Shown: positions 1 through 64,000 of the stretch, in pieces
Position numbering within the stretch: the stretch's first letter is position 1
Layout of the letters: the number at the start of each line of letters is the position of its first letter
Source of the DNA: Sphaerisporangium rufum
Lineage (GTDB): Bacteria; Actinomycetota; Actinomycetes; Streptosporangiales; Streptosporangiaceae
NCBI RefSeq assembly: GCF_016863395.1
Contig: NZ_BOOU01000031.1
Location: 1 to 64,000 of the forward strand
Length of the DNA stretch: 64,000 nucleotides
Reading direction: 5' to 3'
Translations under genes and position numbers: made by a program
Notes under the pieces: generated by a model
What the model was told of the DNA's origin: nothing
The model's input: the letters and a program-made list of their open reading frames with translations, nothing else
Database searches by the model: none

Positions 1-853
1 CGTACTCGGCGGGCCCGGCGATCTCGCAGTCCTCGCAGTAGACGCCGCCCAGGCCGGTGAGGGCGGGCGAGGTGGCCGCCCAGACCTGCGTCGCCGCCCC
101 CTGCTCGGGCGTCTTGAACGTGGGGTTCAGCGGGTTGCCGTCCTCGTCGATCCACCCGAAGGCGACCATCTCCTCCTTGGCGAGGTGGCGCTGCAGCGGG
201 GTGAGGATGCCGCCGGGGTGCAGCGCGAACGCCCGCACGCCCCGCTCGCGGGCCAGCGCGTCCAGCTGGACCGCGAACAGCACGTTGGCGGTCTTGGACT
301 GGCTGTAGGCCGCGAACTTGTCGTACCCGCGGGTGAACTGCACGTCGTCCCAGCGGATGCCGGACCCGTGGTGGCCGCCGGAGGAGACCGACACCACCCG
401 GGCACCGCCGGGCTCCAGCGCGGGCCACAGCAGGTTGGTGAGCGCGTAGTGGCCCAGGTGGTTGGTGGCGAACTGCGCCTCCCAGCCCGGCCCGACGCGC
501 GTCTCGGGGCAGGCCATGATCCCGGCGTTGCCGATGAGGATGTCGAGCCGGCGGCCGGAGGCCAGGAAGCGCTCGGCGAACGCCCGGACGCTGTCCAGGT
601 CGCCGAGGTCCAGTTCGTCCACCTCCACGCCGTCCAGGCCGCCGACCGCCTCCTTGGCGGCGGCGGGCCGCCGGGCCGGGACCACGACACGGGCACCCGC
701 GCCGGCCAGCGCGCGGGTCGTCTCGAGGCCGAGACCCGAGTAACCGCCGGTGACCAGGGCCAGCCGGCCGGACAGGTCGATGCCGTGCAGGACCTCGGCG
801 GCGGTGCTGCGCGGGCCGAACCCGGAACCGATCGCTCGTTGCGGAGTCGTCAT
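1..853 (-). CDS. Short-chain dehydrogenase/reductase (SDR), C-terminus cut by window edge
   Basis: A NAD(P)-dependent oxidoreductase of the SDR superfamily, substrate unknown. Reading down from ATG at 853, a Rossmann fold starts near residue 30 with the cofactor motif TGGYSGLG. IGNAGIM (the NAG motif) follows, then VSSGGHH in the serine position and the catalytic pair YSQSK. The layout resembles the retinol-dehydrogenase/WW-oxidoreductase-like SDRs common in actinomycetes. The frame stays open to base 1, so roughly the last 20-40 residues are probably missing. It is transcribed away from the iron-uptake genes and is probably unrelated to them. Family certain, reaction unknown. Confidence 0.85.
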   Translation of the reverse strand, partial: MTTPQRAIGSGFGPRSTAAEVLHGIDLSGRLALVTGGYSGLGLETTRALAGAGARVVVPARRPAAAKEAVGGLDGVEVDELDLGDLDSVRAFAERFLASGRRLDILIGNAGIMACPETRVGPGWEAQFATNHLGHYALTNLLWPALEPGGARVVSVSSGGHHGSGIRWDDVQFTRGYDKFAAYSQSKTANVLFAVQLDALARERGVRAFALHPGGILTPLQRHLAKEEMVAFGWIDEDGNPLNPTFKTPEQGAATQVWAATSPALTGLGGVYCEDCEIAGPAEY

Positions 854-935
854 GCCGCCGACGCTACGCGCTGGAGCGCGCTCCAGGTCAACCGGCCGGT
901 CCGGGGTGGGGGTAGGGGGGTAAGGTCATCCTAAT

Positions 936-954
936 ATAGGTTAGGCTTCCCTAA
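936..954 (+). promoter_or_regulatory. IdeR/DmdR-type iron box
   Basis: A 19-bp site matching 16 of 19 positions of the actinobacterial iron-box consensus TTAGGTTAGGCTAACCTAA, 15 bp before the GTG start of the siderophore-interacting protein. Iron-loaded IdeR/DmdR repressors bind such sites. The mismatches are at the first base and at two positions of the right half-site. Confidence 0.8.
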
Positions 955-969
955 ATCAAAGGAGGCAAC

Positions 970-1863
970 GTGACCGAACCCTTCCGGGCCTTCCAGGTCC
1001 GGGTGCGGCGCCTGGCGCGGCTCGCGCCCTCCTTCGTCCGGGTGACCTTCACCGGGGACGACCTGGACCGCTTCGCCGACAACGGGCTCGACCAGCGCAT
1101 CAAGGTCGTGCTGCCCGCGCCGCGCGGCGGCGTCGCGGCGTTCCCGTCCGGGCCCGGATGGCATGCCCGCTGGCGGGCGCAGCCGGACGCCGAGCGCAAC
1201 CCGATGCGCACCTACACCGTTCGCGCCGTGCGCCCCGCCGCGCGCGAGGTGGACGTCGACTTCGTGGTGCACGGCGACGGCGGGCCGGCCGCCCGCTGGG
1301 TGGCCACGGTGGCGCCGGGCGGCGCCGCCGTGCTGCTCGGCCCGGACGCGGCGCATCCCGGCCCGCACGGCGGGGTGGAGTTCCGGCCGCCGGCCGGCTG
1401 CGGCACCGTGCTGCTCGCCGGGGACGAGACCGCGGTGCCGGCGATCGTCTCGATCCTGGACCGGCTGCCCGCCGGCCTGTCCGGGGAGGCGCTGATGGAG
1501 GTGCCGTGCCGCGAGGACGTGCTGCCGGTCACCGTGCCGGACGCCATGAACGTCTGCTGGCTGCCCCGGGACGGCGCGGCGCGAGGGAGCCTGCTGGTGC
1601 CGCAGGTGCGGGCCGCCGCGGGCCGGCTGCTGCCCCGGCGGGCGCCGGCGCCGGTCCCGGACGAGGACGACCGCGCGGCCGGCGAGCTGTGGGAGGTGCC
1701 CGAGGAGGCGGCCCCCGCCGGGCAGGCGTACGCGTGGCTGGCCGGCGAGGCGTCACTGATCAGGACGCTGCGCCGGTACCTGGTCGCCGAACGGGGTATG
1801 GACCGGCGCGCCGTCGCCTTCATGGGGTACTGGCGGCAGGGTCGCGCGGAGGGCGCGGCCTGA
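970..1863 (+). CDS. Siderophore-interacting FAD-binding reductase (SIP/ViuB family)
   Basis: Probably a cytoplasmic flavoprotein that reduces Fe(III) in imported ferri-siderophores to release the iron. The 297-aa length is normal for the SIP family. The FAD-binding signature MRTYTVR lies near residue 80, a central LLAGDETAVPAI nucleotide-binding stretch follows, and the C-terminus has the family pattern WLAGEAS...RRYL. The GTG start has GGAGG five bases upstream and lies just after an iron box, so repression by iron is expected. The next operon, with its own iron box, encodes the matching ABC importer. The siderophore is not identifiable from sequence. Confidence 0.9.
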   Translation: MTEPFRAFQVRVRRLARLAPSFVRVTFTGDDLDRFADNGLDQRIKVVLPAPRGGVAAFPSGPGWHARWRAQPDAERNPMRTYTVRAVRPAAREVDVDFVVHGDGGPAARWVATVAPGGAAVLLGPDAAHPGPHGGVEFRPPAGCGTVLLAGDETAVPAIVSILDRLPAGLSGEALMEVPCREDVLPVTVPDAMNVCWLPRDGAARGSLLVPQVRAAAGRLLPRRAPAPVPDEDDRAAGELWEVPEEAAPAGQAYAWLAGEASLIRTLRRYLVAERGMDRRAVAFMGYWRQGRAEGAA

Positions 1864-1947
1864 CCGAGGGCCGCGATCCGATCGTCCGCCCGCGCCGGTG
1901 AGGCGGGCGTGCGGGGGTCTGACCTGGGGCCGGGGTTGGCACTTTGT

Positions 1948-1966
1948 TTAGGTTAGGCTAACCTAA
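1948..1966 (+). promoter_or_regulatory. Perfect IdeR/DmdR iron box
   Basis: All 19 bases match the palindromic consensus TTAGGTTAGGCTAACCTAA. It lies 34 bp before the ABC ATPase start and should place the whole uptake operon (2001-5940) under iron repression. Confidence 0.92.
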
Positions 1967-2000
1967 CTTTTATCGAGTCGGCCGAGCCCCGGAGCAGCAC

Positions 2001-2837
2001 ATGCCCGCAACCCCCGAGACGCCCGCCGGCCAGGCCGCCGACGCCCTCACCGGCACCGGCCTGCGCCTGGCCTATGGCGGCGCCACCGTGGTGCGCGACG
2101 CCGGCATCGCCGTGGCCCCCGCCCAGGTCACCGCCCTGGTCGGCCCGAACGGCAGCGGGAAGTCCACGCTGCTGCGGGCGCTGGCCCGGCTGCACCGGCC
2201 GGAGGCGGGCGCCGTCCGGCTCGGCGACGGCACGCTCGCCGCCGACCTGTCGGCCCGCGACTTCGCCCGCCGGGTGACGCTGCTCGCGCAGAGCCTCCCC
2301 ACCCCCGGCGGGGTGCGGGTCCGCGACATCGTCGGCTACGGCCGGCACCCGCACCGGGGCAGGCTGCGCACCGGCGACCCCGGTGGCGAGCGGGCCGTCG
2401 AGCGGGCCATGGAGCTCACCGGGGTCACCGCGATGGCCGGCCGGGCGGTGGACGAGCTGTCCGGCGGCGAACGGCAGCGGGTGTGGCTGGCCACCTGCCT
2501 GGCCCAGGACACCGGCGTCCTGCTGCTGGACGAGCCCACCACCTTCCTCGACCTGCGCTACCAGGTCGAGCTGCTGGAACTGGTGCGCGATCTGGCCGAC
2601 CTGCACGGCGTCGCCGTCGGCGTCGTGCTGCACGACCTGGACCAGGCGGCCGAGATCGCCGATCGGGTCGTCCTGCTGCACGAGGGCCGGGTGCGCGCCG
2701 CCGGCCCGCCCGCCGAGGTCCTCACCGAGGCACTGCTGACCGAGGCGTACGGCATCCGCGTCGAGGTCACCACCGACCCCCTCACCGGGACGGTGCGCAC
2801 CCGGCCGGTCGGCCGCCATCTACTCGCCCGGATGTGA
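2001..2837 (+). CDS. Iron-siderophore ABC transporter, ATP-binding protein (FecE/FepC type)
   Basis: ATPase subunit of a ferri-siderophore importer, on the cytoplasmic face of the membrane. Motifs appear in order: Walker A GPNGSGKST (about residues 49-57), signature LSGGERQR, Walker B VLLLDEPT, a D-loop, and switch histidine in VLHDLDQ. All are intact. At 278 aa it is typical of the FepC/FhuC family. ATG at 2001 has a GGAG sequence 7 bp upstream. It is first in a three-gene operon of ATPase, binding lipoprotein and fused permease. Confidence 0.93.
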   Translation: MPATPETPAGQAADALTGTGLRLAYGGATVVRDAGIAVAPAQVTALVGPNGSGKSTLLRALARLHRPEAGAVRLGDGTLAADLSARDFARRVTLLAQSLPTPGGVRVRDIVGYGRHPHRGRLRTGDPGGERAVERAMELTGVTAMAGRAVDELSGGERQRVWLATCLAQDTGVLLLDEPTTFLDLRYQVELLELVRDLADLHGVAVGVVLHDLDQAAEIADRVVLLHEGRVRAAGPPAEVLTEALLTEAYGIRVEVTTDPLTGTVRTRPVGRHLLARM

Positions 2838-2860
2838 ACGAGCAAGTGAAAGGAACACCC

Positions 2861-3865
2861 ATGCGTCCCCTGACGGCGGCCCTCGCCGCCGCCCTCGCCG
2901 CGCTCACCGCCCTCACCGGCTGCGGCACCACCGAACCGGCCGCCCCCGCCGCCGCCACCTCGGCCGCCACCCCGACCGACACGGCCACCGCGGCCGGGCC
3001 GGTCACCCTCACCGACGGCCTCGGGCGCCAGGTGAAGCTGGACCGGCCGGCCACCCGGGTGGTCGGCCTGGAATGGGGCGAGGCCGAGATGCTGGTGACC
3101 CTCGGCGTGATGCCGGTGGGCGTGGCCGACGTCAAGGGCTACGGCACCTGGGTGACCGCCGCCAGGCTCGACGGCTCGGTCAAGGACGTCGGCACCCGCG
3201 CCGAGCCCAGCGTCGACTCCATCGCCGCGCTCCAGCCGGACCTGGTCGTCATGGAAGGCGAGCGGGACGCCGCCCTGATCAAGCAGCTGGAGAAGGTCGC
3301 CCCGGTGCTGGTGACCAAGGGCAGCGACGCCGCCGGCAACCTCGACCGGATGCGCGGCGACTTCAACATGATCGCCACCGCCGTGGGCCGGACCGCCGTC
3401 GCCGGCAAGGTGCTCGCCGACTTCGACGCCGCGCTGGCCGCCGGCCGGCAGAAGATCGACGCGGCCGGCGCCGGCGGCCGCACGTTCGCGATGGCCGACG
3501 GATGGAAGCAGGGCAGCACGATCTCGATCCGCCTGTTCGGCAAGGGCGCGCTGGTGTCCGACGTCGCCGAGCGGCTCGGCCTGTCCAACGCCTGGAAGGG
3601 CAAGGTCGACGGCGACTGGGGCCTGGGCAACACCGACGTCGAGGGCCTCACCGCGCTCAAGGACAAGGACGTGCGCTTCTTCTACAACGCCTCCGACGGC
3701 GAGGACGTCTTCGCCGGCGGGCTCGCCGGCAACGCCATCTGGAAGTCGCTGCCCTTCGTCAAGGCCGGCCAGGTGACCAGGCTGCCCGACGGCATCTGGA
3801 CCTTCGGCGGGCCGCTGTCGTGCCTGCAGTACGCCGACGCCATGGTGAAGGCCTACGCCGGTTGA
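2861..3865 (+). CDS. Iron-siderophore ABC transporter substrate-binding lipoprotein
   Basis: Extracellular, lipid-anchored receptor for a ferric siderophore (Fe-siderophore-binding family, FecB/FepB fold). The 334-aa product starts with a hydrophobic signal and a lipobox ending LTGC (Cys21), then an Ala/Thr-rich linker. The mature domain begins TLTDGLGRQVKLDRPATRVV, the usual start of this fold, and contains DSIAALQPDLVV. ATG at 2861 is chosen because GAAAGGA lies just upstream and the signal peptide begins there; the frame extends further upstream without a signal. It sits between the ATPase and the permease, whose start overlaps its stop. Confidence 0.92.
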   Translation: MRPLTAALAAALAALTALTGCGTTEPAAPAAATSAATPTDTATAAGPVTLTDGLGRQVKLDRPATRVVGLEWGEAEMLVTLGVMPVGVADVKGYGTWVTAARLDGSVKDVGTRAEPSVDSIAALQPDLVVMEGERDAALIKQLEKVAPVLVTKGSDAAGNLDRMRGDFNMIATAVGRTAVAGKVLADFDAALAAGRQKIDAAGAGGRTFAMADGWKQGSTISIRLFGKGALVSDVAERLGLSNAWKGKVDGDWGLGNTDVEGLTALKDKDVRFFYNASDGEDVFAGGLAGNAIWKSLPFVKAGQVTRLPDGIWTFGGPLSCLQYADAMVKAYAG

Positions 3866-5940
3866 GCACGCCGGTCCTGGCCCCTGCGGCACCGGCCGCC
3901 CCCGCGCGGCGGCTCGGCACCGCGGGGGCCTTCGCCCTGGCCGTGGCCGCCGTCGCGGTGCTGGCCGCCGTCCATCTGACCCAGGGCACCTCCGGCGTCG
4001 GCGCGACGGACATCATCGGGGTGCTCGCCGGCGGGGACGACCAGCAGGCCGCGCGGGTGCTGCTGGCCTCCCGGCTGCCCCGGCTGCTGGCCGCGGTCGC
4101 CGTCGGCGTCGCGCTCGGCGCGGCCGGCGCGCTCCTGCAGTCGGTCGCCCGCAACCCGCTCGCCTCGCCGGACACTCTCGGGGTCACCTGGGGCGCCTAC
4201 TTCGCCGTCGTGGCCGCCACCGCGTTCGGGATCACCGTCCCGCTGCTGCCCGCCGGCGGGCTCGCCTTCCTCGGCGGGCTCGGCGCCGCCGCGCTGGCGC
4301 TCGGACTGTCGGCCGGTGGCCGGGCCGGCACCACCCGGCTCATCCTGGCCGGGTCGGCCATCTCGCTGGCCCTGCACTCGCTGGCCATGCTGCTGATGAT
4401 CCTGTTCGAGCAGCGGACCGCCGGGCTGTACGGCTGGGGCAGCGGCTCGCTGGTGCAGGGCGACCTGGCGGCGGTCACCCGCCTCGGCCCGGTCATCGCG
4501 CTGTGCCTGGCCGGCGGCCTGCTGCTCGGCCCCCGGCTGGACATCGCCGCCCTCGGCGACGACACCGCGCACGTCCTCGGCGTCCGGGTGCGGCGGTTGC
4601 GCCTGGCCGCGACCGTGCTCGCCGTGCTGCTGTCGGCCGCCGCGGTCACCATCGCCGGGCCGATCGGCTTCGTCGGCCTGTGCGCCCCGGTGATCGTCCG
4701 CCTGCTCGGCCGGTGGCTGCCCGGCCTCACCCGGCATCGCGCCCTGCTGCCGATGTCCGCGCTGGCCGGTGCCGTGGTGCTGCTGGCCGCAGACATCGCG
4801 CTGCGCGCCGTCCTCGGCGGGCAGGCCGGAGTGGACGTCCCGCCCGGCGTGGTCACCATGATGGCCGGCGCCGCCGTGCTGGTCTGGCTGGCCCGCCGGC
4901 ACCGCGACGCCGGCCCGGCCCGGCCGCCCGCGGTCCGGGTGACCGGCGGGTCACGTGCCCGGTACCTGACCCTGGCCGCCGGCTGCGCCGCGCTGCTGGC
5001 CGGCGCCCTGGTGCTCGGCATGCTCGGCGGCGACACCTGGCTGCTCACCGGCGACCTGGCCAACTGGGTACGCGGCCGCACCGGGCGGGCGCTCACCTAC
5101 GTCCTGGACCAGCGCTACCCGCGGGTGGCGGCCGCGGCGCTCGGCGGCGCCGCGCTGGCGGTGGCCGGCACCGTCACCCAGGCGGTGTGCCGCAACCCGC
5201 TGGCCGAGCCCGGCATCCTCGGGGTGACCGCCGGGGCCGGCGCCGGCGCCGTCGGCATGCTGACCCTGGTGCCCGCCGCCGGCGTCGGCGCCATGTCCGG
5301 TGCCGCCGCAGCGGGCGCCGTGCTCGCCTCCGCCGCCGTCTACCTGCTGTCCTGGCGCGGCGGGCTGAGCTCCGACCGGCTGGTGCTGGTCGGCGTGGGC
5401 GTGCAGGCGTTCTTCGCCGCCGTCACCGTCCTGGTCATCGTCTCCTCCGACCCGTGGAACACCGCCAAGGCGCTGACCTGGCTGTCCGGCTCCACCTACG
5501 GCCGGGTCCCGGCCCAGCTGCTCCCGCTCGCCGTGCTGCTGCCGGCCGCGCTCGCGCTGGCCGCGCTGCTGCGCCGCGACCTGGACCTGCTGGCCCTGGA
5601 CGAGGACACGCCGCGGGTGCTCGGCGTGCCGCTGGAACCGGTCCGGCTGGCCGCGCTCGGCACGGCGGTGCTGCTCGCCGCGGCCGCGGTGTCCGCCGTC
5701 GGGGTGGTGGGGTTCGTCGGCCTGGTGGCCCCGCACGCCGCCCGCGCGCTGACCGGCGGGAGCCACGCCCGGCTGCTGCCGGTGGCGGCGCTGCTCGGCG
5801 CGTTGCTGGTCAGCCTGGCCGACACCCTCGGCCGCACGGTCATCGCCCCGGCCCAGGTGCCCGCGGGCCTGGTCACCGCGCTGCTCGGCACCCCCTACTT
5901 CGTCTGGCTGCTGTGGCGCTCGTCCGCCGCCCGCCGGTAG
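3862..5940 (+). CDS. Iron-siderophore ABC transporter permease, two FecCD domains fused (FhuB-like)
   Basis: Integral membrane channel of the siderophore importer. One 692-aa polypeptide carries two tandem FecCD permease domains (about residues 15-340 and 355-690), so it needs no partner, as in FhuB. Each half repeats the family landmarks: RLPRLLAA / RYPRVAAA near the N-terminus, NPLASPDTLGV / NPLAEPGILGV, an ALGDDTAHVLGV / ALDEDTPRVLGV coupling loop, and GPIGFVGL / GVVGFVGL. The chosen start is TTG at 3862, overlapping the lipoprotein stop by 4 bp (TTGA), since no closer ATG or GTG fits. It ends 3 bp from a convergent response-regulator gene. Confidence 0.92.
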   Translation: MSTPVLAPAAPAAPARRLGTAGAFALAVAAVAVLAAVHLTQGTSGVGATDIIGVLAGGDDQQAARVLLASRLPRLLAAVAVGVALGAAGALLQSVARNPLASPDTLGVTWGAYFAVVAATAFGITVPLLPAGGLAFLGGLGAAALALGLSAGGRAGTTRLILAGSAISLALHSLAMLLMILFEQRTAGLYGWGSGSLVQGDLAAVTRLGPVIALCLAGGLLLGPRLDIAALGDDTAHVLGVRVRRLRLAATVLAVLLSAAAVTIAGPIGFVGLCAPVIVRLLGRWLPGLTRHRALLPMSALAGAVVLLAADIALRAVLGGQAGVDVPPGVVTMMAGAAVLVWLARRHRDAGPARPPAVRVTGGSRARYLTLAAGCAALLAGALVLGMLGGDTWLLTGDLANWVRGRTGRALTYVLDQRYPRVAAAALGGAALAVAGTVTQAVCRNPLAEPGILGVTAGAGAGAVGMLTLVPAAGVGAMSGAAAAGAVLASAAVYLLSWRGGLSSDRLVLVGVGVQAFFAAVTVLVIVSSDPWNTAKALTWLSGSTYGRVPAQLLPLAVLLPAALALAALLRRDLDLLALDEDTPRVLGVPLEPVRLAALGTAVLLAAAAVSAVGVVGFVGLVAPHAARALTGGSHARLLPVAALLGALLVSLADTLGRTVIAPAQVPAGLVTALLGTPYFVWLLWRSSAARR

Positions 5941-5943
5941 GGA

Positions 5944-6606
5944 TCACCGGCCGCCCGGGATCACCAGCCCCGACTCGTAGGCGCGCACCACGAGCTGGGC
6001 CCGATCCCGGGCGCCGAGCTTGCCCATCACCCGGCTGACGTGGGTCTTGGCGGTGGCCCGGCTGATCACCAGCTGCCCGGCGATCTCGTCGTTGGACAGG
6101 CCGGCCGCCACCAGCCGCAGCACCTCGACCTCGCGCGCGGTGAGCCGCTCCAGGCCGGCCCCGCCCGGCGGCCGGGGCGGGGTGGCGACGTACTCCTCGA
6201 TCAGCCGCCGGGTCACCGCCGGCGACAGCAGCGCGTCCCCGGCGGCCGCGACCCGCACCGACCGCAGCAGCTCGACCGGCTCGATGTCCTTGAGCAGGAA
6301 GCCCGCCGCGCCGGCGCGCAGCGCGGCGAAGACGTACTCGTCCAGGGCGTAGTTGGTGAGGATCACCACCCGGACGCCGCCGAGCGCCGGGTCGGCGCCG
6401 ATCCGCCGGGTGGCGTCGATCCCGTCGACCAGCGGCATCCGCACGTCCAGCAGCGCCACCCGCGGCCGCAGCCGGCCGCACAGCTCCACCGCCTCGCCGC
6501 CGTTGCCCGCCTCGCCGACGACCTCGATGTCGTCCTCGCAGTCCAGCAGGGCCCGGAAGCCGGCCCGGATCAGCGGCTGGTCGTCGGCCAGCACCACCCG
6601 GATCAT
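5944..6606 (-). CDS. NarL/LuxR-type response regulator
   Basis: DNA-binding output protein of a two-component system. It has an N-terminal receiver domain with acidic pair D8/D9, phospho-acceptor D54 in LLDVRMP and conserved Lys in LLKD. A C-terminal LuxR helix-turn-helix begins LTAREVEVLRLVAAGLSNDEIA. The 220-aa length is standard. Its ATG overlaps the stop of the upstream histidine kinase by 4 bp (ATGA), so the pair is translationally coupled. The target genes cannot be told from the sequence. Confidence 0.93.
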   Translation of the reverse strand: MIRVVLADDQPLIRAGFRALLDCEDDIEVVGEAGNGGEAVELCGRLRPRVALLDVRMPLVDGIDATRRIGADPALGGVRVVILTNYALDEYVFAALRAGAAGFLLKDIEPVELLRSVRVAAAGDALLSPAVTRRLIEEYVATPPRPPGGAGLERLTAREVEVLRLVAAGLSNDEIAGQLVISRATAKTHVSRVMGKLGARDRAQLVVRAYESGLVIPGGR

Positions 6607-7754
6607 GACTCCGCCCGGGGCAGCTCGGCCCGCACCTCGAACCCGCCCGCCGGGCCGGGCCCGGCCAGCAGCGTCCCGCCCGCGGACACCGCGCGCTCGC
6701 GCATCCCGATCAGGCCCATGCCGCGCTCGCTGCCGGGCGCCGCGCCACGCCCGTCGTCGGCCACCCGCAGCACCAGCGTCCGCGGGCGGTACTCGGTCGT
6801 CACGGTGACCGCGCCCGCTCCCGCGTGCCGCATCACGTTGGTGAGGGCCTCCTGAGCGATCCGGTAGGCCGCCCGATCCGCTGCCGGCGGCAACGGCCCC
6901 GGCTCGCCGACCACGGCCATCCGCACCGGCAGCCCGGCCGCCTCGGCCCGGGCCACCAGCCGGGGCAGCCGGGCCAGCCCGGCCTCGGCCTCACCGGCGT
7001 CCGCCTGCCGCAGCACGCCGAGGGTGGCGCGCAGCTCGCGCATCGCCTCGTGCCCGGAGTCCTTGATCGCGGCCAGCGCCGCGCGGGCCTGCTCGGGCCG
7101 CCGGTCCAGCAGGTGCGTCGCGACCGCCGCCTGCACGTTGATCACCGAGATGGCGTGGGTCAGGGTGTCGTGCAGCTCCTGGGCGATCCACAGCCGCTCC
7201 TCGCCCGCCCGGCGCAGCGCCGCCTCCTCCCGGGTGCGCTCGGCCTCGGCCGCCCGGCGCTCCACCTCCCGCAGGTAGGCGCGGCGGCCGCGGACACTCT
7301 CGCCGGCCACCACCATCGCCACCAGCCAGCCGCTGAGCAGGCTCAGCCCGCCCGGCTCGGGGTCGGCGGGCGACAGCGCGACCACCACGCTAAGGCCGCC
7401 GGCCAGCGCGACGGCGAGCGTGACCGCCAGCCGGCGCCGGCCGAGCGCGGCCGCCGTGTAGATCGTCACCATGACGGGACCGAGGGCGAAGATGCCCGGG
7501 TAGCCGGCGGCGTAGTACAGGACGGCGCTGCCCGCGGTCACCGGCCCGGCCACCGCCGGAGCGGCGCGCCGGGCGGCGAGGAAGAGCGCCGAGACCACCA
7601 GCAGCACGACACCGGACCCGTCCAGCGGGCGTTCCGGCATGCCGGAGGCCGACAGCCGGCCGTAGGTGGCGCCCACCGCGAACACGGCCGTTCCCACCGC
7701 GAGCAGGACGTCCGCCCGCCGGTCACTCACCTTCACCCGCAAACCGTAGGCCAT
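6603..7754 (-). CDS. Membrane sensor histidine kinase, HisKA_3 family
   Basis: Partner kinase of the downstream LuxR-type regulator. The 383-aa protein has four to five hydrophobic segments in the first about 130 residues with almost no extracellular loop, suggesting intramembrane or envelope sensing. A coiled segment rich in Glu/Arg/Ala follows, then the phospho-acceptor motif ELHDTLTHAIS (His195), and a C-terminal HATPase with N-box AYRIAQEALTNVMRHA and G-boxes DDGRG and GMGLIGMRER. ATG at 7754 is chosen; a GTG eight codons later is possible. The frame continues upstream, but that part looks non-coding. Confidence 0.9.
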   Translation of the reverse strand: MAYGLRVKVSDRRADVLLAVGTAVFAVGATYGRLSASGMPERPLDGSGVVLLVVSALFLAARRAAPAVAGPVTAGSAVLYYAAGYPGIFALGPVMVTIYTAAALGRRRLAVTLAVALAGGLSVVVALSPADPEPGGLSLLSGWLVAMVVAGESVRGRRAYLREVERRAAEAERTREEAALRRAGEERLWIAQELHDTLTHAISVINVQAAVATHLLDRRPEQARAALAAIKDSGHEAMRELRATLGVLRQADAGEAEAGLARLPRLVARAEAAGLPVRMAVVGEPGPLPPAADRAAYRIAQEALTNVMRHAGAGAVTVTTEYRPRTLVLRVADDGRGAAPGSERGMGLIGMRERAVSAGGTLLAGPGPAGGFEVRAELPRAES

Positions 7755-7914
7755 CGGGCGCGGCCGTCCCCAGCCCTCCGGGTCGTGGATCCGGCCTGCG
7801 CCCCCGGTCGTACATCGCGGCGCCGCGCGCCCGCGGGTACTCCACCGGATGTACGCGGCGGAGCCGACCGGGGGGCGACGATCTCCGGCCGCCCGGCACG
7901 GGAGCCTGCCGGGC

Positions 7915-8358
7915 ATGAACGTTCCCTCTCCCGGCGCGCCGTTCCCGGCGCCCGGCTGGATCGCCTGGCCGCTGCGCGCCACGGCCACCCTGCACCTGGC
8001 CGGCGTGCTCGGGCAGGCGGCGCTGGCCGGGCTGTTCGTCACCGGCGACGCCGACCTGCTGGACTGGCACCGCGGCAACGGCGGCTTCACCCACGCCCTG
8101 CTGTACCTGCAGCTCGCCGCCGCGGTCCTGCTGTGGCGGCCCGTTCGCGGGCCGGGCCTGGCCGCCGCGGCGAGCGTCCTGCTGGTCGCCGCCGAGACGC
8201 TGCAGATCTTCTTCGGGCAGGAGCGGATCCTGGCCGGGCACTTCCCGCTCGGCATGGCCGACTTCGGCGCCTCGGCGCTGCTGGCCGCCTACACCTGGCT
8301 GCGGGTCCGCCCGACGGCGCGGACCGGGGGTGCGCGGTGGACCCGGCGCGGCGCGTGA
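7915..8358 (+). CDS. Small integral membrane protein, unknown function
   Basis: 147-aa protein with about four hydrophobic segments: LAGVLGQAALAGLFV, LLYLQLAAAVLLW, AAAASVLLVAAETLQIF and FGASALLAAYTWL. It is probably fully embedded in the membrane. No catalytic motif is visible. It resembles uncharacterised actinomycete four-helix membrane proteins that sit beside multicopper oxidase genes. Start ATG 7915 is chosen over an upstream ATG at 7849 because the upstream part is low-complexity and not hydrophobic. Its 3' end overlaps the start of the multicopper oxidase, so the two are probably co-translated and may work in the same process. Confidence 0.65.
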   Translation: MNVPSPGAPFPAPGWIAWPLRATATLHLAGVLGQAALAGLFVTGDADLLDWHRGNGGFTHALLYLQLAAAVLLWRPVRGPGLAAAASVLLVAAETLQIFFGQERILAGHFPLGMADFGASALLAAYTWLRVRPTARTGGARWTRRGA

Positions 8359-9875
8359 CGGTGTCGCGGCGCGGCCTGCTGCGGCTGGCCGGCGCCGCCG
8401 GACTGGCCGCCGCGGCCGGGTGCGGGGAGACCGCGGGGGAGACCCTGAGCAGCGAGCTACGGCCGCCGGCCCCGTTCACCGTGCCGCTGCCGGTGCCGCC
8501 CGTCGCGGTCCCGGTGCGGCCCGGCCGCTACGAGCTGGCGCAGCGCGCCGCCCGGGTGGAGATCATCCCGGGCACGACGACCGAGATCTGGGGCTTCGGC
8601 GGCACCTTCCCCGGACCCACCCTGCGGCTGCGGCGCGGCGAGCGCGCCGTCGTGCGGGTGCGCAACGAACTGCCGGTGCCCACCTCGACCCACCTGCACG
8701 GCGGGGTGGTGCCGCCGGAGTCCGACGGGTACCCCACCGACCTGGTGGCACCGGCCGGCCACCGCCCGCCGGCCGCGCCGGGGGGACACCACGGGGCGGA
8801 TGGCACCGCGGTGACCTGGCACGACGGGGCCAAGGACTACGTCTACCCGGTGCGGCAGCGGGCGGCCACCCTGTGGTACCACGACCACCGGATGGACTTC
8901 ACCGGCCCGCAGGTCTGGCGCGGCCTGGCCGGCTTCGCCCTGATCGGGGACGTCGAGGAGGACGAGCTGCCGCTGCCCGCGGGCGAGCGGGACGTGCCGC
9001 TGATGATCTGCGACCGCGCCTTCGCCGCCGACGGCTCCTTCCGATACCCCGCGCTGGACCCCGCCCTGCGGGAGACCCCCGGGGTGCGCGGGGACTTCAT
9101 GGAGGGCGTCCAGGGCGACGTGATCCTGGTCAACGGGGCACCGTGGCCGGTGCTGGAGGTGGCGGCGGCCCGCTACCGGCTGCGGCTGCTCAACGCCTCC
9201 AACGCCCGGCGCTACCGGCTGGCGCTCACCGGCGGTGCCCGGTTTGTCCAGATCGGTAGTGATCTGGGGCTGCTCGGCGCGCCCGCCGTACGGGACACCA
9301 TCACCTTGGCCCCGGCCGAGCGGGCCGACGTGGTCGTGGACTTCTCCGGCCACCGGCCCGGCGCGGTGGTGACGATGGTCAACCGGTTCGGCGCCGGCCC
9401 GACCCGGGACGTGATGCGCTTCCAGGTCACCCGCCGGGTGCGGGACGACAGCGCGGTGCCCGCCCGGCTGCCCGCCCTGGAACCCGCGGTCCCGGGCGAC
9501 GCGGCGGCGCGCCGCAGGTTCGACTTCCGCCGCACCGGCCAGGGCGGCGCGGCCGCCTGGACGATCAACGGGCGCCGGTTCCGGCCGGGGGAGCCGCTGG
9601 CCCGGCCCCGGCTGGGCACCGCCGAGGTGTGGCGGCTGGTCAGCGACTTCCACCATCCGGTCCACGTGCACCTGGCCCGCCTGCGGGTGCTGGCCCGCGG
9701 CGGCCGGGCGCCGGGCCCGGCGGACGCGGGCTGGAAGGACACCGTGGACGTGCGGCCGTACGAGGTGGTCGACGTTCTCGCCCGCTTCGAGGGGTACCGG
9801 GGGCGGTACATGATGCACTGCCACAACCTCGAACACGAGGACATGGCGATGATGGCGGATTTCGAAGTGGTCTGA
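8337..9875 (+). CDS. Tat-exported multicopper oxidase
   Basis: Laccase/CueO-type oxidase that couples one-electron oxidation of a substrate (metal ion or phenol) to O2 reduction outside the cytoplasm. The N-terminus has a twin-arginine signal (VSRRGLLRLAG) ending AAAAGC, which could also act as a lipobox. Copper ligands are all present: THLHGG, WYHDH, HPVHVH, and HCHNLEHEDM carrying the T1 Cys, His and Met. At about 506-512 aa it fits the three-cupredoxin type. Two starts are possible: GTG 8337, with a GGGGG element upstream, and GTG 8355, which overlaps the previous stop as GTGA. Both keep the Tat signal. A hairpin terminator follows. Confidence 0.9.
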   Translation: MDPARRVTVSRRGLLRLAGAAGLAAAAGCGETAGETLSSELRPPAPFTVPLPVPPVAVPVRPGRYELAQRAARVEIIPGTTTEIWGFGGTFPGPTLRLRRGERAVVRVRNELPVPTSTHLHGGVVPPESDGYPTDLVAPAGHRPPAAPGGHHGADGTAVTWHDGAKDYVYPVRQRAATLWYHDHRMDFTGPQVWRGLAGFALIGDVEEDELPLPAGERDVPLMICDRAFAADGSFRYPALDPALRETPGVRGDFMEGVQGDVILVNGAPWPVLEVAAARYRLRLLNASNARRYRLALTGGARFVQIGSDLGLLGAPAVRDTITLAPAERADVVVDFSGHRPGAVVTMVNRFGAGPTRDVMRFQVTRRVRDDSAVPARLPALEPAVPGDAAARRRFDFRRTGQGGAAAWTINGRRFRPGEPLARPRLGTAEVWRLVSDFHHPVHVHLARLRVLARGGRAPGPADAGWKDTVDVRPYEVVDVLARFEGYRGRYMMHCHNLEHEDMAMMADFEVV

Positions 9876-9891
9876 CCGGGTCGCGCGGAGC

Positions 9892-9923
9892 GGGCCCCGC
9901 CGGGAATGCACCCGGCAGGGCCC
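9892..9923. terminator. Hairpin between convergent genes
   Basis: Two 6-bp stem blocks (GGGCCC/GGGCCC and GCCGGG/CCCGGC) separated by a C/A mismatch close over an AATGCA loop. It lies 16 bp after the oxidase stop and 24 bp before the end of the oppositely oriented LPMO gene, so it can serve both. Confidence 0.6.
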
Positions 9924-9947
9924 GAGCCGATTCAACGGTTCAGCAGA

Positions 9948-10616
9948 TCAGGTGAAATTGACGTCGCTGCAGAAGAAGAACGTCTGGTCAAAGTGCGAGG
10001 CCTGCCAGATCGTGTAGAACACCGCACGGCCGCTGCGCCCGGAGAGGTTCACCGGGATGTTGTAGTACTCGGCCGGCGCGTACCTGGCGGTCTTGGTCAC
10101 CAGCTGCAGGTCGCCCCAGGTGAGCTTCTGGGTCAGCGGATTGAAGCCCTGCTTGGTGACGTACACCAGGATGTAGTCCGCGCCGTGCCGCGCCTGGTCC
10201 TGCAGTTTGATGGTGAGGCCGGCGCGGACGTTGGTCGCCTTCCAGTCTCCGGGGTTGTCCATGGCGCGGTACCGGCCGGCCTCGGTGCGTCCGGCGCTGC
10301 ACAGCTGACCATCGGGAATGACGGCCTGGAAGTTGCCCGCCGCGCCCTCCCGGTACAGGCCGTTCCAGTTCCACATGGCGTTGACGTCGGTCTGCCAGGC
10401 CTGCCAGCACATCGGGTCCTGCTGGGCCATGGCCGGGTTCTGGAAGTCGCTGCCCCAGCGCAGCCAGCACCCGTAGTTGCGGGAGGCGGGGTCGACCACC
10501 GAGCCGTGCGCGGACGCGGCGGTGGCCAGCGGGACGATCGCGAGCAACGCGAGGGCGAGCGCCGCCAGGGCCCGGGGTATGAGCCTGCGGCGAGTGCGGG
10601 AAAAGGGTCGCTTCAT
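9948..10616 (-). CDS. Secreted lytic polysaccharide monooxygenase, family AA10
   Basis: Copper enzyme that oxidatively cleaves crystalline polysaccharide (cellulose or chitin) outside the cell. The 222-aa precursor has an Arg-rich n-region, a hydrophobic core and a signal-peptidase site ASA|HGS, so mature His1 (residue 37) becomes the N-terminal histidine-brace ligand. The second brace histidine is His144 in QARHGADY, with an aromatic axial region FDQTFFFCSDVNF at the C-terminus. The NYGCW and NWNGLY landmarks are typical of the single-domain actinobacterial AA10 group active on cellulose or chitin. There is no separate carbohydrate-binding module. AGGAG lies 7 bp before the ATG. It is a paralogue of the LPMO at 11037-11717. 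Confidence 0.93.
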   Translation of the reverse strand: MKRPFSRTRRRLIPRALAALALALLAIVPLATAASAHGSVVDPASRNYGCWLRWGSDFQNPAMAQQDPMCWQAWQTDVNAMWNWNGLYREGAAGNFQAVIPDGQLCSAGRTEAGRYRAMDNPGDWKATNVRAGLTIKLQDQARHGADYILVYVTKQGFNPLTQKLTWGDLQLVTKTARYAPAEYYNIPVNLSGRSGRAVFYTIWQASHFDQTFFFCSDVNFT

Positions 10617-10654
10617 CGGGGGTCTCCTGATTCTCGGTGGTGGTGTACCGATTC

Positions 10655-10668
10655 CGGGAGCGCATCCG
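10655..10668 (-). promoter_or_regulatory. Degenerate CebR/CelR-like operator upstream of LPMO 1
   Basis: Matches 10 of 14 bases of the CebR/CelR consensus TGGGAGCGCTCCCA (cellulose-utilisation repressors of Streptomyces and Thermobifida), including the unbroken core GGGAGCGC. It lies 39 bp upstream of the start codon. The equivalent position before the second LPMO has a better match, which supports it. Confidence 0.45.
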
Positions 10669-10715
10669 AAGTTTATCCCTGACCGGTGGCCGTCCGAAAG
10701 ATTTACCGCTTAAGG

Positions 10716-10726
10716 TGAAACTTTCA
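10716..10726 (-). promoter_or_regulatory. TGAAACTTTCA palindrome upstream of LPMO 1
   Basis: Perfect 11-bp palindrome (TGAAA-C-TTTCA) 100 bp upstream of the LPMO start. The other LPMO has TGAAAGTTTCA at almost the same distance. It resembles GAAANTTTC elements seen near actinomycete glycan-degradation genes; the regulator is not known from this sequence. Confidence 0.45.
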
Positions 10727-10728
10727 TA

Positions 10729-10980
10729 ATGCCACAACTCGTTTCCGCCCGCCCCTGTCGCAGCCCTTTCGTGCGCTACGCCCAACTCAAGATCGTTCGG
10801 CATTCGATGGCACCGCTGCAGCGCCGGGTCCTGGAACTCCGGGACGATCTCACGGCTTATGACGGCATGTATGTGGCGCTCGCCGAGGCGCTGCGGCTTC
10901 CGCTGCTGACCGATGACGCCAAGTTCGCCGGTTCGGTGGGTCACCGGGCGGAGATCCACCGTTATCCACCACCCCGGTGA
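10729..10980 (+). pseudogene. C-terminal remnant of a VapC-like PIN-domain toxin
   Basis: From about residue 27 the product reads like the second half of a VapC PIN nuclease: RVLELRDDLTAYDGMYVALA followed by LPLLTDDAKFA and GHRAEIHRY. The motifs YDGMYVALAE and LLTDDAKFA carry the third and fourth PIN acidic positions. The N-terminal half with the first catalytic Asp and the expected upstream VapB antitoxin are absent: upstream lies only the LPMO promoter region. The 83-aa frame from 10729 has no convincing ribosome site. It is therefore taken as a decayed toxin-antitoxin locus, probably inactive. Confidence 0.6.
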
Positions 10981-10992
10981 GGCCGGGATGAG

Positions 10993-11029
10993 GGAGGGCT
11001 CCGCCGGGGGCAGGCCGGCGGAGCCCTCC
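10993..11029. terminator. 13-bp-stem hairpin terminator downstream of LPMO 2
   Basis: GGAGGGCTCCGCC pairs perfectly with GGCGGAGCCCTCC across an 11-base loop, starting 8 bp beyond the stop of the second LPMO (minus strand). The VapC remnant ends just before it on the other strand. Confidence 0.75.
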
Positions 11030-11036
11030 GGGTGCG

Positions 11037-11717
11037 TCAGACGAAGTTGACGTCACTGCAGATGAAGTAGGTCTGGTCCATGTGCGAGGCCTGCCAGATC
11101 GTGTAGATCAGGGCGCGGCCGCTGCGGCCCGGGATGTTGACCGGGATGCTGTAGTTCTGGCTCTGGCCGTACCGGCCGGTGCGGGTCACCAGCTGCAGGT
11201 CGTTCCAGCCGAGCGCCCGGGTGCTGGGGTCGACGCCGGGCTTGGAGACGTAGACCAGGAAGTAGTCGGCGCCGTGGCTGGCCTGGTCGTACAACTTGAT
11301 GGTGATGTTGGCGCCGACGTTGGTGGTCTTCCAGGCGCCCACGGTGTCCATCGCGTTATAGCGGCCGCCCTCGGTGTGGCCGCCGCTGCACAGCTGTCCG
11401 TTGGGCACGACGGCCTGGAAGTTGCCGGCCGAGCCGTTGCGGTAGAGCCCGTTCCAGTTCCACATGGCCTGGGGTTCGGCCTGCCAGGCCTGCGCGCACA
11501 TCGGGTCGGTCTGCGCCATGTTGGGGTTGAGGTGGTCGCTACCCCAGCGCTGCCAGCAGCCGTAGTTGCGGGAGGCCGGGTCGATCACCGAACCGTGCGC
11601 GGACGCGGTGGTGGCCAGCGAGAGGACCGAGAGCAGCGCGAGGACGAGCACGGCCAGCGGCCGCGACACCGGACCGATGCGGCGGGCGCGACCGGCACGG
11701 TGGGGGGAGTGTGACAT
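11037..11717 (-). CDS. Secreted lytic polysaccharide monooxygenase, family AA10 (second copy)
   Basis: Second single-domain AA10 copper monooxygenase, very similar to the one at 9948-10616 throughout the mature domain (HGSVIDPASRNYGCW, NWNGLYRNGSAGNFQAV, DQTYFICSDVNF). The 226-aa precursor is cleaved at ASA|HGS, giving His41 as N-terminal copper ligand. The second ligand is the His in QASHGADY. Start ATG 11717 has AGGAG eight bases upstream and gives a compact signal peptide; longer readings to 11855 run through the conserved upstream control region. The pair probably arose by duplication, with a PIN remnant now between the copies. Confidence 0.93.
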   Translation of the reverse strand: MSHSPHRAGRARRIGPVSRPLAVLVLALLSVLSLATTASAHGSVIDPASRNYGCWQRWGSDHLNPNMAQTDPMCAQAWQAEPQAMWNWNGLYRNGSAGNFQAVVPNGQLCSGGHTEGGRYNAMDTVGAWKTTNVGANITIKLYDQASHGADYFLVYVSKPGVDPSTRALGWNDLQLVTRTGRYGQSQNYSIPVNIPGRSGRALIYTIWQASHMDQTYFICSDVNFV

Positions 11718-11757
11718 CTGGCGATCTCCTGTGTTTCGGCGGAGGGGAACCGAGCTT

Positions 11758-11771
11758 TGGGAGCGCCCCCC
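11758..11771 (-). promoter_or_regulatory. CebR/CelR-like operator upstream of LPMO 2
   Basis: Matches 12 of 14 bases of TGGGAGCGCTCCCA, within a wider GCTTTGG/CCAAAGC dyad (11754-11776). It lies 41 bp upstream of the start codon, nearly the same distance as the weaker site before the first LPMO. It suggests induction of both enzymes by cello-oligosaccharides. Confidence 0.6.
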
Positions 11772-11818
11772 AAAGCTAACCCTGACTGAGTGCTGTTGGA
11801 AAGTCTGACGAGTGAAGT

Positions 11819-11829
11819 TGAAAGTTTCA
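11819..11829 (-). promoter_or_regulatory. TGAAAGTTTCA palindrome upstream of LPMO 2
   Basis: Perfect 11-bp palindrome 102 bp upstream of the start, matching the one before the other LPMO in sequence and distance. Blocks such as CCCTGAC and GAAAG(T/A)(C/T)T between the palindrome and the CebR-like box are also shared. Confidence 0.45.
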
Positions 11830-11938
11830 GCATTCGCCTTCCGGTCGCCGTGCACAGCGCAACCGGCCGGTGGCGGACGGTGCGGCTTTCCGGGACACTC
11901 GCACTGATCACCGGAAACCCGCGGCGGAAGGACGGCAC

Positions 11939-12673
11939 ATGACTCACCCGGTCGTGTCCCGCGAGGAATGGCTGGCCGCGCGCCGGCTGCTGCTCGAACA
12001 GGAGAAGGAGGCGACGCGCTTACTCGACGAGGTGCGCGCGCGGCGCCGGGCGCTGCCCATGGTGGCGGTCGAGAAGGACTACCGCTTCACCGGGCCGGAC
12101 GGCCCGGCCGGGCTGGCCGACCTGTTCGAGGGACGGCGCCAGCTCATCGTGTACCACTTCATGTTCGCCCCCGACTGGGAGGAGGGCTGCACCAGCTGCT
12201 CGCTGCTGGTCGACAACATCGGCCACCTGGCGCACCTGCACGGCGCGGACACCACGCTGGCGCTGGTGTCCCGGGCACCGGCCGAGAAGATCGCGGCGTT
12301 CCGGGCCCGGATGGGCTGGCAGGTTCCCTGGTACTCCTCGCACGGCGATGACTTCAACTACGACTTCCACGCCAGCAACGACGAGCAGGTCGCGCCGGTC
12401 GAGTACAACTACTACGACAAGGCCGCCCTGGAACGGCGCGGGCTGCACTTCTTCACCAAGGGCGAGGGGCACGCGGCCAGCGTCTTCGTCCGCGACGGGG
12501 ACGGCCCGGACGCGCGGGTGCTGCACAGCTACTCCTGCTACGGCCGCGGCCCGGAGCTGCTGGTCGGCACGTTCAACTACCTGGACCTGACCCCGTCCGG
12601 CCGGCAACGGCACATCAGCGAGTTCCCGCACCACGACCGGTACGGTGCGGCCTCCGGCGGTACCTGTCACTGA
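11939..12673 (+). CDS. DUF899 thioredoxin-like family protein
   Basis: 244-aa cytoplasmic protein of the DUF899 family, related to thioredoxin-fold proteins. Recognisable features are ARRALLxxEKE-like N-terminal helices, the conserved YRFTGPDG, the block IVYHFMFAPDWEEGCTSCS with a CxxC pair at the thioredoxin active-site position, and a late VFHTYSxYxRG-like segment (VLHSYSCYGRG). Biochemical role is undetermined; a redox or detoxification role is often suggested. ATG 11939 is chosen because GGAAGGA lies upstream and the protein begins as family members do. It appears to be monocistronic. Confidence 0.85.
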   Translation: MTHPVVSREEWLAARRLLLEQEKEATRLLDEVRARRRALPMVAVEKDYRFTGPDGPAGLADLFEGRRQLIVYHFMFAPDWEEGCTSCSLLVDNIGHLAHLHGADTTLALVSRAPAEKIAAFRARMGWQVPWYSSHGDDFNYDFHASNDEQVAPVEYNYYDKAALERRGLHFFTKGEGHAASVFVRDGDGPDARVLHSYSCYGRGPELLVGTFNYLDLTPSGRQRHISEFPHHDRYGAASGGTCH

Positions 12674-12908
12674 GCCGTCCGGGCGGTCGTTCCACGTCCT
12701 CGAATCGGAAATCTCAGCGTTTTTTAAGACGGCGCGCGTTGGCGGGCTGACCTGGCCGAAAGCGGAGGTGCCCAAGGTCGCGGCCGTTCGGCGGGGTGGC
12801 ATGGCCCGGGGTCGAAGGGGCAGGCTGTCTCGCCGGGGGCCTGCGCGGTAAGGCTTCCCGTCAAGGAGACGCGACGACACGCTGGACCCGCTGAGGACAT
12901 GGGAGGAC

Positions 12909-13766
12909 ATGGTGACATCGACCAACCGTGACACGCCGGACGCACCCCGGAGCGAGGGGAGGGTGCCGCGCCGGGGCATCCCGCGGCCGCTGTTCGTCGC
13001 CGCCACCGCGGTGCTGCTCACCTCCGGCGGCATCGGGGTGGCGGCGGCCTCGGCGGGCTCGCCGGTGACCCCGCCGCCGGTGGAGACGCCGACGCCCACC
13101 GCGTCCGGCGAGCCGACGCCCCCGCCCACCGGCGTTCCCACCCCGCCCGCCACCGACATCCCCACTCCGACTCCGCCGACCACGCCGAGCCCGACGCCGC
13201 CGCCGGTCAGCACGGCGCGGCCCACCGCGCATCCGCTGCAGTTCTCCGGGGCGCTGCACGGCGAGGCGACCGCGGGGACCAAGGACCCATGCGTCTTCGT
13301 CACGGTGCTCGCCCAGACCGGCGAGGCGACCGTGGTGTCGGAGGACTCGCTCACCGTGCGCAGCGCCGACGGCTTCGAGCAGACCTACGCGCTGTCCGAC
13401 GCCACCCGGGTCGTCGCCGGCAAGCGCGGCAACGGCGACGTGCGGCAGGGCGACCAGGTCTCGCTCACCGCCACCTACCAGCCGGCCGGGCTGACCGCCG
13501 CCTACGTCTACGACCTGTCCCGCCAGCCGAAGTCCCGCGGCCACGTCCGGTGGTACCTGGGGCACGCCGTGCCGCCCGGCCCCGCCGCGTGGCGGACCCC
13601 GCAGCCCTGCCCGACCCCGTCACCGACCCCGACCGAGAGCCCCACCGAGCAGCCGACGGAGACGCCGCCGGTGCCCACCCCGACCGGTACCGAGGTCCCG
13701 ACGCCCGAGCCCACCGACTCGGCCACCCCCGTCCCGACCGAGACCGCGCCGGCTCCCGGCTCGTAG
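12909..13766 (+). CDS. Secreted/anchored protein with Pro-Thr-rich linkers around a DUF5666-like domain
   Basis: 285-aa protein of unknown function. After a short basic tail comes a hydrophobic segment FVAATAVLLTSGGIGVAAASA that works as a signal peptide or anchor. A PTP/TPT-rich linker covers residues about 50-105, a compact beta-rich domain about 110-215 (GEATVVSEDSLTVRSADG, VVAGKRGNGDVRQGDQVSL), and a second Pro/Thr/Glu-rich tail runs to the end. The globular part resembles the DUF5666-type beta-barrel repeats of cell-surface proteins. The linkers suggest a cell-wall location. The low-complexity coding DNA is clearly in frame. Nothing links it to its neighbours. Confidence 0.75.
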   Translation: MVTSTNRDTPDAPRSEGRVPRRGIPRPLFVAATAVLLTSGGIGVAAASAGSPVTPPPVETPTPTASGEPTPPPTGVPTPPATDIPTPTPPTTPSPTPPPVSTARPTAHPLQFSGALHGEATAGTKDPCVFVTVLAQTGEATVVSEDSLTVRSADGFEQTYALSDATRVVAGKRGNGDVRQGDQVSLTATYQPAGLTAAYVYDLSRQPKSRGHVRWYLGHAVPPGPAAWRTPQPCPTPSPTPTESPTEQPTETPPVPTPTGTEVPTPEPTDSATPVPTETAPAPGS

Positions 13767-13808
13767 CCGGGCGTTCGGGCCGGCCCGCCTCGCACTCCGC
13801 CCGCCGTC

Positions 13809-15296
13809 TCAGCCGACCGGTGCGTCCGGCCGCGGGACGGCCGCGGATGCGGGGGCCGGCGCCGCGGCGCGGTGCGGCAGCGTGCCGGCCACCAGGAGCG
13901 CGGCGGTGAGCAGGCCGGCGCCGACGAGGAAGGCCAGCCGGTAGCCGGCGGTGAGGGCCGCGTCCGGGGCGGCGCCGGCGTCGAGCAGGCCACCGGTGCG
14001 CGCGGCGGCCAGCGTGGACAGCACCGCGACGCCCAGGGCCATGCCGATCTGCTGGGTGGTGTTGAACAGCCCTGACACCAGACCGGCGTCATGCTCGCCG
14101 GCACCGGACATGCCGAGCGTGGTCAGCGCGGGCAGCGCGAGCCCGAAGCCGGCGGCCAGCAGCATCACCGGCAGCAGGTCGGTCGGGTAGCGGGCGCCGA
14201 CGGGCAGCCGGGCGAGCAGCAGGAGCATGGCGATCAGCAGGATGAGGCCGGTGACCAGCACGGCGCGCTCGCCGAACCGCGCGTTCAGCCGGGCCGACAG
14301 GCCGAGCGACACCACCCCTATGCCGGCCGCCGCCGGGAGCATGGCCAGCCCGGTGCCCGCCGCGCCGTACCCCAGCACCTTCTGCAGGTACAGCGCGAGG
14401 AGGACCTGGAAGGCGAACAGCGCGGCGACCATCAGCGCCTGGACGACGTTGGCCCCGGTGACGGCTCGGGACCGCAGGACGCGCGGCGGCATCAGCGGGT
14501 GGCGCGCGGTGGCCTGGCGGACCGCGAACCCGGCCAGCAGGGCGACGGCCAGCACGCCGCGGGCGATGGTGGCCGCGGACGGGTGTTCCTGCTCGCCGGC
14601 CGTGATGACGGTGGAGATGCCCAGCATCAGGCCGGCGGTGACCAGTAGCGCGCCGGCCACGTCGGCGCCGGCCCGCAGGCCGAGGCCGCGGTCGGCGGGC
14701 AGCGCGCGGACCGCGACGGCGAGCGAGACGGCGCCGATGGGCAGGTTGATAAGGAAGATCCAGTGCCAGTTCAGCGCCTCGGTGAGCACGCCGCCGAGCA
14801 CCTGGCCGATCGAGGCGCCGGCCGCGCCGGTGAAGGCGAAGACGGCCAGGGCGCGGGACCGTTCCCGGGGTTCGGTGAACATGGTCACCAGGATGCCGAG
14901 GCCGACCGCGGAGGCCATCGCGCTGCCGGCCCCCTGCAGGAACCGCGCGGCGACCAGCAGCGCGGGAGTGGTGGCCGCGCCGGCCAGCACCGAGGCCGCG
15001 GTGAACACGGCGGTGCCGGCCAGGAACATCCGTTTGCGGCCGATCAGGTCGCCGAGCCGCCCGGCGAGCAGCAGCAGGCTGCCGTAGGCGACCAGGTAGG
15101 CGTTGACGACCCAGCTGAGGCCGGCCGGGGAGAAGCGGAGGTCGTCCTGGATGGCGGGCATGGCCACCGTGACGATGCTGCCGTCCAGAATGATCATCAG
15201 GGTGCCGGCGGCGATGACGCCGAGGGCGAGCCGCCGGGAACGCGCGCCCGGCGGGGCGGCGGCGGACGGGGTGGAGGTCTGGGGCCGTGCGGACAT
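13809..15296 (-). CDS. MFS drug exporter, DHA2 (EmrB/QacA) family, 14 TM
   Basis: Proton-driven multidrug efflux protein of 495 aa with about 14 hydrophobic segments. It has the DHA2 hallmarks: DGSIVTVAMPAIQDDL in TM1, GRLGDLIGRKRMF in loop 2-3 (MFS motif A), and GxxxGPxxGG-like motif C as GASIGQVLGGVLTE. It is transcribed just downstream of a MarR regulator (65 bp gap) on the same strand, the classical arrangement for a MarR-controlled efflux pump. The substrate is unknown. Confidence 0.93.
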   Translation of the reverse strand: MSARPQTSTPSAAAPPGARSRRLALGVIAAGTLMIILDGSIVTVAMPAIQDDLRFSPAGLSWVVNAYLVAYGSLLLLAGRLGDLIGRKRMFLAGTAVFTAASVLAGAATTPALLVAARFLQGAGSAMASAVGLGILVTMFTEPRERSRALAVFAFTGAAGASIGQVLGGVLTEALNWHWIFLINLPIGAVSLAVAVRALPADRGLGLRAGADVAGALLVTAGLMLGISTVITAGEQEHPSAATIARGVLAVALLAGFAVRQATARHPLMPPRVLRSRAVTGANVVQALMVAALFAFQVLLALYLQKVLGYGAAGTGLAMLPAAAGIGVVSLGLSARLNARFGERAVLVTGLILLIAMLLLLARLPVGARYPTDLLPVMLLAAGFGLALPALTTLGMSGAGEHDAGLVSGLFNTTQQIGMALGVAVLSTLAAARTGGLLDAGAAPDAALTAGYRLAFLVGAGLLTAALLVAGTLPHRAAAPAPASAAVPRPDAPVG

Positions 15297-15361
15297 GGTG
15301 TCTCCTCATCAAGCGATGAAGAGACCGTAGCAGATGGTTTTGTTGTAGACGATATGCGGGA

Positions 15362-15850
15362 TCACTTCTCCGGCCGCCGGGCACGGCGCACCGGGCGCCC
15401 GCTCTCCACCGGCGTGGCCAGGTGCCCGGTGACCAGGCGGTCCATCACGCGCAGGAACACCTCCCGCTCCTGCTCGGTCAGCGCGGCCAGCACCTGCTCG
15501 TGCACCCGGTCCACGATCCGCCGGCTGCGCTCGGCGACCCGCGCCCCCTCCGGGGTGACCGCGATGATCCGGGCCCGCCGGTCGGTGGCCGAGGGGCGGC
15601 GCTCGGCCAGCCCCGCCTTCTCCAGCGCGTCCACGGTGACCACCATCGTGGTCTTGTCCATGTCGCCGATCTCGGCCAGCTGGATCTGGGTGCGCTCCTC
15701 CTCCAGCGCGTGCACCAGAACGCAGTGCATCCGCGTCGTCAGCCCCACCTCGGCCAGCGCCGCCGCCATCCGGGTGCGCAGGACGTGACCGGTGTGGTCC
15801 AGCAGGTAGGACAGATCTGGCGTGGTGCCCGCCGATGCCATCGCCGTCAT
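15362..15850 (-). CDS. MarR-family transcriptional regulator
   Basis: 162-aa winged-helix repressor, probably of the downstream efflux gene. The recognition region reads IGDMDKTTMVVTVDALEKAGLAERRPSATDRRARIIAVT in two pieces: DKTTM..LEKAGL (helices) and RRPSATDRRARII (wing with the conserved DxRxR). The N-terminal and C-terminal helices form the dimer interface. Many MarR proteins release DNA on binding phenolics, which are often substrates of the adjacent pump. The 65-bp gap before the MFS gene contains an AT-richer TTTTGTTGTAGACGATAT stretch that could be its operator. This is a guess, as the dyad is poor. Confidence 0.9.
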   Translation of the reverse strand: MTAMASAGTTPDLSYLLDHTGHVLRTRMAAALAEVGLTTRMHCVLVHALEEERTQIQLAEIGDMDKTTMVVTVDALEKAGLAERRPSATDRRARIIAVTPEGARVAERSRRIVDRVHEQVLAALTEQEREVFLRVMDRLVTGHLATPVESGRPVRRARRPEK

Positions 15851-16010
15851 GCCACCAGCCTATGGGCCGTGTACTAGCGTGTGCCACCTGCGGTGGGTGA
15901 CCGCGCGGTGTGCTTCGACCGCGATGGGGCAGTGGTGCCGATCGAACCGGTGCGCGCCCAGGTGCGCCCTGGTGGGAGTGGGGTCGCGGGGGCGAGGGGA
16001 GAGTCGAGCG

Positions 16011-19000
16011 ATGAGCCAGGCGGACGGTCCGGGGTCGATGGAACTGCTGTTCCCGGGGCCGAGCGAGATGGCGCGCCGGATGCGCGCCCATCCATGGGCC
16101 GACACCCCGATGGGCGATCCGCGGACCTGGCCGACCAGCCTGCGCACCGCGTGCCGCATCTGCCTGACCTCCCGGTTCCCGATGATCGTCTGGTGGGGGC
16201 CCGAGCTTCGCTTCATGTACAACGACGCCTACCTGCCGCTGCTCGGCTCCAAGCATCCCGCCCTGGCCAAGCCCGGCCCGGAGATCTGGCCGGAGATCTG
16301 GCCCACCGTCGGGCCGATGCTGGACTCGGTGATGGCCTCCGGGGAGGCCACCTGGTCCGAAGACCTCCTGCTGCCGATGAACCGGCACGGCTACCTGGAG
16401 GAGACCTACTGGACCTATTCCTACAGCCCGCTGCACGACGACGACGGCACGGTGCGCGGGGTTTTCACCGCGGTCAGCGACACGACGCAGCGGGTGATCG
16501 GCGAACGCCGGCTGGCCGTGCTGCAGGATCTCGGCGCCCAGGCGGGCCGGGCGCGCAGCGCGGCCGAGGCGTGCCGGCTGGCCTGCCGGGTGCTGGAGCG
16601 GGCCGGGGCCGACGTGCCGTACGCCGCCATCTACCTGCGCCGCCCCGAGGACGACGAGCCGGTGCTCGCCGCGGTCGCCCCCGAAGGGGCAGAGCCGGCC
16701 CCGCTGCCGGACGCCCCCGGCGGCTGGCCGGTGGCCGAGGTGCTGCGCGCCGAGCGGCCGGTGACGCTGACCGACGTGGCCGGCCGGTTCGCCGGGCTGC
16801 CCACCGGCGGCTGGCGGAACGGGCCGACCCAGGCGATGGTCCTCCCGCTGGCCGGGGAGATCGGGTCGCGGGCCATCGGGACGATCGTGCTGGCCGCGGC
16901 CGCCGGGCGGGCGCTGGACGAGCCGTACGAGTCGTTCCTCGCCCTTGTCGCCCGGCAGACCGCCGCCCTGGTCAACGCGGCCATGGCCTACCAATTGCAG
17001 CAGCGCCGGGTGGAGGAGCTGGCCGAGCTCGACCGGGCCAAGACCGCGTTCTTCTCCAACATCAGCCACGAGTTCCGCACCCCGCTCACCCTGATCATGG
17101 GCCCGGTGGGCGAGCTGCGGACCGCCCTGGCCGACGCCGACCCCCAGGTGCGCGAGGATCTGGAGGTGGTGCACCGCAACGGCCTGCGGCTGGGCAAGCT
17201 GGTCAACACCCTGCTGGACTTCTCCCGGATCGAGGCCGGGCGGATGCAGGCCCGGTACGAGCCGGTGGACCTGGCCGCCGTCACCGCCGAGCTGGCCAGC
17301 GTCTTCCGCTCGGCGATCGACCGGGCCGGGCTGGAGTTCGAGGTGGACTGCCCGCCGCTGCCCGAGCCGGTGCACATCGACCGCGGCATGTGGGAGAAGG
17401 TGGTGCTGAACCTGCTCAGCAACGCGCTGAAGTTCACCTTCGACGGTTCGGTGCGCGTCACGCTGCGCGCCGACGGCGGGCAGGCGGTGCTCACCATCGC
17501 CGACACCGGCATCGGCATCGCCGCCGCGGAGCTGCCGCGGCTGTTCGAGCGCTTCCACCGCATCGAGAGCGCGCGCTCGCGCTCCAACGAGGGCAGCGGC
17601 ATCGGGCTGGCGCTGGTGCGCGAGCTGATCACGCTGCACGGCGGCACCATCGACGCCGTGAGCGAGCCCGATCGCGGCACCGTCTTCACCGTCCGGCTGC
17701 CCTTCGGCACCGGTCACCTGCCGGCCGAGGCCGTGGTGCGATCCGGCTCGGGCGAGACGTCGCCGGCCGGCACCGAGCCGTTCGTGGAGGAGGCGCTGCG
17801 GTGGCTGCCCGCCGACCCGGCGGTCGAGGGGGCCGATGTCCCCGGCCCGGGCCCGGGGTTCGCCGGCCCGTGGCCGGTGGACGGAGGCACGCCGGCCCGG
17901 GTGCTGGTCGCCGACGACAACGCCGACATGCGTGACTACCTGGCCCGGCTGCTGCGCCCCGCCTACCAGGTGTCGGTGGTCGGCGACGGCCGGACGGCGC
18001 TGGAGGCCGCCCGGGCCGAGCCGCCGGACCTGGTGGTCAGCGACGTGATGATGCCACGCCTGGACGGCCTGCAGCTGGTCGCCGCGCTGCGCGCCGAGCC
18101 GCGCACCGCCGGCGTGCCGGTGCTGCTGCTGTCGGCCCGCGCCGGCCAGGAGGCGTCCATCGAGGGCCTGGAGGCCGGCGCGGACGACTACCTGGTCAAG
18201 CCGTTCTCCGCCGCCGAGCTGCTGGCCCGGGTGCGGGCGAACGTGGAGCTGGCCCGGATGCGCGGCCACCACGCCCGGTGGCGGGACGCGCTGATCGACT
18301 CGCTGCAGGAGGCGTTCTTCGTCTGCGAGGAGGACGGCACCGTCATCGAGGTCAACGCGGCCTTCGCCGAGATCCTCGGCTACGGCGCCGACGGCCTGCC
18401 GTACACGCCGGTGTACCCCTGGTGGCCGGCCGAGACCGACGACCCCGAGGCCCACCGGATGGTCGGCGACACCTTCACCCGGCTGGTCGAGGTGGGCCGG
18501 GGCACCGCCACGGTGCCGCTGACCCACCGCGCGGGGCACCGCGTCTGGGTCGCCGTCAGCTTCAACGACGTCACCGACCCCGAGAACGGCCGGCGCCTGG
18601 TCGTCGGCACCCTCCGCGACGTCACCGCCGAGCACTACGCCGTGCAGCGGGAGAGCGCGCTGGCCGCGCTCAGCGTCCGGCTCTCCCAGGCGGGCAGCCG
18701 GACCGAGGCGCTGCACGAGGCGCTGGCCGCGCTGCGCGAGGTCTGGCGTGCCCGGCAGGTGCTGGCGGCCCGGTGGTCCGGGGACGGCCGGCCGGCGCTC
18801 GCCACCACCGGCCCGGACACCGGCTGGGAGGACCTGCCGGCCGGCCTGCGCGACTCGGTCGCCGGGCTGCGCGACAAGCCTCCGCTGCGGCCGGTGGTGA
18901 CCGGGCCGGGCGGTGCCGGCATCACTCTGGAGCACCCGGACGGCCTGCTGGGCGTCTGGATCGACCTCGGGCAGAACCGGCCGTTCACCGCCGAGGACCA

Positions 19001-20150
19001 GACGTTGCTCGCGCTGCTGGCCGGCCACCTCGGCCAGGGCCTGCACCGGGCCCACCAGATCGACCGCCAGCGCGAGACCGCCGTCGCCCTGCAGCGCGCC
19101 ATCCTGGGGCCGGTCGACCTGCCGGACGGGTTCGCGGCGCGCTACGAGCCCGCCAGCCGGCCACTGGAGGTGGGCGGCGACTGGTACGACATCGTGCCGC
19201 TGCCCGGCGACCGGATCGGGATCGTGGTCGGCGACTGCGTGGGCCGGGGCCTGCCGGCCGCCGCCGCCATGGGCCAGCTGCGCAGCGCCTGCCGGGCGCT
19301 GCTGCTCCAGGAGGCCGGGCCGGCCCAGGTGCTGACCGCGCTGGACCGGTTCGCCGCGCTGGTGCCGGGCGCCCGGTACACCACGGTCTTCTGCGGGGTG
19401 CTGGACACCGCCACCGGCCGGCTCGCCTACGCGAGCGCCGGCCATCCACCCGGGATCGTCGCGGAGGCCGACGGCGGGTTGCGGCTGCTGACCGAGGGCC
19501 GCTCGACCCCGCTGGCCGTCCAGCCCGGCCGGCCCCGGCCCGAGTCGTCCTACGACATGCCGGCCCGCGCCACCCTGCTGCTCTACACCGACGGCCTGGT
19601 CGAGCGGCGCCGCCGCTCGCTGATGGCCGGCATCGGCGAGGCGGGCGCCGCCGTCCAGCACGGCCGCGGCACCCCGCTGGAGGACCTGGCGGGCGAGCTG
19701 ATGAGCCGGCTGGCGCCGCCCGGCGGGTACGACGACGACGTGGCCCTGCTCCTGTACCGCCAGCCGCCGCCGCTGGAGGTCGCCTTCCCGGCCGAGTCCG
19801 GGCAGCTCGCCGGGGTCCGCTCGGCGCTGCGCGACTGGCTGGCCCGGTGCGGGGCCACCCCGTGGACGATCCAGAACGTCCTGGTCGCCGCCGGGGAGGC
19901 GTGCGCGAACGCCATCGAGCACGGCCACCGCGACGACCGCGGCGGGCCGGTCCGGCTGCGCGCGGTCGTCACCGGTGGCGGGCTACGACTGACCGTGACC
20001 GACACCGGCCGCTGGAAGACCCCGCGGCCGGAGGCCAACCCCCATCGAGGCCGGGGCGTCATGCTCATGCGCGCCCTGGCCGGCGAGGTGACCATCGAAC
20101 CCGGCGCCGCCGGCACCATCGTCGACATGCGCATAAGGATCCCGCGATGA
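16011..20150 (+). CDS. Giant signalling fusion: PAS-GAF-histidine kinase-receiver-PAS-GAF-PP2C phosphatase-RsbW-like kinase
   Basis: A 1379-aa soluble protein joining a hybrid two-component kinase to a partner-switching module. In order: PAS-like sensor (about 25-165); GAF (about 180-325); HisKA with His353 in SHEFRTPL; HATPase (N-box NLLSNALKF, DTGIGI, GSGIGLALV); receiver about 630-750 (ADDNADMRDY, phospho-Asp about 677 in SDVMMPRLDG, Lys in LVKPFS); second PAS about 765-870; GAF-like region to about 1015; SpoIIE/PP2C domain about 1030-1240 with all metal ligands (VGGDWYD, VVGDCVG, YTDGL, YDDDVAL); C-terminal RsbW-like HATPase (VAAGEACANAIEH). ATG 16011 is chosen. Its stop overlaps a STAS gene, the likely substrate of both the phosphatase and the kinase end. 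Confidence 0.9.
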   Translation: MSQADGPGSMELLFPGPSEMARRMRAHPWADTPMGDPRTWPTSLRTACRICLTSRFPMIVWWGPELRFMYNDAYLPLLGSKHPALAKPGPEIWPEIWPTVGPMLDSVMASGEATWSEDLLLPMNRHGYLEETYWTYSYSPLHDDDGTVRGVFTAVSDTTQRVIGERRLAVLQDLGAQAGRARSAAEACRLACRVLERAGADVPYAAIYLRRPEDDEPVLAAVAPEGAEPAPLPDAPGGWPVAEVLRAERPVTLTDVAGRFAGLPTGGWRNGPTQAMVLPLAGEIGSRAIGTIVLAAAAGRALDEPYESFLALVARQTAALVNAAMAYQLQQRRVEELAELDRAKTAFFSNISHEFRTPLTLIMGPVGELRTALADADPQVREDLEVVHRNGLRLGKLVNTLLDFSRIEAGRMQARYEPVDLAAVTAELASVFRSAIDRAGLEFEVDCPPLPEPVHIDRGMWEKVVLNLLSNALKFTFDGSVRVTLRADGGQAVLTIADTGIGIAAAELPRLFERFHRIESARSRSNEGSGIGLALVRELITLHGGTIDAVSEPDRGTVFTVRLPFGTGHLPAEAVVRSGSGETSPAGTEPFVEEALRWLPADPAVEGADVPGPGPGFAGPWPVDGGTPARVLVADDNADMRDYLARLLRPAYQVSVVGDGRTALEAARAEPPDLVVSDVMMPRLDGLQLVAALRAEPRTAGVPVLLLSARAGQEASIEGLEAGADDYLVKPFSAAELLARVRANVELARMRGHHARWRDALIDSLQEAFFVCEEDGTVIEVNAAFAEILGYGADGLPYTPVYPWWPAETDDPEAHRMVGDTFTRLVEVGRGTATVPLTHRAGHRVWVAVSFNDVTDPENGRRLVVGTLRDVTAEHYAVQRESALAALSVRLSQAGSRTEALHEALAALREVWRARQVLAARWSGDGRPALATTGPDTGWEDLPAGLRDSVAGLRDKPPLRPVVTGPGGAGITLEHPDGLLGVWIDLGQNRPFTAEDQTLLALLAGHLGQGLHRAHQIDRQRETAVALQRAILGPVDLPDGFAARYEPASRPLEVGGDWYDIVPLPGDRIGIVVGDCVGRGLPAAAAMGQLRSACRALLLQEAGPAQVLTALDRFAALVPGARYTTVFCGVLDTATGRLAYASAGHPPGIVAEADGGLRLLTEGRSTPLAVQPGRPRPESSYDMPARATLLLYTDGLVERRRRSLMAGIGEAGAAVQHGRGTPLEDLAGELMSRLAPPGGYDDDVALLLYRQPPPLEVAFPAESGQLAGVRSALRDWLARCGATPWTIQNVLVAAGEACANAIEHGHRDDRGGPVRLRAVVTGGGLRLTVTDTGRWKTPRPEANPHRGRGVMLMRALAGEVTIEPGAAGTIVDMRIRIPR

Positions 20151-20488
20151 CCACCCCCCTCACCCTTGCCCACACGCGGCGCACCGACGGCACCCCGGCC
20201 CTGATCGTCGGCGGCGAGATCGACATGAGCAACGCGGGCGAGTTCGCGGCGGCGCTGTCCGGGACGGGGGACGGCACCGTCCTGGTCGTCGACCTGACCG
20301 ACGTGGGCTACATCGACAGCGCCGGGCTGACCGTCCTGTTCGACAACACCGGGCACATCGAGGTGGTCGCCAACCCGCTGATCGCCCCGGTGCTGGCCAT
20401 CTCCGGCCTCGGCGACCTGATCACCGTGCACGGACTGGACGCCGGGCCGGACGGCGGCCCGGCGGCCGGCGGGCTCACAACAGGGTGA
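20147..20488 (+). CDS. STAS-domain anti-sigma factor antagonist (RsbV/SpoIIAA-like)
   Basis: 113-aa single-domain STAS protein. The phosphorylatable serine is Ser58 in YIDSAGL, following GGEIDMSNA. Such proteins bind RsbW-type kinases when unphosphorylated and release a sigma factor or other target. The ATG overlaps the stop of the giant kinase/phosphatase by 4 bp, so production is coupled and the fusion is its probable modifier: RsbW-like end phosphorylates, PP2C domain dephosphorylates. The 3' end overlaps the convergent RNase HII gene by 14 bp. It lacks a sigma-factor neighbour, so the output is unknown. Confidence 0.88.
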
Positions 20489-21206
20489 GCTGGCCGGTGC
20501 CGGCGAGCGGATCGCGGTGGCGGCGCAGGTGCCGCCAGCGAGGCAGGTCGTCCAGGTAGGACCAGGACAGCCGGTGGTGCGGGGTGGGCCCGGTGGCGGC
20601 CAGCGCCGCCTGGTGCGCCGGCGAGGGGTATCCGGCGTTGTCGGCGAACCCGTAGGCCGGGCGGTCCGCCCCGAGGGCGGTCATCAGCGCGTCGCGGTGC
20701 ACCTTGGCCAGCACCGACGCGGCGGCCACGCTGACCGAGCGCTGGTCGGCCTTGACCTCGCAGCGCACCCGCCAGGGCCGGCCCAGGTAGTCGTGCGCGC
20801 CGTCCAGCAGCACGACGTCCGGCCGCACCGGCAGCGCGGCCAGCGCCCGCCGGGTGGCCCGGCGCAGCGCCTCGGTCATCCCGACCTCGTCGATCTCCTC
20901 CGGCGCGGACGCGCCGATCGCGTGGCCGGCCAGCCAGCCGGGCAGCAGCCCGGCGAACGCCGCCCGGTAGGCGGGGGAGAGCAGCTTGGAATCGGTCAGC
21001 GCCACCGGCCGGCCGCCCCGCCCGGCCACTACGGGCGGGGGAGTCAGATGCGTCACCGCGGCGCACACCACGACCGGCCCGGCCCACGCGCCGCGGCCCA
21101 CCTCGTCCACCCCGGCGATGGTCACCGCCCCGCCGGCCCGCAGCTCTTCCTCGATCGCGTATCCGGCGGTCCTGGGCGCGGCGGCGGTCTCCCGCGGCTT
21201 CGGCAT
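20475..21206 (-). CDS. rnhB: Ribonuclease HII
   Basis: Endonuclease that nicks the RNA strand of RNA/DNA hybrids and removes misincorporated ribonucleotides. The metal-binding motifs are present: AGVDEVGRG (Asp and Glu near the N-terminus), LLDG with the third Asp, and the family block [21 protein letters not shown] split as KADQRS and SVLAKVHRD, with the last Asp. ATG 21206 gives 243 aa, as expected; longer readings add an unconserved low-complexity leader. The C-terminal [10 protein letters not shown] matches the family PxHRxSF-like end. Confidence 0.93.
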
Positions 21207-21363
21207 GCCGCCATCATGGCACCGCCCACCACCCGGCGCACTCCGATCCCGTAACGGGCGCCGCCCCATGACGGCTCCGTGTCCATTTCGTCGGCGGCCC
21301 CAACAAGACGTTCAGTGTGAACGCCCGGCCGGCCGGGCCTCCGGCTGACGGCGCCGCCGGGGC

Positions 21364-23940
21364 TCACCGGTGCGGCAGCCTCCAGCGGTGGTGTCCGGAG
21401 CCGACGCTGACGCGCGGCGACTCCGGCAACTCGACGGTGGCGGTGGTGCCCGGTGGCACCTCCACCTCGACCGTCATGGTGACGCCGTCGCGGCGCCAGG
21501 AGACCGCGGCGCGGCCGTAGGGGGTCTCGTGCGACGTGGCGGCGTGCGTGAGGCCGCCGCCGGGGCGGGGACGCACCAGCAGGCGCCGGTACCCCGGCTC
21601 GGCGGGCGCCAGGCCGGCGACCGTCCGGTGCAGCCAGTCGGCGACCGCGCCGAGGGCGTAGTGGTTGAACGAGGTCGTCTTGCTGGTGTTGACCCTCCCG
21701 CCGGGCAGCACCCCGTCCCAGCGTTCCCAAATGGTGGTGGCGCCGGCGGTGACCGGGTACAGCCACGACGGGCAGCGCCGCTGGGTCAGCAGCGCGTAAG
21801 CGGTGTCCAGGTGGCCGGTATCGGTGAGCGCGTCACAGATCACCGGGGTGCCGACGAACCCGGTGGCGATGCGATGGCCGTTCTCGCCGACCAACTCGGC
21901 GAGCCTGCGCCCGGCCCGGTCGCGCCGCTCGTCACCGGAGATCAGGCCGAAGCGCAGCGCCAGCGCGTAGGAGGTCTGGGCGTCGTCGGACAGCAGGCCG
22001 GACGGCCGCATCCAGCGTCGCCGGAACGCCGCGGCGACGGCGCGGGCCAGGGCGTCGTAGCGCGCGTGGTCCTCGTGCCGCCCGAGCACGGCGGCGATCC
22101 GCGCCAGGACCGCCGCCGAGCGCGCGTGGTAGGCGGTGGCGACCAGGTGCGGGTCGGCCTTGGCGGCGGCCGGATCGTCCGGCGGCGCCGACGGGTCCAG
22201 CCAGTCGCCGAGCTGGCCGTCGCTCGTCCACAGGTGGTCCTCGCCGGCCAGTGCGGCGACCCGGTCGACCCACGCCCTGGCACCGGCGTACTGATCGCGC
22301 AGCACGCCCGCGTCGCCGAACCGCCGGTACAGCTCCCACGGCACCAGCACGGCGGCGTCCCCCCACGCCGCGGCCGGCCGGGGCGTGCTCCACCCGCGCA
22401 CCGGCACCAGCGGGGTGAACAACGGCACCGTCCCGTCCGGGAACTGCTCGGCCGAAAGGTCGCGCAGCCAGGAGCGCAGCATGCCGGCGCAGTCGTACAG
22501 GTAGGCGGCGGCCGGCAGGAAGATCTGCAGGTCACCGGTCCATCCCAGCCGCTCGTCCCGTTGCGGGCAGTCGGTCGGCACGTCGACGAAATTGCCGCGC
22601 ATGCTCCACACCACGTTCTCGTGCAGGCGCTCGACGAGCGGGTCGGAGCAGTGGAACGCGCCGATGCGCCGCATGTCGGTGTGGTACACCCGCGCGGCCA
22701 TCCCGGTGACGTCCGCGTCTCCGTCGATCTCGGCGTACCGGAAGCCGTGGTAGGTGAACCGGGGCTCCCACACCTGCTCGCCGCCGTCCCCCAGCACGTA
22801 CTCGTCGGTGGCCTTGGCGGTGCGCAGCGGGTGGACGCACAACTCGCCGTCCTGCAGGACCTCGGCATGCCGCAGCCGGACGCGCGAACCGGCGGGGCCG
22901 GTGACGGTGACGCGCAGCCGGCCGGCGAGGTTCTGCCCGAAGTCGACGATGGTCCGGCCGGAGGGTGCGAGGAGGTCGGCGACCGGGGACAGCTCCTGGG
23001 TGCAGCGCACGGGCGGGCCGGTCGGGGCCACCAGCGTGGCCAGGTCGCGGGGGACCGTGCGCACCGGCCGCCAGGCCGCGTCGTCGAAGCCGGGCTCCGA
23101 CCAGCCGGCCGGTTCCAGCCGCGCGTCGTGGTGCTCCCCGTCGTAGATCTCCGCCGACCGGACCGGTCCGGGGGCGGCCCGCCAGCCGGTGCCGGTGACC
23201 ACCCGGGTGGTGCCGCCGCCGTCGTGGACGATCTCCAGCTGCGCGAGCAGCGCGATGGTGTCGCCGTAGATGTTCCGGGTGCCGCCGCCGAACCCGAGCC
23301 GGCCGCGGTACCAGCCGTCGGCCAGCCATCCGCCGAGCGCGTTGCGTCCCCGCCGCAGCGTGCGGGTGACGTCGAAGGTCTGGTAGCGCAGCCGGTGGGG
23401 GTAGCTGGTCCAGCCGGGCGTGAACGTGTGATCGGCCACCCGCCTGCCGTTGAGCTCCAGCTCGTACAGGCCGAGCGCGCTGGCGTACAGCCTCGCCGAG
23501 ACGACCCGGCGATCGATCGCGAACTCGTGCCGCAGCAGCGGCGCGGAGTCCGCCGGCCGCTCCGGCGTGATGAACGCGGCCGACCAGTCACCGGCGGCGA
23601 GCAGGCCCGCCTCCAGCTGCAGCGGGGCACTCCAGGGGGTGGGCACGCCGTCGTCCGCGCCCCAGACGCGGACGCGTACCAACCGGCGCGCGCGGGACGC
23701 CAGCGGCTCGGCCGGCCATGGCACCAGCACGCTCTCGGCGGAGCGGACCCGGCCGGTCGTCATGGTCACCGCGGTGGCCGGATCGGCGACCTCGATCTGG
23801 TAGGAGTCCTGCCGCCAGTGCGGCAGGTCGGTGGCGATCCGCCAGGACAGGCGGGGGCGTGCCTCGCCGATCCCGAGGGCGTGGTCGTGGTGCTCGGCGC
23901 GGACCCGGTCCACCACGATGGCCTGTCGGCTGTGCCGCAC
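21364..23940 (-). CDS. Alpha-L-rhamnosidase, family GH78
   Basis: Inverting glycosidase that removes terminal alpha-L-rhamnose from glycosides. The 858-aa protein has the GH78 order: N-terminal beta domains (RPRLSWRI at the start, then the Bac_rhamnosid_N block SARLYASALGLYELELNG), a concanavalin-like domain, and the (alpha/alpha)6 catalytic barrel with CPQRDERLGWTGDLQ, which holds the acidic residues. A C-terminal beta domain contains TSKTTSFNHYALGAV. No signal peptide is seen, so it is probably cytoplasmic. Start GTG 23940 has GGAGGG seven bases upstream. It is divergent from a sugar ABC operon and may process the imported glycoside. Confidence 0.92.
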   Translation of the reverse strand: MRHSRQAIVVDRVRAEHHDHALGIGEARPRLSWRIATDLPHWRQDSYQIEVADPATAVTMTTGRVRSAESVLVPWPAEPLASRARRLVRVRVWGADDGVPTPWSAPLQLEAGLLAAGDWSAAFITPERPADSAPLLRHEFAIDRRVVSARLYASALGLYELELNGRRVADHTFTPGWTSYPHRLRYQTFDVTRTLRRGRNALGGWLADGWYRGRLGFGGGTRNIYGDTIALLAQLEIVHDGGGTTRVVTGTGWRAAPGPVRSAEIYDGEHHDARLEPAGWSEPGFDDAAWRPVRTVPRDLATLVAPTGPPVRCTQELSPVADLLAPSGRTIVDFGQNLAGRLRVTVTGPAGSRVRLRHAEVLQDGELCVHPLRTAKATDEYVLGDGGEQVWEPRFTYHGFRYAEIDGDADVTGMAARVYHTDMRRIGAFHCSDPLVERLHENVVWSMRGNFVDVPTDCPQRDERLGWTGDLQIFLPAAAYLYDCAGMLRSWLRDLSAEQFPDGTVPLFTPLVPVRGWSTPRPAAAWGDAAVLVPWELYRRFGDAGVLRDQYAGARAWVDRVAALAGEDHLWTSDGQLGDWLDPSAPPDDPAAAKADPHLVATAYHARSAAVLARIAAVLGRHEDHARYDALARAVAAAFRRRWMRPSGLLSDDAQTSYALALRFGLISGDERRDRAGRRLAELVGENGHRIATGFVGTPVICDALTDTGHLDTAYALLTQRRCPSWLYPVTAGATTIWERWDGVLPGGRVNTSKTTSFNHYALGAVADWLHRTVAGLAPAEPGYRRLLVRPRPGGGLTHAATSHETPYGRAAVSWRRDGVTMTVEVEVPPGTTATVELPESPRVSVGSGHHRWRLPHR

Positions 23941-24095
23941 GTGTGGTCCCTCCTTCGGGCGGGCGGCTCGAAGGGGGCCGGCCGACGGTAAGGGCGCATA
24001 ACTAGTCACAAATGACGGTACATAGCCAGCTTTGGGCCATCGGCGTGCGCTGTCAAGCAGTCCGCCGGCCGCGGGGGGCCGGCATTAAATCGTTC

Positions 24096-24124
24096 TTGAC
24101 AGTGTCCCGCCCGCTGATTACCTT
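24096..24124 (+). promoter_or_regulatory. Sigma-70-type promoter candidate for leader and sugar operon
   Basis: A perfect TTGACA (24096-24101), 17-bp spacer and TACCTT as a weak -10. It lies 46 bp before a short leader ORF and the nucleoside-hydrolase-like gene. The intergenic stretch 23941-24170 is AT-richer than the neighbouring genes, consistent with a two-way control region for GH78 and the ABC operon. Confidence 0.5.
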
Positions 24125-24170
24125 CCGTGAATACCCATAAGTCAGCGCATATTCATTCACAGGAGGTTCG

Positions 24171-24242
24171 ATGCGCCGCCTCGCGCAGCTCCCGGAACAT
24201 CCGGGCCGGCCGCCCGTCCGCGCCCGAGGGACACACGTGTGA
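24171..24242 (+). CDS. Putative 23-aa leader peptide, stop overlaps the next start
   Basis: Behind a strong AGGAGG (24161-24166), an ATG opens a 23-codon frame (MRRLAQLPEHPGRPPVRARG then THV) that ends in TGA at 24240-24242, whose last A begins the ATG of the nucleoside-hydrolase-like gene. The peptide is Arg/Pro-rich (five Arg, five Pro). The larger gene has only a weak site of its own, so translation of the leader may drive it. No homologue is recognised. It could equally be a misread N-terminus, but it is not in frame with the downstream gene. Confidence 0.45.
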   Translation: MRRLAQLPEHPGRPPVRARGTHV

Positions 24243-25195
24243 TGAGGACCTTGAGCCGTCGCCGCCGCGTCATCGTCAACACCGACGCCAAGAACGAGGC
24301 GGACGACCAGTACGCCATCGTGCACGCCCTGCTGTCGCCCAGCCTGGACGTCCGGGGCATCATACCGGCGCACTTCGGGCAGCGGCCGGGCCGGAGCCTG
24401 CAGAGCATGCAGGACAGCCGGGCCGAGGTGGACCTGCTGCTTAAGTACCTCGACATGCAGGGCCGGGTACGGGTCGAGAACGGCGCGCCGTTCCCGATGC
24501 CGACCCTGTACATCCCCGTCCCGTCGCCCGGCGCCGAGCTGATCATCGAAGAGGCGATGCGGGATGACGCCGAAGGACCGCTGTACGTGGCCTTCTTCGG
24601 CCCGCTCACCGACATGGCCAGCGCGCTGCTGATGGAACCCCGGATCGCCGAGCGGGACGTCGTCGTGGTGTGGATCGGCGGCGCCGGTTACGACGACCCC
24701 GACCTGCCCGCCAAGCCGGAGTCGGTCGCGCCGGCCCGGCCGGAGTTCAACCTGTCCAATGACATCGTCGCCGCCAACGTCGTGTTCCGCTCCTCGCTGA
24801 CCGTCTGGCAGGTGCCCAGGCCGACCTACGTGATGACGGCCGTCGGCTACGCCGAACTCGACGAGAAGGTCGCGCCGTGCGGCCCGCTGGGACGGTACCT
24901 GGTCGACCAGCTGGTCGACTGGAACGAGCGGTTCACCAACGTCCCGATGGAGTACCGCGCGCTCGGCGACTCGCCCGCCGTCGCGGTCATCATCAACCCG
25001 CAGGCCGGCCGGTACGTCGAACGACCGGCGATGGGCTTCAACTACGACGGCGGCTACGACGCCACGGCCCGATACCGGCCGATCCGGGTGTACGAGACCA
25101 TCGACTCCCGCTTCATGCTCGAGGACTTCTTCGCCAAGCTGCGGCAGTTCGCCCGCAGCATGCCCGGCCCGGCCGAGGACACCGAACGGCCGTGA
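24242..25195 (+). CDS. Nucleoside-hydrolase-like protein (Sde182 NH-like subgroup)
   Basis: 317-aa protein with the nucleoside-hydrolase fold. The Ca-binding start motif is VNTDAKNEADDQYAI, a TDxxNExDDQ form, rather than the classical DTDxGxDD. This is nearer to the Sde182-type NH-like domains associated with glycan use than to true purine/pyrimidine hydrolases. GPLTDMASAL and WIGGAGYDDPD agree with the family. Activity is probably N- or O-glycosidic hydrolysis of a small glycoside; the substrate is unknown. It is first in an operon with a sugar-type ABC importer, which suggests a degraded sugar derivative. Start ATG 24242 or GTG 24239 are equivalent. Confidence 0.75.
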   Translation: MRTLSRRRRVIVNTDAKNEADDQYAIVHALLSPSLDVRGIIPAHFGQRPGRSLQSMQDSRAEVDLLLKYLDMQGRVRVENGAPFPMPTLYIPVPSPGAELIIEEAMRDDAEGPLYVAFFGPLTDMASALLMEPRIAERDVVVVWIGGAGYDDPDLPAKPESVAPARPEFNLSNDIVAANVVFRSSLTVWQVPRPTYVMTAVGYAELDEKVAPCGPLGRYLVDQLVDWNERFTNVPMEYRALGDSPAVAVIINPQAGRYVERPAMGFNYDGGYDATARYRPIRVYETIDSRFMLEDFFAKLRQFARSMPGPAEDTERP

Positions 25196-25233
25196 GCCGC
25201 GGTCTGCCTTTGCGGATCCGAAAGGACACCACG

Positions 25234-26565
25234 ATGACCGATCACCCCGCCCGGGCGGGCCGCGCGGCACCGAGCCGCCGGGATCTGATGAGGATGGCCG
25301 GCCTGTCCGCGCTCGGCCTCGGGCCGGCCGGCTGCGGCCGCGGATTCGGCGGCGGGGGAGGCGGCGGCGGAGACGGCGTCCAGCTCACCATGGTCTGGTG
25401 GGGCGACGTCGAGCGGGCGAAGAAGACGCAGGCGGCTCTGGCGATCTTCCAGAAGCAGAATCCCGGCGTCACGGTGAAGACCGAGTTCCAGGACAGCGGC
25501 CCCTACAAGGACAAGCTGGCCACCCGCTTCGCCGCCGGCGACCCGCCGGACCTGATGGCGATGCGGACCGACAGCCTGCGCGAGTACGCCGACCGTGGCG
25601 CGTTGCTGGATCTGACGCAGCACAAGGACGCGGTGGACGTGAGCGCGCTCAGCGAGGGCGCCAGGTCGCTGGCCGCCGTCGACGGCAAGTCCTACGGCAT
25701 TCCGGCCGGGTTGAACTCCGTCGCCTTCGTCGTCAACAAGGCGGTGACCGACAAGTACGGTGTGAAGATCCCCGACGGCGACACCTGGAGCTGGGAGGAT
25801 CTCGCCGCGTTCGGCCGGGCGGTCACCAAGGCCAGCGGCAAGAAGGTCTACGGCGTCAACTTCGAGACCTTCAACGTGGGGTACCTGGACGTCTTCATCC
25901 GGCAGCGGGGCGAGGACTTCTACACCGCGCAGGGGGCCCTCGGCGTCACCGAGGGGAGCATCACCGCCTGGTTCGAGATGATCCAGAGGATGCGCGCGGA
26001 CGGCGGGTTCCCGCCGGCCGGGTTCATCGAAGACGTCGGCACCTCACCCGAGCAGTCGTACCAGGCCAAGGGCCTGATCGCCGCCACGATCATCCCGACC
26101 AACACCTTCCTGGTCAACAACAAGGCGTGCGGCGGGAACCTGGTGATGCTGCGGATGCCCGGCGAGACCCAGGGCGAGCGGCGGGGGCAGTCCATCGGCT
26201 GCCCGCACCTGTGGTCGATCGCCGCGGCCTCCAAGCACCCGAACGAGGCGCTCAAGCTGCTGAACTTCCTCATCAACGACACCGAGGGCGCCAAGACGAC
26301 CGGCACCACCCGCGGCGTGCCGTCCAACTCCCAGGTGGCCGACGCGATCAAGCCGAGGCTGGAGCGCGACGACCAGGTCGCCACCGACTTCCTGATCGAC
26401 CTGCAGAAGGAGAAGCTGCCGCCGTCCTACCTGCACCCGCCCGGCTCCACCAAGATCGTGGCCAACCTGAAGACCGTCGCGGCCGAGGTCGAGTACAAGC
26501 GGCGGACCCCCGCGCAGGCCGCTCAGGCGATCATCGCCGACGGCCGCAAGGCGCTGGGCGAATGA
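25234..26565 (+). CDS. Sugar ABC transporter substrate-binding lipoprotein
   Basis: Extracellular solute-binding protein (family 1, MalE/UgpB-like), 443 aa. The N-terminus has a twin-arginine-like SRRDLMRMAG followed by a lipobox ending LGPAGC (Cys34), then a Gly-rich linker of about 12 residues. The mature part starts VQLTMVWWGDVERAKKTQ, the usual first strand and helix of this class, with FAAGDPPDLMAM in the ligand cleft region. ATG 25234 has AAAGGA upstream. It is followed by two permeases; there is no ATPase in the operon, as is usual where MsiK serves several sugar importers. Confidence 0.93.
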   Translation: MTDHPARAGRAAPSRRDLMRMAGLSALGLGPAGCGRGFGGGGGGGGDGVQLTMVWWGDVERAKKTQAALAIFQKQNPGVTVKTEFQDSGPYKDKLATRFAAGDPPDLMAMRTDSLREYADRGALLDLTQHKDAVDVSALSEGARSLAAVDGKSYGIPAGLNSVAFVVNKAVTDKYGVKIPDGDTWSWEDLAAFGRAVTKASGKKVYGVNFETFNVGYLDVFIRQRGEDFYTAQGALGVTEGSITAWFEMIQRMRADGGFPPAGFIEDVGTSPEQSYQAKGLIAATIIPTNTFLVNNKACGGNLVMLRMPGETQGERRGQSIGCPHLWSIAAASKHPNEALKLLNFLINDTEGAKTTGTTRGVPSNSQVADAIKPRLERDDQVATDFLIDLQKEKLPPSYLHPPGSTKIVANLKTVAAEVEYKRRTPAQAAQAIIADGRKALGE

Positions 26566-26605
26566 CCGCGGCGCCCCCGGCCCGGGACGGACGACGGCCG
26601 GCGTC

Positions 26606-27550
26606 ATGACAGGCACCACGGCCGGGCCGGCGCTGGTCGCCGGCCCGGCGGCGCAGACCCCGCCGCCGGCCCCGCCCGCGAAGAGACGGCAGGACCGGGC
26701 CGGCTACCTGTTCCTGCTGCCGTGGTTCGTCGGCATGCTGTTCACCGTCATCCCGTTCTTCGCCTCGCTGTACCTGGCGTTCACCGACTACAACCTGCTC
26801 ACCCCGCCCAGGTGGACCGGGCTCGCCAACTTCCGGGAGATGCTCGGCGATCCGCTGCTGCACCAGGCGCTGAAGGTCACCTTCATCTACACGTTCGTGT
26901 CGGTGCCGCTGTCGCTGGCCGCGGCGCTGGGCGTCGCCATGCTGCTCAGCCGCGGAGTGCGCGGCCTGCCGGTCTACCGGGCGGTGTTCTACCTGCCGTC
27001 CCTGCTCGGCGGCAGCGTCGCGATCGTGCTGCTGTGGAAGTACATCTTCGGGCTGGACGGCATCGTCAACGGGCTGCTCGGCTGGTTCGGCATCGAGGGG
27101 CCGGCCTGGACGGCCGATCCGGACCACGCCCTCACCACGCTGATCGTGCTGCACATCTGGACGTTCGGCTCGCCGATGGTGATCTTCCTGGCCGGGCTGC
27201 GGCAGATCCCGGTCATGTACTACGAGGCCGCCGCCATCGACGGGGCGTCGCGGTGGCGGCGGTTCCGCTCGATCACCCTGCCGCTGCTGAGCCCCATCAT
27301 CTTCTTCAACCTCATCCAGTCGCTGATCTCGTCGTTCCAGACCTTCACCCAGGGCTTCGTGATGAGCAACGGCACCGGCGGCCCGGCCAACTCCACGCTG
27401 TTCTACAACCTGTACCTCTACCAGAAGGGGTTCTCCCAGTTCGACATGGGTTACGCCTCGGCCATGGCGTGGATGCTGCTGGTCATCATCGCGGCGTTCA
27501 CCGCGCTCAACTTCCTGGCCGCCAAGTACTGGGTCCACTACGACAACTGA
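26606..27550 (+). CDS. Sugar ABC transporter permease (MalF/UgpA-like)
   Basis: Inner-membrane channel subunit of 314 aa with six predicted transmembrane segments. After a Pro/Ala-rich cytoplasmic tail, YLFLLPWFVGMLFTVIPFF forms TM1. The coupling motif is EAAAIDGASRWRRFRSITLPLLSP, quoted in part as EAAAIDGAS...LPLL, the EAA loop that contacts the ATPase. It forms a heterodimer with the next gene product. The start is 40 bp after the binding-protein stop. Confidence 0.93.
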   Translation: MTGTTAGPALVAGPAAQTPPPAPPAKRRQDRAGYLFLLPWFVGMLFTVIPFFASLYLAFTDYNLLTPPRWTGLANFREMLGDPLLHQALKVTFIYTFVSVPLSLAAALGVAMLLSRGVRGLPVYRAVFYLPSLLGGSVAIVLLWKYIFGLDGIVNGLLGWFGIEGPAWTADPDHALTTLIVLHIWTFGSPMVIFLAGLRQIPVMYYEAAAIDGASRWRRFRSITLPLLSPIIFFNLIQSLISSFQTFTQGFVMSNGTGGPANSTLFYNLYLYQKGFSQFDMGYASAMAWMLLVIIAAFTALNFLAAKYWVHYDN

Positions 27551-27559
27551 GGTCGCACC

Positions 27560-28435
27560 ATGCCGGCTCCCCCCTACGAGCAGGACAACTTCATCGAGCG
27601 GATCGGCGGTACCCGCCGCACGCGCTTCACCAAGCACGTACTGCTGTGCCTTACCGGCGCGGTCATGCTCTACCCGCTGGCCTGGCTGGTCTCCAGCTCG
27701 GTCAAACCCGCGCTGCTGATCTTCAAGGACCTGTCGCTCTGGCCGGCCGAGTGGGACCTCGGCAACTACTCCGACGGGTGGAACGCGCTGGGGCAGCCGT
27801 TCAGCGTCTATCTGGTCAACTCGCTGATCATCGTCGTGCTCGGCATCGTCGGCAACCTGGTGTCCTGCTCGCTGGCCGCCTACGGCTTCGCCCGGCTGCG
27901 CTTCACCGGCCGCAAGCTGTTCTTCACCCTCATGCTGGGCACCATGATGCTGCCCGGCCACGTGCTGCTGGTGCCGCAGTACATCGTGTTCGCCAAGCTG
28001 GGCTGGCTCAACACCTACTACCCCCTGCTGGTGCCGCACTTCCTGGCCACCAACGCGTTCTACATCTTCCTGATGGTGCAGTTCATGCGCGCCCTGCCGC
28101 AGGAACTCGACGACGCCGCCCGGATCGACGGGTGCGGGCCGTTCCGCACCTTCTGGAAAGTAATCATGCCGCTGTGCCTGCCGGCGTTCGCCACCACGGC
28201 GATCTTCACCTTCATCTCGGTGTGGAACGAGTTCTTCGGCCCGCTGCTCTACCTCACCGACGACGAGCTGTACACGGTGCCGCTGGCGCTGCGCCAGTTC
28301 ATCGACTCCGAAGGACAGGCGCACTGGGGTGAGATGTTCGCCATGTCCTTCCTGTCGCTGGCGCCGGTCATCGGCTTTTTCATCGCCGGCCAGAAATACC
28401 TGGTCAAGGGCATCGCCACCACCGGCCTGAAATAG
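27560..28435 (+). CDS. Sugar ABC transporter permease (MalG/UgpE-like)
   Basis: Second channel subunit, 291 aa, six transmembrane segments. The EAA-type loop reads ELDDAARIDGCGPFRTFWKVIMPL. The N-terminal HVLLCLTGAVMLYPLAWLVSSSVK and the conserved NSLIIVVLG are typical of MalG relatives. It lies 9 bp after its partner and ends the operon just before a strong bidirectional hairpin. Confidence 0.93.
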   Translation: MPAPPYEQDNFIERIGGTRRTRFTKHVLLCLTGAVMLYPLAWLVSSSVKPALLIFKDLSLWPAEWDLGNYSDGWNALGQPFSVYLVNSLIIVVLGIVGNLVSCSLAAYGFARLRFTGRKLFFTLMLGTMMLPGHVLLVPQYIVFAKLGWLNTYYPLLVPHFLATNAFYIFLMVQFMRALPQELDDAARIDGCGPFRTFWKVIMPLCLPAFATTAIFTFISVWNEFFGPLLYLTDDELYTVPLALRQFIDSEGQAHWGEMFAMSFLSLAPVIGFFIAGQKYLVKGIATTGLK

Positions 28436-28437
28436 GC

Positions 28438-28469
28438 CGGCCCCGGGACGGGTACGCGTCCCGGGGCCG
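28438..28469. terminator. Bidirectional hairpin terminator
   Basis: A 13-bp perfect stem (CGGCCCCGGGACG with CGTCCCGGGGCCG) and 6-base loop sit 3 bp after the permease stop and 13 bp from the end of the convergent P5C dehydrogenase gene. Confidence 0.8.
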
Positions 28470-28481
28470 ATCGGCGGGCCG

Positions 28482-30107
28482 TCAGCCCATGTGGGGGTAG
28501 CGGTGGTCGGTGGGCGGGACGAAGGTCTCCTTGATGGCCCGCGGGCTGACCCAGCGGATCAGGTTGAACAGCGAGCCCGCCTTGTCATTGGTGCCCGACG
28601 CGCGGGCACCGCCGAACGGCTGCTGGCCGACCACCGCGCCGGTCGGCTTGTCGTTGACGTAGAAATTGCCCGCCGCGAAGCGCAGCCGCTCGGCGGCCGC
28701 GTTGATCGCGTACCGGTCCTGGGCGATCACCGCGCCGGTGAGGGCGTACCGGGAGGCGCCCTCCATCTGGTCCAGCACCCGGTCGTAGTCGCCGTCGTCG
28801 TAGACGTGCACCGCCAGGATGGGCCCGAAGTACTCGGTGACGAAGGCGTCGTCGGCCGGGTCGCTGCCCTCCAGGATGGTCGGCCTGACGAAGTAGCCGG
28901 TGGAGTCGTCGAACGAGCCGGTGAGCACCCGGATGGAGTCGGTGGCCCGGGCCCGCTCGATGGCCTCCCGGTTCTTGGCGAACGCCCGGGCGTCGATCAC
29001 CGCGCCCATGAACGTCGACAGGTCGGCGCCCACGTCACCCACGGTCAGCGACTCGGCCGTCGCCACCAGGTCGTCCCGGACGGCCGTCCAGACCGAGCGC
29101 GGGACGTAGGCGCGGGAGGCCGCCGAGCACTTCTGCCCCTGGTACTCGAACGCGCCGCGGATCAGCGCGGTGGTCAGCACCGCGGGGTCGGCGGAGGGGT
29201 GGGCGAGCACGAAGTCCTTGCCGCCGGTCTCGCCGACCAGCCGCGGGTAGCCGCGGTAGCCGCCGATGTTGCGCCCGACCGTCCCCCACAGGTGCTGGAA
29301 GGTGGCGGTGGAACCGGTGAAGTGGATGCCGGCCAGCTCAGGGTGGGCGAGCGCCACCTCAGAGACGGCCGCGCCGTTGCCGGTCACCATGTTGATCACC
29401 CCGGGCGGCAGCCCGGCCTCCTCCAGCAGCCGCATGGTGAAGTGCGCGGCGAACTGCTGGGTGGGCGAGGGCTTCCAGACCACGACGTTGCCCATCAGCG
29501 CCGCCGAGGTCGGCAGGTTCCCGGCGATGGCCGTGAAGTTGAACGGCGTGATCGCCAGCACGAACCCCTCCAGGGGCCGGTACTCCATCCGGTTCCACAC
29601 GCCCGCCGAGGAGATCGGCTGCTCGGCCAGCAGCCGGCGGGCGAAGGACACGTTGAACCGCAGGAAGTCGATCAGCTCGCAGGCGGCGTCGATCTCGGCC
29701 TGCTGGGCCGACTTCGACTGGCCGAGCACGGTGGCGGCGTTCAGCGTGGCCCGGTACGGCCCGGCCAGCAGGTCGGCGGCCCGCAGGAAGATCGCGGCAC
29801 GCTCGTCGAACGGCAGCGCCCGCCAGGCCGGCGCGGCGGCCAGCGCGGCGTCCACCGCGGCCCGCACGTCCCCGGCCGAGGCCTCGGCGGTGCGGCCGAG
29901 CACCCGGGCGTGGTCGTGCGGCTGCACGACGTCGATCGGCGCGCCGGCGGCCATCCGCCGCTCGCCGCCGACCGTCATCGTCAGGTCGATCGCCGAGCCG
30001 GCGAGCTCCTTGATCCGGGCCTCCAGCGCGGCGCGCTCGGCGCTGCCCGGGGCGTATCCGCGCACCGGCTCGTTGGCCGGGACCGGGACGTTGCTGACGG
30101 CATCCAT
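28482..30107 (-). CDS. pruA: L-glutamate gamma-semialdehyde (1-pyrroline-5-carboxylate) dehydrogenase
   Basis: NAD-dependent aldehyde dehydrogenase that oxidises glutamate semialdehyde to glutamate in the second step of proline breakdown. The 541-aa size and N-terminal NEPVRGYAPGSAER are characteristic of the P5CDH group 1 branch. Catalytic Cys is in YQGQKCSAASR, the general-base Glu in VGETGGKDF, and NAD-contact motifs GNVVVWKPSP and FTGSTATFQ are present. ATG 30107 has AAGT/GAGG-like bases upstream and lies 8 bp after the proline dehydrogenase stop, so both enzymes are made from one mRNA and may channel P5C. Confidence 0.95.
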   Translation of the reverse strand: MDAVSNVPVPANEPVRGYAPGSAERAALEARIKELAGSAIDLTMTVGGERRMAAGAPIDVVQPHDHARVLGRTAEASAGDVRAAVDAALAAAPAWRALPFDERAAIFLRAADLLAGPYRATLNAATVLGQSKSAQQAEIDAACELIDFLRFNVSFARRLLAEQPISSAGVWNRMEYRPLEGFVLAITPFNFTAIAGNLPTSAALMGNVVVWKPSPTQQFAAHFTMRLLEEAGLPPGVINMVTGNGAAVSEVALAHPELAGIHFTGSTATFQHLWGTVGRNIGGYRGYPRLVGETGGKDFVLAHPSADPAVLTTALIRGAFEYQGQKCSAASRAYVPRSVWTAVRDDLVATAESLTVGDVGADLSTFMGAVIDARAFAKNREAIERARATDSIRVLTGSFDDSTGYFVRPTILEGSDPADDAFVTEYFGPILAVHVYDDGDYDRVLDQMEGASRYALTGAVIAQDRYAINAAAERLRFAAGNFYVNDKPTGAVVGQQPFGGARASGTNDKAGSLFNLIRWVSPRAIKETFVPPTDHRYPHMG

Positions 30108-30115
30108 GGAAGGCC

Positions 30116-31033
30116 TCACTTGGTACGGAGAGAACGCAGGAAGAACGCGACGTTGGCCGGGCGCTCGGCGAGCCGGCGCATGAAGTAGCCGTACCAGTCG
30201 TCGCCGTAGGGGACGTAGACGCGGACGGTGGAGCCGGCCCGGGCCAGCGACTCCTGCCGCTCGGTGCGGACGCCGTACAGCATCTGGTATTCGAAGGCGT
30301 CGCGGCCCCGGCCGGCCCGGGCGGCCAGCACCTCGGCGATGGAGATCATCCGGTCGTCGTGCGTGGCCACCATCGGGTAGCCCTCGCCCGCCATCAGGAT
30401 GCGCAGGCACCGGACGTACGCCTGGTCCACCTGCCGCTTCTTCTGGTGCGCGACCGAGGCCGGTTCGGCGTAGGCGCCCTTGACCAGCCGGACCCGCGAG
30501 CCGGGGCCCGCCAGGTCGCGCAGGTCGCCCTCGCTGCGGAACAGGTACGCCTGCACCGCGACGCCGGTCGCGGGGAAGTCGGCGCGCAGCTCCCGCAGCA
30601 CCGACAGGGTGGAGTCGACCGTGGTGTGGTCCTCCATGTCCAGGGTGACGGTGGTGCCGGCGTCGCGCGCGGCGGCGCAGATCTGCCGGGCGTGGTCCAA
30701 GGCCATGGCCTCGTCCAGCCGCTGCCCGACCGCCGACAGCTTCACCGAGACCTCGGCCCGGCCGCCGAGGCCGAGCGGGCGCAGCGCGTCCAGCATGGCC
30801 GCGTACGCCTTGACGGTGCCGGCCGCCGCCACCGCGTCCCCGGTCTCCTCGCCCAGATGATCCAAGGTGACCGACAGCCGCGCGTCGGTGAGGCGCCGGA
30901 CCGCGGTGACCGCGTCACCGGTCTCCTCGCCGGCGACGAACCGGTCGACCACGCTCCGGGTCGGGGGGAAGCCGGCGACGGCCCGGCGGGCCAGCGGGCT
31001 GCGCGACACCGCCAGAAGTAGGGAACCCAGCAT
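30116..31033 (-). CDS. Proline dehydrogenase (monofunctional PRODH)
   Basis: FAD-dependent (beta/alpha)8 enzyme that oxidises proline to 1-pyrroline-5-carboxylate, probably membrane-associated. The 305-aa form is the short monofunctional type. Conserved blocks are TLDMEDHTTVDST, RLVKGAYAEP, MVATHDDRMI, FEYQMLYGVR and VYVPYGDDWYGYFMRRLAERP. Start ATG 31033 is taken; ATG 31045 is four codons longer. The gene is divergent from a PucR-type regulator 77 bp away, which probably controls it in response to proline. Confidence 0.95.
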   Translation of the reverse strand: MLGSLLLAVSRSPLARRAVAGFPPTRSVVDRFVAGEETGDAVTAVRRLTDARLSVTLDHLGEETGDAVAAAGTVKAYAAMLDALRPLGLGGRAEVSVKLSAVGQRLDEAMALDHARQICAAARDAGTTVTLDMEDHTTVDSTLSVLRELRADFPATGVAVQAYLFRSEGDLRDLAGPGSRVRLVKGAYAEPASVAHQKKRQVDQAYVRCLRILMAGEGYPMVATHDDRMISIAEVLAARAGRGRDAFEYQMLYGVRTERQESLARAGSTVRVYVPYGDDWYGYFMRRLAERPANVAFFLRSLRTK

Positions 31034-31109
31034 GCTCACCACCATAAATCCGCAGTTCAGTGGCCTCCATGGACATCCGCCACGCCCGACGACTACCCGG
31101 CTCATACAG

Positions 31110-32198
31110 ATGTATGACAATGGACGGGTGGAGCTGCAGGACATCGTCGACGAGATCGCCCGCGTGCTGGACGCCCCGGCCACCCTGGAGGACCGCGGCC
31201 TCCAGCTGCTCGCCTACGCGGCGCAGCGCGGCGACATCGACGCGGTGCGCCGCGAGTCGATCCTGCGCCGCCGCGCCTCCGACGAGGTGCGCGCCTACTT
31301 CGAGGGCTACGGCATCGCCGCCGCCGCCGGCCCGGTGCGCATCCCGGCCGACCGGCGCCTCGGCGTGCTCGCCCGGGTCTGCGTGCCGCTGCGGCACCGC
31401 GAGATCACCTACGGCTACCTGTGGCTGCTCGACTCCGGCGCGCTCGGCGACCGGCGGCTGGCCGAGGCGGCGCCGCTGGTCGAGCGGGCCGCCGCCGCGC
31501 TGGCCCGCGAGGCGCGCGCCCGCCGCGATCTCGGCGGGCGGCTGCGCGAGCTGCTGTCGGCCGACCCTGAGGCGCGCGCCGCGGCGGGCGTGGAGGTGGA
31601 CGGGCCGGTCGCCGCGATCGCCGTGCAGTCCGCCGCCGGCCGGTCCGCGCCGCTGTGGACCCTGCCGCGCGGGGTGCTCGCCGACGCCGGCGACCCGGTG
31701 ACCGCGGTGCTCGCCCCCGCCGGGCAGGCGCGCGCCATGGCCGAGCGGGTCCGCGCGATGTACGGAACCGCCGCCGGCGTCGGCGGGCCCCGTGACGACC
31801 CGGGGGAGGCCTGGCTGAGCTGGCGGGAGGCCCGGCTGGCGCTGCGGGTGGCCCAGCGGGTGCCCCGGCACGCCCCGGTCGCCGCCTGGGCCGACCTCGG
31901 CGTGCACCGGCTGCTGGCCCGGCTGCCCGCCGCCGAGCTGGCCGGCGTGGCGGCCGAGGCGGCGGCGCTGCCCGACGAGCTGGCCCGCACGGTGGCCGCC
32001 TACCTCGACCACGGCGGCCGGGCCGGCGAGACCGCCGACCTGCTCGGCGTGCACCGGCAGACCCTCTACTACCGGCTGGCCAAGGCCGGGCGGGTCACCG
32101 GCCTGGACCTGGCCGACGGCGAGGACCGGCTGGTGCTGCACCTCGGCCTGAAGGCGGCCGAACTGCTGGCCGCCCCGCCGGCCCGGCGCGCCCGGTAG
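31110..32198 (+). CDS. PucR/CdaR-family regulator of proline catabolism
   Basis: 362-aa transcription activator. The first about 150 residues form a sensor region (DIVDEIARVLDAPATLEDRG onward) with a GAF-like fold seen in this family. The C-terminal 60 residues are the PucR-type HTH_30 domain: LDHGGRAGETADLLGVHRQTLYYRL. Regulators of this type next to putA/prodh genes activate them in the presence of proline. ATG 31110 is chosen at the start of the conserved sensor helix; the frame is open further upstream into the divergent promoter. Proline as effector is inferred from position. Confidence 0.88.
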   Translation: MYDNGRVELQDIVDEIARVLDAPATLEDRGLQLLAYAAQRGDIDAVRRESILRRRASDEVRAYFEGYGIAAAAGPVRIPADRRLGVLARVCVPLRHREITYGYLWLLDSGALGDRRLAEAAPLVERAAAALAREARARRDLGGRLRELLSADPEARAAAGVEVDGPVAAIAVQSAAGRSAPLWTLPRGVLADAGDPVTAVLAPAGQARAMAERVRAMYGTAAGVGGPRDDPGEAWLSWREARLALRVAQRVPRHAPVAAWADLGVHRLLARLPAAELAGVAAEAAALPDELARTVAAYLDHGGRAGETADLLGVHRQTLYYRLAKAGRVTGLDLADGEDRLVLHLGLKAAELLAAPPARRAR

Positions 32199-32239
32199 AT
32201 CCGCCACGTACCGCCCGGCCGGGCCGGCGCCCCGCTCGG

Positions 32240-33331
32240 TCAGGGCGCCCGGTAGATCCGCACCTCGTCGACGTACATCGACACCGTCGGCGGGGTGGTG
32301 GCGTCCCGGCACGGCGCCCACCGGTCGCACACCACGTCGTTCTGCAGGGTCAGGTGCATCGGTCCGCGCGGGACGTTCGGCCCGGTGTACTCCCAGGTAC
32401 GCCGGCCGTCCAGCCAGAACGTCAGCCGGCCGGGCAGCCAGTCCACCGCGGCGGTGTGCCAGCGGGTGAAATCGGTCGCCACCTGGCTCTGCGCCTGCGG
32501 CGCGTCATCCCGGTGCACGTAGATGCCGGCCGCGCGCCGGGACGGGTCGATCACCTCGGCGAAGTCGACCTCGGCGTACTCGCGGTCGTCGCTGGACCAC
32601 AGCAGCGCCACCAGTGAGTACCCCCGGCCGGGCTCGCCGCGGAAGCGGACCTCCCAGCGGCCGTAGGTCTGCGACAGGGTGCTCGCCACCCCGCCGGACA
32701 GGTCCTTGCCGCCGTAGATGCCGCCGGTCATCCGCAGCGCGCCGCCGCGCACCGAGGTGGCCGCGGCGGTGCGCGGGTTCACCCGGGCCTGCGGGGAGTG
32801 GTACACCTCCCACCTGCGCGGATCCAGCCGGTCGAAGGTCTCGGTCAGCACCGGGGCGCCCCAGCGAGGATCGGCCGGCGCCCGGATGCCGGCGGCCGGC
32901 CCCGGGGACGCGGGGGCGGGGCTCGCCGGCCGGAGACGGCCGCCGGGCGGCCGCGGCGGGCCGGACCGAGCCGCCGGCGGGCCCGCACCGGGCGGCGGGG
33001 GCGGCATCTCCGGCCAGGCGTGCCGGGGCGGCGACACCGCGGCCGGCCCGCCCGGTGCCACCGCGCCGCCGGGACCGCCGGGGGCACCCGAGCCGTCCCG
33101 GACGCGGGGGGCGGCGGCGGGGGGCGGCGGCGGGGCGTCGGGCCGGCCCCGCGGGCCGGGCGAGGGCGTGCGGTGGCCGGGCGGTGGCGGGGGCTCGTCG
33201 GGGCCGGCGGCGAAGGCGGCGGCCGGCGGGCGGGCGGCGCCGGACGGGGGAGGCCCGCCCCGGTCACCCGGGCCGGGACAGAGGCCGAGCACCGCCGCGA
33301 CCGCGATCAGGTACGCCTCACGAATCGGCAT
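32240..33331 (-). CDS. GH16-like glycan hydrolase with long proline-rich linker
   Basis: 363-aa protein. A short N-terminal hydrophobic stretch AYLIAVAAVLGLC may be a signal or anchor. Residues about 25-150 are a Pro/Gly/Ala linker with runs of PPPPP. The C-terminal about 200 residues form a laminarinase-type jelly roll: TETFDRLDPRRWEVY at the start, EVDFAEV carrying the GH16 catalytic pattern ExDxxE, and FTRWHTAAVDWLPGRLTFWLDG late. The catalytic Glu-Asp-Glu set is intact, so a beta-glucanase or related activity is likely. The substrate is unknown. The linker suggests reach across the cell wall. Confidence 0.8.
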   Translation of the reverse strand: MPIREAYLIAVAAVLGLCPGPGDRGGPPPSGAARPPAAAFAAGPDEPPPPPGHRTPSPGPRGRPDAPPPPPAAAPRVRDGSGAPGGPGGAVAPGGPAAVSPPRHAWPEMPPPPPGAGPPAARSGPPRPPGGRLRPASPAPASPGPAAGIRAPADPRWGAPVLTETFDRLDPRRWEVYHSPQARVNPRTAAATSVRGGALRMTGGIYGGKDLSGGVASTLSQTYGRWEVRFRGEPGRGYSLVALLWSSDDREYAEVDFAEVIDPSRRAAGIYVHRDDAPQAQSQVATDFTRWHTAAVDWLPGRLTFWLDGRRTWEYTGPNVPRGPMHLTLQNDVVCDRWAPCRDATTPPTVSMYVDEVRIYRAP

Positions 33332-33431
33332 GCGCCCATGAAAGCAAGCGACCCGGGCTGATCACCGGGTTATAACGAGCCGGCACCGGGCCCGGCCCGG
33401 CCGGTTGCGGACATCCGGCGCCGGAAAAGCG

Positions 33432-33463
33432 CGGGCCCGCACCGCCTGCGCGGTGCGGGCCCG
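33432..33463 (-). terminator. Rho-independent terminator of the glycosyltransferase gene
   Basis: A perfect 14-bp stem (CGGGCCCGCACCGC / GCGGTGCGGGCCCG) with a 4-base loop lies 17 bp after the stop on the minus strand, followed in that direction by GCGCTTTTCC with a T-run. Confidence 0.85.
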
Positions 33464-33479
33464 GCCCGGTGGGGGAGGC

Positions 33480-34658
33480 TCAGGCGGCCTCGGCCTCCTC
33501 GGTCTCCTCGACGTCGATCGGCTGCCCGCGGCCGGTCACGGTCTCGTACACCCGGACCAGCTCGCGGCCGACGCGCTCCATCGAGTAGCGGGACCCGGCG
33601 CGGTCGGCGCCGGCGAAGCCGAGCGCGGTCCGCCGGGTCAGGTCGCCGAGCAGGCCGCGGATCCGGCGGGCGAGCGTCGCGATGTCGGCCGGGCGGACCA
33701 GCAGGCCGGTCACGCCCTCCACGACCGAGTCCAGGTGGGCGCCGGTCGCCGAGGCGATGACCGGCACCCCGCAGGCCATGGCCTCCAGGGCGACCTTGCC
33801 GTTGGGGACGGCCGAGGGGAGCGACAGCACGATGTCGGCGCTGCGCATCAGCTTGGGGATGTTGTTGTGCGGGACGTGCCCGAGCAGGGTGACCCGGTCC
33901 TCGACGCCGACCTCCTTGGCCAGCAGCCGCAGGTCCTCCAGGTGCTGCTCGGCACCGGGGGCGCCGGCGACCGGCCCGCCGGCGATCAGCAGCTCGGCGC
34001 CGGGGATGCCCTCCAGCGCGCGGATCGCCTCGTGCGCGCCGCCGCCCGGGGTGATGTGGCCGACGTGCAGCAGCCGGGGACGGCTGCCGCGGGAGTTCGC
34101 CGGGCCCTGGCGGCGGAAGCGCTCGACGTCCACGCCGTGCGGGATGACGGCGATGCTCTTGCGCGGCACGCCCAGCCGGATCAGCTCGGCACCCTCCTGC
34201 CCGCAGCTGGCGATCACCGCGTCGGCCCGGCGGCCGATCGCCCGCTCCAGGCGGGTACGGGCGGTGTGGCGCTCGCCGCCCGGCCGGATCCGGGTGGAAC
34301 CCAGGGTCTGGAAGCTCTGCACGATCGGCACGCCGAGCCCCTCGGCGGCGGCCACCGCGACCAGGCCGCTCGCCCAGGAGTAGGCGTGCACGACATCGGG
34401 GCGGTTCTTGGCCCAGCGCAGGCGCAGCTCCTCGGTGAACGCGGCCAGGTGCGGCATCAGCGCCGTCTCGGGCAACGCCTCGGCCGGGCCGGCCGGGACG
34501 TACTCGATCGTGGCGCCGGGGCACATCTTGGCGCGCGGCTTGCGGTCGGCGGCGTCCATCCGCGTGTAGACCGTCACCCGGTGGGCAGAGCCCAGTTCAC
34601 GAACGATGGCGGGGAGGTCAGAGGGAAGATCGTGCACGGAGACGACGGCGATGTTCAC
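33480..34658 (-). CDS. Family GT4 glycosyltransferase
   Basis: 392-aa retaining GT-B transferase using a nucleotide-sugar donor. The N-terminal Rossmann half starts MNIAVVSVHDLPSDLPAIV and contains DVVHAYSW. The C-terminal half has VIPHGVDVERFRR, LLHVGHITPGGG and the donor-binding NGKVALEAMACGVPVIASATGA, with Glu in VVEGVTGLLV. It resembles MshA-like and antibiotic or exopolysaccharide GT4 enzymes, but the first Glu of the usual EX7E is replaced (PNGKVALE). GTG 34658 has AGGTG upstream. No pathway partner is adjacent, and acceptor and donor are unknown. Confidence 0.88.
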   Translation of the reverse strand: MNIAVVSVHDLPSDLPAIVRELGSAHRVTVYTRMDAADRKPRAKMCPGATIEYVPAGPAEALPETALMPHLAAFTEELRLRWAKNRPDVVHAYSWASGLVAVAAAEGLGVPIVQSFQTLGSTRIRPGGERHTARTRLERAIGRRADAVIASCGQEGAELIRLGVPRKSIAVIPHGVDVERFRRQGPANSRGSRPRLLHVGHITPGGGAHEAIRALEGIPGAELLIAGGPVAGAPGAEQHLEDLRLLAKEVGVEDRVTLLGHVPHNNIPKLMRSADIVLSLPSAVPNGKVALEAMACGVPVIASATGAHLDSVVEGVTGLLVRPADIATLARRIRGLLGDLTRRTALGFAGADRAGSRYSMERVGRELVRVYETVTGRGQPIDVEETEEAEAA

Positions 34659-34814
34659 AGCACACCTCAGGGGAGTCGGGCCGCGTAAAGGGCCCACAGA
34701 CGTATCTGGGTGTGCCTGCGTCTTAGGCACGAGATCTGACACTCAGTTTGTACCGGCCGGGCGGAAAACGCAAACCCCTCCCCGCAAAAAATCTCGGGAA
34801 ACCGGACTCATCTC

Positions 34815-36710
34815 TCAGCGAGTGCGGCGGAGCGCCAGGATCGTGGCCTCGTCCAGCAGCTCGTCGCCGCAGAACGCGTGATGATCGTCCTCCACCGCCT
34901 TGACCACCGAGGCGGCCGGCTGCCCGGCGCAGCGCGCGAGCACCTCGGTGAGCCGGCTCTCGCCGTACGCCAGCTCCGCCTGTCCCGAGCGGCCCCGCGA
35001 GCCGGCCAGCCCGTCGGAGTACAGCACCAGGGTCTCGCCCACGCCCACGATGACCTCCTCCACCGGCACCTCCGCCCCCGGCTCGATGCCCAGGGGCATG
35101 CCGCCGCCGGAGGTGAAGCGGACGCCGCCGTCCGCCCGGATCACCGCGGGCGGGTGGTTGCCCGCCGAGGCCAGCCGCACCCGGCCGCCACGCCGCCCGG
35201 GGGTGAGGAACCCCACCGTCACCAGGACGAACATGCCGGTGTCCTGGACGACCAGCGCGTCGTTGAGCCGGGCCACCACCGTGCCCGGGTCGGACTCCCA
35301 CACGCTCAGCGTCCGCAGCCCGCCGCGCACCATCGCGGTGACCGACGCGGCCTCCTCGCCCTGGCCGACGACCCCGCCGACCGCGAACCCCCAGCCGTCC
35401 TTGGCCCGGAAGACGTCGTAGAACTCACCACCGATCGCCCGCGGGCCGGCCCCGGTGTGGTACGCCGCCGCCGAGTCGTAGCCCGGCACGTCCGGCAGCG
35501 TGCGCGGCAGCACCCCGGTCTGCAGCGTGTCGGCCGCCTGCGCCCGGCTCTGAAAGACCCGCTGGGCCCGCAGCGCCAGCCCGATGCCGCCGGCGGCGTC
35601 CTCCATGAACGCCAGGTCGGCCAGGCCGAACGGCGGCCGCTCGCGCAGCCGCAGCAGCGTGATGACCCCCTGGGTCTCCTCGCCCGCCCCGATCGGCACG
35701 CTGAGCAGCGAGCCGGCCTGCACCGCCCGCAGCACCGGCGAGCCGTCCGGCAGCACGCCGAGCAGCGACTCGTCCTCCACCATCTCGTGCACCACGCCGG
35801 CGCCGCGCCCGAGCACGTGGGAGAACAGCGGGGCCGCGGCGGGATCCATCCGCTCCAGCGTGCGCACCAGCCGGCTCACCGGCTGATTGGCCGGGCCGAT
35901 CACCAGGGACCGCTGCGGCCCGCCGGGGCGCACCACGTCGGCGAACACCCAGTCGGCGGTGGCGGACGCCAGCAGCCGGCCCGCCCGGATCAGCGCGACC
36001 GGCTCGCTCAAGCTCTCCTCGTCCAGCAGCAGCCGGGTCAGCCGCGACATGAGGTCCTGGCGGCGCGCGGTCGCCATGACCAGCGACTCGTCCGGTACCT
36101 CCTGCGACTCGGGCTCGCGCTCGGCCTCCGGCAGGCGCGCCTCCACCGGCAGCGCCACCGCCGCGATCATCTCCTGCGGCTCGCCGGGCATCCGCAGCGG
36201 GGTCAGCACCAGCTGGACGTTGTGCGCCCGGCCCTGATGGGCCAGCCGGGTCGGGAACGCGGCCGTCTCCCCGTTGTGCAGCACCGCCGTCAGGTGCGAG
36301 CGGAACGCGGCCCGCCGCGAGACGTCCACCAGCAGCGGGAAGGCGCGGCCGGTCAGGTAGCCGTCCGGGCTGCCGAGCAGCCGGGCGGCCTCGGCGTTCA
36401 CCCGGCGCACCGTGCCGCCGGTGTCCAGGATCACCACCGGCACCGGCATCGTCCGGTAGATCGCGCGCAGCAGCTTCAGCTCCCGGTTGGCGCCGCCGTC
36501 CCGCCCGCCGGACCGGCGGCGCGAGCCGCCCAGCTCGCCGACCGCCGAGCGCAGCAGATCACGCGCGGTGTCCAGCTCCACCAGGGCCGCGTCCAGCGTG
36601 GGCCCCGGGTCGGACGGGTAGGCGGCGCGCGCGTCGCGCAGCGACGCGATGCGCGCGGTCAGCCCGTCCAGGGCCTGCTCGAGTGCGGGAACGTCGGTCG
36701 GGTCGGTCAC
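34815..36710 (-). CDS. PAS-GAF-SpoIIE protein with altered phosphatase metal ligands
   Basis: 631-aa soluble regulator. An N-terminal coiled region (about 5-60) is followed by PAS (about 80-190, ending before LVLTPLRM), GAF (about 260-400) and a C-terminal SpoIIE/PP2C domain (about 420-631). Active PP2C/SpoIIE members have Asp in GGDxYD, GDVxGxG, the (T/S)DG loop and the final DD. Here these read IGGEFYDVF (D to E), VGGVVGQG (D to G), YSDGL (kept) and LLDEATI (second D to E). Loss of the GDV Asp argues for weak or no phosphatase activity and a binding or sensing role. GTG 36710 has AAGGA upstream. Neighbours are STAS, sigma and RsbW-like genes. Confidence 0.88.
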   Translation of the reverse strand: MTDPTDVPALEQALDGLTARIASLRDARAAYPSDPGPTLDAALVELDTARDLLRSAVGELGGSRRRSGGRDGGANRELKLLRAIYRTMPVPVVILDTGGTVRRVNAEAARLLGSPDGYLTGRAFPLLVDVSRRAAFRSHLTAVLHNGETAAFPTRLAHQGRAHNVQLVLTPLRMPGEPQEMIAAVALPVEARLPEAEREPESQEVPDESLVMATARRQDLMSRLTRLLLDEESLSEPVALIRAGRLLASATADWVFADVVRPGGPQRSLVIGPANQPVSRLVRTLERMDPAAAPLFSHVLGRGAGVVHEMVEDESLLGVLPDGSPVLRAVQAGSLLSVPIGAGEETQGVITLLRLRERPPFGLADLAFMEDAAGGIGLALRAQRVFQSRAQAADTLQTGVLPRTLPDVPGYDSAAAYHTGAGPRAIGGEFYDVFRAKDGWGFAVGGVVGQGEEAASVTAMVRGGLRTLSVWESDPGTVVARLNDALVVQDTGMFVLVTVGFLTPGRRGGRVRLASAGNHPPAVIRADGGVRFTSGGGMPLGIEPGAEVPVEEVIVGVGETLVLYSDGLAGSRGRSGQAELAYGESRLTEVLARCAGQPAASVVKAVEDDHHAFCGDELLDEATILALRRTR

Positions 36711-36835
36711 GTGGCGTCCTTCGTCGGGTGGGAGCGTCGCCTCCTCGCTAGACGGTACGTCACCGCCGGGCGACCCAGCGATGAGTACCTCCGCCTTGGA
36801 ATTAACCTGGGATCTACGGGCAGCGAGACGGTTGT

Positions 36836-37564
36836 ATGGAGACGATGCGGATGTTCGGCCCCACCCTCGCACGGGACCTCGCGGCACTCGGCCGCGTGCA
36901 CGAGGGCACCTCGATGGAGAGCGTGCTGCGCGGCATCACCACCGCGGTCGCGGTCGGCGTGCCCGGCTGCGCCGGCGGCACGGCGGAGCTGCGCCGCGAG
37001 GAGCGACTCATGGTCGCCGCCTCGCACAGCGACCTGATCACCCTGGTCGACCGGGAACAGGCCCTCGGGGAGGGCCCGTCGGCCGAGGCGGTCGCCACCC
37101 GGCGCAACGTGCTGGTCGGTGACGTGCTGCTCGACGGCCGCTGGCCCCGGTACGCCGCCGAGGCCGTCCGGCACGGCGTGCGGTCCGCCCTGGTGCTGCC
37201 GATCACCGTCGACGGCGCCACCCTGGTGCTCGGGCTGTACGCGGTCCGGGCCGGGGCGCTGGCCGGCGGCTCGGCCGAGCCGCTGGCCGCGCTGCTCACC
37301 GAGCAGCTCACCGTGGCCCTGGCCAACATCTCCGACTACGACGACGTGCTCACCGACGCGGCCCAGCTGCAGGAGGCACTGGCCGGCCGGGCCGTCATCG
37401 ACCAGGCCAAGGGCATCATCATGCACGCCAGCGGCTGCTCGGCCGAGGCCGCCTTCGACGAGTTGCGCCGGCTGTCCCAGCACCACCAGGTGAAGGTGGC
37501 GGATCTGGCCCGGCTGCTGGTCAGCGAGCACCAGAGCAAGCACGGCGGGGCCGCGCCGTCCTGA
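36836..37564 (+). CDS. GAF-ANTAR domain RNA-binding antitermination regulator
   Basis: 242-aa cytoplasmic protein. A GAF sensor domain covers about residues 15-165 and the C-terminal ANTAR domain about 175-235 (LQEALAGRAVIDQAKGIIM, then AFDELRRLSQHHQVKVADLA). ANTAR domains bind paired hairpins in nascent RNA and prevent termination. This layout is common in actinomycetes (Rv1626/AmiR-like output with a GAF input). It is divergent from the SpoIIE-like gene, 125 bp apart, suggesting shared signalling. The bound ligand and RNA targets are unknown. Confidence 0.9.
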   Translation: METMRMFGPTLARDLAALGRVHEGTSMESVLRGITTAVAVGVPGCAGGTAELRREERLMVAASHSDLITLVDREQALGEGPSAEAVATRRNVLVGDVLLDGRWPRYAAEAVRHGVRSALVLPITVDGATLVLGLYAVRAGALAGGSAEPLAALLTEQLTVALANISDYDDVLTDAAQLQEALAGRAVIDQAKGIIMHASGCSAEAAFDELRRLSQHHQVKVADLARLLVSEHQSKHGGAAPS

Positions 37565-37770
37565 GGCGCGCGCCCGGCCGGCCGGCGGGGGAGGTTCGGA
37601 TGCGGATCATCATGCCGACAGGACTCTAGCGTCCCGCACCGACAGTCGGTTCCGAGCTCGCCGCCGGCGGGCCGGCGAAGATCTCGCCACCCCGGCCCGC
37701 CCGGGTGGTTGGCGGCCTGGACCTGGAACTCCGGCGCCGCCCGGGCCCCGATGTCCGCCTGTGCCGGTGC

Positions 37771-38139
37771 TCAGGACGCGAAGGCCGCCAGCGCCTCGTC
37801 CAGCGTGTCGTACAGCGGCAGGCGCTGCGCCAGCCCGGTGACCCACATGACCTTGGAGTTGGAGTAGTTCACCCCCACCAGCGCGAAGTGGCCCTGTTCG
37901 GCCATCGTGCGCTGCCAGTGGTGCACGATCAGGCCGAGGGCCCGCGAGTCCATGAAGGTGACGCCGGCCAGGTCGAGCACCAGATCCGGGCCGTGCTCGT
38001 CGGCGACGTCGGCCAGCCGGTCGGTGAACTGGTCGCGGGTGGTCGCGTCCAGGATGCCGCTGACGCGCACGACGGGCACTCCGTCGGTCACCGCCGACGT
38101 CAAGGTCAGGGCCGAGTCGGCCCTATCCGGAACAGTCAC
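37771..38139 (-). CDS. STAS-domain anti-sigma factor antagonist
   Basis: 122-aa STAS protein with GILDATTRDQF early and the phosphorylation loop VTFMDSRALGL, where the Ser after Asp would be the target of an RsbW-like kinase. It should release the neighbouring sigma factor when unphosphorylated. Start GTG 38139 has GGAGG six bases upstream; the adjacent GTG 38142 is nearly equivalent. It is divergent from the sigma factor gene (225 bp between starts), so one control region may govern both. Confidence 0.88.
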   Translation of the reverse strand: MTVPDRADSALTLTSAVTDGVPVVRVSGILDATTRDQFTDRLADVADEHGPDLVLDLAGVTFMDSRALGLIVHHWQRTMAEQGHFALVGVNYSNSKVMWVTGLAQRLPLYDTLDEALAAFAS

Positions 38140-38363
38140 CACGCGCCTCCTCGCCGCTTCCCTGGCGCATGGCGCCAACCCCTGAGGGGGTTCAATCGCA
38201 ACCTTACTGTTGCCTGGGGGGTAGCAATACTCTTGATTTCTGGGGAATACTGGAGCCGAGGTCCAGCAGAGGGCCTCGTCTCGACAGTAGTACGCGAGGC
38301 GACGTCTGCTCTGCATGGGCTCCGGCGGTCCGCCTCGCTCGCAAGACATACGAGGGAGCAGCA

Positions 38364-39143
38364 ATGGCTGCCGAGGACCGCATCACCCCCCAGACCGACG
38401 TCGTCGCCGAGGACCTCCTGCGCGAGCTCGCCGAGCCCGGCACCGGCGAGACCCGTCGCGAGCGGCTCCGCGAGATGATCGTCGAGATGCACCTCCCGAT
38501 GGCCCGGGAGATCGCCCGCCGCTACCGCCACCGCGGCGAGCCCATGGAGGACCTGCTGCAGGCCGCCTACGTGGGCCTGATGAAGGCGATCAACGGGTTC
38601 GACGCGGAGCTGGGGCACAGCTTCAGAGGCTATGCCATGGTGACCATGACCGGCGAAGTGAAGCGCCACTTCCGGGACCGCACCTGGGCGGTTCGGGTGC
38701 CGCGCCTCTACCAGGAGCGCCGGTCGGAGCTGAACCGCCTGGTCGCCGACTTCACCCAGGAGCTCGGCCGGTTCCCCACCGTCGCCGAGCTGGCCGCCAA
38801 GATGGGCATCTCCGAGGAGGACATGCTCCTCACCATGGACGCCTCCGCCGCCTACAGCACCCTGTCGCTGGACGCGCCGATGGGCGCCGACGACGACGCC
38901 GCCGCGCTCGGCGACGTCATCCCCGACGAGGACGACGAGCTGGGCACCCTGGTCGACCGCGAGGCGGTCAAGCCGCTGATCGACCGGCTGCCCGAGCGCG
39001 AGCGCAACATCCTGCTCCTGCGCTTCTACGGGAACATGACCCAGGCCGAGATCGCCGCCGAGTTCGGCATCTCGCAGATGCACGTCTCCCGTATCCTGCG
39101 CAAGGTGCTCGACCAGCTCCGCTCCCAGCTCATCGCCGCGTGA
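38364..39143 (+). CDS. RNA polymerase sigma factor, SigB/SigF (group 3) family
   Basis: Alternative sigma factor of 259 aa for stress or development. Region 2 contains MHLPMAREIARRYRHRGEP.. and DLLQAAYVGLMKAI; 2.3-2.4 has FRGYAMVTMTGEVKRHFRD; region 3 has ELGRFPTVAELAAKMGI; region 4 has LPERERNILLLRFYGNMTQ and the helix-turn-helix AEIAAEFGISQMHVSRIL. ATG 38364 follows GAGGGAG. It sits between a STAS antagonist and an RsbW-like kinase gene, the standard partner-switching set. Confidence 0.93.
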   Translation: MAAEDRITPQTDVVAEDLLRELAEPGTGETRRERLREMIVEMHLPMAREIARRYRHRGEPMEDLLQAAYVGLMKAINGFDAELGHSFRGYAMVTMTGEVKRHFRDRTWAVRVPRLYQERRSELNRLVADFTQELGRFPTVAELAAKMGISEEDMLLTMDASAAYSTLSLDAPMGADDDAAALGDVIPDEDDELGTLVDREAVKPLIDRLPERERNILLLRFYGNMTQAEIAAEFGISQMHVSRILRKVLDQLRSQLIAA

Positions 39144-39301
39144 TTAAAGCTCATATCCTGGGGCACTGAATCGCGGAGCATAAGGCGCGTGAGGGGAGCA
39201 CTTCCCTGGCGCATCGGAGCTTCGGGGTATCTTCGTCGGTGAACGGCGTCCGGGACGGACGGTGCCCTTCGCAGCTGATCGCTTCTGGAGGCGGTTATCG
39301 G

Positions 39302-39751
39302 GTGAACGAGGACGAGCTCCCTCCCCGCTTCCGGGCGGACGGGGACGGCCAGTGGCCGTCCCCGTCCGGCGCGGTCGTCCGGGAGATGAGCTTCTGCGTC
39401 GGTGACCTCCCCGACCTGCGGGACTTCGCCGCCCTCCACGCCCGGCGGGCCGGCATGGCCGAGGAGTGCATCGGCGATTTCCTCGTCGCGGTGAACGAGG
39501 TGGCCACCAACGCCGTCACCCACGGGACCGCCAAGGCCCGGCTGCGCATCTGGTGCGAGCGCGACGATCTGGTGATCGACGTGCATGACGACGGCCACTG
39601 GACCTTCGACGACACCCCCGGCATGATCGCCCCGCACGACTACTCCACCAGCGGCATGGGCCTGTGGGTCGCCCGCAGGCTGGCCCGCGATCTCCGGCTC
39701 CGCACCGGTCCCGGCGGGACCGACGTGGTGATGCGCTTCCGCGTCCCTTGA
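39302..39751 (+). CDS. RsbW-like serine kinase / anti-sigma factor (HATPase_c_2)
   Basis: 149-aa single-domain GHKL ATPase. N-box VAVNEVATNAVTHG and G-boxes DDGHW and SGMGLWVARRL are present, as in actinobacterial anti-sigma kinases. It probably binds the sigma factor encoded 158 bp upstream and phosphorylates the STAS antagonist at 37771. GTG 39302 has GGAGG ten bases upstream; GTG 39239 would add 21 unconserved residues. A 23-bp hairpin terminator follows. Confidence 0.88.
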   Translation: MNEDELPPRFRADGDGQWPSPSGAVVREMSFCVGDLPDLRDFAALHARRAGMAEECIGDFLVAVNEVATNAVTHGTAKARLRIWCERDDLVIDVHDDGHWTFDDTPGMIAPHDYSTSGMGLWVARRLARDLRLRTGPGGTDVVMRFRVP

Positions 39752-39865
39752 AACGCCCGGAGCGGCCGGTCGGCCGCCTACCGGCGCGTCGGCGCGTCAT
39801 GATCCGCCATCCCGGACGCCCCTGGCGCCGCGCTCCGGACCGAACACCCCGCCCGTGACCGTGAT

Positions 39866-39915
39866 CGAACGTGAGAGGGGCGCCGTCCCGTCGGACGGCG
39901 CCCCTCTCACGTTCG
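39866..39915. terminator. Perfect 23-bp stem hairpin between convergent genes
   Basis: Arms 39866-39888 and 39893-39915 are perfectly complementary over 23 bp (core GAGGGGCGCCGTCC/GGACGGCGCCCCTC) with a CGTC loop. It lies between the RsbW-like gene and the small membrane protein gene on the other strand, so termination in both directions is the simplest role. There is no T-run, as in many actinomycete terminators. Confidence 0.8.
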
Positions 39916-39948
39916 CCTGCCCGCCCGCGGTCCGCGGGCGGGCGCCGG

Positions 39949-40134
39949 TCAGCGGCGGTTGCGGCCGCGCCAGTGGCCGCTACCGACACTGGAGGTGCCG
40001 ATACCGGCCTGGTGCAGTGCCAGCAGGCACAGCCCCAGCGCGATCAGCGCGGTGGTGGAGATCCCGATGCTGGTACCGATCAGGCTGAACAGGAAGGCGA
40101 TCCCGAAAACGATCGCCGCGACAATGGCGAGCAT
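39949..40134 (-). CDS. Small membrane protein, unknown function
   Basis: 61-aa protein with two hydrophobic helices, IVAAIVFGIAFLFSLIG and TTALIALGLCLLAL, and a basic Gly/Arg C-terminal tail (GHWRGRNRR). Such tiny two-helix proteins are common in actinomycetes and uncharacterised. It is transcribed directly behind the acidic protein gene (3 bp gap), so it is probably in one operon with the two genes upstream on the minus strand. Confidence 0.7.
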   Translation of the reverse strand: MLAIVAAIVFGIAFLFSLIGTSIGISTTALIALGLCLLALHQAGIGTSSVGSGHWRGRNRR

Positions 40135-40137
40135 TCG

Positions 40138-41199
40138 CTACCTCGTTTGGTGTCGGGCCGGGGAGGGGACCTGCCCGGCGGGGGAGTAGGTAAGACCCGC
40201 CAGCTCCTGCAGCATCGAGCGATAGTCGCGCAATGCCAGCCGGAGCTGCTCGGTGTCGTTGTCGTCGGCCTTGTTCCAGCGGTCGGCGAGCGCCTGCCGG
40301 CGGGCGGTCAGCGCCGCGACGGCCTCCTCGACCAGCCGGTCCGCCTGCTGTACGGCGTCCCGCGGATCGTCGACGAAGCCGGCCTGCACCTCGCGCCACC
40401 GCTGCTGCAGCTCGCGGGCCCGGTCATCCGCCGCCCCGCCCGCCGCGTCCGGTGCCGCGGCGGTGGCGCCGGGCACCGGGGCCGCCGCGACGCCGCCGGC
40501 TCCGGCGTCCGTCAGGCCGGTCCCGTCCCGGCCCGCGACGTCCCGGTCGGAGTCGTACCGGTCCGCGCCGGGCACGTCCGTGTCGTGCCGGTCGGTGTGA
40601 TCCCGGTCCAGATCGTGGTGATCGAGATCGGTCACCGACGGGGCCGTGCCGTCGTATCCGGCCGGGAGGCGGCCGGCGTCCGTCCGGCCGGGCTCGTGCG
40701 CGCCCGCGGGTTCGTCGCCGGCTCCTCGCGGGTGCCTGGCCGTGTCATCGGTGTCATCGGTGTCATCGGTGTCACCGGTTTCACCGGTGTGGTCCGGGTC
40801 GGCCAGGCCGCCAGTGCCGTCAGAACGGTGCGCACCGGGCGCATCGTCCGTCACGGCGGCGCCTTCGGGGCGGGTCGGCTGGTCGGCGTCGTCGGGATAG
40901 GGGGCCGCGTCCGGGGAGCCGTGCCGGCCGAAGTCCGACGTGGCCTCCTCGGGCCGGCCGTCGTCGGCCCGGCTCGCCGGACCGGAGGCGACCAGCCGGT
41001 CACCGGAGGCACCGGACCGACGGTCCAGATGATCATTCTGGCCCGGCGTGCCAGGGCCGGCGACGCCGTCCGGGCGGACTCCGGGCCCGTGGGCCGGACC
41101 CGCCGGCCCGTCCAGCACGTCGGCATGAGATTCGGCGGGACGGTCCGTCCCGTGCCGGCCGTCGGCGTCTTCGTCGATGTCTCGGCGGTACGGTTCCAT
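40138..41199 (-). CDS. Asp/His/Gly-rich protein with C-terminal helical domain related to its neighbour
   Basis: 353-aa protein of unknown function. The first about 240 residues are disordered and very acidic, with a run of DDT repeats. The C-terminal about 110 residues form a predicted helical domain: LQQRWREVQAGFVDDPRDAV and ADRLVEEAVAALTARR, then LRLALRDYRSMLQEL. The same plan (KWTEVQERFVDAPGFAV, ADHLVTAVMADRG, LRQAMVHYRALFEEL) occurs in the next gene, so they are paralogues. No signal peptide or catalytic residue is recognised. The conserved tail is a family found widely in actinomycetes. Confidence 0.7.
   Translation of the reverse strand: MEPYRRDIDEDADGRHGTDRPAESHADVLDGPAGPAHGPGVRPDGVAGPGTPGQNDHLDRRSGASGDRLVASGPASRADDGRPEEATSDFGRHGSPDAAPYPDDADQPTRPEGAAVTDDAPGAHRSDGTGGLADPDHTGETGDTDDTDDTDDTARHPRGAGDEPAGAHEPGRTDAGRLPAGYDGTAPSVTDLDHHDLDRDHTDRHDTDVPGADRYDSDRDVAGRDGTGLTDAGAGGVAAAPVPGATAAAPDAAGGAADDRARELQQRWREVQAGFVDDPRDAVQQADRLVEEAVAALTARRQALADRWNKADDNDTEQLRLALRDYRSMLQELAGLTYSPAGQVPSPARHQTR
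40742..40786. repeat. Five tandem 9-bp repeats inside the acidic protein gene
   Basis: Unit GTGTCATCG occurs three times in perfect tandem, followed by GTGTCACCG and GTTTCACCG. It encodes the DDT-type repeats on the minus strand. As units are multiples of three, copy-number changes would keep the frame. Confidence 0.85.
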
Positions 41200-41205
41200 C
41201 TGGGG

Positions 41206-41955
41206 TCAGCCTCCCTGGGTGTGGCGGTGCGCGGCGGTCTCGTCGGTGCGCGCCTCGCGGGCCGCCGGTTCGTGGCCGGCCACCCCGTCCTGGTGGCGGT
41301 CCCGCTCGTCCAGTCCGTCCCGGTCGGTGGCGTTCCGCCGGTCCAGGTCGTGCCGGTCGCCGGCGTCCAGGTCGGGCGGGCCGTCGAGGTCCCGGTGGTC
41401 ACCGGCCGGCGCGCGGCCCGGCGTGACGCTCTCCTCCAGCAGCTCCTCGAACAGCGCCCGGTAGTGCACCATGGCCTGCCGCAGCTCTTCGGTGGATGCC
41501 TCCTGGCGGGCGGCGCGGCTGCTGATCTCGTGCGCGCTGCGGTAGTGGTCCATCGTCGGCCCGTGCGCGACCGACAGGTCGGAGACCTGCTGCTCGAACC
41601 CCTCGGTCGGGTAACCGCGATCGGCCATGACGGCGGTCACCAGGTGATCGGCCTCGGTCACCGCGAACCCCGGGGCGTCGACGAACCGCTCCTGCACCTC
41701 GGTCCACTTCTTGGCGTAGGCCGTGCGGCTCTCCGGAGCCAGCGGCCTGATGTCCAGCTTGGCGTGGCGCTGCTCGCGCTCGATCAGCTCCTGCTCCGCC
41801 TCGCGGCGGTTCTCCCGCTCGCTGATCGTGCGGTCGTACTCCGGGCCGAAGCGCTCCTGCAGCCGCCGCCGGCGCTGCTGCCGGGTCAGCAGATAGCCGA
41901 CGACCAGGATCGCCACCACCGCGGCTACAACGACGGCCACCCAGGTGATGGTCAT
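41206..41955 (-). CDS. Membrane-anchored protein with helical domain and Asp/Arg-rich tail
   Basis: 249-aa protein. An N-terminal helix VAVVVAAVVAILVVGYLL anchors it in the membrane, followed by a basic stretch RQQRRRR and a coiled region. A helical domain about residues 85-185 (KWTEVQERFVDAPGFAV and LRQAMVHYRALFEEL) is shared with the neighbouring gene. The last about 60 residues are disordered and rich in Asp, Arg and His. Function unknown. The paralogous neighbour lacks the membrane helix, suggesting a membrane-bound and a soluble partner made together (6 bp gap). Confidence 0.72.
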   Translation of the reverse strand: MTITWVAVVVAAVVAILVVGYLLTRQQRRRRLQERFGPEYDRTISERENRREAEQELIEREQRHAKLDIRPLAPESRTAYAKKWTEVQERFVDAPGFAVTEADHLVTAVMADRGYPTEGFEQQVSDLSVAHGPTMDHYRSAHEISSRAARQEASTEELRQAMVHYRALFEELLEESVTPGRAPAGDHRDLDGPPDLDAGDRHDLDRRNATDRDGLDERDRHQDGVAGHEPAAREARTDETAAHRHTQGG

Positions 41956-42092
41956 GTCTGCCTCCGGTTATGTGTGTCTTTGTGACTCCCCGACTGCCCG
42001 AGGAAAGGCCTGCAAAACCGGCGGAAGCCATGGGCGATCGTCAAGATATGGGCAAGTTCTTCGTGGCCGATGCATAAGGGCTCCGCCCCGCC

Positions 42093-42530
42093 TCAGCCGA
42101 TCTCGGAGGGCTCCTCGCCCGGCTCGGCCAGCGCGCCGGCCAGCACCGCCGCGATGTGCGAGGCGCCGGCGACCGGCCGCTCGACGAATCCGGCCGCCGG
42201 GTCGTAGTCAATGTCCAGGCCGCCGTCCACCAGCCGGCGCGCCCACCGCACCGCCGTGTTGGCCTTGGCCGGCGGTACCGCGCCGCCCTGTGCCATGGCC
42301 GACAGGTTCCGCAGGTTGGTCGCCGGCCCCGACTGGGTGTGCGCGCGGTCCACCTTCCAGGGCAGCGCCCGGCGGTGGTCCATCATGGGCTTGGCCAGCC
42401 CGGCGTTCCGCTTGGCCTGCAGCACGCCCGACTCGGTCACCCCGAAGTGGGCGGCGAGCTCCGCGTTGGACCACCCGGCCGCGGCCAGCCGCGCCAGTTC
42501 CGCCCGGTCCACCTTGGCCCTACGCCCCAT
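42093..42530 (-). CDS. Small helix-turn-helix protein, unknown function
   Basis: 145-aa protein. N-terminal residues about 5-45 form a helix-turn-helix like those in recombinase/resolvase tails (ELARLAAAGWSNAELAAHFGV then TESGVLQAKRNAGL). The rest has LPWKVDRAHTQSGPATNLR and a helical end. The arrangement resembles small phage- or plasmid-related DNA-binding proteins in actinomycetes. It lies beside a tRNA gene, a common place for integrated elements, but no integrase is visible. Not assigned. Confidence 0.6.
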   Translation of the reverse strand: MGRRAKVDRAELARLAAAGWSNAELAAHFGVTESGVLQAKRNAGLAKPMMDHRRALPWKVDRAHTQSGPATNLRNLSAMAQGGAVPPAKANTAVRWARRLVDGGLDIDYDPAAGFVERPVAGASHIAAVLAGALAEPGEEPSEIG

Positions 42531-42687
42531 CCGCCGCTCCCCTGACTCACGCCGTGATTCCTACCGTCCCATGATCAGGCCTTCCTCCCATGGGCACCAC
42601 CCGGCCGTGCGGCCGTCCCGCCGCTTTCCCGTACGCAGGAGCTCTGGATCTGCGCTAAGGTTGTTCCTGCCCGCCTGAGGTGGGCAC

Positions 42688-42764
<77 letters not shown>

Positions 42765-42781
42765 GGCAACACCTGGTTGGC

Positions 42782-42820
42782 AAGGGTGTCACGAGATCAC
42801 GTGACACCCTTTCTCTTTTC
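42782..42820 (+). terminator. Terminator of tRNA-Pro
   Basis: An 11-bp perfect stem (AAGGGTGTCAC / GTGACACCCTT) with an 8-base loop is followed by TCTCTTTTC, a true T-rich tail, 17 bp after the tRNA. Confidence 0.88.
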
Positions 42821-43578
42821 TGCGTGACCAGCCGGGTGACCGAGCGCGGGAGGCCCGGGCCTTCGCCTGGACGCTGCCCCCGGATATGGGCAGGATCCTC
42901 CTTCCGGCGCCCGGCCTTGGTTACCACTGGTGGCGCTGTGTCCCCCGAGGCCGGCGATGTCCAGCAGCGGGTCCTCGCCCCCGGGACGCGGCCGGGCGGC
43001 CTCTGGCCGGCCCCGAATCCATCGGGAGCGAACCCCCTGGATCCGGCAGCCGTCGAGAGCGAGGAAACGGCACGTCCATTAATGCGGTTAAATTCGGGTC
43101 GCGACCGGCTCGCACCTGAACTGCTGAGTAACTTGCCCGTTATGTGAAGAAACTAGGTGCGGAAGACCTGGTCGAGCACGTCCTGATGGGGGGGAGATCA
43201 CCCGCTTCAGGTATTTCATCCCCGAAGCGCTTTTCGTCCGTGATACTCCTTCTGTCGGATGTCGGCCCGGTTGACAGCCACCCGTGCACCCTTTTAAGGT
43301 AACGGCAGTCTGAGGGGCGGAGAGTAACGAACGCCGCTGGAAGCGTTACCTCGGTTCCTTGACCAAATGATCGGATTGGGGGGAGTTCGGGCACGTCGCG
43401 CGAGGGATCGGCAGTGATCGCCGTTGCGCCAGAATTTCGTATGGTCCTTTACCTGGCTTTCGGGTGAGGGATTTTTTTTGGGTGGCCGAACCGTCGTGGT
43501 CGGCCACTCAGCTGCGCCTAGATTCAGCACAGGCCGGTTGCATCGTCCAACGATCGAGCCATCTCTTCTGGGGAAGAA
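42821..43578. other. Intergenic region before the biosynthetic cluster, no clear gene
   Basis: About 760 bases without a convincing coding frame. The second half (about 43080-43560) is clearly AT-richer than the window average and holds runs such as GGTTAAATTC and GATTTTTTTTGGG. It probably contains the promoter and regulatory region of the StrR-like gene. No repeat of the tRNA 3' end or integrase remnant was seen. Confidence 0.6.
43271..43300 (+). promoter_or_regulatory. Promoter candidate upstream of the StrR-like regulator
   Basis: TTGACA at 43271-43276, an 18-bp spacer, and TAAGGT at 43295-43300 as -10. It lies 280 bp before the regulator start, leaving room for a long leader. No StrR-type palindrome was recognised around it. 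Confidence 0.35.
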
Positions 43579-44592
43579 ATGATCGTCGCTCTGTTGCCCG
43601 ATGTCGAACCCGAAGAGGTTCGTGAGCAAGGCCCGCCGTCCGAGGAACCGGTCTGGATTCCGCTCGACCTGGTCCGGCCCTCGGAATCGCCGCGTTCCGG
43701 TGGAATCAACCGGGAACACGTGGCACTACTGGCGGAAGCGGAGGCGGAACTGCCGCCGATCCTCGTACACAGATCCTCGTTGCGCGTCGTCGACGGGATG
43801 CATCGCCTGTGCGCGGCGCGGCTGCGCGGCGCACAGACCGTGGCGGTCCGCTTCTTCGACGGTGACGACGACGACGCCTTCGTGGCGGCCGTCCGGTCGA
43901 ACATCGCCCACGGTCTGCCGCTGTCGCTGGCCGACCGCACGGCCGCGGCGACGCGCATCATCAGGACGCGTCCGGACTGGTCGGACCGCATGATCGCTTC
44001 GGTGACCGGGCTCGCGCCGAAGACCGTCGGCGCGGTCCGGCGTTCGACCGGGGACGATGCGCAGTCGAACAGGCGGGTCGGCAGGGACGGGCGGGTACGT
44101 CCGGTCAACAACGCCGAGGGCAGACGCCTGGCGGGCGCGCTGCTGACGGAGAACCCGGACGCGCCGCTGCGGGAGATCGCCAGGGCCGCCGGAGTCGCTC
44201 CGTCCACCGTGCTGGACGTCCGGCAGCGCCTCGAACGCGGCGCCGACCCGGTACCGCCCCGCCTGCGCGACACCGAGTCGAGCGGGAGACGGACGGCGCG
44301 GAAGGCGCCGCCGCCCGCGCCGCGTGCCGGTGGGGGCGCCCCCCTGGACAAGGACTCGGTGCTGCGGAGTCTCCGGCGAGACCCCTCCCTGAGGTTCAGC
44401 GAGTTCGGCCGCGCGCTGCTGCGGCAACTCGACCTCGACCTCGCCGGCTCGGCCGGGTCGGGACGCGCCGCGGCCGCCGTGCCATCCCACTGTGTGGCCC
44501 GGGTGGCCACGCTGGCCAGGGAGAACGCCCGGTTCTGGGAGGAGTTCGCGCAGTCGCTGGACCAGCGCGCCCGCGCCATCGACCCCGCTTAG
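43579..44592 (+). CDS. StrR-like pathway-specific activator (ParB/Spo0J-like N-terminus)
   Basis: 337-aa DNA-binding regulator. The N-terminal half has the ParB-like fold: IPLDLVRPSESPRSGGINREH, then LPPILVHRSSLRVVDGMHRLCAARLRG. Two helix-turn-helix regions follow (RMIASVTGLAPKTVGAVRR and LREIARAAGVAPSTVLDVR). This is the layout of StrR, Bbr and NovG, which switch on streptomycin, balhimycin and novobiocin genes. The C-terminal part after a Pro/Arg linker is less conserved. It heads the cluster on the same strand and most likely activates it. Start ATG 43579 follows GGGGAAGAA. Confidence 0.88.
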   Translation: MIVALLPDVEPEEVREQGPPSEEPVWIPLDLVRPSESPRSGGINREHVALLAEAEAELPPILVHRSSLRVVDGMHRLCAARLRGAQTVAVRFFDGDDDDAFVAAVRSNIAHGLPLSLADRTAAATRIIRTRPDWSDRMIASVTGLAPKTVGAVRRSTGDDAQSNRRVGRDGRVRPVNNAEGRRLAGALLTENPDAPLREIARAAGVAPSTVLDVRQRLERGADPVPPRLRDTESSGRRTARKAPPPAPRAGGGAPLDKDSVLRSLRRDPSLRFSEFGRALLRQLDLDLAGSAGSGRAAAAVPSHCVARVATLARENARFWEEFAQSLDQRARAIDPA

Positions 44593-44811
44593 GGGCGCGA
44601 CCGAATCCCACGACCGGAGTCTCCCACCGGCCGGCCTTCGACACCCGGGGACAGGTCCTTCCAGGGCCGCCGGGCCGTCTCGTGCCCGCCGCCGGCCGCG
44701 CACGGCCGGCGGCGGGTTCGCGGCCGCGCCGCCGGCGGCAGCGAAAAGCAGTGTTCGAGTATTTCCCGCGCCGCCCGAATTCCCTCTCCGGGCGAATTGT
44801 GTAAAGTATTC

Positions 44812-44845
44812 CCGGTGCTCCGGGAAGCCGTTTCCCGGGCACCGG
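44812..44845 (+). other. Strong hairpin in the leader of the next gene
   Basis: Two 15-base arms (44812-44826 and 44831-44845) pair with one mismatch and two G-T wobbles around a GCCG loop. The hairpin ends about 35 bases before the TTG start of the small unknown gene and lies after AT-rich TTGTGTAAAGTATT, which may be part of its promoter. An attenuator, operator or mRNA-stability element is possible. A GTTCGAGT at 44753 resembles one half of a StrR site, but no proper second half is seen. Confidence 0.4.
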
Positions 44846-44879
44846 CCCTGGCCTCGACTATTGGGTGCGAGAGGTGAAC

Positions 44880-45302
44880 TTGTCTGTACCGGCGAAGATG
44901 TTCACCCAGCGTTCGGAAGTATTCGGGCGGTGGGTAGCCGTGATGGAACATCGGCGCGACGACCGCAAGATGGTCCCGGCGGCGTGGAAAACCCGTTGCA
45001 TACGTTCCGGCGACGTCCATGAATTCATCCTCTGCCGGCCGGGCGCCGACCGGGCGGCGGAGATGAACGACGTCTCCTACCTCGGCTTCGCCGAGATCGT
45101 ACGTGGTGGCGTGGTCGTGATCGGCGACGAAGTGCAGGTGTCGGGCCGGGTCGTCGGCACCGTCCACGGCTTCGACGAGACCCATTTCCCGAACCACTAC
45201 AACATCCTGATCGCCGCCGGAGAACTGGTCACCGGTGCCGAGATCGGCCTGGAGCTCGGCGAAGGAGTCACCTTCCGCCCGGCACCGGGCGCGTCCGCCT
45301 GA
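44880..45302 (+). CDS. Small unknown protein at the start of the cluster operon
   Basis: 140-aa protein (145 aa if GTG 44865 is used). It appears to be a compact beta-rich single domain without signal peptide: VAVMEHRRDDRKMVP, TRCIRSGDVHEFILCRPG, VRGGVVVIGDEVQVSGRVVG, GFDETHFPNHYNIL and VTGAEIGLELGEGVTFRP. The pattern is reminiscent of small accessory proteins encoded in natural-product clusters, but the family is not firmly recognised. TTG 44880 is preferred because GAGAGG lies five bases upstream. It is 85 bp before the PLP enzyme and probably co-transcribed with it. Confidence 0.65.
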   Translation: MSVPAKMFTQRSEVFGRWVAVMEHRRDDRKMVPAAWKTRCIRSGDVHEFILCRPGADRAAEMNDVSYLGFAEIVRGGVVVIGDEVQVSGRVVGTVHGFDETHFPNHYNILIAAGELVTGAEIGLELGEGVTFRPAPGASA

Positions 45303-45386
45303 CCGGTCGGCCACCGCGATCGACGACACCTCGGGCATCTGCCGCCGGCAGATGCACGACTACCGCGTGATGGGGGTTTTCGCATC

Positions 45387-46637
45387 TTGTCCGCAGTGAC
45401 GATCAACTACGAGAGCCTTATTCGCAAGAACCGCTCCGGCGCCTTATCCCCGGAAAAGTTCATCAAATTCGCCTGCATCGTATGCGAGCGGGAAATCGAT
45501 GATCCCCGGCGCAACCGGTGCCCAGACTGCAACGGCGCGGTCGACGCCATCTACGATCTGGACAACTTCGTCGCGCCCGAGACGCTCACCACGCCGAACA
45601 CCCTGCTCCGCTACTTCTCGCTGCTGCCGCTGAAGGAACGCGAGTCGGTGCACTGGCTCGGCGAGGGCAACACCCCCTGCTTCGAGGTGCCCGCACTCGC
45701 CGCCGAGCTGGGGGTCGGCCGGTTGTTCTTCAAGGACGAGTCGGCCAACCCGACGCGCTCCACCAAGGACCGCATCGCCTCGGTCGGCCTGTCCCACTTC
45801 ACCGAGCTCGGGGTGACCCGGCTCGTGCTGTCGTCGACGGGCAACAGCTCCACCGCCTACGCCCGCGGCGCGCAACTCGTCGACGGGTTCCAGATCCACA
45901 TCTTCGTCGGCCGCGACTTCGTGCACCGGCTCAACTACACCGACCACCCGGCGGTCCACACGCACGTCGTGGACGGCCCGTTCGTGGCGGCCGGCGGGGT
46001 CGCCCAGCGGTACGCCAGGGAGAACGGCATCGCCTGGGAGGGCGGCTTCTTCAACCTGTCCAGGCGGGAGGGACTCAAGCTCGCCTACCTGGAGGCGTTC
46101 GACGCGATGCCCGTCGAGCCGACGCACGTGTTCCAGGCGATCAGCAGCGGGATGGGCCTGCTCGGCGCCTACAAGGGCGCGCTGGAATATCGCGAGCTGG
46201 GCCGGCTGTCCCGGCTGCCGTCGTTCGTCGCGGTGCAGCAGGAGTCCTGCGGGCCGATGGCGCACGCGTTCACCGAGGGCGCCGAGACCATCGGGGAACG
46301 GCACATCGTCAAAAACCCCAGGGGCCTGGCGTACGCCATCTTGCGCGGCGACCCGACCCCCACCTACCCCTACGTCCGCGACCTGGTCCTGCAGAGCAGG
46401 GGCGGCATCGAGGCGGCGTCCGATCTGCGCATCCGCGAGGCCCACCGCATGCTGGCCGAGGTGGCCGGAGTGCGGGCCTGCTATGCCAGCGCGACCGCGT
46501 TCGCGGGCGCGGTCAAGATGGCGCGGGAGGGCCGGCTGGGCGAGGACTCGGTCCTGCTGGTCAACCTCACCGGCACCGACCGGCCGTCGCTGCCGGTGCC
46601 GACCCGGCTGACCGAGTGGTCGGAGAACGTGGCGTGA
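45387..46637 (+). CDS. Threonine synthase-like PLP enzyme with N-terminal zinc ribbon
   Basis: 416-aa fold-type II PLP enzyme. Four cysteines (C30, C33, C45, C48) form a zinc ribbon as in the long threonine synthases and archaeal cysteate synthase. The Schiff-base lysine is K127 in TRSTKDR, preceded by LGEGNTPCFEVP, and STGNSSTAYA binds the phosphate/substrate carboxylate. The usual GGG cofactor-phosphate loop is replaced by SSGMGLLGAYKG. It probably performs beta/gamma-replacement or elimination on a phosphorylated or O-activated amino acid to give an unusual amino acid. Housekeeping threonine synthesis is unlikely, as hom and thrB are absent. TTG start; the next gene overlaps the stop (GTGA). 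Confidence 0.82.
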   Translation: MSAVTINYESLIRKNRSGALSPEKFIKFACIVCEREIDDPRRNRCPDCNGAVDAIYDLDNFVAPETLTTPNTLLRYFSLLPLKERESVHWLGEGNTPCFEVPALAAELGVGRLFFKDESANPTRSTKDRIASVGLSHFTELGVTRLVLSSTGNSSTAYARGAQLVDGFQIHIFVGRDFVHRLNYTDHPAVHTHVVDGPFVAAGGVAQRYARENGIAWEGGFFNLSRREGLKLAYLEAFDAMPVEPTHVFQAISSGMGLLGAYKGALEYRELGRLSRLPSFVAVQQESCGPMAHAFTEGAETIGERHIVKNPRGLAYAILRGDPTPTYPYVRDLVLQSRGGIEAASDLRIREAHRMLAEVAGVRACYASATAFAGAVKMAREGRLGEDSVLLVNLTGTDRPSLPVPTRLTEWSENVA

Positions 46638-48313
46638 CGAACTTGATGGAGCCGGGACCGGCCGCCGCCGCGGACGTCCGGACCACCACGACCGTGGCCG
46701 ACGTCGTGTTCACCGGCCTGGCGCAGGCCGGGGTGAGGACGGTCGTCGGGTTCCCCGGCGAGACCTCGCTGCCGCTGTACGTCGCGGCGCAGCGCCAGGA
46801 CGCGGTCCGGCACGTCATGGCCCGCTGCCCGCGCTGCGCCGGCTACATGGCCGAAGCGTACGCGAGGGTGTCCGGCGAGGTCGGCGTGTGCGACGCGCCG
46901 GGCGGCATCGGCTCGCCGTTCACCACGCCCGCGCTGCTGGAGGCCTACAACAGCTCGACCCCGCTGGTGTTCGTCGCCAGCGGGGTCGCCCGGGACAAGC
47001 GGGGCCGTTGGACCACCGGCGAGTGCGCCCAGCAGGAACTGTTCGGCGCGGTGGCCAAGAGCACCGTCCGGCTGGAGCTCCCCGACGGTGCGGCCGCTCG
47101 GGTGGCGAGCGCCGTGCACGCCGCGGCGTCCCCGCGCGGCGGCCCGGTGTTCGTCGAGGTGCCTTCGGACGTCCTCACCCTGCCCGCCGGCGGCGGGCCG
47201 TCCGGCGCGGCCGCGCCCGCGCGCGGGCGGTTGCGCGCGGCACCGGCCGCCGACGTCGTCGCCGGGGTGGCCAAGCTACTGCGGGACGCCGGCCGGGCGG
47301 TCGTCGTCGCGGGCGGCGGCGTGCACGCCGGGGACGCGACCGGCGCGCTGCGCGAGCTGATCGCGCGGACCGGCCTGCCGGTCGCGACCACCCTCAACGG
47401 CAAGGCGGCGGTGGACGAGCGGCTGCCCAGTGCCCTCGGCGTCACCGGGGCCAAGGGCGGCCTGGCCGCCAACCGGTACATCCACCAGGCCGACGTGATC
47501 GTCGCCATCGGCACCAAGCTCGGTGACAAGTCCACCGACAAGTACCGCTGGCCTCACGCGGGACAGGTGCTCGTGCACGTCGACTCCGACGCCGGTGAGC
47601 TCGACCGGTTCGGGCACCCGAGCCTGCCCGTGCTCGCCGACGCGGGCGAGTTCTGCCGGGCGCTGACCGGGGAACTGTCCGGCTTCCGCTACCAGGGACC
47701 GGTATTCCGGCCGGAACCGCCGTTCTGGTCGTCCGGGCTGACCGACCACCTTTGCCGCAGGCTCACCGCCGGCCTCGGCGACGCCGACGTGGTGGTGGCC
47801 GACGCCAGCGTGTCCAGCGGCTGGGCGGGCGCGGCGGTGCGGATGCGCGGGGCCCGGCAGCGGCTGCTGACGCCCCGCGGCAGCGGCAGCATCAGCTACG
47901 CGCTGCCCGCCGCGCTCGGCGCGAAGCTCGCCCGCCCGCACGCCCGGGTCTTCGGCATCGGCGGCGACGGCGGCCTGTCGATCGCCATGCACGAGATGGA
48001 GACCGCGGTCCGCCTTGACCTGCCGGTCACCTACTTCCTCCTGAACAACGAGCGGCTCGGCCTGATCGACCGGCACGCCGTGGACCTGCTCGGCGGCCGT
48101 CCGGTGAGCGCGGAGTTCACCTCGATCGACTGGCAGGCGATCGCCTCCGCGTTCGGCTGGCGCTCGGCGCGGGTGCGCGACGCCGGCGAGCTCGACGCCG
48201 TCTGGGACACCGTGTGCGACGGCGCCCGCCCGACCCTGGTCGAGTGCGTCGTGCCCGCCGACGAGAGCGCCCCCGACCTGGTTCTGACCCTGCGAGGAGA
48301 AGAGGACGCATGA
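46634..48313 (+). CDS. Thiamine-diphosphate-dependent enzyme, acetolactate synthase-like
   Basis: 559-aa protein with all three ThDP-enzyme domains. The catalytic Glu is in VVGFPGETS (about residue 43); the ThDP/Mg motif runs from GDGG (about 443) to LLNN. Reactions of this class are decarboxylation or carboligation of 2-oxo acids. The Pyr domain is unusual: the ALS stretch RHEQGA is replaced by MARCPRCAG and GPGATN by GGIGSPFTTP, so it is not a housekeeping acetolactate synthase. Sulfopyruvate- or phosphonopyruvate-decarboxylase-like, or carboxyethyl-transfer (CEAS-like), roles are possible. GTG start overlaps the PLP enzyme; the stop overlaps the ligase (ATGA). Confidence 0.85.
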   Translation: MTNLMEPGPAAAADVRTTTTVADVVFTGLAQAGVRTVVGFPGETSLPLYVAAQRQDAVRHVMARCPRCAGYMAEAYARVSGEVGVCDAPGGIGSPFTTPALLEAYNSSTPLVFVASGVARDKRGRWTTGECAQQELFGAVAKSTVRLELPDGAAARVASAVHAAASPRGGPVFVEVPSDVLTLPAGGGPSGAAAPARGRLRAAPAADVVAGVAKLLRDAGRAVVVAGGGVHAGDATGALRELIARTGLPVATTLNGKAAVDERLPSALGVTGAKGGLAANRYIHQADVIVAIGTKLGDKSTDKYRWPHAGQVLVHVDSDAGELDRFGHPSLPVLADAGEFCRALTGELSGFRYQGPVFRPEPPFWSSGLTDHLCRRLTAGLGDADVVVADASVSSGWAGAAVRMRGARQRLLTPRGSGSISYALPAALGAKLARPHARVFGIGGDGGLSIAMHEMETAVRLDLPVTYFLLNNERLGLIDRHAVDLLGGRPVSAEFTSIDWQAIASAFGWRSARVRDAGELDAVWDTVCDGARPTLVECVVPADESAPDLVLTLRGEEDA

Positions 48314-49572
48314 GCATTCTGGTACTGCACACGCAGAACGCGAGCCGGCGCCGGCACTTCGCCCGCGTCCAGGAGTACGCCAGGCGGCACGGCGAGCGCC
48401 TGCTGCTGATCGTCAAGAACCCCACCTGGGAGACCGACTTCGTCGACCGGGTGTGGCCGGCGGACACCTCCAGCATCTCCGACACCGTCGATGCCGCCCG
48501 GCGGCTCGCCGCCGAAGAGGAGGAGCCGATCCGCGCGGTCGTGGCGTTCGTGGAGCACAGCGTGCCCGCCGCCGCGGCCGTCGCCGAGGAGCTGGGCCTG
48601 CCCTTCGTCAGCCCCCGTACCGCGCAGATCGCCCGGGACAAGTACGCGATGCGCCGGGCGTTCGAGGTGGCCGGGCTGCCGCAGCCGGGCTTCGGTCTGG
48701 CCAGGACCCTGGACGAGGCCCGCGAGGCGGCCGGGCGCATCGGCTTCCCGCTGGTGATGAAGCCGCTGATCGGCGGCGGCAGCATGTACGTGCGCCGGGT
48801 GAACGACCTCGACGAGCTCACCGAGCACTTCGAGCCGATCCGCCGCGGCTCGTGGGACGGTTTCGACTACGACCCGCTGTACGCCTCCGCCATGGCCGAG
48901 TACCGGGGCGCGCTGCTGCTGGAGGGCTACCTGCCGGGCGCGGAGATCAGCGTCGAGTCGATGGTCGTCGACGGCGTGACCAAGGTCGTCGCGATCCACG
49001 ACAAGCCGCTGCCGATGAACGGCCCGTTCTTCGAAGAGGTCTACTACGTCACGCCGACCTCGCTGCCGGCCGAGGTCGTCGCGCGGGTGCACGAGATCAC
49101 CGCCAGAGCGCACGAGGCGCTGGGCATCACGATGGGCGCCACCCACACCGAGTTCCGCGTCCAGGAGGGCGAGGAGCCGAAGATCCTGGAGACCGCGGCC
49201 CGGCTCGGGGGCGGCCCCATCTACCAGTCGCTGCTGCTCAGCACGGGTATCGACATGGTCGAGGCGCTGTGCGACGTCGCCTTCGGCCGGGCGCCGGACC
49301 TGACCCCGCGGCGGCCGGTGACCCCCACCGGGTTCTCCCTGTTCTTCGCCGAGAAGGCAGGGCGGATCAAGGCGATCCACGGCGTCGGCGAGGCGCTGGC
49401 CGACCCGGACGTCCAGGAGCTGCTGCTCTACCGCGAGGTCGGCGACGGGGTGAACGTCCCGCCGCACGTGTGGCAGGCGCATGGCCACGCAATCTTCACC
49501 GCCCGGACGCAGGCCGAACTCGGCGACGTCTTCGACCGGCTCGCCAAGACCATCCGCTTCGAAGTCGAATGA
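48310..49572 (+). CDS. ATP-grasp carboxylate-amine ligase 1
   Basis: 420-aa enzyme of the ATP-grasp superfamily that would activate a carboxylate as acyl phosphate and join it to an amine. Domain order: N-terminal Rossmann-like part (ILVLHTQNASRRR), central lid with PLVMKPLIGGGSMYV, and C-terminal Mg/ATP part with LLEGYLPGAEISVESMVVDG, THTEFRV and PKILETAARLGGG, which hold the metal ligands Glu/Glu/Asn-equivalents. It resembles the DdaF/BacD/BtrJ type used in short peptide antibiotics. It is preceded by a 4-bp overlap with the TPP gene. Substrate unknown. Confidence 0.87.
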   Translation: MSILVLHTQNASRRRHFARVQEYARRHGERLLLIVKNPTWETDFVDRVWPADTSSISDTVDAARRLAAEEEEPIRAVVAFVEHSVPAAAAVAEELGLPFVSPRTAQIARDKYAMRRAFEVAGLPQPGFGLARTLDEAREAAGRIGFPLVMKPLIGGGSMYVRRVNDLDELTEHFEPIRRGSWDGFDYDPLYASAMAEYRGALLLEGYLPGAEISVESMVVDGVTKVVAIHDKPLPMNGPFFEEVYYVTPTSLPAEVVARVHEITARAHEALGITMGATHTEFRVQEGEEPKILETAARLGGGPIYQSLLLSTGIDMVEALCDVAFGRAPDLTPRRPVTPTGFSLFFAEKAGRIKAIHGVGEALADPDVQELLLYREVGDGVNVPPHVWQAHGHAIFTARTQAELGDVFDRLAKTIRFEVE

Positions 49573-49632
49573 CCCGACGGCCCGGGCGGGACGGACGTGC
49601 CCGCCCGGGCCCCTCACCTGTGGGGACCCTTC

Positions 49633-50838
49633 ATGCTCGAACGCTCGACCAGGAAGTTCATCGCCGTCACCCGGGTCGTCACCAGCCTGGGTTACTACCT
49701 GACCATCCCGTTGCTCGGCGTCATCGCGCTGAGGGCGGGTTCGATGTCCGCGGTCGAGGTCGGCGCGCTGGTATCCGCGCACGCGCTGTTCCGCCGTGGG
49801 CTGGCGCTGCCCACGGGCGTGCTGTGCGACCGGTGGGGCGGCGAGCGGGTGCTGGTGGCGGGTCTGGTGGCCGAGGCGGTGGGGTATGTCCTGCTCGCCT
49901 CGTCGATCACCTTCCCGGTCTGGCTCGCGGCACTGGTGATCGACGGCGCGGGCGGCGCCGCGTACAACTCCGCCGGCCGGGTGGTGCTGGCGAAAGCGTC
50001 GAAGGAGGGCGGCAGCGCCGCGAGCTTCGCGGGCTTTTATGTGGCGACGAACGTCGGTGCACTGCTCGGGCCGCTGCTCGCCGCGGCCCTGAGCGCGCAC
50101 GGCTCGCCGCGCGCCGCCCTGCTGCTGTCCGCGCTGGCCTACGCGTGCGCCGCGGCCGGAGCGCTGTGGCGGTTCCGCACGGTGGACCGGAGCAGGCCGG
50201 TCACGGCGGCGGGCGGCAGTGTGTGGCGTTCACTGGTCGGCCCGCTGGGCGATCGGCTCTTCGTGGTGTACTGCGCGATGACGGTGCCGCTGTGGTTCGG
50301 CATCTCGCTGCTGGTGTCCGCGCTGCCGCTCGAGGCGGACCTCCGCGGCCTCGGCTACGTCGACGTCGGCGTGATCAACTCGCTGAACGCGCTGGTGGTC
50401 GTCGCCCTCGGCACCAAGGTCGGCAAGATCACTGATGGCTGGGACCTGCCGCGGCGCATGCGTTTCCTCGGCGCGGGCGGGTTGGCGATGGCGGCCGGCT
50501 GCCTGGTCTGCCTGCCGGCCGGCACGCCCTGGCTGTACGCCGGCATGGTGGTGATCACGCTCGGCGAGCTCGCACTGATCGCCGCGACCGACATCGTCGC
50601 CGTGCACCTGGCGCCCGAGGGCTCGACCGGGGTGTATCTCGGCTACGTCACCACCGCGTGGGCGGTCGGCGGGGTGCTGGCCGGGGTGCTGGCGGGCGCG
50701 CTGCTCGACGGCTCAGGCCCCGGCCGGGTCGTCTTCTGGGCGGTGAGCACCGCGCTGCTGCTGGGCGCGGCCGTGTGGTTCACCGTCGCCGGCCGCGCGG
50801 TCACCGCCCGCGCGGCGGCGGGCGCCGCCCGTACCTGA
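49633..50838 (+). CDS. MFS transporter of the biosynthetic cluster
   Basis: 401-aa membrane protein with about 12 hydrophobic segments. Motif A reads GVLCDRWGGERVLV in loop 2-3. It begins with a short cytoplasmic tail MLERSTRKFIAVTRVV and TM1 SLGYYLTIPLLGVIAL. Its place between the two ligases suggests it exports the cluster product or confers self-resistance. Start ATG 49633 follows GGGGA; 60 bp separate it from ligase 1. Confidence 0.88.
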   Translation: MLERSTRKFIAVTRVVTSLGYYLTIPLLGVIALRAGSMSAVEVGALVSAHALFRRGLALPTGVLCDRWGGERVLVAGLVAEAVGYVLLASSITFPVWLAALVIDGAGGAAYNSAGRVVLAKASKEGGSAASFAGFYVATNVGALLGPLLAAALSAHGSPRAALLLSALAYACAAAGALWRFRTVDRSRPVTAAGGSVWRSLVGPLGDRLFVVYCAMTVPLWFGISLLVSALPLEADLRGLGYVDVGVINSLNALVVVALGTKVGKITDGWDLPRRMRFLGAGGLAMAAGCLVCLPAGTPWLYAGMVVITLGELALIAATDIVAVHLAPEGSTGVYLGYVTTAWAVGGVLAGVLAGALLDGSGPGRVVFWAVSTALLLGAAVWFTVAGRAVTARAAAGAART

Positions 50839-50883
50839 ACGCGAACCTGGGGGCGGCCCCTACGAGTGGGAGGAGATGGGATC

Positions 50884-51639
50884 ATGCGTTTCGGCAGGGT
50901 GGTGCACGCCGGCGGCACGAGCTACGTCGAGGTGCGCGAGCAGACCGCGATCGAGCTCGAGTGCGCGCCGTTCGGCGGCGTCCGGCCTACCGGGCGGGCC
51001 TGGCCGCTCGACTCGGTGCGGCCACTCGCCCCGGTCGAACCGACCAAGATCATTGGAGTCGGCCGGAATTACCACACCGGGGCCGAGCCCGCCGTGGCGG
51101 ATCCCGGCGAGCCGCTGGTGTTCGGCAAGCCGCCCTCGAGCGTGATCGGACCCGGCGCGCCGATCGTGCTGCCCGCCGGCGCGGGACAGGTCGACTTCGA
51201 GGGCGAGATCGCCGTGGTGATCGGCGTCCGGTGCCGCTCGGTACCGCGGGAGCGGGCCCTGGACGTCGTCTTCGGCTGCACGATCGCCAACGACGTCACC
51301 TCGCGCGAGCACCAGAGATCCGACGGGCAGTGGACGCGGGCCAAGGGCTACGACAGTTTCTGCCCGCTCGGCCCGTGGGTGCGCGCCGGATTCGACGCCT
51401 CGGACGTCGAGGTCCGCACCCTGCTGGACGGCGTGGTGCGGCAGAAGGAACGCAGCAGCTCGATGATCCACGACATTCCCACCCTGGTGGCCTGGTGCTC
51501 GGAGGTCATGACGCTGGAGCCGGGTGACGTCATCCTGTCCGGCACGCCCGCGGGCACCGGCCCACTCGCCCCGGGCCAGGAGGTCGTGGTGGAGGTCGAC
51601 GGGCTCGGGGCGCTGGCGAACCCGGTCGTGGCCGGGTGA
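50884..51639 (+). CDS. Fumarylacetoacetate hydrolase (FAH) family enzyme
   Basis: 251-aa FAH-fold protein. The metal-binding set is VDFEGEIAVVIG and CTIANDVTSREHQR, followed by GYDSFCPLGPW, DVILSGTPAGTG and the C-terminal GLGALANPV. Members hydrolyse C-C bonds of acylpyruvates, decarboxylate oxaloacetate or hydrate/isomerise 2-oxo acids. In this cluster it probably acts on a 2-oxo-acid intermediate related to the TPP enzyme. ATG 50884 follows GGAGGAG. Its last codons overlap the HAD gene start (GTGA). Confidence 0.9.
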   Translation: MRFGRVVHAGGTSYVEVREQTAIELECAPFGGVRPTGRAWPLDSVRPLAPVEPTKIIGVGRNYHTGAEPAVADPGEPLVFGKPPSSVIGPGAPIVLPAGAGQVDFEGEIAVVIGVRCRSVPRERALDVVFGCTIANDVTSREHQRSDGQWTRAKGYDSFCPLGPWVRAGFDASDVEVRTLLDGVVRQKERSSSMIHDIPTLVAWCSEVMTLEPGDVILSGTPAGTGPLAPGQEVVVEVDGLGALANPVVAG

Positions 51640-52334
51640 CCGCGCCGCCCGCCGTAGGGGCGGTGAGTTTCGACATCGACGACACGCTCATCGACTACTC
51701 GGCCTCGGTGCCGCACAGCCTGCGCGAGCTGTTCGGCCCCGAGGCCGACCCCGGGCTGTGGCAGGCGCTGATCGACGCGCTGTACCCGCGTTACCTCGCC
51801 GGCGGGCTGACGCACGAGGCGTACCTGCGCACGCGCCTGGCGGCCATGCTCACCGCGCTGGGCCGCCCGGTGCCAGGCGCCGCCGGGCTCGATGAGCTGG
51901 AACGGCGGCGCAGGACGGCGGCGGAGTCGCGGCTGCGGCTCTATCCGGACGTGCCCGGCTGCCTGGCCGCCCTGCGCGAGGCGGGCCTGCCGCTGGCCCT
52001 GCTGTCCAACGCGGACGGCCCGCGGCAGCGGCGGCGGCTGGACGTCGTCGGCCTCACCGGCCTGTTCGACGCCATCGTGATCTCCGGCGAGTCCGGGGTG
52101 GCCAAGCCCGATCCGGCCGCGTTCGGCCTGGTGCGCGCCCGCCTGGGGGTCGACCACGTCGTGCACGTCGGGGACGACCCCGCGGCGGACGCGCGGGGCG
52201 CGCTCGGCGCGGGGTTCCTGCCGGTCCTCGTCGACCGGGCCGGGCGGACCCGGGCGGTCCCGCCGGGCGTCCTGCGGGTCGGGGATCTGCGGGCGGTGCC
52301 CGCACTGCTGGAGCACGTGGGAAGGGGAGTGTGA
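51636..52334 (+). CDS. HAD-superfamily hydrolase (probable phosphatase)
   Basis: 232-aa haloacid-dehalogenase-like enzyme. Nucleophile and acid are D13 and D15 in FDIDDTL; motif II is LLSNAD, motif III Lys in GVAKPDP and motif IV VHVGDDPAAD. An alpha-helical cap lies about residues 20-90. Such enzymes mostly remove phosphate from small metabolites, and here a phosphorylated pathway intermediate is likely. GTG start overlaps the FAH stop by 4 bp. Confidence 0.9.
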   Translation: MTAPPAVGAVSFDIDDTLIDYSASVPHSLRELFGPEADPGLWQALIDALYPRYLAGGLTHEAYLRTRLAAMLTALGRPVPGAAGLDELERRRRTAAESRLRLYPDVPGCLAALREAGLPLALLSNADGPRQRRRLDVVGLTGLFDAIVISGESGVAKPDPAAFGLVRARLGVDHVVHVGDDPAADARGALGAGFLPVLVDRAGRTRAVPPGVLRVGDLRAVPALLEHVGRGV

Positions 52335-52335
52335 G

Positions 52336-53532
52336 ATGCACATGCTGCTGGTCGGCGCGTGGCCGGAGCTGGCGAACCAGCTGGTCGGGCTGCCCGCGCG
52401 GGTTTCGCTGCTGCAGCAGCCCAAGTCGGTGGACGGGCGGGAGCAGGAGTGGGCGCACCGCTACGTCGAGGTCGAGTACGGCGAGGTCGACGCGGCCGTC
52501 GCGGTGGCGGAGCGGATCCACCACCAGGACCCGGTGGACGTCGTGGTGGGCTTCCGGGAGTTCGCGCTGCCCGCGGTCGCCGCGATCGCCCGGGCTCTGG
52601 ACCTGCCCAGCGTGCCGGGACCGGTGGACACTCTCGGCCTGGACAAGGCGGAGGTGCGCGACCTGATCCGGGACGGCGCCGCCCGCGTCGTACGGCACCG
52701 GGTGTGCCGGACCGAGCAGGACGTGCACGGGTTCGCCGCGGAGGCCGGCTTCCCGCTGATCCTCAAGCCGGCCGGGGGCGCGGGCAGCATCGGCGTGCAC
52801 GCGGTGCGGGACGCCGCCGGGCTGGCCGACGCGTGGCGGCACGCGAGCGCGGCGGCGGCCGGCGCGGCGGTGCTGGCCGAGGAACTGGTGACCGGTCCCG
52901 AGTACAGCGTGGAGACGCGATCGGCCGGCGGACGGCACGAGGTGGTCGCGGTGACCGAGAAGCTGACCACCGGGGCGCCGCACTTTGTCGAGGTCGGTCA
53001 CCTGGTGCCCGCCCGGCTGCCCGCGCGCGTCGCCGAGACGCTCGGCGCCGAGGCGCTGCGTGCGGTCGCCGCGACCGGGCACCGCACCGGCCCGTGCCAC
53101 GTCGAGCTGATCCTCACCGGTGAGGGCCCGGCGATCGTGGAGATCAACCGGCGGCCGGGCGGCGACCGCATCTGGGAGCTGGTCCGCCTCGCCACCGGGC
53201 GGGACATCATGGCCGAGTCTTTGTGGGACGCCGCCGGCGCCGAGCCGCCGATCGGCACGCGCTCGGCGGCCGCCGCGATCCGCTTCCTGACGCCCACGGG
53301 CCCGGCCACTGTCGCCGAGGTGCTGCCGCGGGACGCGGCGATCGGGGTGCCGGGCTTCCTGCGCGGCGTGATCTCCGTACCGGGACCGGGCGCCGAGGTC
53401 GAGCCCGCCTCCTCGTCGCTGGGCAGGTTCGGGTACGTCCTGGTGGCCGGGGCGGACGCCGAGTCGGCGGCGGCCGCCGCCGAGCAGGCCCGGGCACGTG
53501 TGGACGAGGAATTGTTCGTCCCCCGGCCCTAA
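52336..53532 (+). CDS. ATP-grasp carboxylate-amine ligase 2
   Basis: 398-aa ATP-grasp enzyme with a different N-terminal part from ligase 1: MHMLLVGAWPELANQLV and VVVGFREFALPAVAAIA. ATP-binding region: FPLILKPAGGAGSIGVHAV; metal region: CHVELILTGEGPAIVEINRR with Glu and Asn in place, then PGGDRIWEL. It resembles BtrJ/LdmS-like amino-acid ligases. With ligase 1 it could build a tripeptide, or the two could act at different steps. It directly follows the HAD gene (1 bp gap), is last in the operon, and has no obvious terminator. Confidence 0.86.
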   Translation: MHMLLVGAWPELANQLVGLPARVSLLQQPKSVDGREQEWAHRYVEVEYGEVDAAVAVAERIHHQDPVDVVVGFREFALPAVAAIARALDLPSVPGPVDTLGLDKAEVRDLIRDGAARVVRHRVCRTEQDVHGFAAEAGFPLILKPAGGAGSIGVHAVRDAAGLADAWRHASAAAAGAAVLAEELVTGPEYSVETRSAGGRHEVVAVTEKLTTGAPHFVEVGHLVPARLPARVAETLGAEALRAVAATGHRTGPCHVELILTGEGPAIVEINRRPGGDRIWELVRLATGRDIMAESLWDAAGAEPPIGTRSAAAAIRFLTPTGPATVAEVLPRDAAIGVPGFLRGVISVPGPGAEVEPASSSLGRFGYVLVAGADAESAAAAAEQARARVDEELFVPRP

Positions 53533-53737
53533 GGCCGGCCGGCGGCGAGCCGGAATCCGCGCCGCCCGGCCCGGGCGACGCGCCAGGCCGGGCCGGGCGT
53601 TGAGCGGGTGACGAAGTGCGCGTCAGGCGACCACCAGTCGGCCGGGACCCCGATCACCGGCGGTCCGAGATCGGCGGCGCGAGCGTGCCCTCAGGTGAGG
53701 AGGCCGGCGTGATCCGTCAGCGGGACTTCGGTGGCGG

Positions 53738-54976
53738 TCAGGCGCCTGCCTTCTCGCTCAGCTCATCGCTGTCGGGGTCCACGGCCGCGCGGGCCGTGAT
53801 GCGGCGTTCTTTGAGGATGAACGCCAGGGCGAAACCGGCGGTGACCAGCACGGCCAGGATGACGAACACCCACCGGACGCCGCCGTGGTCGGCGATCTCG
53901 CCCAGCAGCGGGCTGACGACGCCGCCCAGCGAGAGCGTCAGGCCGAGCGTGATGCCCGAGGCGACCCCGATGCGGCCTGGCAGGTAGGAGTGCGACAGCG
54001 TGATCTGCGCGGCGAAGGGGACGAACAGGCTCACCCCGAGTGCCGCGGTCGCGACGATCACGACCGCCGGAGTCGGGGCGAGGACGATCGCACCGGTGGA
54101 CAGCGCGGCCAGTAGATAGCCGGTGCGCACGACCCGCAACCGTCCGAACCGGTCGGCCAGCCATCCACCGGCCAGCGTGCCCGCCGCCCCTGCCGCCGGG
54201 AAGACCGACAGCGCGATCGAGGCGAACTCCGGCGACGTGCCGAATCGTTGAATGGCGTACAGCGATACGAACGTCGACGTGCCGACGAATGTGATCGACC
54301 ATGTCGCCAGCACCAGCGTGAGCCAGCCGAACGCCCGCCAGTCATCGCCGGCCTGGTGCTGGGTCGCGGTCGCACGCCCGATGGCCGCGGTGGCGCCGGT
54401 CGCGGAGAACAGGTGCCGCCACGACACCGCGGCGTACACGAGACCGAACACTACGGCGGGTATCACCAGCAGCGCGGTGCCGTTCAAACCGAACCGGCCA
54501 ACGACGAGGATCACCGCCGACGGCGCGAGGGCGCCGCCGAGGTTCCCGCCGACGGAGAACAGGCTCATCGCCCCGCTGGTGCCACCACCGGCTCTGCGGG
54601 CTTCCATAGTCGCGGCGGGGTGGTACGCGGCCACGCCGATGCCGGAGACGGCGATCACGATCCACACCGCCGGATACGACTCCGACACCAGGCCGCTCAG
54701 CGCCACGCCGATGCCGGCGGTCAGCAGGCCGGCCAGACTCATCCAGGGCATCCCGAACCTGTCGCTGAGATGCCCGAAGATCGGCTGCGCGACGCTGGAC
54801 AGCGCGGTGGCGGCGAGGGTGACCCCGGCGACGGCGGCGTAGGTGTAGCGCGCGTGCAGGACGAAGAACGGCAACAGGGCCGCCACGGCACCGGTGTAGA
54901 AGTCGTTCGCGCCATGGGTCGCGGTCAGCGCCCACAGGCCCGCCCTGCCGGGCGCGGGAGAGGTGGTCGTGCTCAA
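53738..54976 (-). CDS. MFS transporter, Fsr (fosmidomycin-resistance)-like
   Basis: 412-aa, 12-TM exporter. The start ATHGANDFYTGAVAALLPFF matches the Fsr group, where HxxNDxxxGxxxxLLP is typical, and GHLSDRFGMPW is MFS motif A. TTG 54976 is chosen because GAAAGGA lies six bases upstream and the frame upstream looks non-coding. It is divergent from a GntR-family regulator gene that probably controls it. It may or may not belong to the cluster ending at 53532, with which it converges. Confidence 0.88.
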   Translation of the reverse strand: MSTTTSPAPGRAGLWALTATHGANDFYTGAVAALLPFFVLHARYTYAAVAGVTLAATALSSVAQPIFGHLSDRFGMPWMSLAGLLTAGIGVALSGLVSESYPAVWIVIAVSGIGVAAYHPAATMEARRAGGGTSGAMSLFSVGGNLGGALAPSAVILVVGRFGLNGTALLVIPAVVFGLVYAAVSWRHLFSATGATAAIGRATATQHQAGDDWRAFGWLTLVLATWSITFVGTSTFVSLYAIQRFGTSPEFASIALSVFPAAGAAGTLAGGWLADRFGRLRVVRTGYLLAALSTGAIVLAPTPAVVIVATAALGVSLFVPFAAQITLSHSYLPGRIGVASGITLGLTLSLGGVVSPLLGEIADHGGVRWVFVILAVLVTAGFALAFILKERRITARAAVDPDSDELSEKAGA

Positions 54977-55204
54977 CGGGATTCCTTTCGACGGGGATCG
55001 CGCGCGTAGCGCGCACCCGAGGGCTCGCGGCATGGACGGCATGGTGCAACCGGAAGGGGGCGGCACAGGGATGGGGAAGACCGGCGGGAAGAGCCGCTCC
55101 GCAACAGGGGCGCCGACGCGCCTAAGCCCTGTTGCGGCAGACAAGTAGCCGTCCGCACATGGGATAGACTGTACACGATTCCTCAGACAAGTAGAGAGGT
55201 AGCG

Positions 55205-55879
55205 ATGGCGCAGATCAGACGGGCGCCGCTCGCGGACCAGGCGGCCGAGGCCCTCCTTGAGCGCATCCGCGCCGGCGAGTGGCCCCTGGGGGCGAAGCTG
55301 CCCGGCGAGACGACCCTCGGCCCGCAGCTGGGCGTCGGCCGCTCGACCGTGCGCGAGGCCATCCGGCAGCTCGCGGGCCGAGGAGTCCTGGAGTCACGGC
55401 AGGGCGCGGGTGTGTTCGTCACGGCGCTCGATGTCACCGAGGACTGGAACGCCGTCATGCGGCGCGCCGGGATCATCTCGGTGATCGAGGCGCGTATCGC
55501 GATCGAGGCCGAGGCCGCCGCCCACGCCGCCGCGCGACGTACGCCGCAGGCGCTGCGCGCGATCCGCCGCGCGCTGGCCGATCGCCAGGAGCGACGCGGC
55601 AGCACGGAGGACCACGTGGACGCCGACATGGCCTTCCACCGCGCCATCGTCGCCGCCGCCGGCAATCCCGTCCTCCTGGAACTCTTCGACACCTTCGTGC
55701 CGAGGCTGCGCCAGGCGATGATCGACATGCTCCGCATCGGCCGGAGCCTCTCCGTAGAGCGAGACCAGGCGGCGCACGCCGATCTGGCGGAGGCGATCGC
55801 CGCGCGCGACGCCGACGCCGCGCGCCGCCTCAGTCGCGCCCATCTGGAATCCCTTGAGAGCGCGCTGCGCCGGTCCTGA
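55205..55879 (+). CDS. GntR/FadR-family transcriptional regulator
   Basis: 224-aa regulator: winged helix-turn-helix about residues 5-70 (LGPQLGVGRSTVREAIRQLAGRG) and a C-terminal FCD ligand-binding domain (FHRAIVAAAGNP and HADLAEAIAARDADAAR, with the metal-binding Asp/His positions of FCD). It is divergent from the Fsr-like MFS gene. The 228 bp between them include GATAGACTGTACACGATT, which may hold an operator, but the dyad is imperfect. Confidence 0.9.
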   Translation: MAQIRRAPLADQAAEALLERIRAGEWPLGAKLPGETTLGPQLGVGRSTVREAIRQLAGRGVLESRQGAGVFVTALDVTEDWNAVMRRAGIISVIEARIAIEAEAAAHAAARRTPQALRAIRRALADRQERRGSTEDHVDADMAFHRAIVAAAGNPVLLELFDTFVPRLRQAMIDMLRIGRSLSVERDQAAHADLAEAIAARDADAARRLSRAHLESLESALRRS

Positions 55880-55940
55880 CGCCGACCGGCCCGGGGTCGG
55901 CAGGACGCGTTCCCGAACGCCGCGATCCACCGGCCGGCGG

Positions 55941-56333
55941 AGGACGGGTTTGTGGAAGGCTCGGCCACGTCCTACGCTTGCCGCACGCCTGGCCGCGCCG
56001 GAGACGACGGCCGACGACCTGGCCGCGATGCGCGCGGCGAACGAGGCGTTCATCCAGGCGCTCGACGCGAACGACGCCGTCGCGGCGCTGGCGGCGGACG
56101 ACCGGTTCCACGCCGTGGCGGTGCACCGCTGCGGCGACTCGGCCATCGAGGCGACGATCGGCCGCTTCACCCCCGTCGTCCGCCGGCTGGAGCACCAGCG
56201 CTTCGCCTCCCCCGCCGCGCGCCACTCCGTGGCCCGGCACCAGCAGATCATCGAAACCTGCGAGCAGCGCGACGGCCCGCTGGCGGCCCGCCGGGTGGAC
56301 GAGGCCTGGTGCACCTTGCTGCGGGAGCTGTGA
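55941..56333 (+). pseudogene. Remnant of a second GntR/FCD regulator, HTH missing
   Basis: The C-terminal half of an FCD domain is readable: AAMRAANEAFIQALDANDAVAALAADDRFHAV (in pieces AAMRAANEAF and DDRFHAV), RRLEHQRF and ARHQQIIETC. The winged helix-turn-helix that should precede it is absent, and the upstream sequence does not continue it in any frame. The family assignment rests on the DDRFHxxxxxxC/N and HxxIIxAC patterns. It lies directly behind the intact GntR gene, but the sequences differ, so it is a separate, broken gene. Confidence 0.6.
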
Positions 56334-56408
56334 CCGAGTTCTCGTGCTTCCGCCCGCCGGCGGTCAGGTCGGGGCGGTTCTCGACGGCCAGGGCGTCGGC
56401 TCCCGTAG

Positions 56409-56648
56409 GTGCCGATCAACTTGTCGGTCTTCTCGGCGCCGGTGAAGAACGCGGCCGGGCGCGACAAGCCGAGCTGGGCCGTGATCGCGACCGAGGACAG
56501 GGCGTTCGACCAGGCGATGCTGCAGCACATGGCCAAGCGCATCGGTGCGAAGATCACTGAGGTCCCGGCGAGCCACGCCCGGTACGCGACGCGGGCCGGT
56601 ACCGTCGCCGACGTCATCGTCGCCGCCGCGCAGCACGCTCTCGGCTGA
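56409..56648 (+). pseudogene. C-terminal fragment of an alpha/beta hydrolase
   Basis: The frame encodes about 79 residues like the end of an alpha/beta hydrolase of the kind found widely in actinobacteria: INLSVFSAPVKNAAG, KPSWAVIATEDRAFD, and ITEVPASHARYATRAG. The last block should carry the catalytic His (SHA), with Asp/Glu in TEDRAFD. The nucleophile Ser elbow and two thirds of the protein are missing. It is a decayed gene. Confidence 0.6.
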
Positions 56649-56835
56649 CCGGCGGCCGCACCATCCGGGCCGGCTCGCGAGTCCCCGGAACGTGAGCCGG
56701 ACTTCGGCGCCATCGGCGCCTCCAAGGCGCGCTCGCTCGGTGCCGGCGCGCGCCTTGAAAGCCGATGGGGCACCCGGTGAAGGTGAGAGATCAAGGTGGC
56801 CGGTCCGCGCGGTTCCCGCGAGGGCGGGCCGGTCG

Positions 56836-57579
56836 CTACAGGGTGACCGGCCGGCCCGGGGGCGGGGAGAGCAGGAGGTCGGTCAGGCCCGCCTCGGCGA
56901 AGGCGGCGTGGACGTCCGGCGGGCCCTCGGTGAAGTGGGCCCAGCCCTCGACGTGCAGCGGAACCACCTTTCCGGCCTTCAGCAGGCGGGCGGCGGCCGC
57001 CATGCCGGCGGCGTCCAGGGTGAGCGGCTCGTCGAACATCGGCGCCCGGGCGGCGCCGCCGAACAGCAGCGCGACGTCGACGGCCGGGAACCGGGCGGCG
57101 ACCGCCTCCACGTGCTCCAGCGCGGCGTTGTCCCCGCTGATGTAGACGGTGGGCAGCCCGGCGCCGGTCAGCACGAAGCCGGTGACCTGGCCGACGACGG
57201 GCTCGCATCCCGGCGGGCCGTGCCGGGCGGGCACGGCGGTGACGCGGACCGGGCCGATGTCGTGGTGCTGCCACGGGCGCAGCGGGGTCGCCCCGGTACG
57301 CGCGGCGGCCTCGGGCGTGGTCAGGGTGAGCGGCGCGGCGGCCATCACCTCGCGCCCGAGGTCGTCGAGGTTGTCGGGATGCTGGTCGTGGCTGAGCAGC
57401 ACCAGGTCCACCCGGCCGGCGCCCGCGGGGGGCACCGCCGGGCCGGTGGTCTTGGTGAGGGTGAGCGGCCCGGCGGGGTGCTCGCCCGGCGGGTCGAAGG
57501 TCGGGTCGGTGAGAATGCGCAGGCCGCCCAGTTCCAGCAGGGCGGTCGGACCGCCGATCACGGTGATCGTGGCCGTCAT
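56836..57579 (-). CDS. Metallo-beta-lactamase-fold hydrolase, UlaG-like
   Basis: 247-aa soluble MBL-fold protein, close to the UlaG/YfhI-type group. N-terminal ITVIGGPTALLELGGLRILTDPTF is typical; metal site LLSHDQHPDNLD (HxxxHxDN form), VPARHGPPG, and YISGDNA are present. The final His is in LHVEGWAHF. Substrate unknown. ATG 57579 has GGAG-like bases upstream. It stands alone, separated by 307 bp of non-coding DNA from the PixA operon. Confidence 0.85.
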   Translation of the reverse strand: MTATITVIGGPTALLELGGLRILTDPTFDPPGEHPAGPLTLTKTTGPAVPPAGAGRVDLVLLSHDQHPDNLDDLGREVMAAAPLTLTTPEAAARTGATPLRPWQHHDIGPVRVTAVPARHGPPGCEPVVGQVTGFVLTGAGLPTVYISGDNAALEHVEAVAARFPAVDVALLFGGAARAPMFDEPLTLDAAGMAAAARLLKAGKVVPLHVEGWAHFTEGPPDVHAAFAEAGLTDLLLSPPPGRPVTL

Positions 57580-57839
57580 GGGCGGCTCCGTTCGGTGCGC
57601 GGTCCGGATCGTCCAGATCACGCTAACCGAACTGATCGCGGGGCACCAGGACACGCCGCGGCGGGGCGCGGGAGCGGCGGGACGCACCGGGCGGGGCGCA
57701 GGAGCATCGAGACGCCGGGGTGCGGGACCACCGGAAGCGACGGGTCGAGCGCGGGAGCATCTGGACCCGGCGCGGCCGTACGGGGCCGGCACCTGCCGCG
57801 TTCCCCGTTCCGACCGTGGTGGGCCGGTCGCCGGCGGGA
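57580..57839. other. Intergenic region, no gene seen
   Basis: Between the MBL-fold gene and the terminator of the PixA operon. GC-rich with several short self-complementary pieces but no codon pattern on either strand. Confidence 0.5.
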
Positions 57840-57872
57840 GGAGGCCATGGCCGGCGGGCGGCCATGGCCTCC
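57840..57872 (-). terminator. Terminator of the PixA/decarboxylase operon
   Basis: A perfect 13-bp stem (GGAGGCCATGGCC / GGCCATGGCCTCC) with a 7-base loop starts 14 bp after the last stop codon on the minus strand. No T-run follows. Confidence 0.7.
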
Positions 57873-57886
57873 GGGTCAGGCGGCCG

Positions 57887-58435
57887 TCAGACGGGCAGCA
57901 CCCGCAGTGCGGGGTAGCGGACCGAGTTCAGGTACAGCTTGTCGGTGCCGTGCTCCTTCTCCAGTTCCAGCACCATCCGGTAGCGGTAGAGTCCCGGCCG
58001 GGCGTCGCTCATCACCGCCCCGGCCCAGTAGTAGTAGACGGCGGTGTACTGGTCACGGATCCGGTCGGGGGCGCCGTACACCTTGAGCTCGGTCATGATC
58101 CGGCGTTCGGCGACGTCGTCCTCGTCGCCCTTCTCGATGTCCAGGAAGACCAGGTTGTTGATCTTCGGCATCGGCGGCCAGGTGCCGTCCGCGCGGCGGT
58201 GCATGTCGATCGGGCGGATGATCCAGTTGATCACCTGCCCCTGCTTGCAGATGGTCTCCAGGTGGTCGGCGCCCTGCCCGACCCCGCCGACGCTGTTGTC
58301 CATCATGTAGAGGCAGCCGTCCAAGGACTTGGTCGCGGCGGCCTTCTCCATGTCGACCAGCGTCACCACGTTGAGCTGGACGGAGTTGAGCTGGCCACGG
58401 TCGGCGAAGTCCGTCGCCGCGTACGCCTCGGTCAT
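57887..58435 (-). CDS. PixA/AidA-family (inclusion body) protein 1
   Basis: 182-aa soluble protein of the PixA/AidA family (Pfam inclusion body protein PixA type). Hallmarks: LNVVTLVDMEKAA at the start, CLYMMDNSVGGVG, a glycine/charged GQVINWIIRPIDMHR centre, and the end YYYWAGAVMSDARPGLYRYRMVLEL with a final strand RVLPV. PixA accumulates in Xenorhabdus inclusions and AidA is quorum-regulated in Burkholderia; biochemical roles are unknown. It is the last gene of a six-gene minus-strand operon and overlaps its upstream neighbour by 4 bp. Confidence 0.8.
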   Translation of the reverse strand: MTEAYAATDFADRGQLNSVQLNVVTLVDMEKAAATKSLDGCLYMMDNSVGGVGQGADHLETICKQGQVINWIIRPIDMHRRADGTWPPMPKINNLVFLDIEKGDEDDVAERRIMTELKVYGAPDRIRDQYTAVYYYWAGAVMSDARPGLYRYRMVLELEKEHGTDKLYLNSVRYPALRVLPV

Positions 58436-58890
58436 CGGCGTTCCTTTCCTTCGCCGGCGGCGCCGGCCAGGGCCGGACGCGCATTGGGGGTGAACGGGGT
58501 GCCGACCGTGCCGAGCAGGAACGAGAGCCGGTAGAGGGCCGGTTCGGTGAGGTCCTGCTTGACCTCGGCGGTCCAGAACACGATGTCGGTGCCGGGGTAC
58601 ACCTTGCGGGTGGGCTCGGCGATCCGCGGGTCGATCTCGATGTCGGCGAGCGCCACGAAGGTCTCGCACTCCAGCGGGATCACGTTCCACAGCAGGGTGT
58701 CGCCCTTGCGCACCCGGCTGTGCAGCGCGGGGGTGCCGAAGCCGCTGGACCCCGCGATGCGGTTGGTGTCGTAGAGGTAGAGGTTGTCGTCCAGGTTCTC
58801 CGACGCCAGCGCGGCCACCGGGTCGACCACCGCGGTGATCGTCACGGGCCGGGCCGGCCGGCGTTCTGCTTGCCTGCTCTTGGGGGGCAT
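58432..58890 (-). CDS. PixA/AidA-family protein 2
   Basis: 152-aa paralogue. After a basic 18-residue tail, VTITAVVDPVAALASENL and NLYLYDTNRIAGSSG align with the family start; GDTLLWNVIPLECETFV is the central block and VFWTAEVKQDLTEPALYRLSF the late one. It is the shortest of the four and lacks the usual final strand, ending in a Gly/Lys/Arg tail. The stop overlaps protein 1 start by 4 bp. Confidence 0.72.
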   Translation of the reverse strand: MPPKSRQAERRPARPVTITAVVDPVAALASENLDDNLYLYDTNRIAGSSGFGTPALHSRVRKGDTLLWNVIPLECETFVALADIEIDPRIAEPTRKVYPGTDIVFWTAEVKQDLTEPALYRLSFLLGTVGTPFTPNARPALAGAAGEGKERR

Positions 58891-58944
58891 GCCGCTCCTC
58901 CGCTCGAAGGTGCTCCGGGTTGGACGGTGAACGGATCCGCCGGG

Positions 58945-59724
58945 TCAGCCGGCGGCCGGGACGGCGGGCAGCGGGAGCTCGCCCAGCCCGGCACCGGTGA
59001 ACCCGTTGCGCTTCGGATCGCTGATGATCTTGAGGCTGGACTCGCAGGTCAGGTCCACCGACCGCCACACCATCTCGCCGCCCTGCTCGACCAGCTCGTG
59101 CAGCTGGACGTGCATCGTGTACGGGTAGACCCCGGGCCGGCTGGTGTCCACGGTCGCCGCCCAGTACCAGCCGTCGTAGATCATGTCGGGCGACCCGTAC
59201 TGGGCCGGGTACATGATCTTCTCGACGACCGCCTGGCCGGTGATGTCGGTGATCACCGGGGCCGGGTAGTTGTACGCGGCGGCGCTGCCGGTGGTCCTGC
59301 CGGTGACGTCCAGCAGCTTGCCCTCGGTGAGTCCGCGCCCGGTGCCCGGGCGGGCCCGCTTGCCGACCCGGCGCTGCAACCGCTTGACGTCGGCCTCCTC
59401 GACGCCGCCCTCGGCGTCGAGCGAGGCCAGCTCGTCCAGCGTGCGCCGGTCGTCGGCGCGCTCCTGCTCGGCCAGGTAGTTGCGCGGCACCGTCGGGGGG
59501 ATCGCCCCGAGGGCCGCGGGCAGCCAGTTGAGCACCTGCTCGGTCGCCTGCGATCCGTCGGAGAAGTAGGTGCCGGGCACGATCGTCACCAGCTTCTCGG
59601 TGCCGACCCCGGCGGAGCCGAACAGCTTCATGTTGTCGAACCAGTACGTGTTCCCGGCGAGCGTGCGCTCCTTGAGCGCGTTCTCGACGTCGAAGAGCAC
59701 GATGATCCCGTGTTGCTGGGCCAT
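58945..59724 (-). CDS. PixA/AidA-family protein 3 with internal insertion
   Basis: 259-aa member, the longest of the four. IIVLFDVENALKERTLAGN, YWFDNMKLFGSAGVG and the late YDGWYWAATVDTSRPGVYPYTM keep the family plan. An extra charged helical insert (about residues 85-140: LAEQERADDRRTLDEL and VEEADVKRLQRRVGK) separates the two halves. ATG 59724 follows GAAAGG. The insert could mediate assembly with other subunits (inference). Confidence 0.72.
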   Translation of the reverse strand: MAQQHGIIVLFDVENALKERTLAGNTYWFDNMKLFGSAGVGTEKLVTIVPGTYFSDGSQATEQVLNWLPAALGAIPPTVPRNYLAEQERADDRRTLDELASLDAEGGVEEADVKRLQRRVGKRARPGTGRGLTEGKLLDVTGRTTGSAAAYNYPAPVITDITGQAVVEKIMYPAQYGSPDMIYDGWYWAATVDTSRPGVYPYTMHVQLHELVEQGGEMVWRSVDLTCESSLKIISDPKRNGFTGAGLGELPLPAVPAAG

Positions 59725-59749
59725 GGAACCGCCTTTCCGGAGAGGTGGC

Positions 59750-60229
59750 TCACACCCGCAGCAGCGCGGGGGAGTCGACGTGCAGCACGGCGTTGGGTCC
59801 TTCGTGGAGCCGGACCGAAAGCCGGTACCGGTAGGGGACGCCGGGTGTCATGCCGTAGGGGACGACGCCCTCCCAGACCAGCAGGTCGTAGTTCTCGTGC
59901 CCGCCGGAGTCGGTGGCGTCGACCGTCGGCGCCGGGACGGCGGCGGGCGCCGCCGTCCCGGGCGCCGCGTCCGGCCCGGCCGGCGCGGGGACGGCCCCGG
60001 CGGGCAGGAACTCGATGGCCTGGATCTCGACCGGGGTCTGCACGTCCACGTGGATGGGGGTCCACTGGACGATCTGCCCCGGGGACACCACCGTGACGAG
60101 GTCGGGGGTGCCCTGGTGCCGGCTCGCCGGGCCGTCGTCGACCAGCGAGAGGTTCCCGTTGTGCAACGTGCGGTCGGACAACGCCCCCACGGCGTCGACC
60201 ATCACGACGATGCTGATCCTGTCTGACAT
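59750..60229 (-). CDS. PixA/AidA-family protein 4
   Basis: 159-aa paralogue closest to the canonical family: ISIVVMVDAVGALSDRTL, NLSLVDDGPASRHQG, GTPDLVTVVSPGQIVQW, TPIHVDVQTPVEIQAIEF, and VWEGVVPYGMTPGVPYRYRLSV before a final LLRV strand. An Ala/Pro-rich loop of about 30 residues lies in the middle. ATG 60229 follows GAGGAGG. It is the first of the four PixA genes behind the ligase. Confidence 0.8.
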   Translation of the reverse strand: MSDRISIVVMVDAVGALSDRTLHNGNLSLVDDGPASRHQGTPDLVTVVSPGQIVQWTPIHVDVQTPVEIQAIEFLPAGAVPAPAGPDAAPGTAAPAAVPAPTVDATDSGGHENYDLLVWEGVVPYGMTPGVPYRYRLSVRLHEGPNAVLHVDSPALLRV

Positions 60230-60272
60230 CGATCCTCCTCCTTGTCGAAGGTCAATCGGACGTTCCGCGTGT

Positions 60273-61814
60273 TCAGCCCCGGTCCCGGACCAGCGGCGTC
60301 TTGCCGACGGCGGTCCGCTCGATCCGCGGTGAGGAACGGGGGACGAACACCAGCCGGAACCCGTATCCGGTCTGCTCGATGGACGCGGCGTTGGCCTCCC
60401 GGTCGTTGAAGAGCGACAGGGAGTCCGGCAGCGCCTTGGTGAACAGCTCGCGCGTCCCGCCCTGGCCGAGGGCCTGCTCGACGGCCGCCGTCGTGCCCTC
60501 GGCGTCGTCCACCGCCGCCAGCAGGGTGAGCGTCCGGTCCTCGCGGTGGTTGTGGAACTGGACCTCGTGCGCCGCCACGTCCAGGTCGACGCCGGTCGCC
60601 GCGCGCAGCCGGCCGCGCAGCGCCGCGTAGGCCAGCGTCGCCGAGTACTGGCTGTCGTTGAGGTGCAGCACGTCGGCGGTGCGGCCGGCGAACTCGAACC
60701 GCTCGGTGCGCAGCCCGGGCCCGTCCAGCGCCGGACGGCGGATCATGCGGTCGCCGAGCTTGAGCCGCAGCAGCGGCGTCTCGTCGGCGTGCAGCCGGGT
60801 GACGACCAGCTCGCCTTCCTCGCCCTCGGCGACGGCGCGGCCGTGCTCGTCCACGATCTCCACCAGGTGCAGTCCCGGCACGGCGGACAGCGCCTGCGAG
60901 GTGTGGTCGAGCTGCAGACCGACGCACTCGGCCTGCGTCGCGGCGAAGTAGCTGAGGATCGACACGTTGGGGAAGAACTCCCGCAGCTCGTCGCGCTTGC
61001 GCCGCGGCAGCGAGCCGCTGCCGTACATCGCGACCCGGAAGCTCGCCCTGGCCTGCGGGGACAGGCCCGCGCCCAGCTCGGGAAGCAGCGCGATGCCGGC
61101 GGTGATGCCCATCAGCGCCTTCGGGCCCGGGTAGGAGAACATGTGCTCCAGCACCGGCGCGCTCACCGGCCCGGCGCCGATGTAGTTGACCCCCGGGACG
61201 TGCGACAGGACGCCGCCGACCATGGTCCCGCTGCTCCACATCTGGTAGTCGGCCAGGGTGGTGAACAGCCAGCGCGGCGCGGGGCCGCGCAGGTAGCGGC
61301 CGAGCTGGTAGGCGCCCATGAACGCCCCGGCGATGCGGTAGGTGTCGCGCAGCTCCCGCAGCGAGTACACGATCTCCAGGGGCATGCCGTCCCCGGTGCC
61401 GCCGCTGGCCACCACCTCGAACCCGCCGCGGTCGATCGGCACGACCATGCCGGCCCGCGTACCCATGAACATGTCCCGCTGCACGGCCTTGTCCGACAGC
61501 GGGATCCGCTCCCACTCGGCCAGGTCGGCGGGGGCGTCGCGGATCCCGAAGTAGTGCAGCCGCTCACGCCACAGCGGGTTGAGCAGCGCGATCCCGACCA
61601 GCTGCCGCAACCGGCGGAACACCAGCGCGTTCTGCACCTCGAGGGGGGCCTGGCAGTACGGGACGCCGGTGCGCCGCCCGTACTCTTCCAGCTTCCCCGC
61701 GAACGACGGCAGCCGGGTGACCTCGTCCACCGAGCGGGGCCGTAGCTCCTCGTCGGTGATCAGGCGTGCCGCCGGCTCCGCCGCGGCGGCGACGCCCGGA
61801 TTCGTCATGGTCAT
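60273..61814 (-). CDS. AMP-forming ligase, PaaK/LuxE-like
   Basis: 513-aa enzyme of the adenylate-forming superfamily, in the phenylacetate-CoA ligase/LuxE-like branch. ATP-binding P-loop-like VVASGGTGDGMPLEIV, then MYGSGSLPRRKRDEL, YFAATQAECVGLQL, and the hinge GEEGELVVTRLHADETPLLRLKLGD are visible; the C-terminal subdomain ends near VGKTPLV, where the catalytic Lys should lie (TAVGKTP). It probably activates a carboxylic acid as an adenylate and passes it to CoA, an amine or a protein. ATG 61814 follows GGGAG; it overlaps the decarboxylase stop by 4 bp. Confidence 0.85.
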   Translation of the reverse strand: MTMTNPGVAAAAEPAARLITDEELRPRSVDEVTRLPSFAGKLEEYGRRTGVPYCQAPLEVQNALVFRRLRQLVGIALLNPLWRERLHYFGIRDAPADLAEWERIPLSDKAVQRDMFMGTRAGMVVPIDRGGFEVVASGGTGDGMPLEIVYSLRELRDTYRIAGAFMGAYQLGRYLRGPAPRWLFTTLADYQMWSSGTMVGGVLSHVPGVNYIGAGPVSAPVLEHMFSYPGPKALMGITAGIALLPELGAGLSPQARASFRVAMYGSGSLPRRKRDELREFFPNVSILSYFAATQAECVGLQLDHTSQALSAVPGLHLVEIVDEHGRAVAEGEEGELVVTRLHADETPLLRLKLGDRMIRRPALDGPGLRTERFEFAGRTADVLHLNDSQYSATLAYAALRGRLRAATGVDLDVAAHEVQFHNHREDRTLTLLAAVDDAEGTTAAVEQALGQGGTRELFTKALPDSLSLFNDREANAASIEQTGYGFRLVFVPRSSPRIERTAVGKTPLVRDRG

Positions 61815-63382
61815 GAAGGACTCCCGTTCCGGTGGCCGGGCCGGGCCGTGGCGCTCGCGCCCAGCACCCGCCGCCCGACGTCCCTGATCTCGGTGATGAG
61901 CATGGCCAGGTGGCCGGCGTCGATCAGGTGGTTCATCACGACCACCCGCAGCGCCGCCACCCCGTCGATGTCGACCTTGGAGATGAAGAAGCGCCCGCCG
62001 CTGCGGATCCGGTTGCGGATCTCCAGCTGGAGCCGGTGCGTGGTCGCCGGTTCCAGGCCGTCCGGCAGGTAGCGGAAGCACAGGATGTTGGACTCCGGCT
62101 CGTGCGCCACCGCGAAGTCCGGCTCGGCGTCGATCATGCGGTACGCCTGCCGGGCCACCGCGCACAGCCGGTCGATCTTCTGGGCGAACAGCGCCGGGCC
62201 GTAGACCGACCACACCGTCCAGAGCGGCATGATCATCGGGCGTTTCGTGCATTCGAGGGTCTTGTCCGCGCTGTCGTAGGCGCGGTAGATGTCCGGCTCC
62301 TCGTCGAAGACGTAGCTGGCGCGCTGCCGGAACGCGCCGCGGGCCGCCGCGCCGTCACGATAGAACAGCAGCGTGCACGGCGCCGGCATGAACAGCATCT
62401 TGTGCGCGTCCCAGGTCAGCGAGTCGGCCCGCTCGATGCCGCGCAGCCGGTCGCGGTGCCGGTCCGACAGCAGCAGGCTCGCCCCGTGCGCCCCGTCCAC
62501 GTGCAGCCACAGCCCGTGCCGGTGTGCGACGGCCGCGAGGTCCTCCAGCGGGTCGAAGGCGCCCATCGAGGTGGTGCCCGCCGAGGCCACCAGGCAGAAC
62601 AGCCGCAGGCCGCGCCGGGTCGCCTCCTGAAGCACCTTGCCCGCCAGGTCGGCGCGGATCCGCCCGGCATGGTCGACCGGGAGCCGGACGATCTGCCGTT
62701 CCCCGATGCCGAGCACTCCGGCCGCCCGGGTGACGCTGTAGTGGGCCTCCTCGCTGACCGCGATGGCCGGCGGTCCCGGCAGGCCGGCGGCGCCGCGCGT
62801 CCAGATCTGCGGGAAGGCGCGGTCGCGGGCGGCGAGCAGCGCGGTCAGGTTGGCCAGCGAGCCGCCCGAGGTCGTCACCATGGCGAACCGGTCGCGGTCC
62901 CAGCCGATGAACCGGTTGAGCTCCTCGGCCATCAGCCGCTCGGCGACGTTAGGGAGCTGCCCGGCCTCGTAGAAGGAGGAGGGCTGGTTGACCACCGAGC
63001 CGACCATGTCGATGAGACCGGCCAGCGGCACCACGCCGGAGAACTGCCGCCCCATGTAGCCGGGCGAGTGGACCGGGATGCCGGTCCCGGTGTACAGGTC
63101 GACGATCCGGTTCACCCGGTCGGCGTCGAAGTCGGCGACGCGCCGCCGCTCGGGGGTCATCAGGTCCCGGGCGGCCTTCAGCAGCACCGCCGGGTCCAGC
63201 AGGTCGAGCCCCCGGACCGACCGGTCGCGCAGGTGGCTCGTCAGGCGGCCGGCGATCTCGACGGCGCCGTCGTGGAAACGCTCGGGGTCGAAGGCCGCGG
63301 TGAGGCCCGGCGTGGGCGCCGGGGGACCTTCGGCGGTGGGCTCTGGCGGGGAACCGTGGACATCGGAAAGCGAACTCGTCAC
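61811..63382 (-). CDS. Group II PLP-dependent decarboxylase (glutamate/aspartate/aromatic amino-acid type)
   Basis: 523-aa fold-type I PLP enzyme. The Schiff-base Lys is in TWDAHKMLFMP (about residue 328); HVDGAHGASLLLS and SEEAHYSVTRAA match the family, with EEAH stacking the cofactor. Likely activity is decarboxylation of an acidic or aromatic amino acid to an amine. The substrate is not predictable from motifs. It is the first gene of the six-gene operon and overlaps the ligase. An amine product combined with an acid adenylate would give an amide, but this is inference. Confidence 0.88.
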   Translation of the reverse strand: MTSSLSDVHGSPPEPTAEGPPAPTPGLTAAFDPERFHDGAVEIAGRLTSHLRDRSVRGLDLLDPAVLLKAARDLMTPERRRVADFDADRVNRIVDLYTGTGIPVHSPGYMGRQFSGVVPLAGLIDMVGSVVNQPSSFYEAGQLPNVAERLMAEELNRFIGWDRDRFAMVTTSGGSLANLTALLAARDRAFPQIWTRGAAGLPGPPAIAVSEEAHYSVTRAAGVLGIGERQIVRLPVDHAGRIRADLAGKVLQEATRRGLRLFCLVASAGTTSMGAFDPLEDLAAVAHRHGLWLHVDGAHGASLLLSDRHRDRLRGIERADSLTWDAHKMLFMPAPCTLLFYRDGAAARGAFRQRASYVFDEEPDIYRAYDSADKTLECTKRPMIMPLWTVWSVYGPALFAQKIDRLCAVARQAYRMIDAEPDFAVAHEPESNILCFRYLPDGLEPATTHRLQLEIRNRIRSGGRFFISKVDIDGVAALRVVVMNHLIDAGHLAMLITEIRDVGRRVLGASATARPGHRNGSPS

Positions 63383-64000
63383 GAAGAATACTCCAACCGG
63401 TCCGGCGTCGGGACATCTTTATGGCCGCGACCGGGCGTGAATTCACAGACGACGAATCACGCCGGACGGCGGTCACATGAATGGTTCTCGCGGGCTGATT
63501 CCTGATCTTTTGCCGTTGCGTCGAGCGAGAAAACAACCCTCGGCCGGCGGAAGCGCGAGGTGAGGTGATGGCCGGGCCGCCCTGGCGCGGTGGGAACGGT
63601 CCAGTGATGGATGGAACATCGATCGATACCGGCGTGAGACGGCGCGGGGGATGTAATGTCCCCTGCTCACGCCCTTGTCGAGCGGTCGGGAGGTCCGGGG
63701 CGAGGTCTCGCCGGCGCTCGGGCCGCGAACGGTGCCGTCGCGGGCGGACCGCGGTCAACTCACATTGATTTCGCCTGTCATATCGGTCCGCACGCCTGTC
63801 ATGTGACCGACCTAATCATTGATTGCGGGAGATACGCAAGGCCTCTGTCGCCGGCGGGATTGACAGATTCCGGCCATGGTTATCCAGGGATGACGATTGG
63901 GATGAGGAGACGTCCGGTCCGTCCCGGCCGATTCGGCGGCACGTGAGTTTTTCTCGCCGATGCGTCGGTTCCGATATTCTGGCATTGGTCCCGATATTCG
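63383..64000. other. Upstream region of the PixA operon, no gene seen
   Basis: About 620 bases without a convincing coding frame to the window edge. It includes AT-rich stretches such as GATTGCGGGAGATACG and repeated CCTGTCAT (about 63773 and 63795), and the 20-bp-spaced repeat described below. It is most likely the regulatory region of the operon and of a gene beyond the window. Confidence 0.55.
63967..63999. repeat. Two 13-bp direct repeats with 20-bp spacing
   Basis: GGTTCCGATATTC (63967-63979) and GGTCCCGATATTC (63987-63999) differ at one base and start 20 bp apart, about two helical turns, so a protein could bind both on the same face. They lie at the window edge, so further copies may follow. 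Confidence 0.6.

Follow-up and report, generated by a model that had tools for sequence, protein, structure and literature searches.

An uncharacterised, strain-variable gene cluster with two ATP-grasp ligases, probably for a short peptide, in Sphaerisporangium rufum

Which pathway does a StrR-type activator control when, unlike in the streptomycin clusters, the eight genes that follow it show no resemblance to aminoglycoside genes in Pfam? This question is raised by a locus in the 64-kb window (the whole stretch of 64,000 nucleotides analysed here) from Sphaerisporangium rufum. We consider it fairly probable that the locus is an uncharacterised, strain-variable cluster for a short peptide, which two ATP-grasp ligases would assemble around a non-proteinogenic amino acid. 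The product would be a di- or tripeptide antibiotic; we infer both this product and the substrates of the enzymes from the gene set. Small peptides of this kind are easy to miss, since their assembly by ligases involves no giant enzyme that would mark them.

Gene set, control and genomic border

Nine reading frames, all on the plus strand, are open at the positions given by an earlier sequence-only reading (ORF check of the 64-kb window). The StrR-type regulator (43579-44592) is followed by eight tightly packed genes (44865-53532) in the order DUF6917 protein, PLP enzyme, ThDP enzyme, L-amino acid ligase (LAL) 1, MFS exporter, FAH-superfamily enzyme, HAD hydrolase and LAL 2. The features of the locus are as follows.

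42688..42764, + strand: tRNA-Pro (GGG), bounding the cluster-bearing variable region on the left (ARAGORN; DNA alignment)
43579..44592, + strand: StrR-type pathway activator, 337 aa (50.2% identity over 92% of the length to a streptomycin-type regulator; HTH_AsnC above cut-off)
44042..44070, + strand: predicted StrR operator GTTCGActG(N)11CagTcGAAc, 17/18 positions, inside the regulator gene
44865..45302, + strand: DUF6917 protein, at most 145 aa (start uncertain), proposed partner of the ThDP enzyme (PF21891, E 1.6e-43)
45335..45355, no strand: perfect 10-bp inverted repeat between the DUF6917 and PLP genes (script search)
45387..46637, + strand: fold-type II PLP enzyme, 416 aa, TTG start (uncertain) (PALP 4.9e-43; distinct subfamily by signatures and tree)
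46634..48313, + strand: ThDP enzyme of the acetolactate synthase family, 559 aa, catalytic Glu position occupied by Pro66 (three ThDP domains above cut-off; alignment to E. coli ALS I)
48310..49572, + strand: ATP-grasp L-amino acid ligase 1, 420 aa (ATP-grasp_4 9.1e-21, LAL_C2 6e-15)
49597..50838, + strand: MFS exporter, 413 aa (MFS_1 3.6e-40)
50866..51639, + strand: FAH-superfamily hydrolase/decarboxylase/isomerase, at most 257 aa (FAA_hydrolase 6.7e-64, Rv2993c-like_N 1.8e-11)
51636..52334, + strand: HAD-IA hydrolase, probable phosphatase, 232 aa (Hydrolase 2.8e-24; HAD-IA subfamily model TIGR01549 above cut-off)
52336..53532, + strand: ATP-grasp L-amino acid ligase 2, 398 aa, last gene of the operon (ATP-grasp_4 3.9e-17, LAL_C2 2.4e-12)

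The gaps among the eight genes, which depend on start calls that are uncertain for several of them, are 84, -4, -4, 24, 27, -4 and 1 bp; six of the seven junctions therefore overlap or lie within 60 bp, so that the compact operon described earlier stands, with its count of five close junctions corrected to six. The next gene past LAL 2, an MFS gene (53738-55144), lies on the opposite strand. The DUF6917 protein, the first of the eight, was missing from the title of the sequence-only reading; the family assignments that it did make were confirmed by Pfam for the PALP domain, the three ThDP domains, MFS_1, FAA_hydrolase, the HAD hydrolase, and ATP-grasp_4 with LAL_C2 (both above cut-off) in the two ligases. 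The FAH, HAD and MFS families are generic ones. Condensation, adenylation, carrier and ketosynthase domains were found by Pfam in none of the nine proteins, in agreement with the earlier statement that the cluster has no NRPS or PKS. The codon-position GC filter was passed by seven of the nine frames and failed by the DUF6917 and ThDP frames, the latter as measured from its first possible start.

The regulator matches only HTH families in Pfam, one of them above the cut-off, and comparison with solved structures gave nothing below E 0.49. Its 50.2%-identical relative is annotated as a streptomycin biosynthesis protein, and the gene of that relative is flanked by genes for a DegT/StrS-type aminotransferase and an inosamine-phosphate amidinotransferase. 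With the consensus taken from PMC8306873, the operator at 44042-44070 is the sole match with up to 3 mismatches in the 64 kb, where a mean of 0.02 is expected. Three of eight other StrR-like genes carry a StrR box at roughly this point of their coding sequence, a placement that the window regulator shares with a streptomycin-type cluster regulator; the gap between regulator and operon (44593-44865) holds no good StrR box (best 10/18). Homology over nearly the full length together with this near-perfect predicted operator upholds the original StrR-type assignment. The activator would bind the box at 44042 and turn on the operon, and the inverted repeat at 45335..45355 is possibly an operator or attenuator.

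The cluster is strain-variable: it begins just beyond the tRNA-Pro gene, where synteny with five same-genus loci ends. The same-genus DNA alignments end at 42818-42828 in two of these loci, at 42762 in one and at about 42000 in two, and beyond those end points none of the five aligns over the 20-kb stretches fetched. The PLP gene has no match at E <= 1e-40 in any of the ten other same-genus genomes.

The enzymes of the operon

The PLP enzyme had been described as threonine-synthase-like, a label that did not survive. The best threonine synthase NCBIfam model gives the protein 151.6 bits against a cut-off of 303, and the cysteate synthase model TIGR03844 gives 121.2 bits against 324.9; the scores are far under every threonine and cysteate synthase cut-off, and the tree sets the protein in a subfamily of its own. 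Judged by its motifs, tree and model scores, the enzyme belongs to a distinct, uncharacterised subfamily, whose signatures are [ST]TKDR (STKDR in the window protein) and EGGFFN..RREG. It shares the fold-type II PALP domain and an N-terminal four-cysteine motif with threonine and cysteate synthases, whereas these carry SFKDR or SFKAR and NS.VNP.R, the last of which we take to be the phosphate-binding motif of threonine synthase. Two candidate functions were rejected: housekeeping threonine synthase, as the protein misses the cut-offs and the host genome has three other paralogues (28-32% identical), and plain cysteate synthase, on the TIGR03844 score. The closest relative (66% identity, locus L075) is located in a different cluster.

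In ThDP enzymes, a glutamate of the N-terminal domain has a catalytic role. At this position the window enzyme has Pro66, whereas all 11 compared relatives have Glu; the nearest relative retains it in a very similar stretch (CERCAG versus CPRCAG). Because of this replacement, the enzyme could be inactive. It retains the GDG...NN stretch for ThDP binding, and BbmA/CsmA is among its solved relatives. Glyoxylate carboligase, a ThDP enzyme of the same superfamily, likewise lacks the catalytic Glu, having Val in its place rather than Pro, and is active without it, although the window enzyme scores nearer to the acetolactate synthase models than to the glyoxylate carboligase model.

DUF6917 is fused to a DXS in locus L086 and is found near ThDP genes in loci L033, L034, L035, L037-L039 and L087. 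With six ThDP query sequences and some contigs short, a ThDP match was present in the fetched flank of 6 of 52 other same-order DUF6917 loci and in 0 of 23 control loci, a difference too small to prove a link between the two. Proximity to ThDP genes is not the rule for DUF6917; its usual setting, in 46 of the 52 loci, includes all four of the MocA, AP_endonuc_2, M20 and Ldh_2 genes. Against solved structures the protein gave only matches at E 0.44 and 0.76, and a single-sequence structure model had a mean pLDDT of 41.3.

Both ligases appear from their domains to be of the LAL type, which bears out the earlier claim of two ATP-grasp ligases. The best solved match of both is L-amino acid ligase BL00235, and BacD is among the best for ligase 1. 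The bacilysin and dapdiamide ligases BacD and DdaF are likewise LAL-type ATP-grasp amide ligases, but ligase 1 reaches only 81.5 of 850 bits with the BacD model and 27.2 of 840 with the DdaF model, and the accessory genes of both clusters differ from the window set. For the phosphonoalamides, PMC11867202 establishes convergent tripeptide assembly by two ligases; it describes a Streptomyces cluster (PnaA, PnaD; ligases PnaB and PnaC) with two distinct ATP-grasp ligases and dedicated enzymes that produce an unusual headgroup amino acid, both of which we count as likenesses. The window set differs in having no PEP mutase, and its candidate headgroup genes are those for the PLP, ThDP, DUF6917, FAH and HAD proteins. 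On this reading, the cluster is a new relation of the known peptide clusters with two ligases, among them that of phosphonoalamide, but lacks PEP mutase.

Occurrence in other genomes

The whole nine-gene set was found in no other genome searched (345 genomes of the same order, with class and phylum samples of 394 and 396; one genome-contig scan was based on exact 8-residue matches and was not exhaustive). A single pathway comprising all nine genes therefore cannot be demonstrated from conservation, and the FAH gene and the two LAL genes are linked to the remaining genes by operon spacing alone. Among the 345 same-order genomes, the only other one with relatives of both the PLP enzyme (E <= 1e-40) and the ThDP enzyme (E <= 1e-60) is G251, of another genus. 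Here, relatives of the PLP (44%), HAD (33%), DUF6917 (39%) and acetolactate-synthase-type ThDP (40%) proteins lie within about 17 kb (loci L033 and L140). A search of 76 kb at E <= 1e-3 revealed no LAL or FAH relative; the G251 cluster differs from ours in having its own split transketolase, PurA-like, methyltransferase and PPDK-like genes, and its PLP protein and that of the window fall into different sub-groups of the tree. The PLP, ThDP, DUF6917 and HAD genes probably constitute a functional core.

The sequence-only reading had held that finding the genes apart in relatives would speak against it, and this is partly what was found: in 13 of 15 other PLP-subfamily loci, some of them short, the PLP gene has no relative of its eight companions nearby at E <= 1e-4, whereas in G251 the relatives of four genes are together. 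An AMP-binding-type activating enzyme occurs in 11 of these 15 loci and LALs occur in one. With narrow AMP-binding queries, the DUF6917 control gave 0 of 51 loci; with a broader profile it gave 38 of 51, alongside 0 of 5 core-genome loci and 1 of 8 StrR loci, and the PLP set still gave 11 of 15. Because 38 of the 51 DUF6917 loci also have AMP-binding proteins, the AMP-binding neighbourhood of the PLP relatives is weaker evidence. Loci L073 and L078 were missed by both tests, yet contain large ORFs that group with AMP-binding proteins. In plasmids, the ThDP enzyme had no match at 1e-40 (tblastn), and every match of the PLP enzyme and the two ligases was below 60% identity. The earlier reading recognised no characterised cluster with this gene set, and our search of open-licence papers on DUF6917 and the gene combination likewise found no matching one.

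Alternative explanations and the proposed pathway

If the PLP enzyme were a cysteate synthase joining O-phosphoserine and sulfite, with the ThDP enzyme acting on sulfopyruvate, the product would be a sulfonate-containing peptide. The mid-region EGG..N..RR of the PLP enzyme is indeed closer to a solved cysteate synthase chain than to threonine synthases, and TIGR03844 does match the protein, but far under its cut-off and with a lower score than the threonine synthase model. The ThDP enzyme is of the full-length acetolactate synthase type, whereas the sulfopyruvate decarboxylase of coenzyme M synthesis is split, and Pfam recognises no sulfonate gene among the nine; we regard a sulfonate product as quite improbable. 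A phosphonopeptide cluster resembling those of phosphonoalamide, rhizocticin or valinophos, with the C-P bond formed elsewhere in the genome, would share the two ATP-grasp ligases that PMC11867202 describes for phosphonoalamide, and phosphonopyruvate is a conceivable substrate of the ThDP enzyme. However, PEP mutase is absent from the nine proteins (Pfam), and the host genome has none at the family cut-off (best 145.6 bits versus 319.55, with sub-cut-off matches also in 6 of 14 control genomes); a phosphonate origin was rejected on this ground and is very improbable.

Degradation operons commonly hold FAH, HAD, ThDP and MFS genes, which counts for a catabolic or detoxification operon that has the two ligases by chance, as does locus L034, where the neighbours of DUF6917, namely a ThDP gene and genes for an FCD-type GntR regulator and for solute-binding transport, look catabolic. 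The StrR-type regulator with its operator, the two LALs and the strain-variable location argue against such an operon, to which we give little credence. Finally, the cluster may be decaying, its ThDP enzyme having become inactive through loss of the catalytic Glu that all 11 compared relatives have and that the nearest relative, with CERCAG, retains. The nine open frames, most of which pass the GC filter, the retained ThDP-binding stretch and the activity of glyoxylate carboligase without Glu weigh against decay, which we hold to be improbable.

We thus favour the cluster for a ligase-built short peptide and propose the following pathway. The PLP enzyme would act on a phosphorylated amino acid, for example O-phosphoserine or O-phosphohomoserine, by beta- or gamma-replacement or by elimination. 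The ThDP enzyme, aided by DUF6917, would form or cleave a C-C bond in the resulting 2-oxo acid or aldehyde, the HAD enzyme would take off a phosphate, and the FAH-fold enzyme may hydrolyse or decarboxylate an oxo-acid intermediate. One ligase would then form a dipeptide that the other would couple to the headgroup, by analogy with PnaC and PnaB for the phosphonoalamides, and the MFS protein would export the product. We further speculate, as an unlikely extension, that the cluster represents a new route to a warhead, in which the product of the PLP subfamily passes to the Glu-less ThDP enzyme with DUF6917 before the two ligases make the peptide; if so, ThDP enzymes would have in DUF6917 a partner domain that has so far gone unrecognised.

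The signatures [ST]TKDR and EGGFFN..RREG provide a handle for finding related pathways near AMP-binding activating enzymes or LALs. A single operon here unites a sequence-defined PLP subfamily, a Glu-less ThDP enzyme and DUF6917 under a regulator with an identifiable operator, and this combination makes the product and the functions of the three enzymes directly testable.

Gene set and borders of the cluster

All nine open reading frames that the sequence-only reading had assigned to the cluster were found, and all are intact; the two separate ligase genes that it had called each encode ATP-grasp_4 and LAL_C2 domains (Pfam) of an ATP-grasp L-amino acid ligase (LAL). The other structural genes encode DUF6917, PALP, three ThDP domains, MFS_1, FAA_hydrolase and HAD, and the spacing across the eight structural genes is 84, -4, -4, 24, 27, -4 and 1 bp. 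The features used here are as follows.

42688-42764, tRNA-Pro(GGG)
43579-44592 (+), StrR-type regulator gene
44865-53532 (+), eight structural genes: DUF6917, PLP enzyme, ThDP enzyme, ligase 1, MFS, FAH, HAD, ligase 2
45335-45355, perfect 10-bp inverted repeat between the DUF6917 and PLP genes

The gene left of tRNA-Pro (41209-41955) was found in 11/11 genomes of the genus. DNA alignment with five same-genus loci, taken from matches longer than 70 bases, ends at 42828 or before, and nothing to the right of this position aligned in the fetched stretches of these loci. The 10 other genomes of the genus all lack the PLP gene. Apart from the tRNA itself, the plus strand of the 64-kb window holds no exact copy of the final 14 bases of tRNA-Pro, so these bases do not delimit a mobile unit. 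The GC content of the cluster is inside the range of the whole window. The right neighbour of the cluster is an MFS gene on the opposite strand; the right flank (53738-57792), also within the non-syntenic region, comprises this minus-strand gene, a GntR/FCD-type regulator sequence and a metallo-beta-lactamase-fold protein. An ORF at 60273-62252 (-) has a weak AMP-binding match (18.5 bits, under the cut-off).

The PLP and ThDP enzymes

Counting the own genome, 11 of the 345 genomes of the order encode a relative of the PLP enzyme at E <= 1e-40, and a contig scan gave five loci, the best in Streptacidiphilus pinicola (66%). In a tree of 20 rows, four of them outsiders (a Bacteroidota protein and three paralogues from the own genome), S. 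pinicola is sister to the window protein (support 99/99) and 16 rows form a single well-supported group separate from the four outsiders, which, like the protein of L074, a locus from a third genus, have long branches. The lysine loop reads STKDR (11), TTKDR (4) or STKAR (1) in this group and SFKDR or SFKAR in the outsiders, and 15/16 group rows have EGG where the threonine-synthase-like own-genome protein L138 has NS; the pattern EGG..N..RR is shared with cysteate synthase, whose structure is solved.

At 13 of the 15 other PLP loci, some of them short (down to 4.6 kb), the PLP gene has no relative of the other eight cluster genes nearby at E <= 1e-4; the exceptions are L074, with two LALs, and L033, a locus of G251 (a genome from another genus), with DUF6917 and HAD. 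Genes for AMP-binding enzymes, DAO-type oxidases and class III aminotransferases are among the neighbours of the subfamily and recur in several genera (L065-L070 and L075), in a set that differs per locus. AMP-binding enzymes occur at 11/15 PLP loci and LALs at 1/15; with the same broad AMP-binding profile the controls stand at 0/5 (core-genome loci), 1/8 (StrR loci) and 38/51 (DUF6917 loci), so the link between the subfamily and AMP-binding enzymes is only suggestive. We infer that the subfamily feeds a building block to amide-forming enzymes.

The ThDP enzyme has no relative at E <= 1e-70 in 393 other genomes sampled from the class; at 1e-60, relatives turn up in 9 of the 344 other genomes of the order. 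The top relative by far is that of G251 (1.3e-100, 41%; runner-up 9.8e-67). Pro66 aligns to the Glu of RHEQGA in E. coli acetolactate synthase I, which we take to be the catalytic Glu, and Glu occupies this position in 11/11 other relatives compared. CPRCAG in the window enzyme is CERCAG in G251.

G251 carries DUF6917, HAD, PLP and acetolactate-synthase-type ThDP relatives inside about 17 kb of one contig (757.8-775.2 kb), with a split transketolase between the PLP and HAD genes; neither LAL nor FAH has a relative in the 76 kb searched, and no further same-order genome has both PLP (E <= 1e-40) and ThDP (1e-60) relatives. The G251 and window PLP proteins fall into separate sub-groups of the subfamily, and the two loci are therefore not simple copies of one cluster. 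L074:2855-11450 combines a PLP relative, two LALs, MFS, another PALP enzyme and a gene that resembles ornithine cyclodeaminase, with a match slightly under the Pfam cut-off. The last two are reminiscent of 2,3-diaminopropionate synthesis by SbnA/SbnB, and the L074 product is possibly a diaminopropionate peptide.

DUF6917 and its neighbours

DUF6917 occurs in 53/345 same-order genomes, own genome included, in no other genome among 396 sampled from the phylum, and on 2 of 72,556 plasmids. On a Streptomyces plasmid (L086:11980-14307), a single 775-aa ORF encodes DUF6917 followed by DXS (1-deoxyxylulose-5-phosphate-synthase-like), and on the second, from Thermomicrobium roseum, DUF6917 adjoins a ThDP gene. 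A flanking ThDP match was found at 6/52 other same-order DUF6917 loci versus 0/23 controls. We hypothesize that DUF6917 is a partner of ThDP enzymes, for which the fusion is the best backing; the usual setting, with MocA, AP_endonuc_2, M20 and Ldh_2 all present at 46/52 same-order loci, including the DXS-associated L037-L039, keeps this proposal provisional against 6/52. Inspected loci of the conserved DUF6917 cluster (L036-L054, L097-L125) often add DegT aminotransferases and UbiA, or DXS. In G251, the ORF L033:7838-9724 has a C-terminal DUF6917 and a P-loop, GNKGAGKTT, HPr-kinase-like by eye; its part upstream of DUF6917 has no Pfam match.

The regulator and the predicted product

The regulator is of the StrR type, as had been claimed, with 50.2% identity over 92% to an annotated streptomycin biosynthesis protein whose gene is flanked by DegT/StrS aminotransferase and inosamine-phosphate amidinotransferase genes. 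The published consensus for the StrR operator is GTTCGActG(N)11CagTcGAAc (PMC8306873). It has one match in the window at <=3 mismatches, a putative box at 44042-44070 with 1 mismatch (mean chance expectation 0.02, 100 shuffles), which lies within the regulator gene, 463 bases from its start. An in-gene box matching 15 or 16 of 18 positions is present in 3/8 other StrR-like genes (L089, L093, L096), 442 to 496 bases from the gene start, and the remaining five have no box of at least 14/18 in the stretches read. By eye, both arms of the box in L089 (streptomycin-type) are altered together, GTTCAA with TTGAAC, so that the palindrome is kept even though a Ser codon has become a Leu codon. The gap 44593-44865 holds no good StrR box (best 10/18).

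The two-ligase logic of the cluster is already known from phosphonoalamide biosynthesis, in which dipeptides from PnaC are coupled to the headgroup by PnaB (PMC11867202); no PEP mutase over the cut-off was found in the own genome. The earlier statement that this gene set was not recognised in any characterised cluster agrees with the open-access literature searched, covered by titles and abstract openings except for PMC11867202, in which no such set was recognised. The cluster is real, uncharacterised and strain-variable, of a generally known kind with an unusual amino-acid-making core, and its product is predicted, as far as the prediction goes, to be a short ligase-built peptide.
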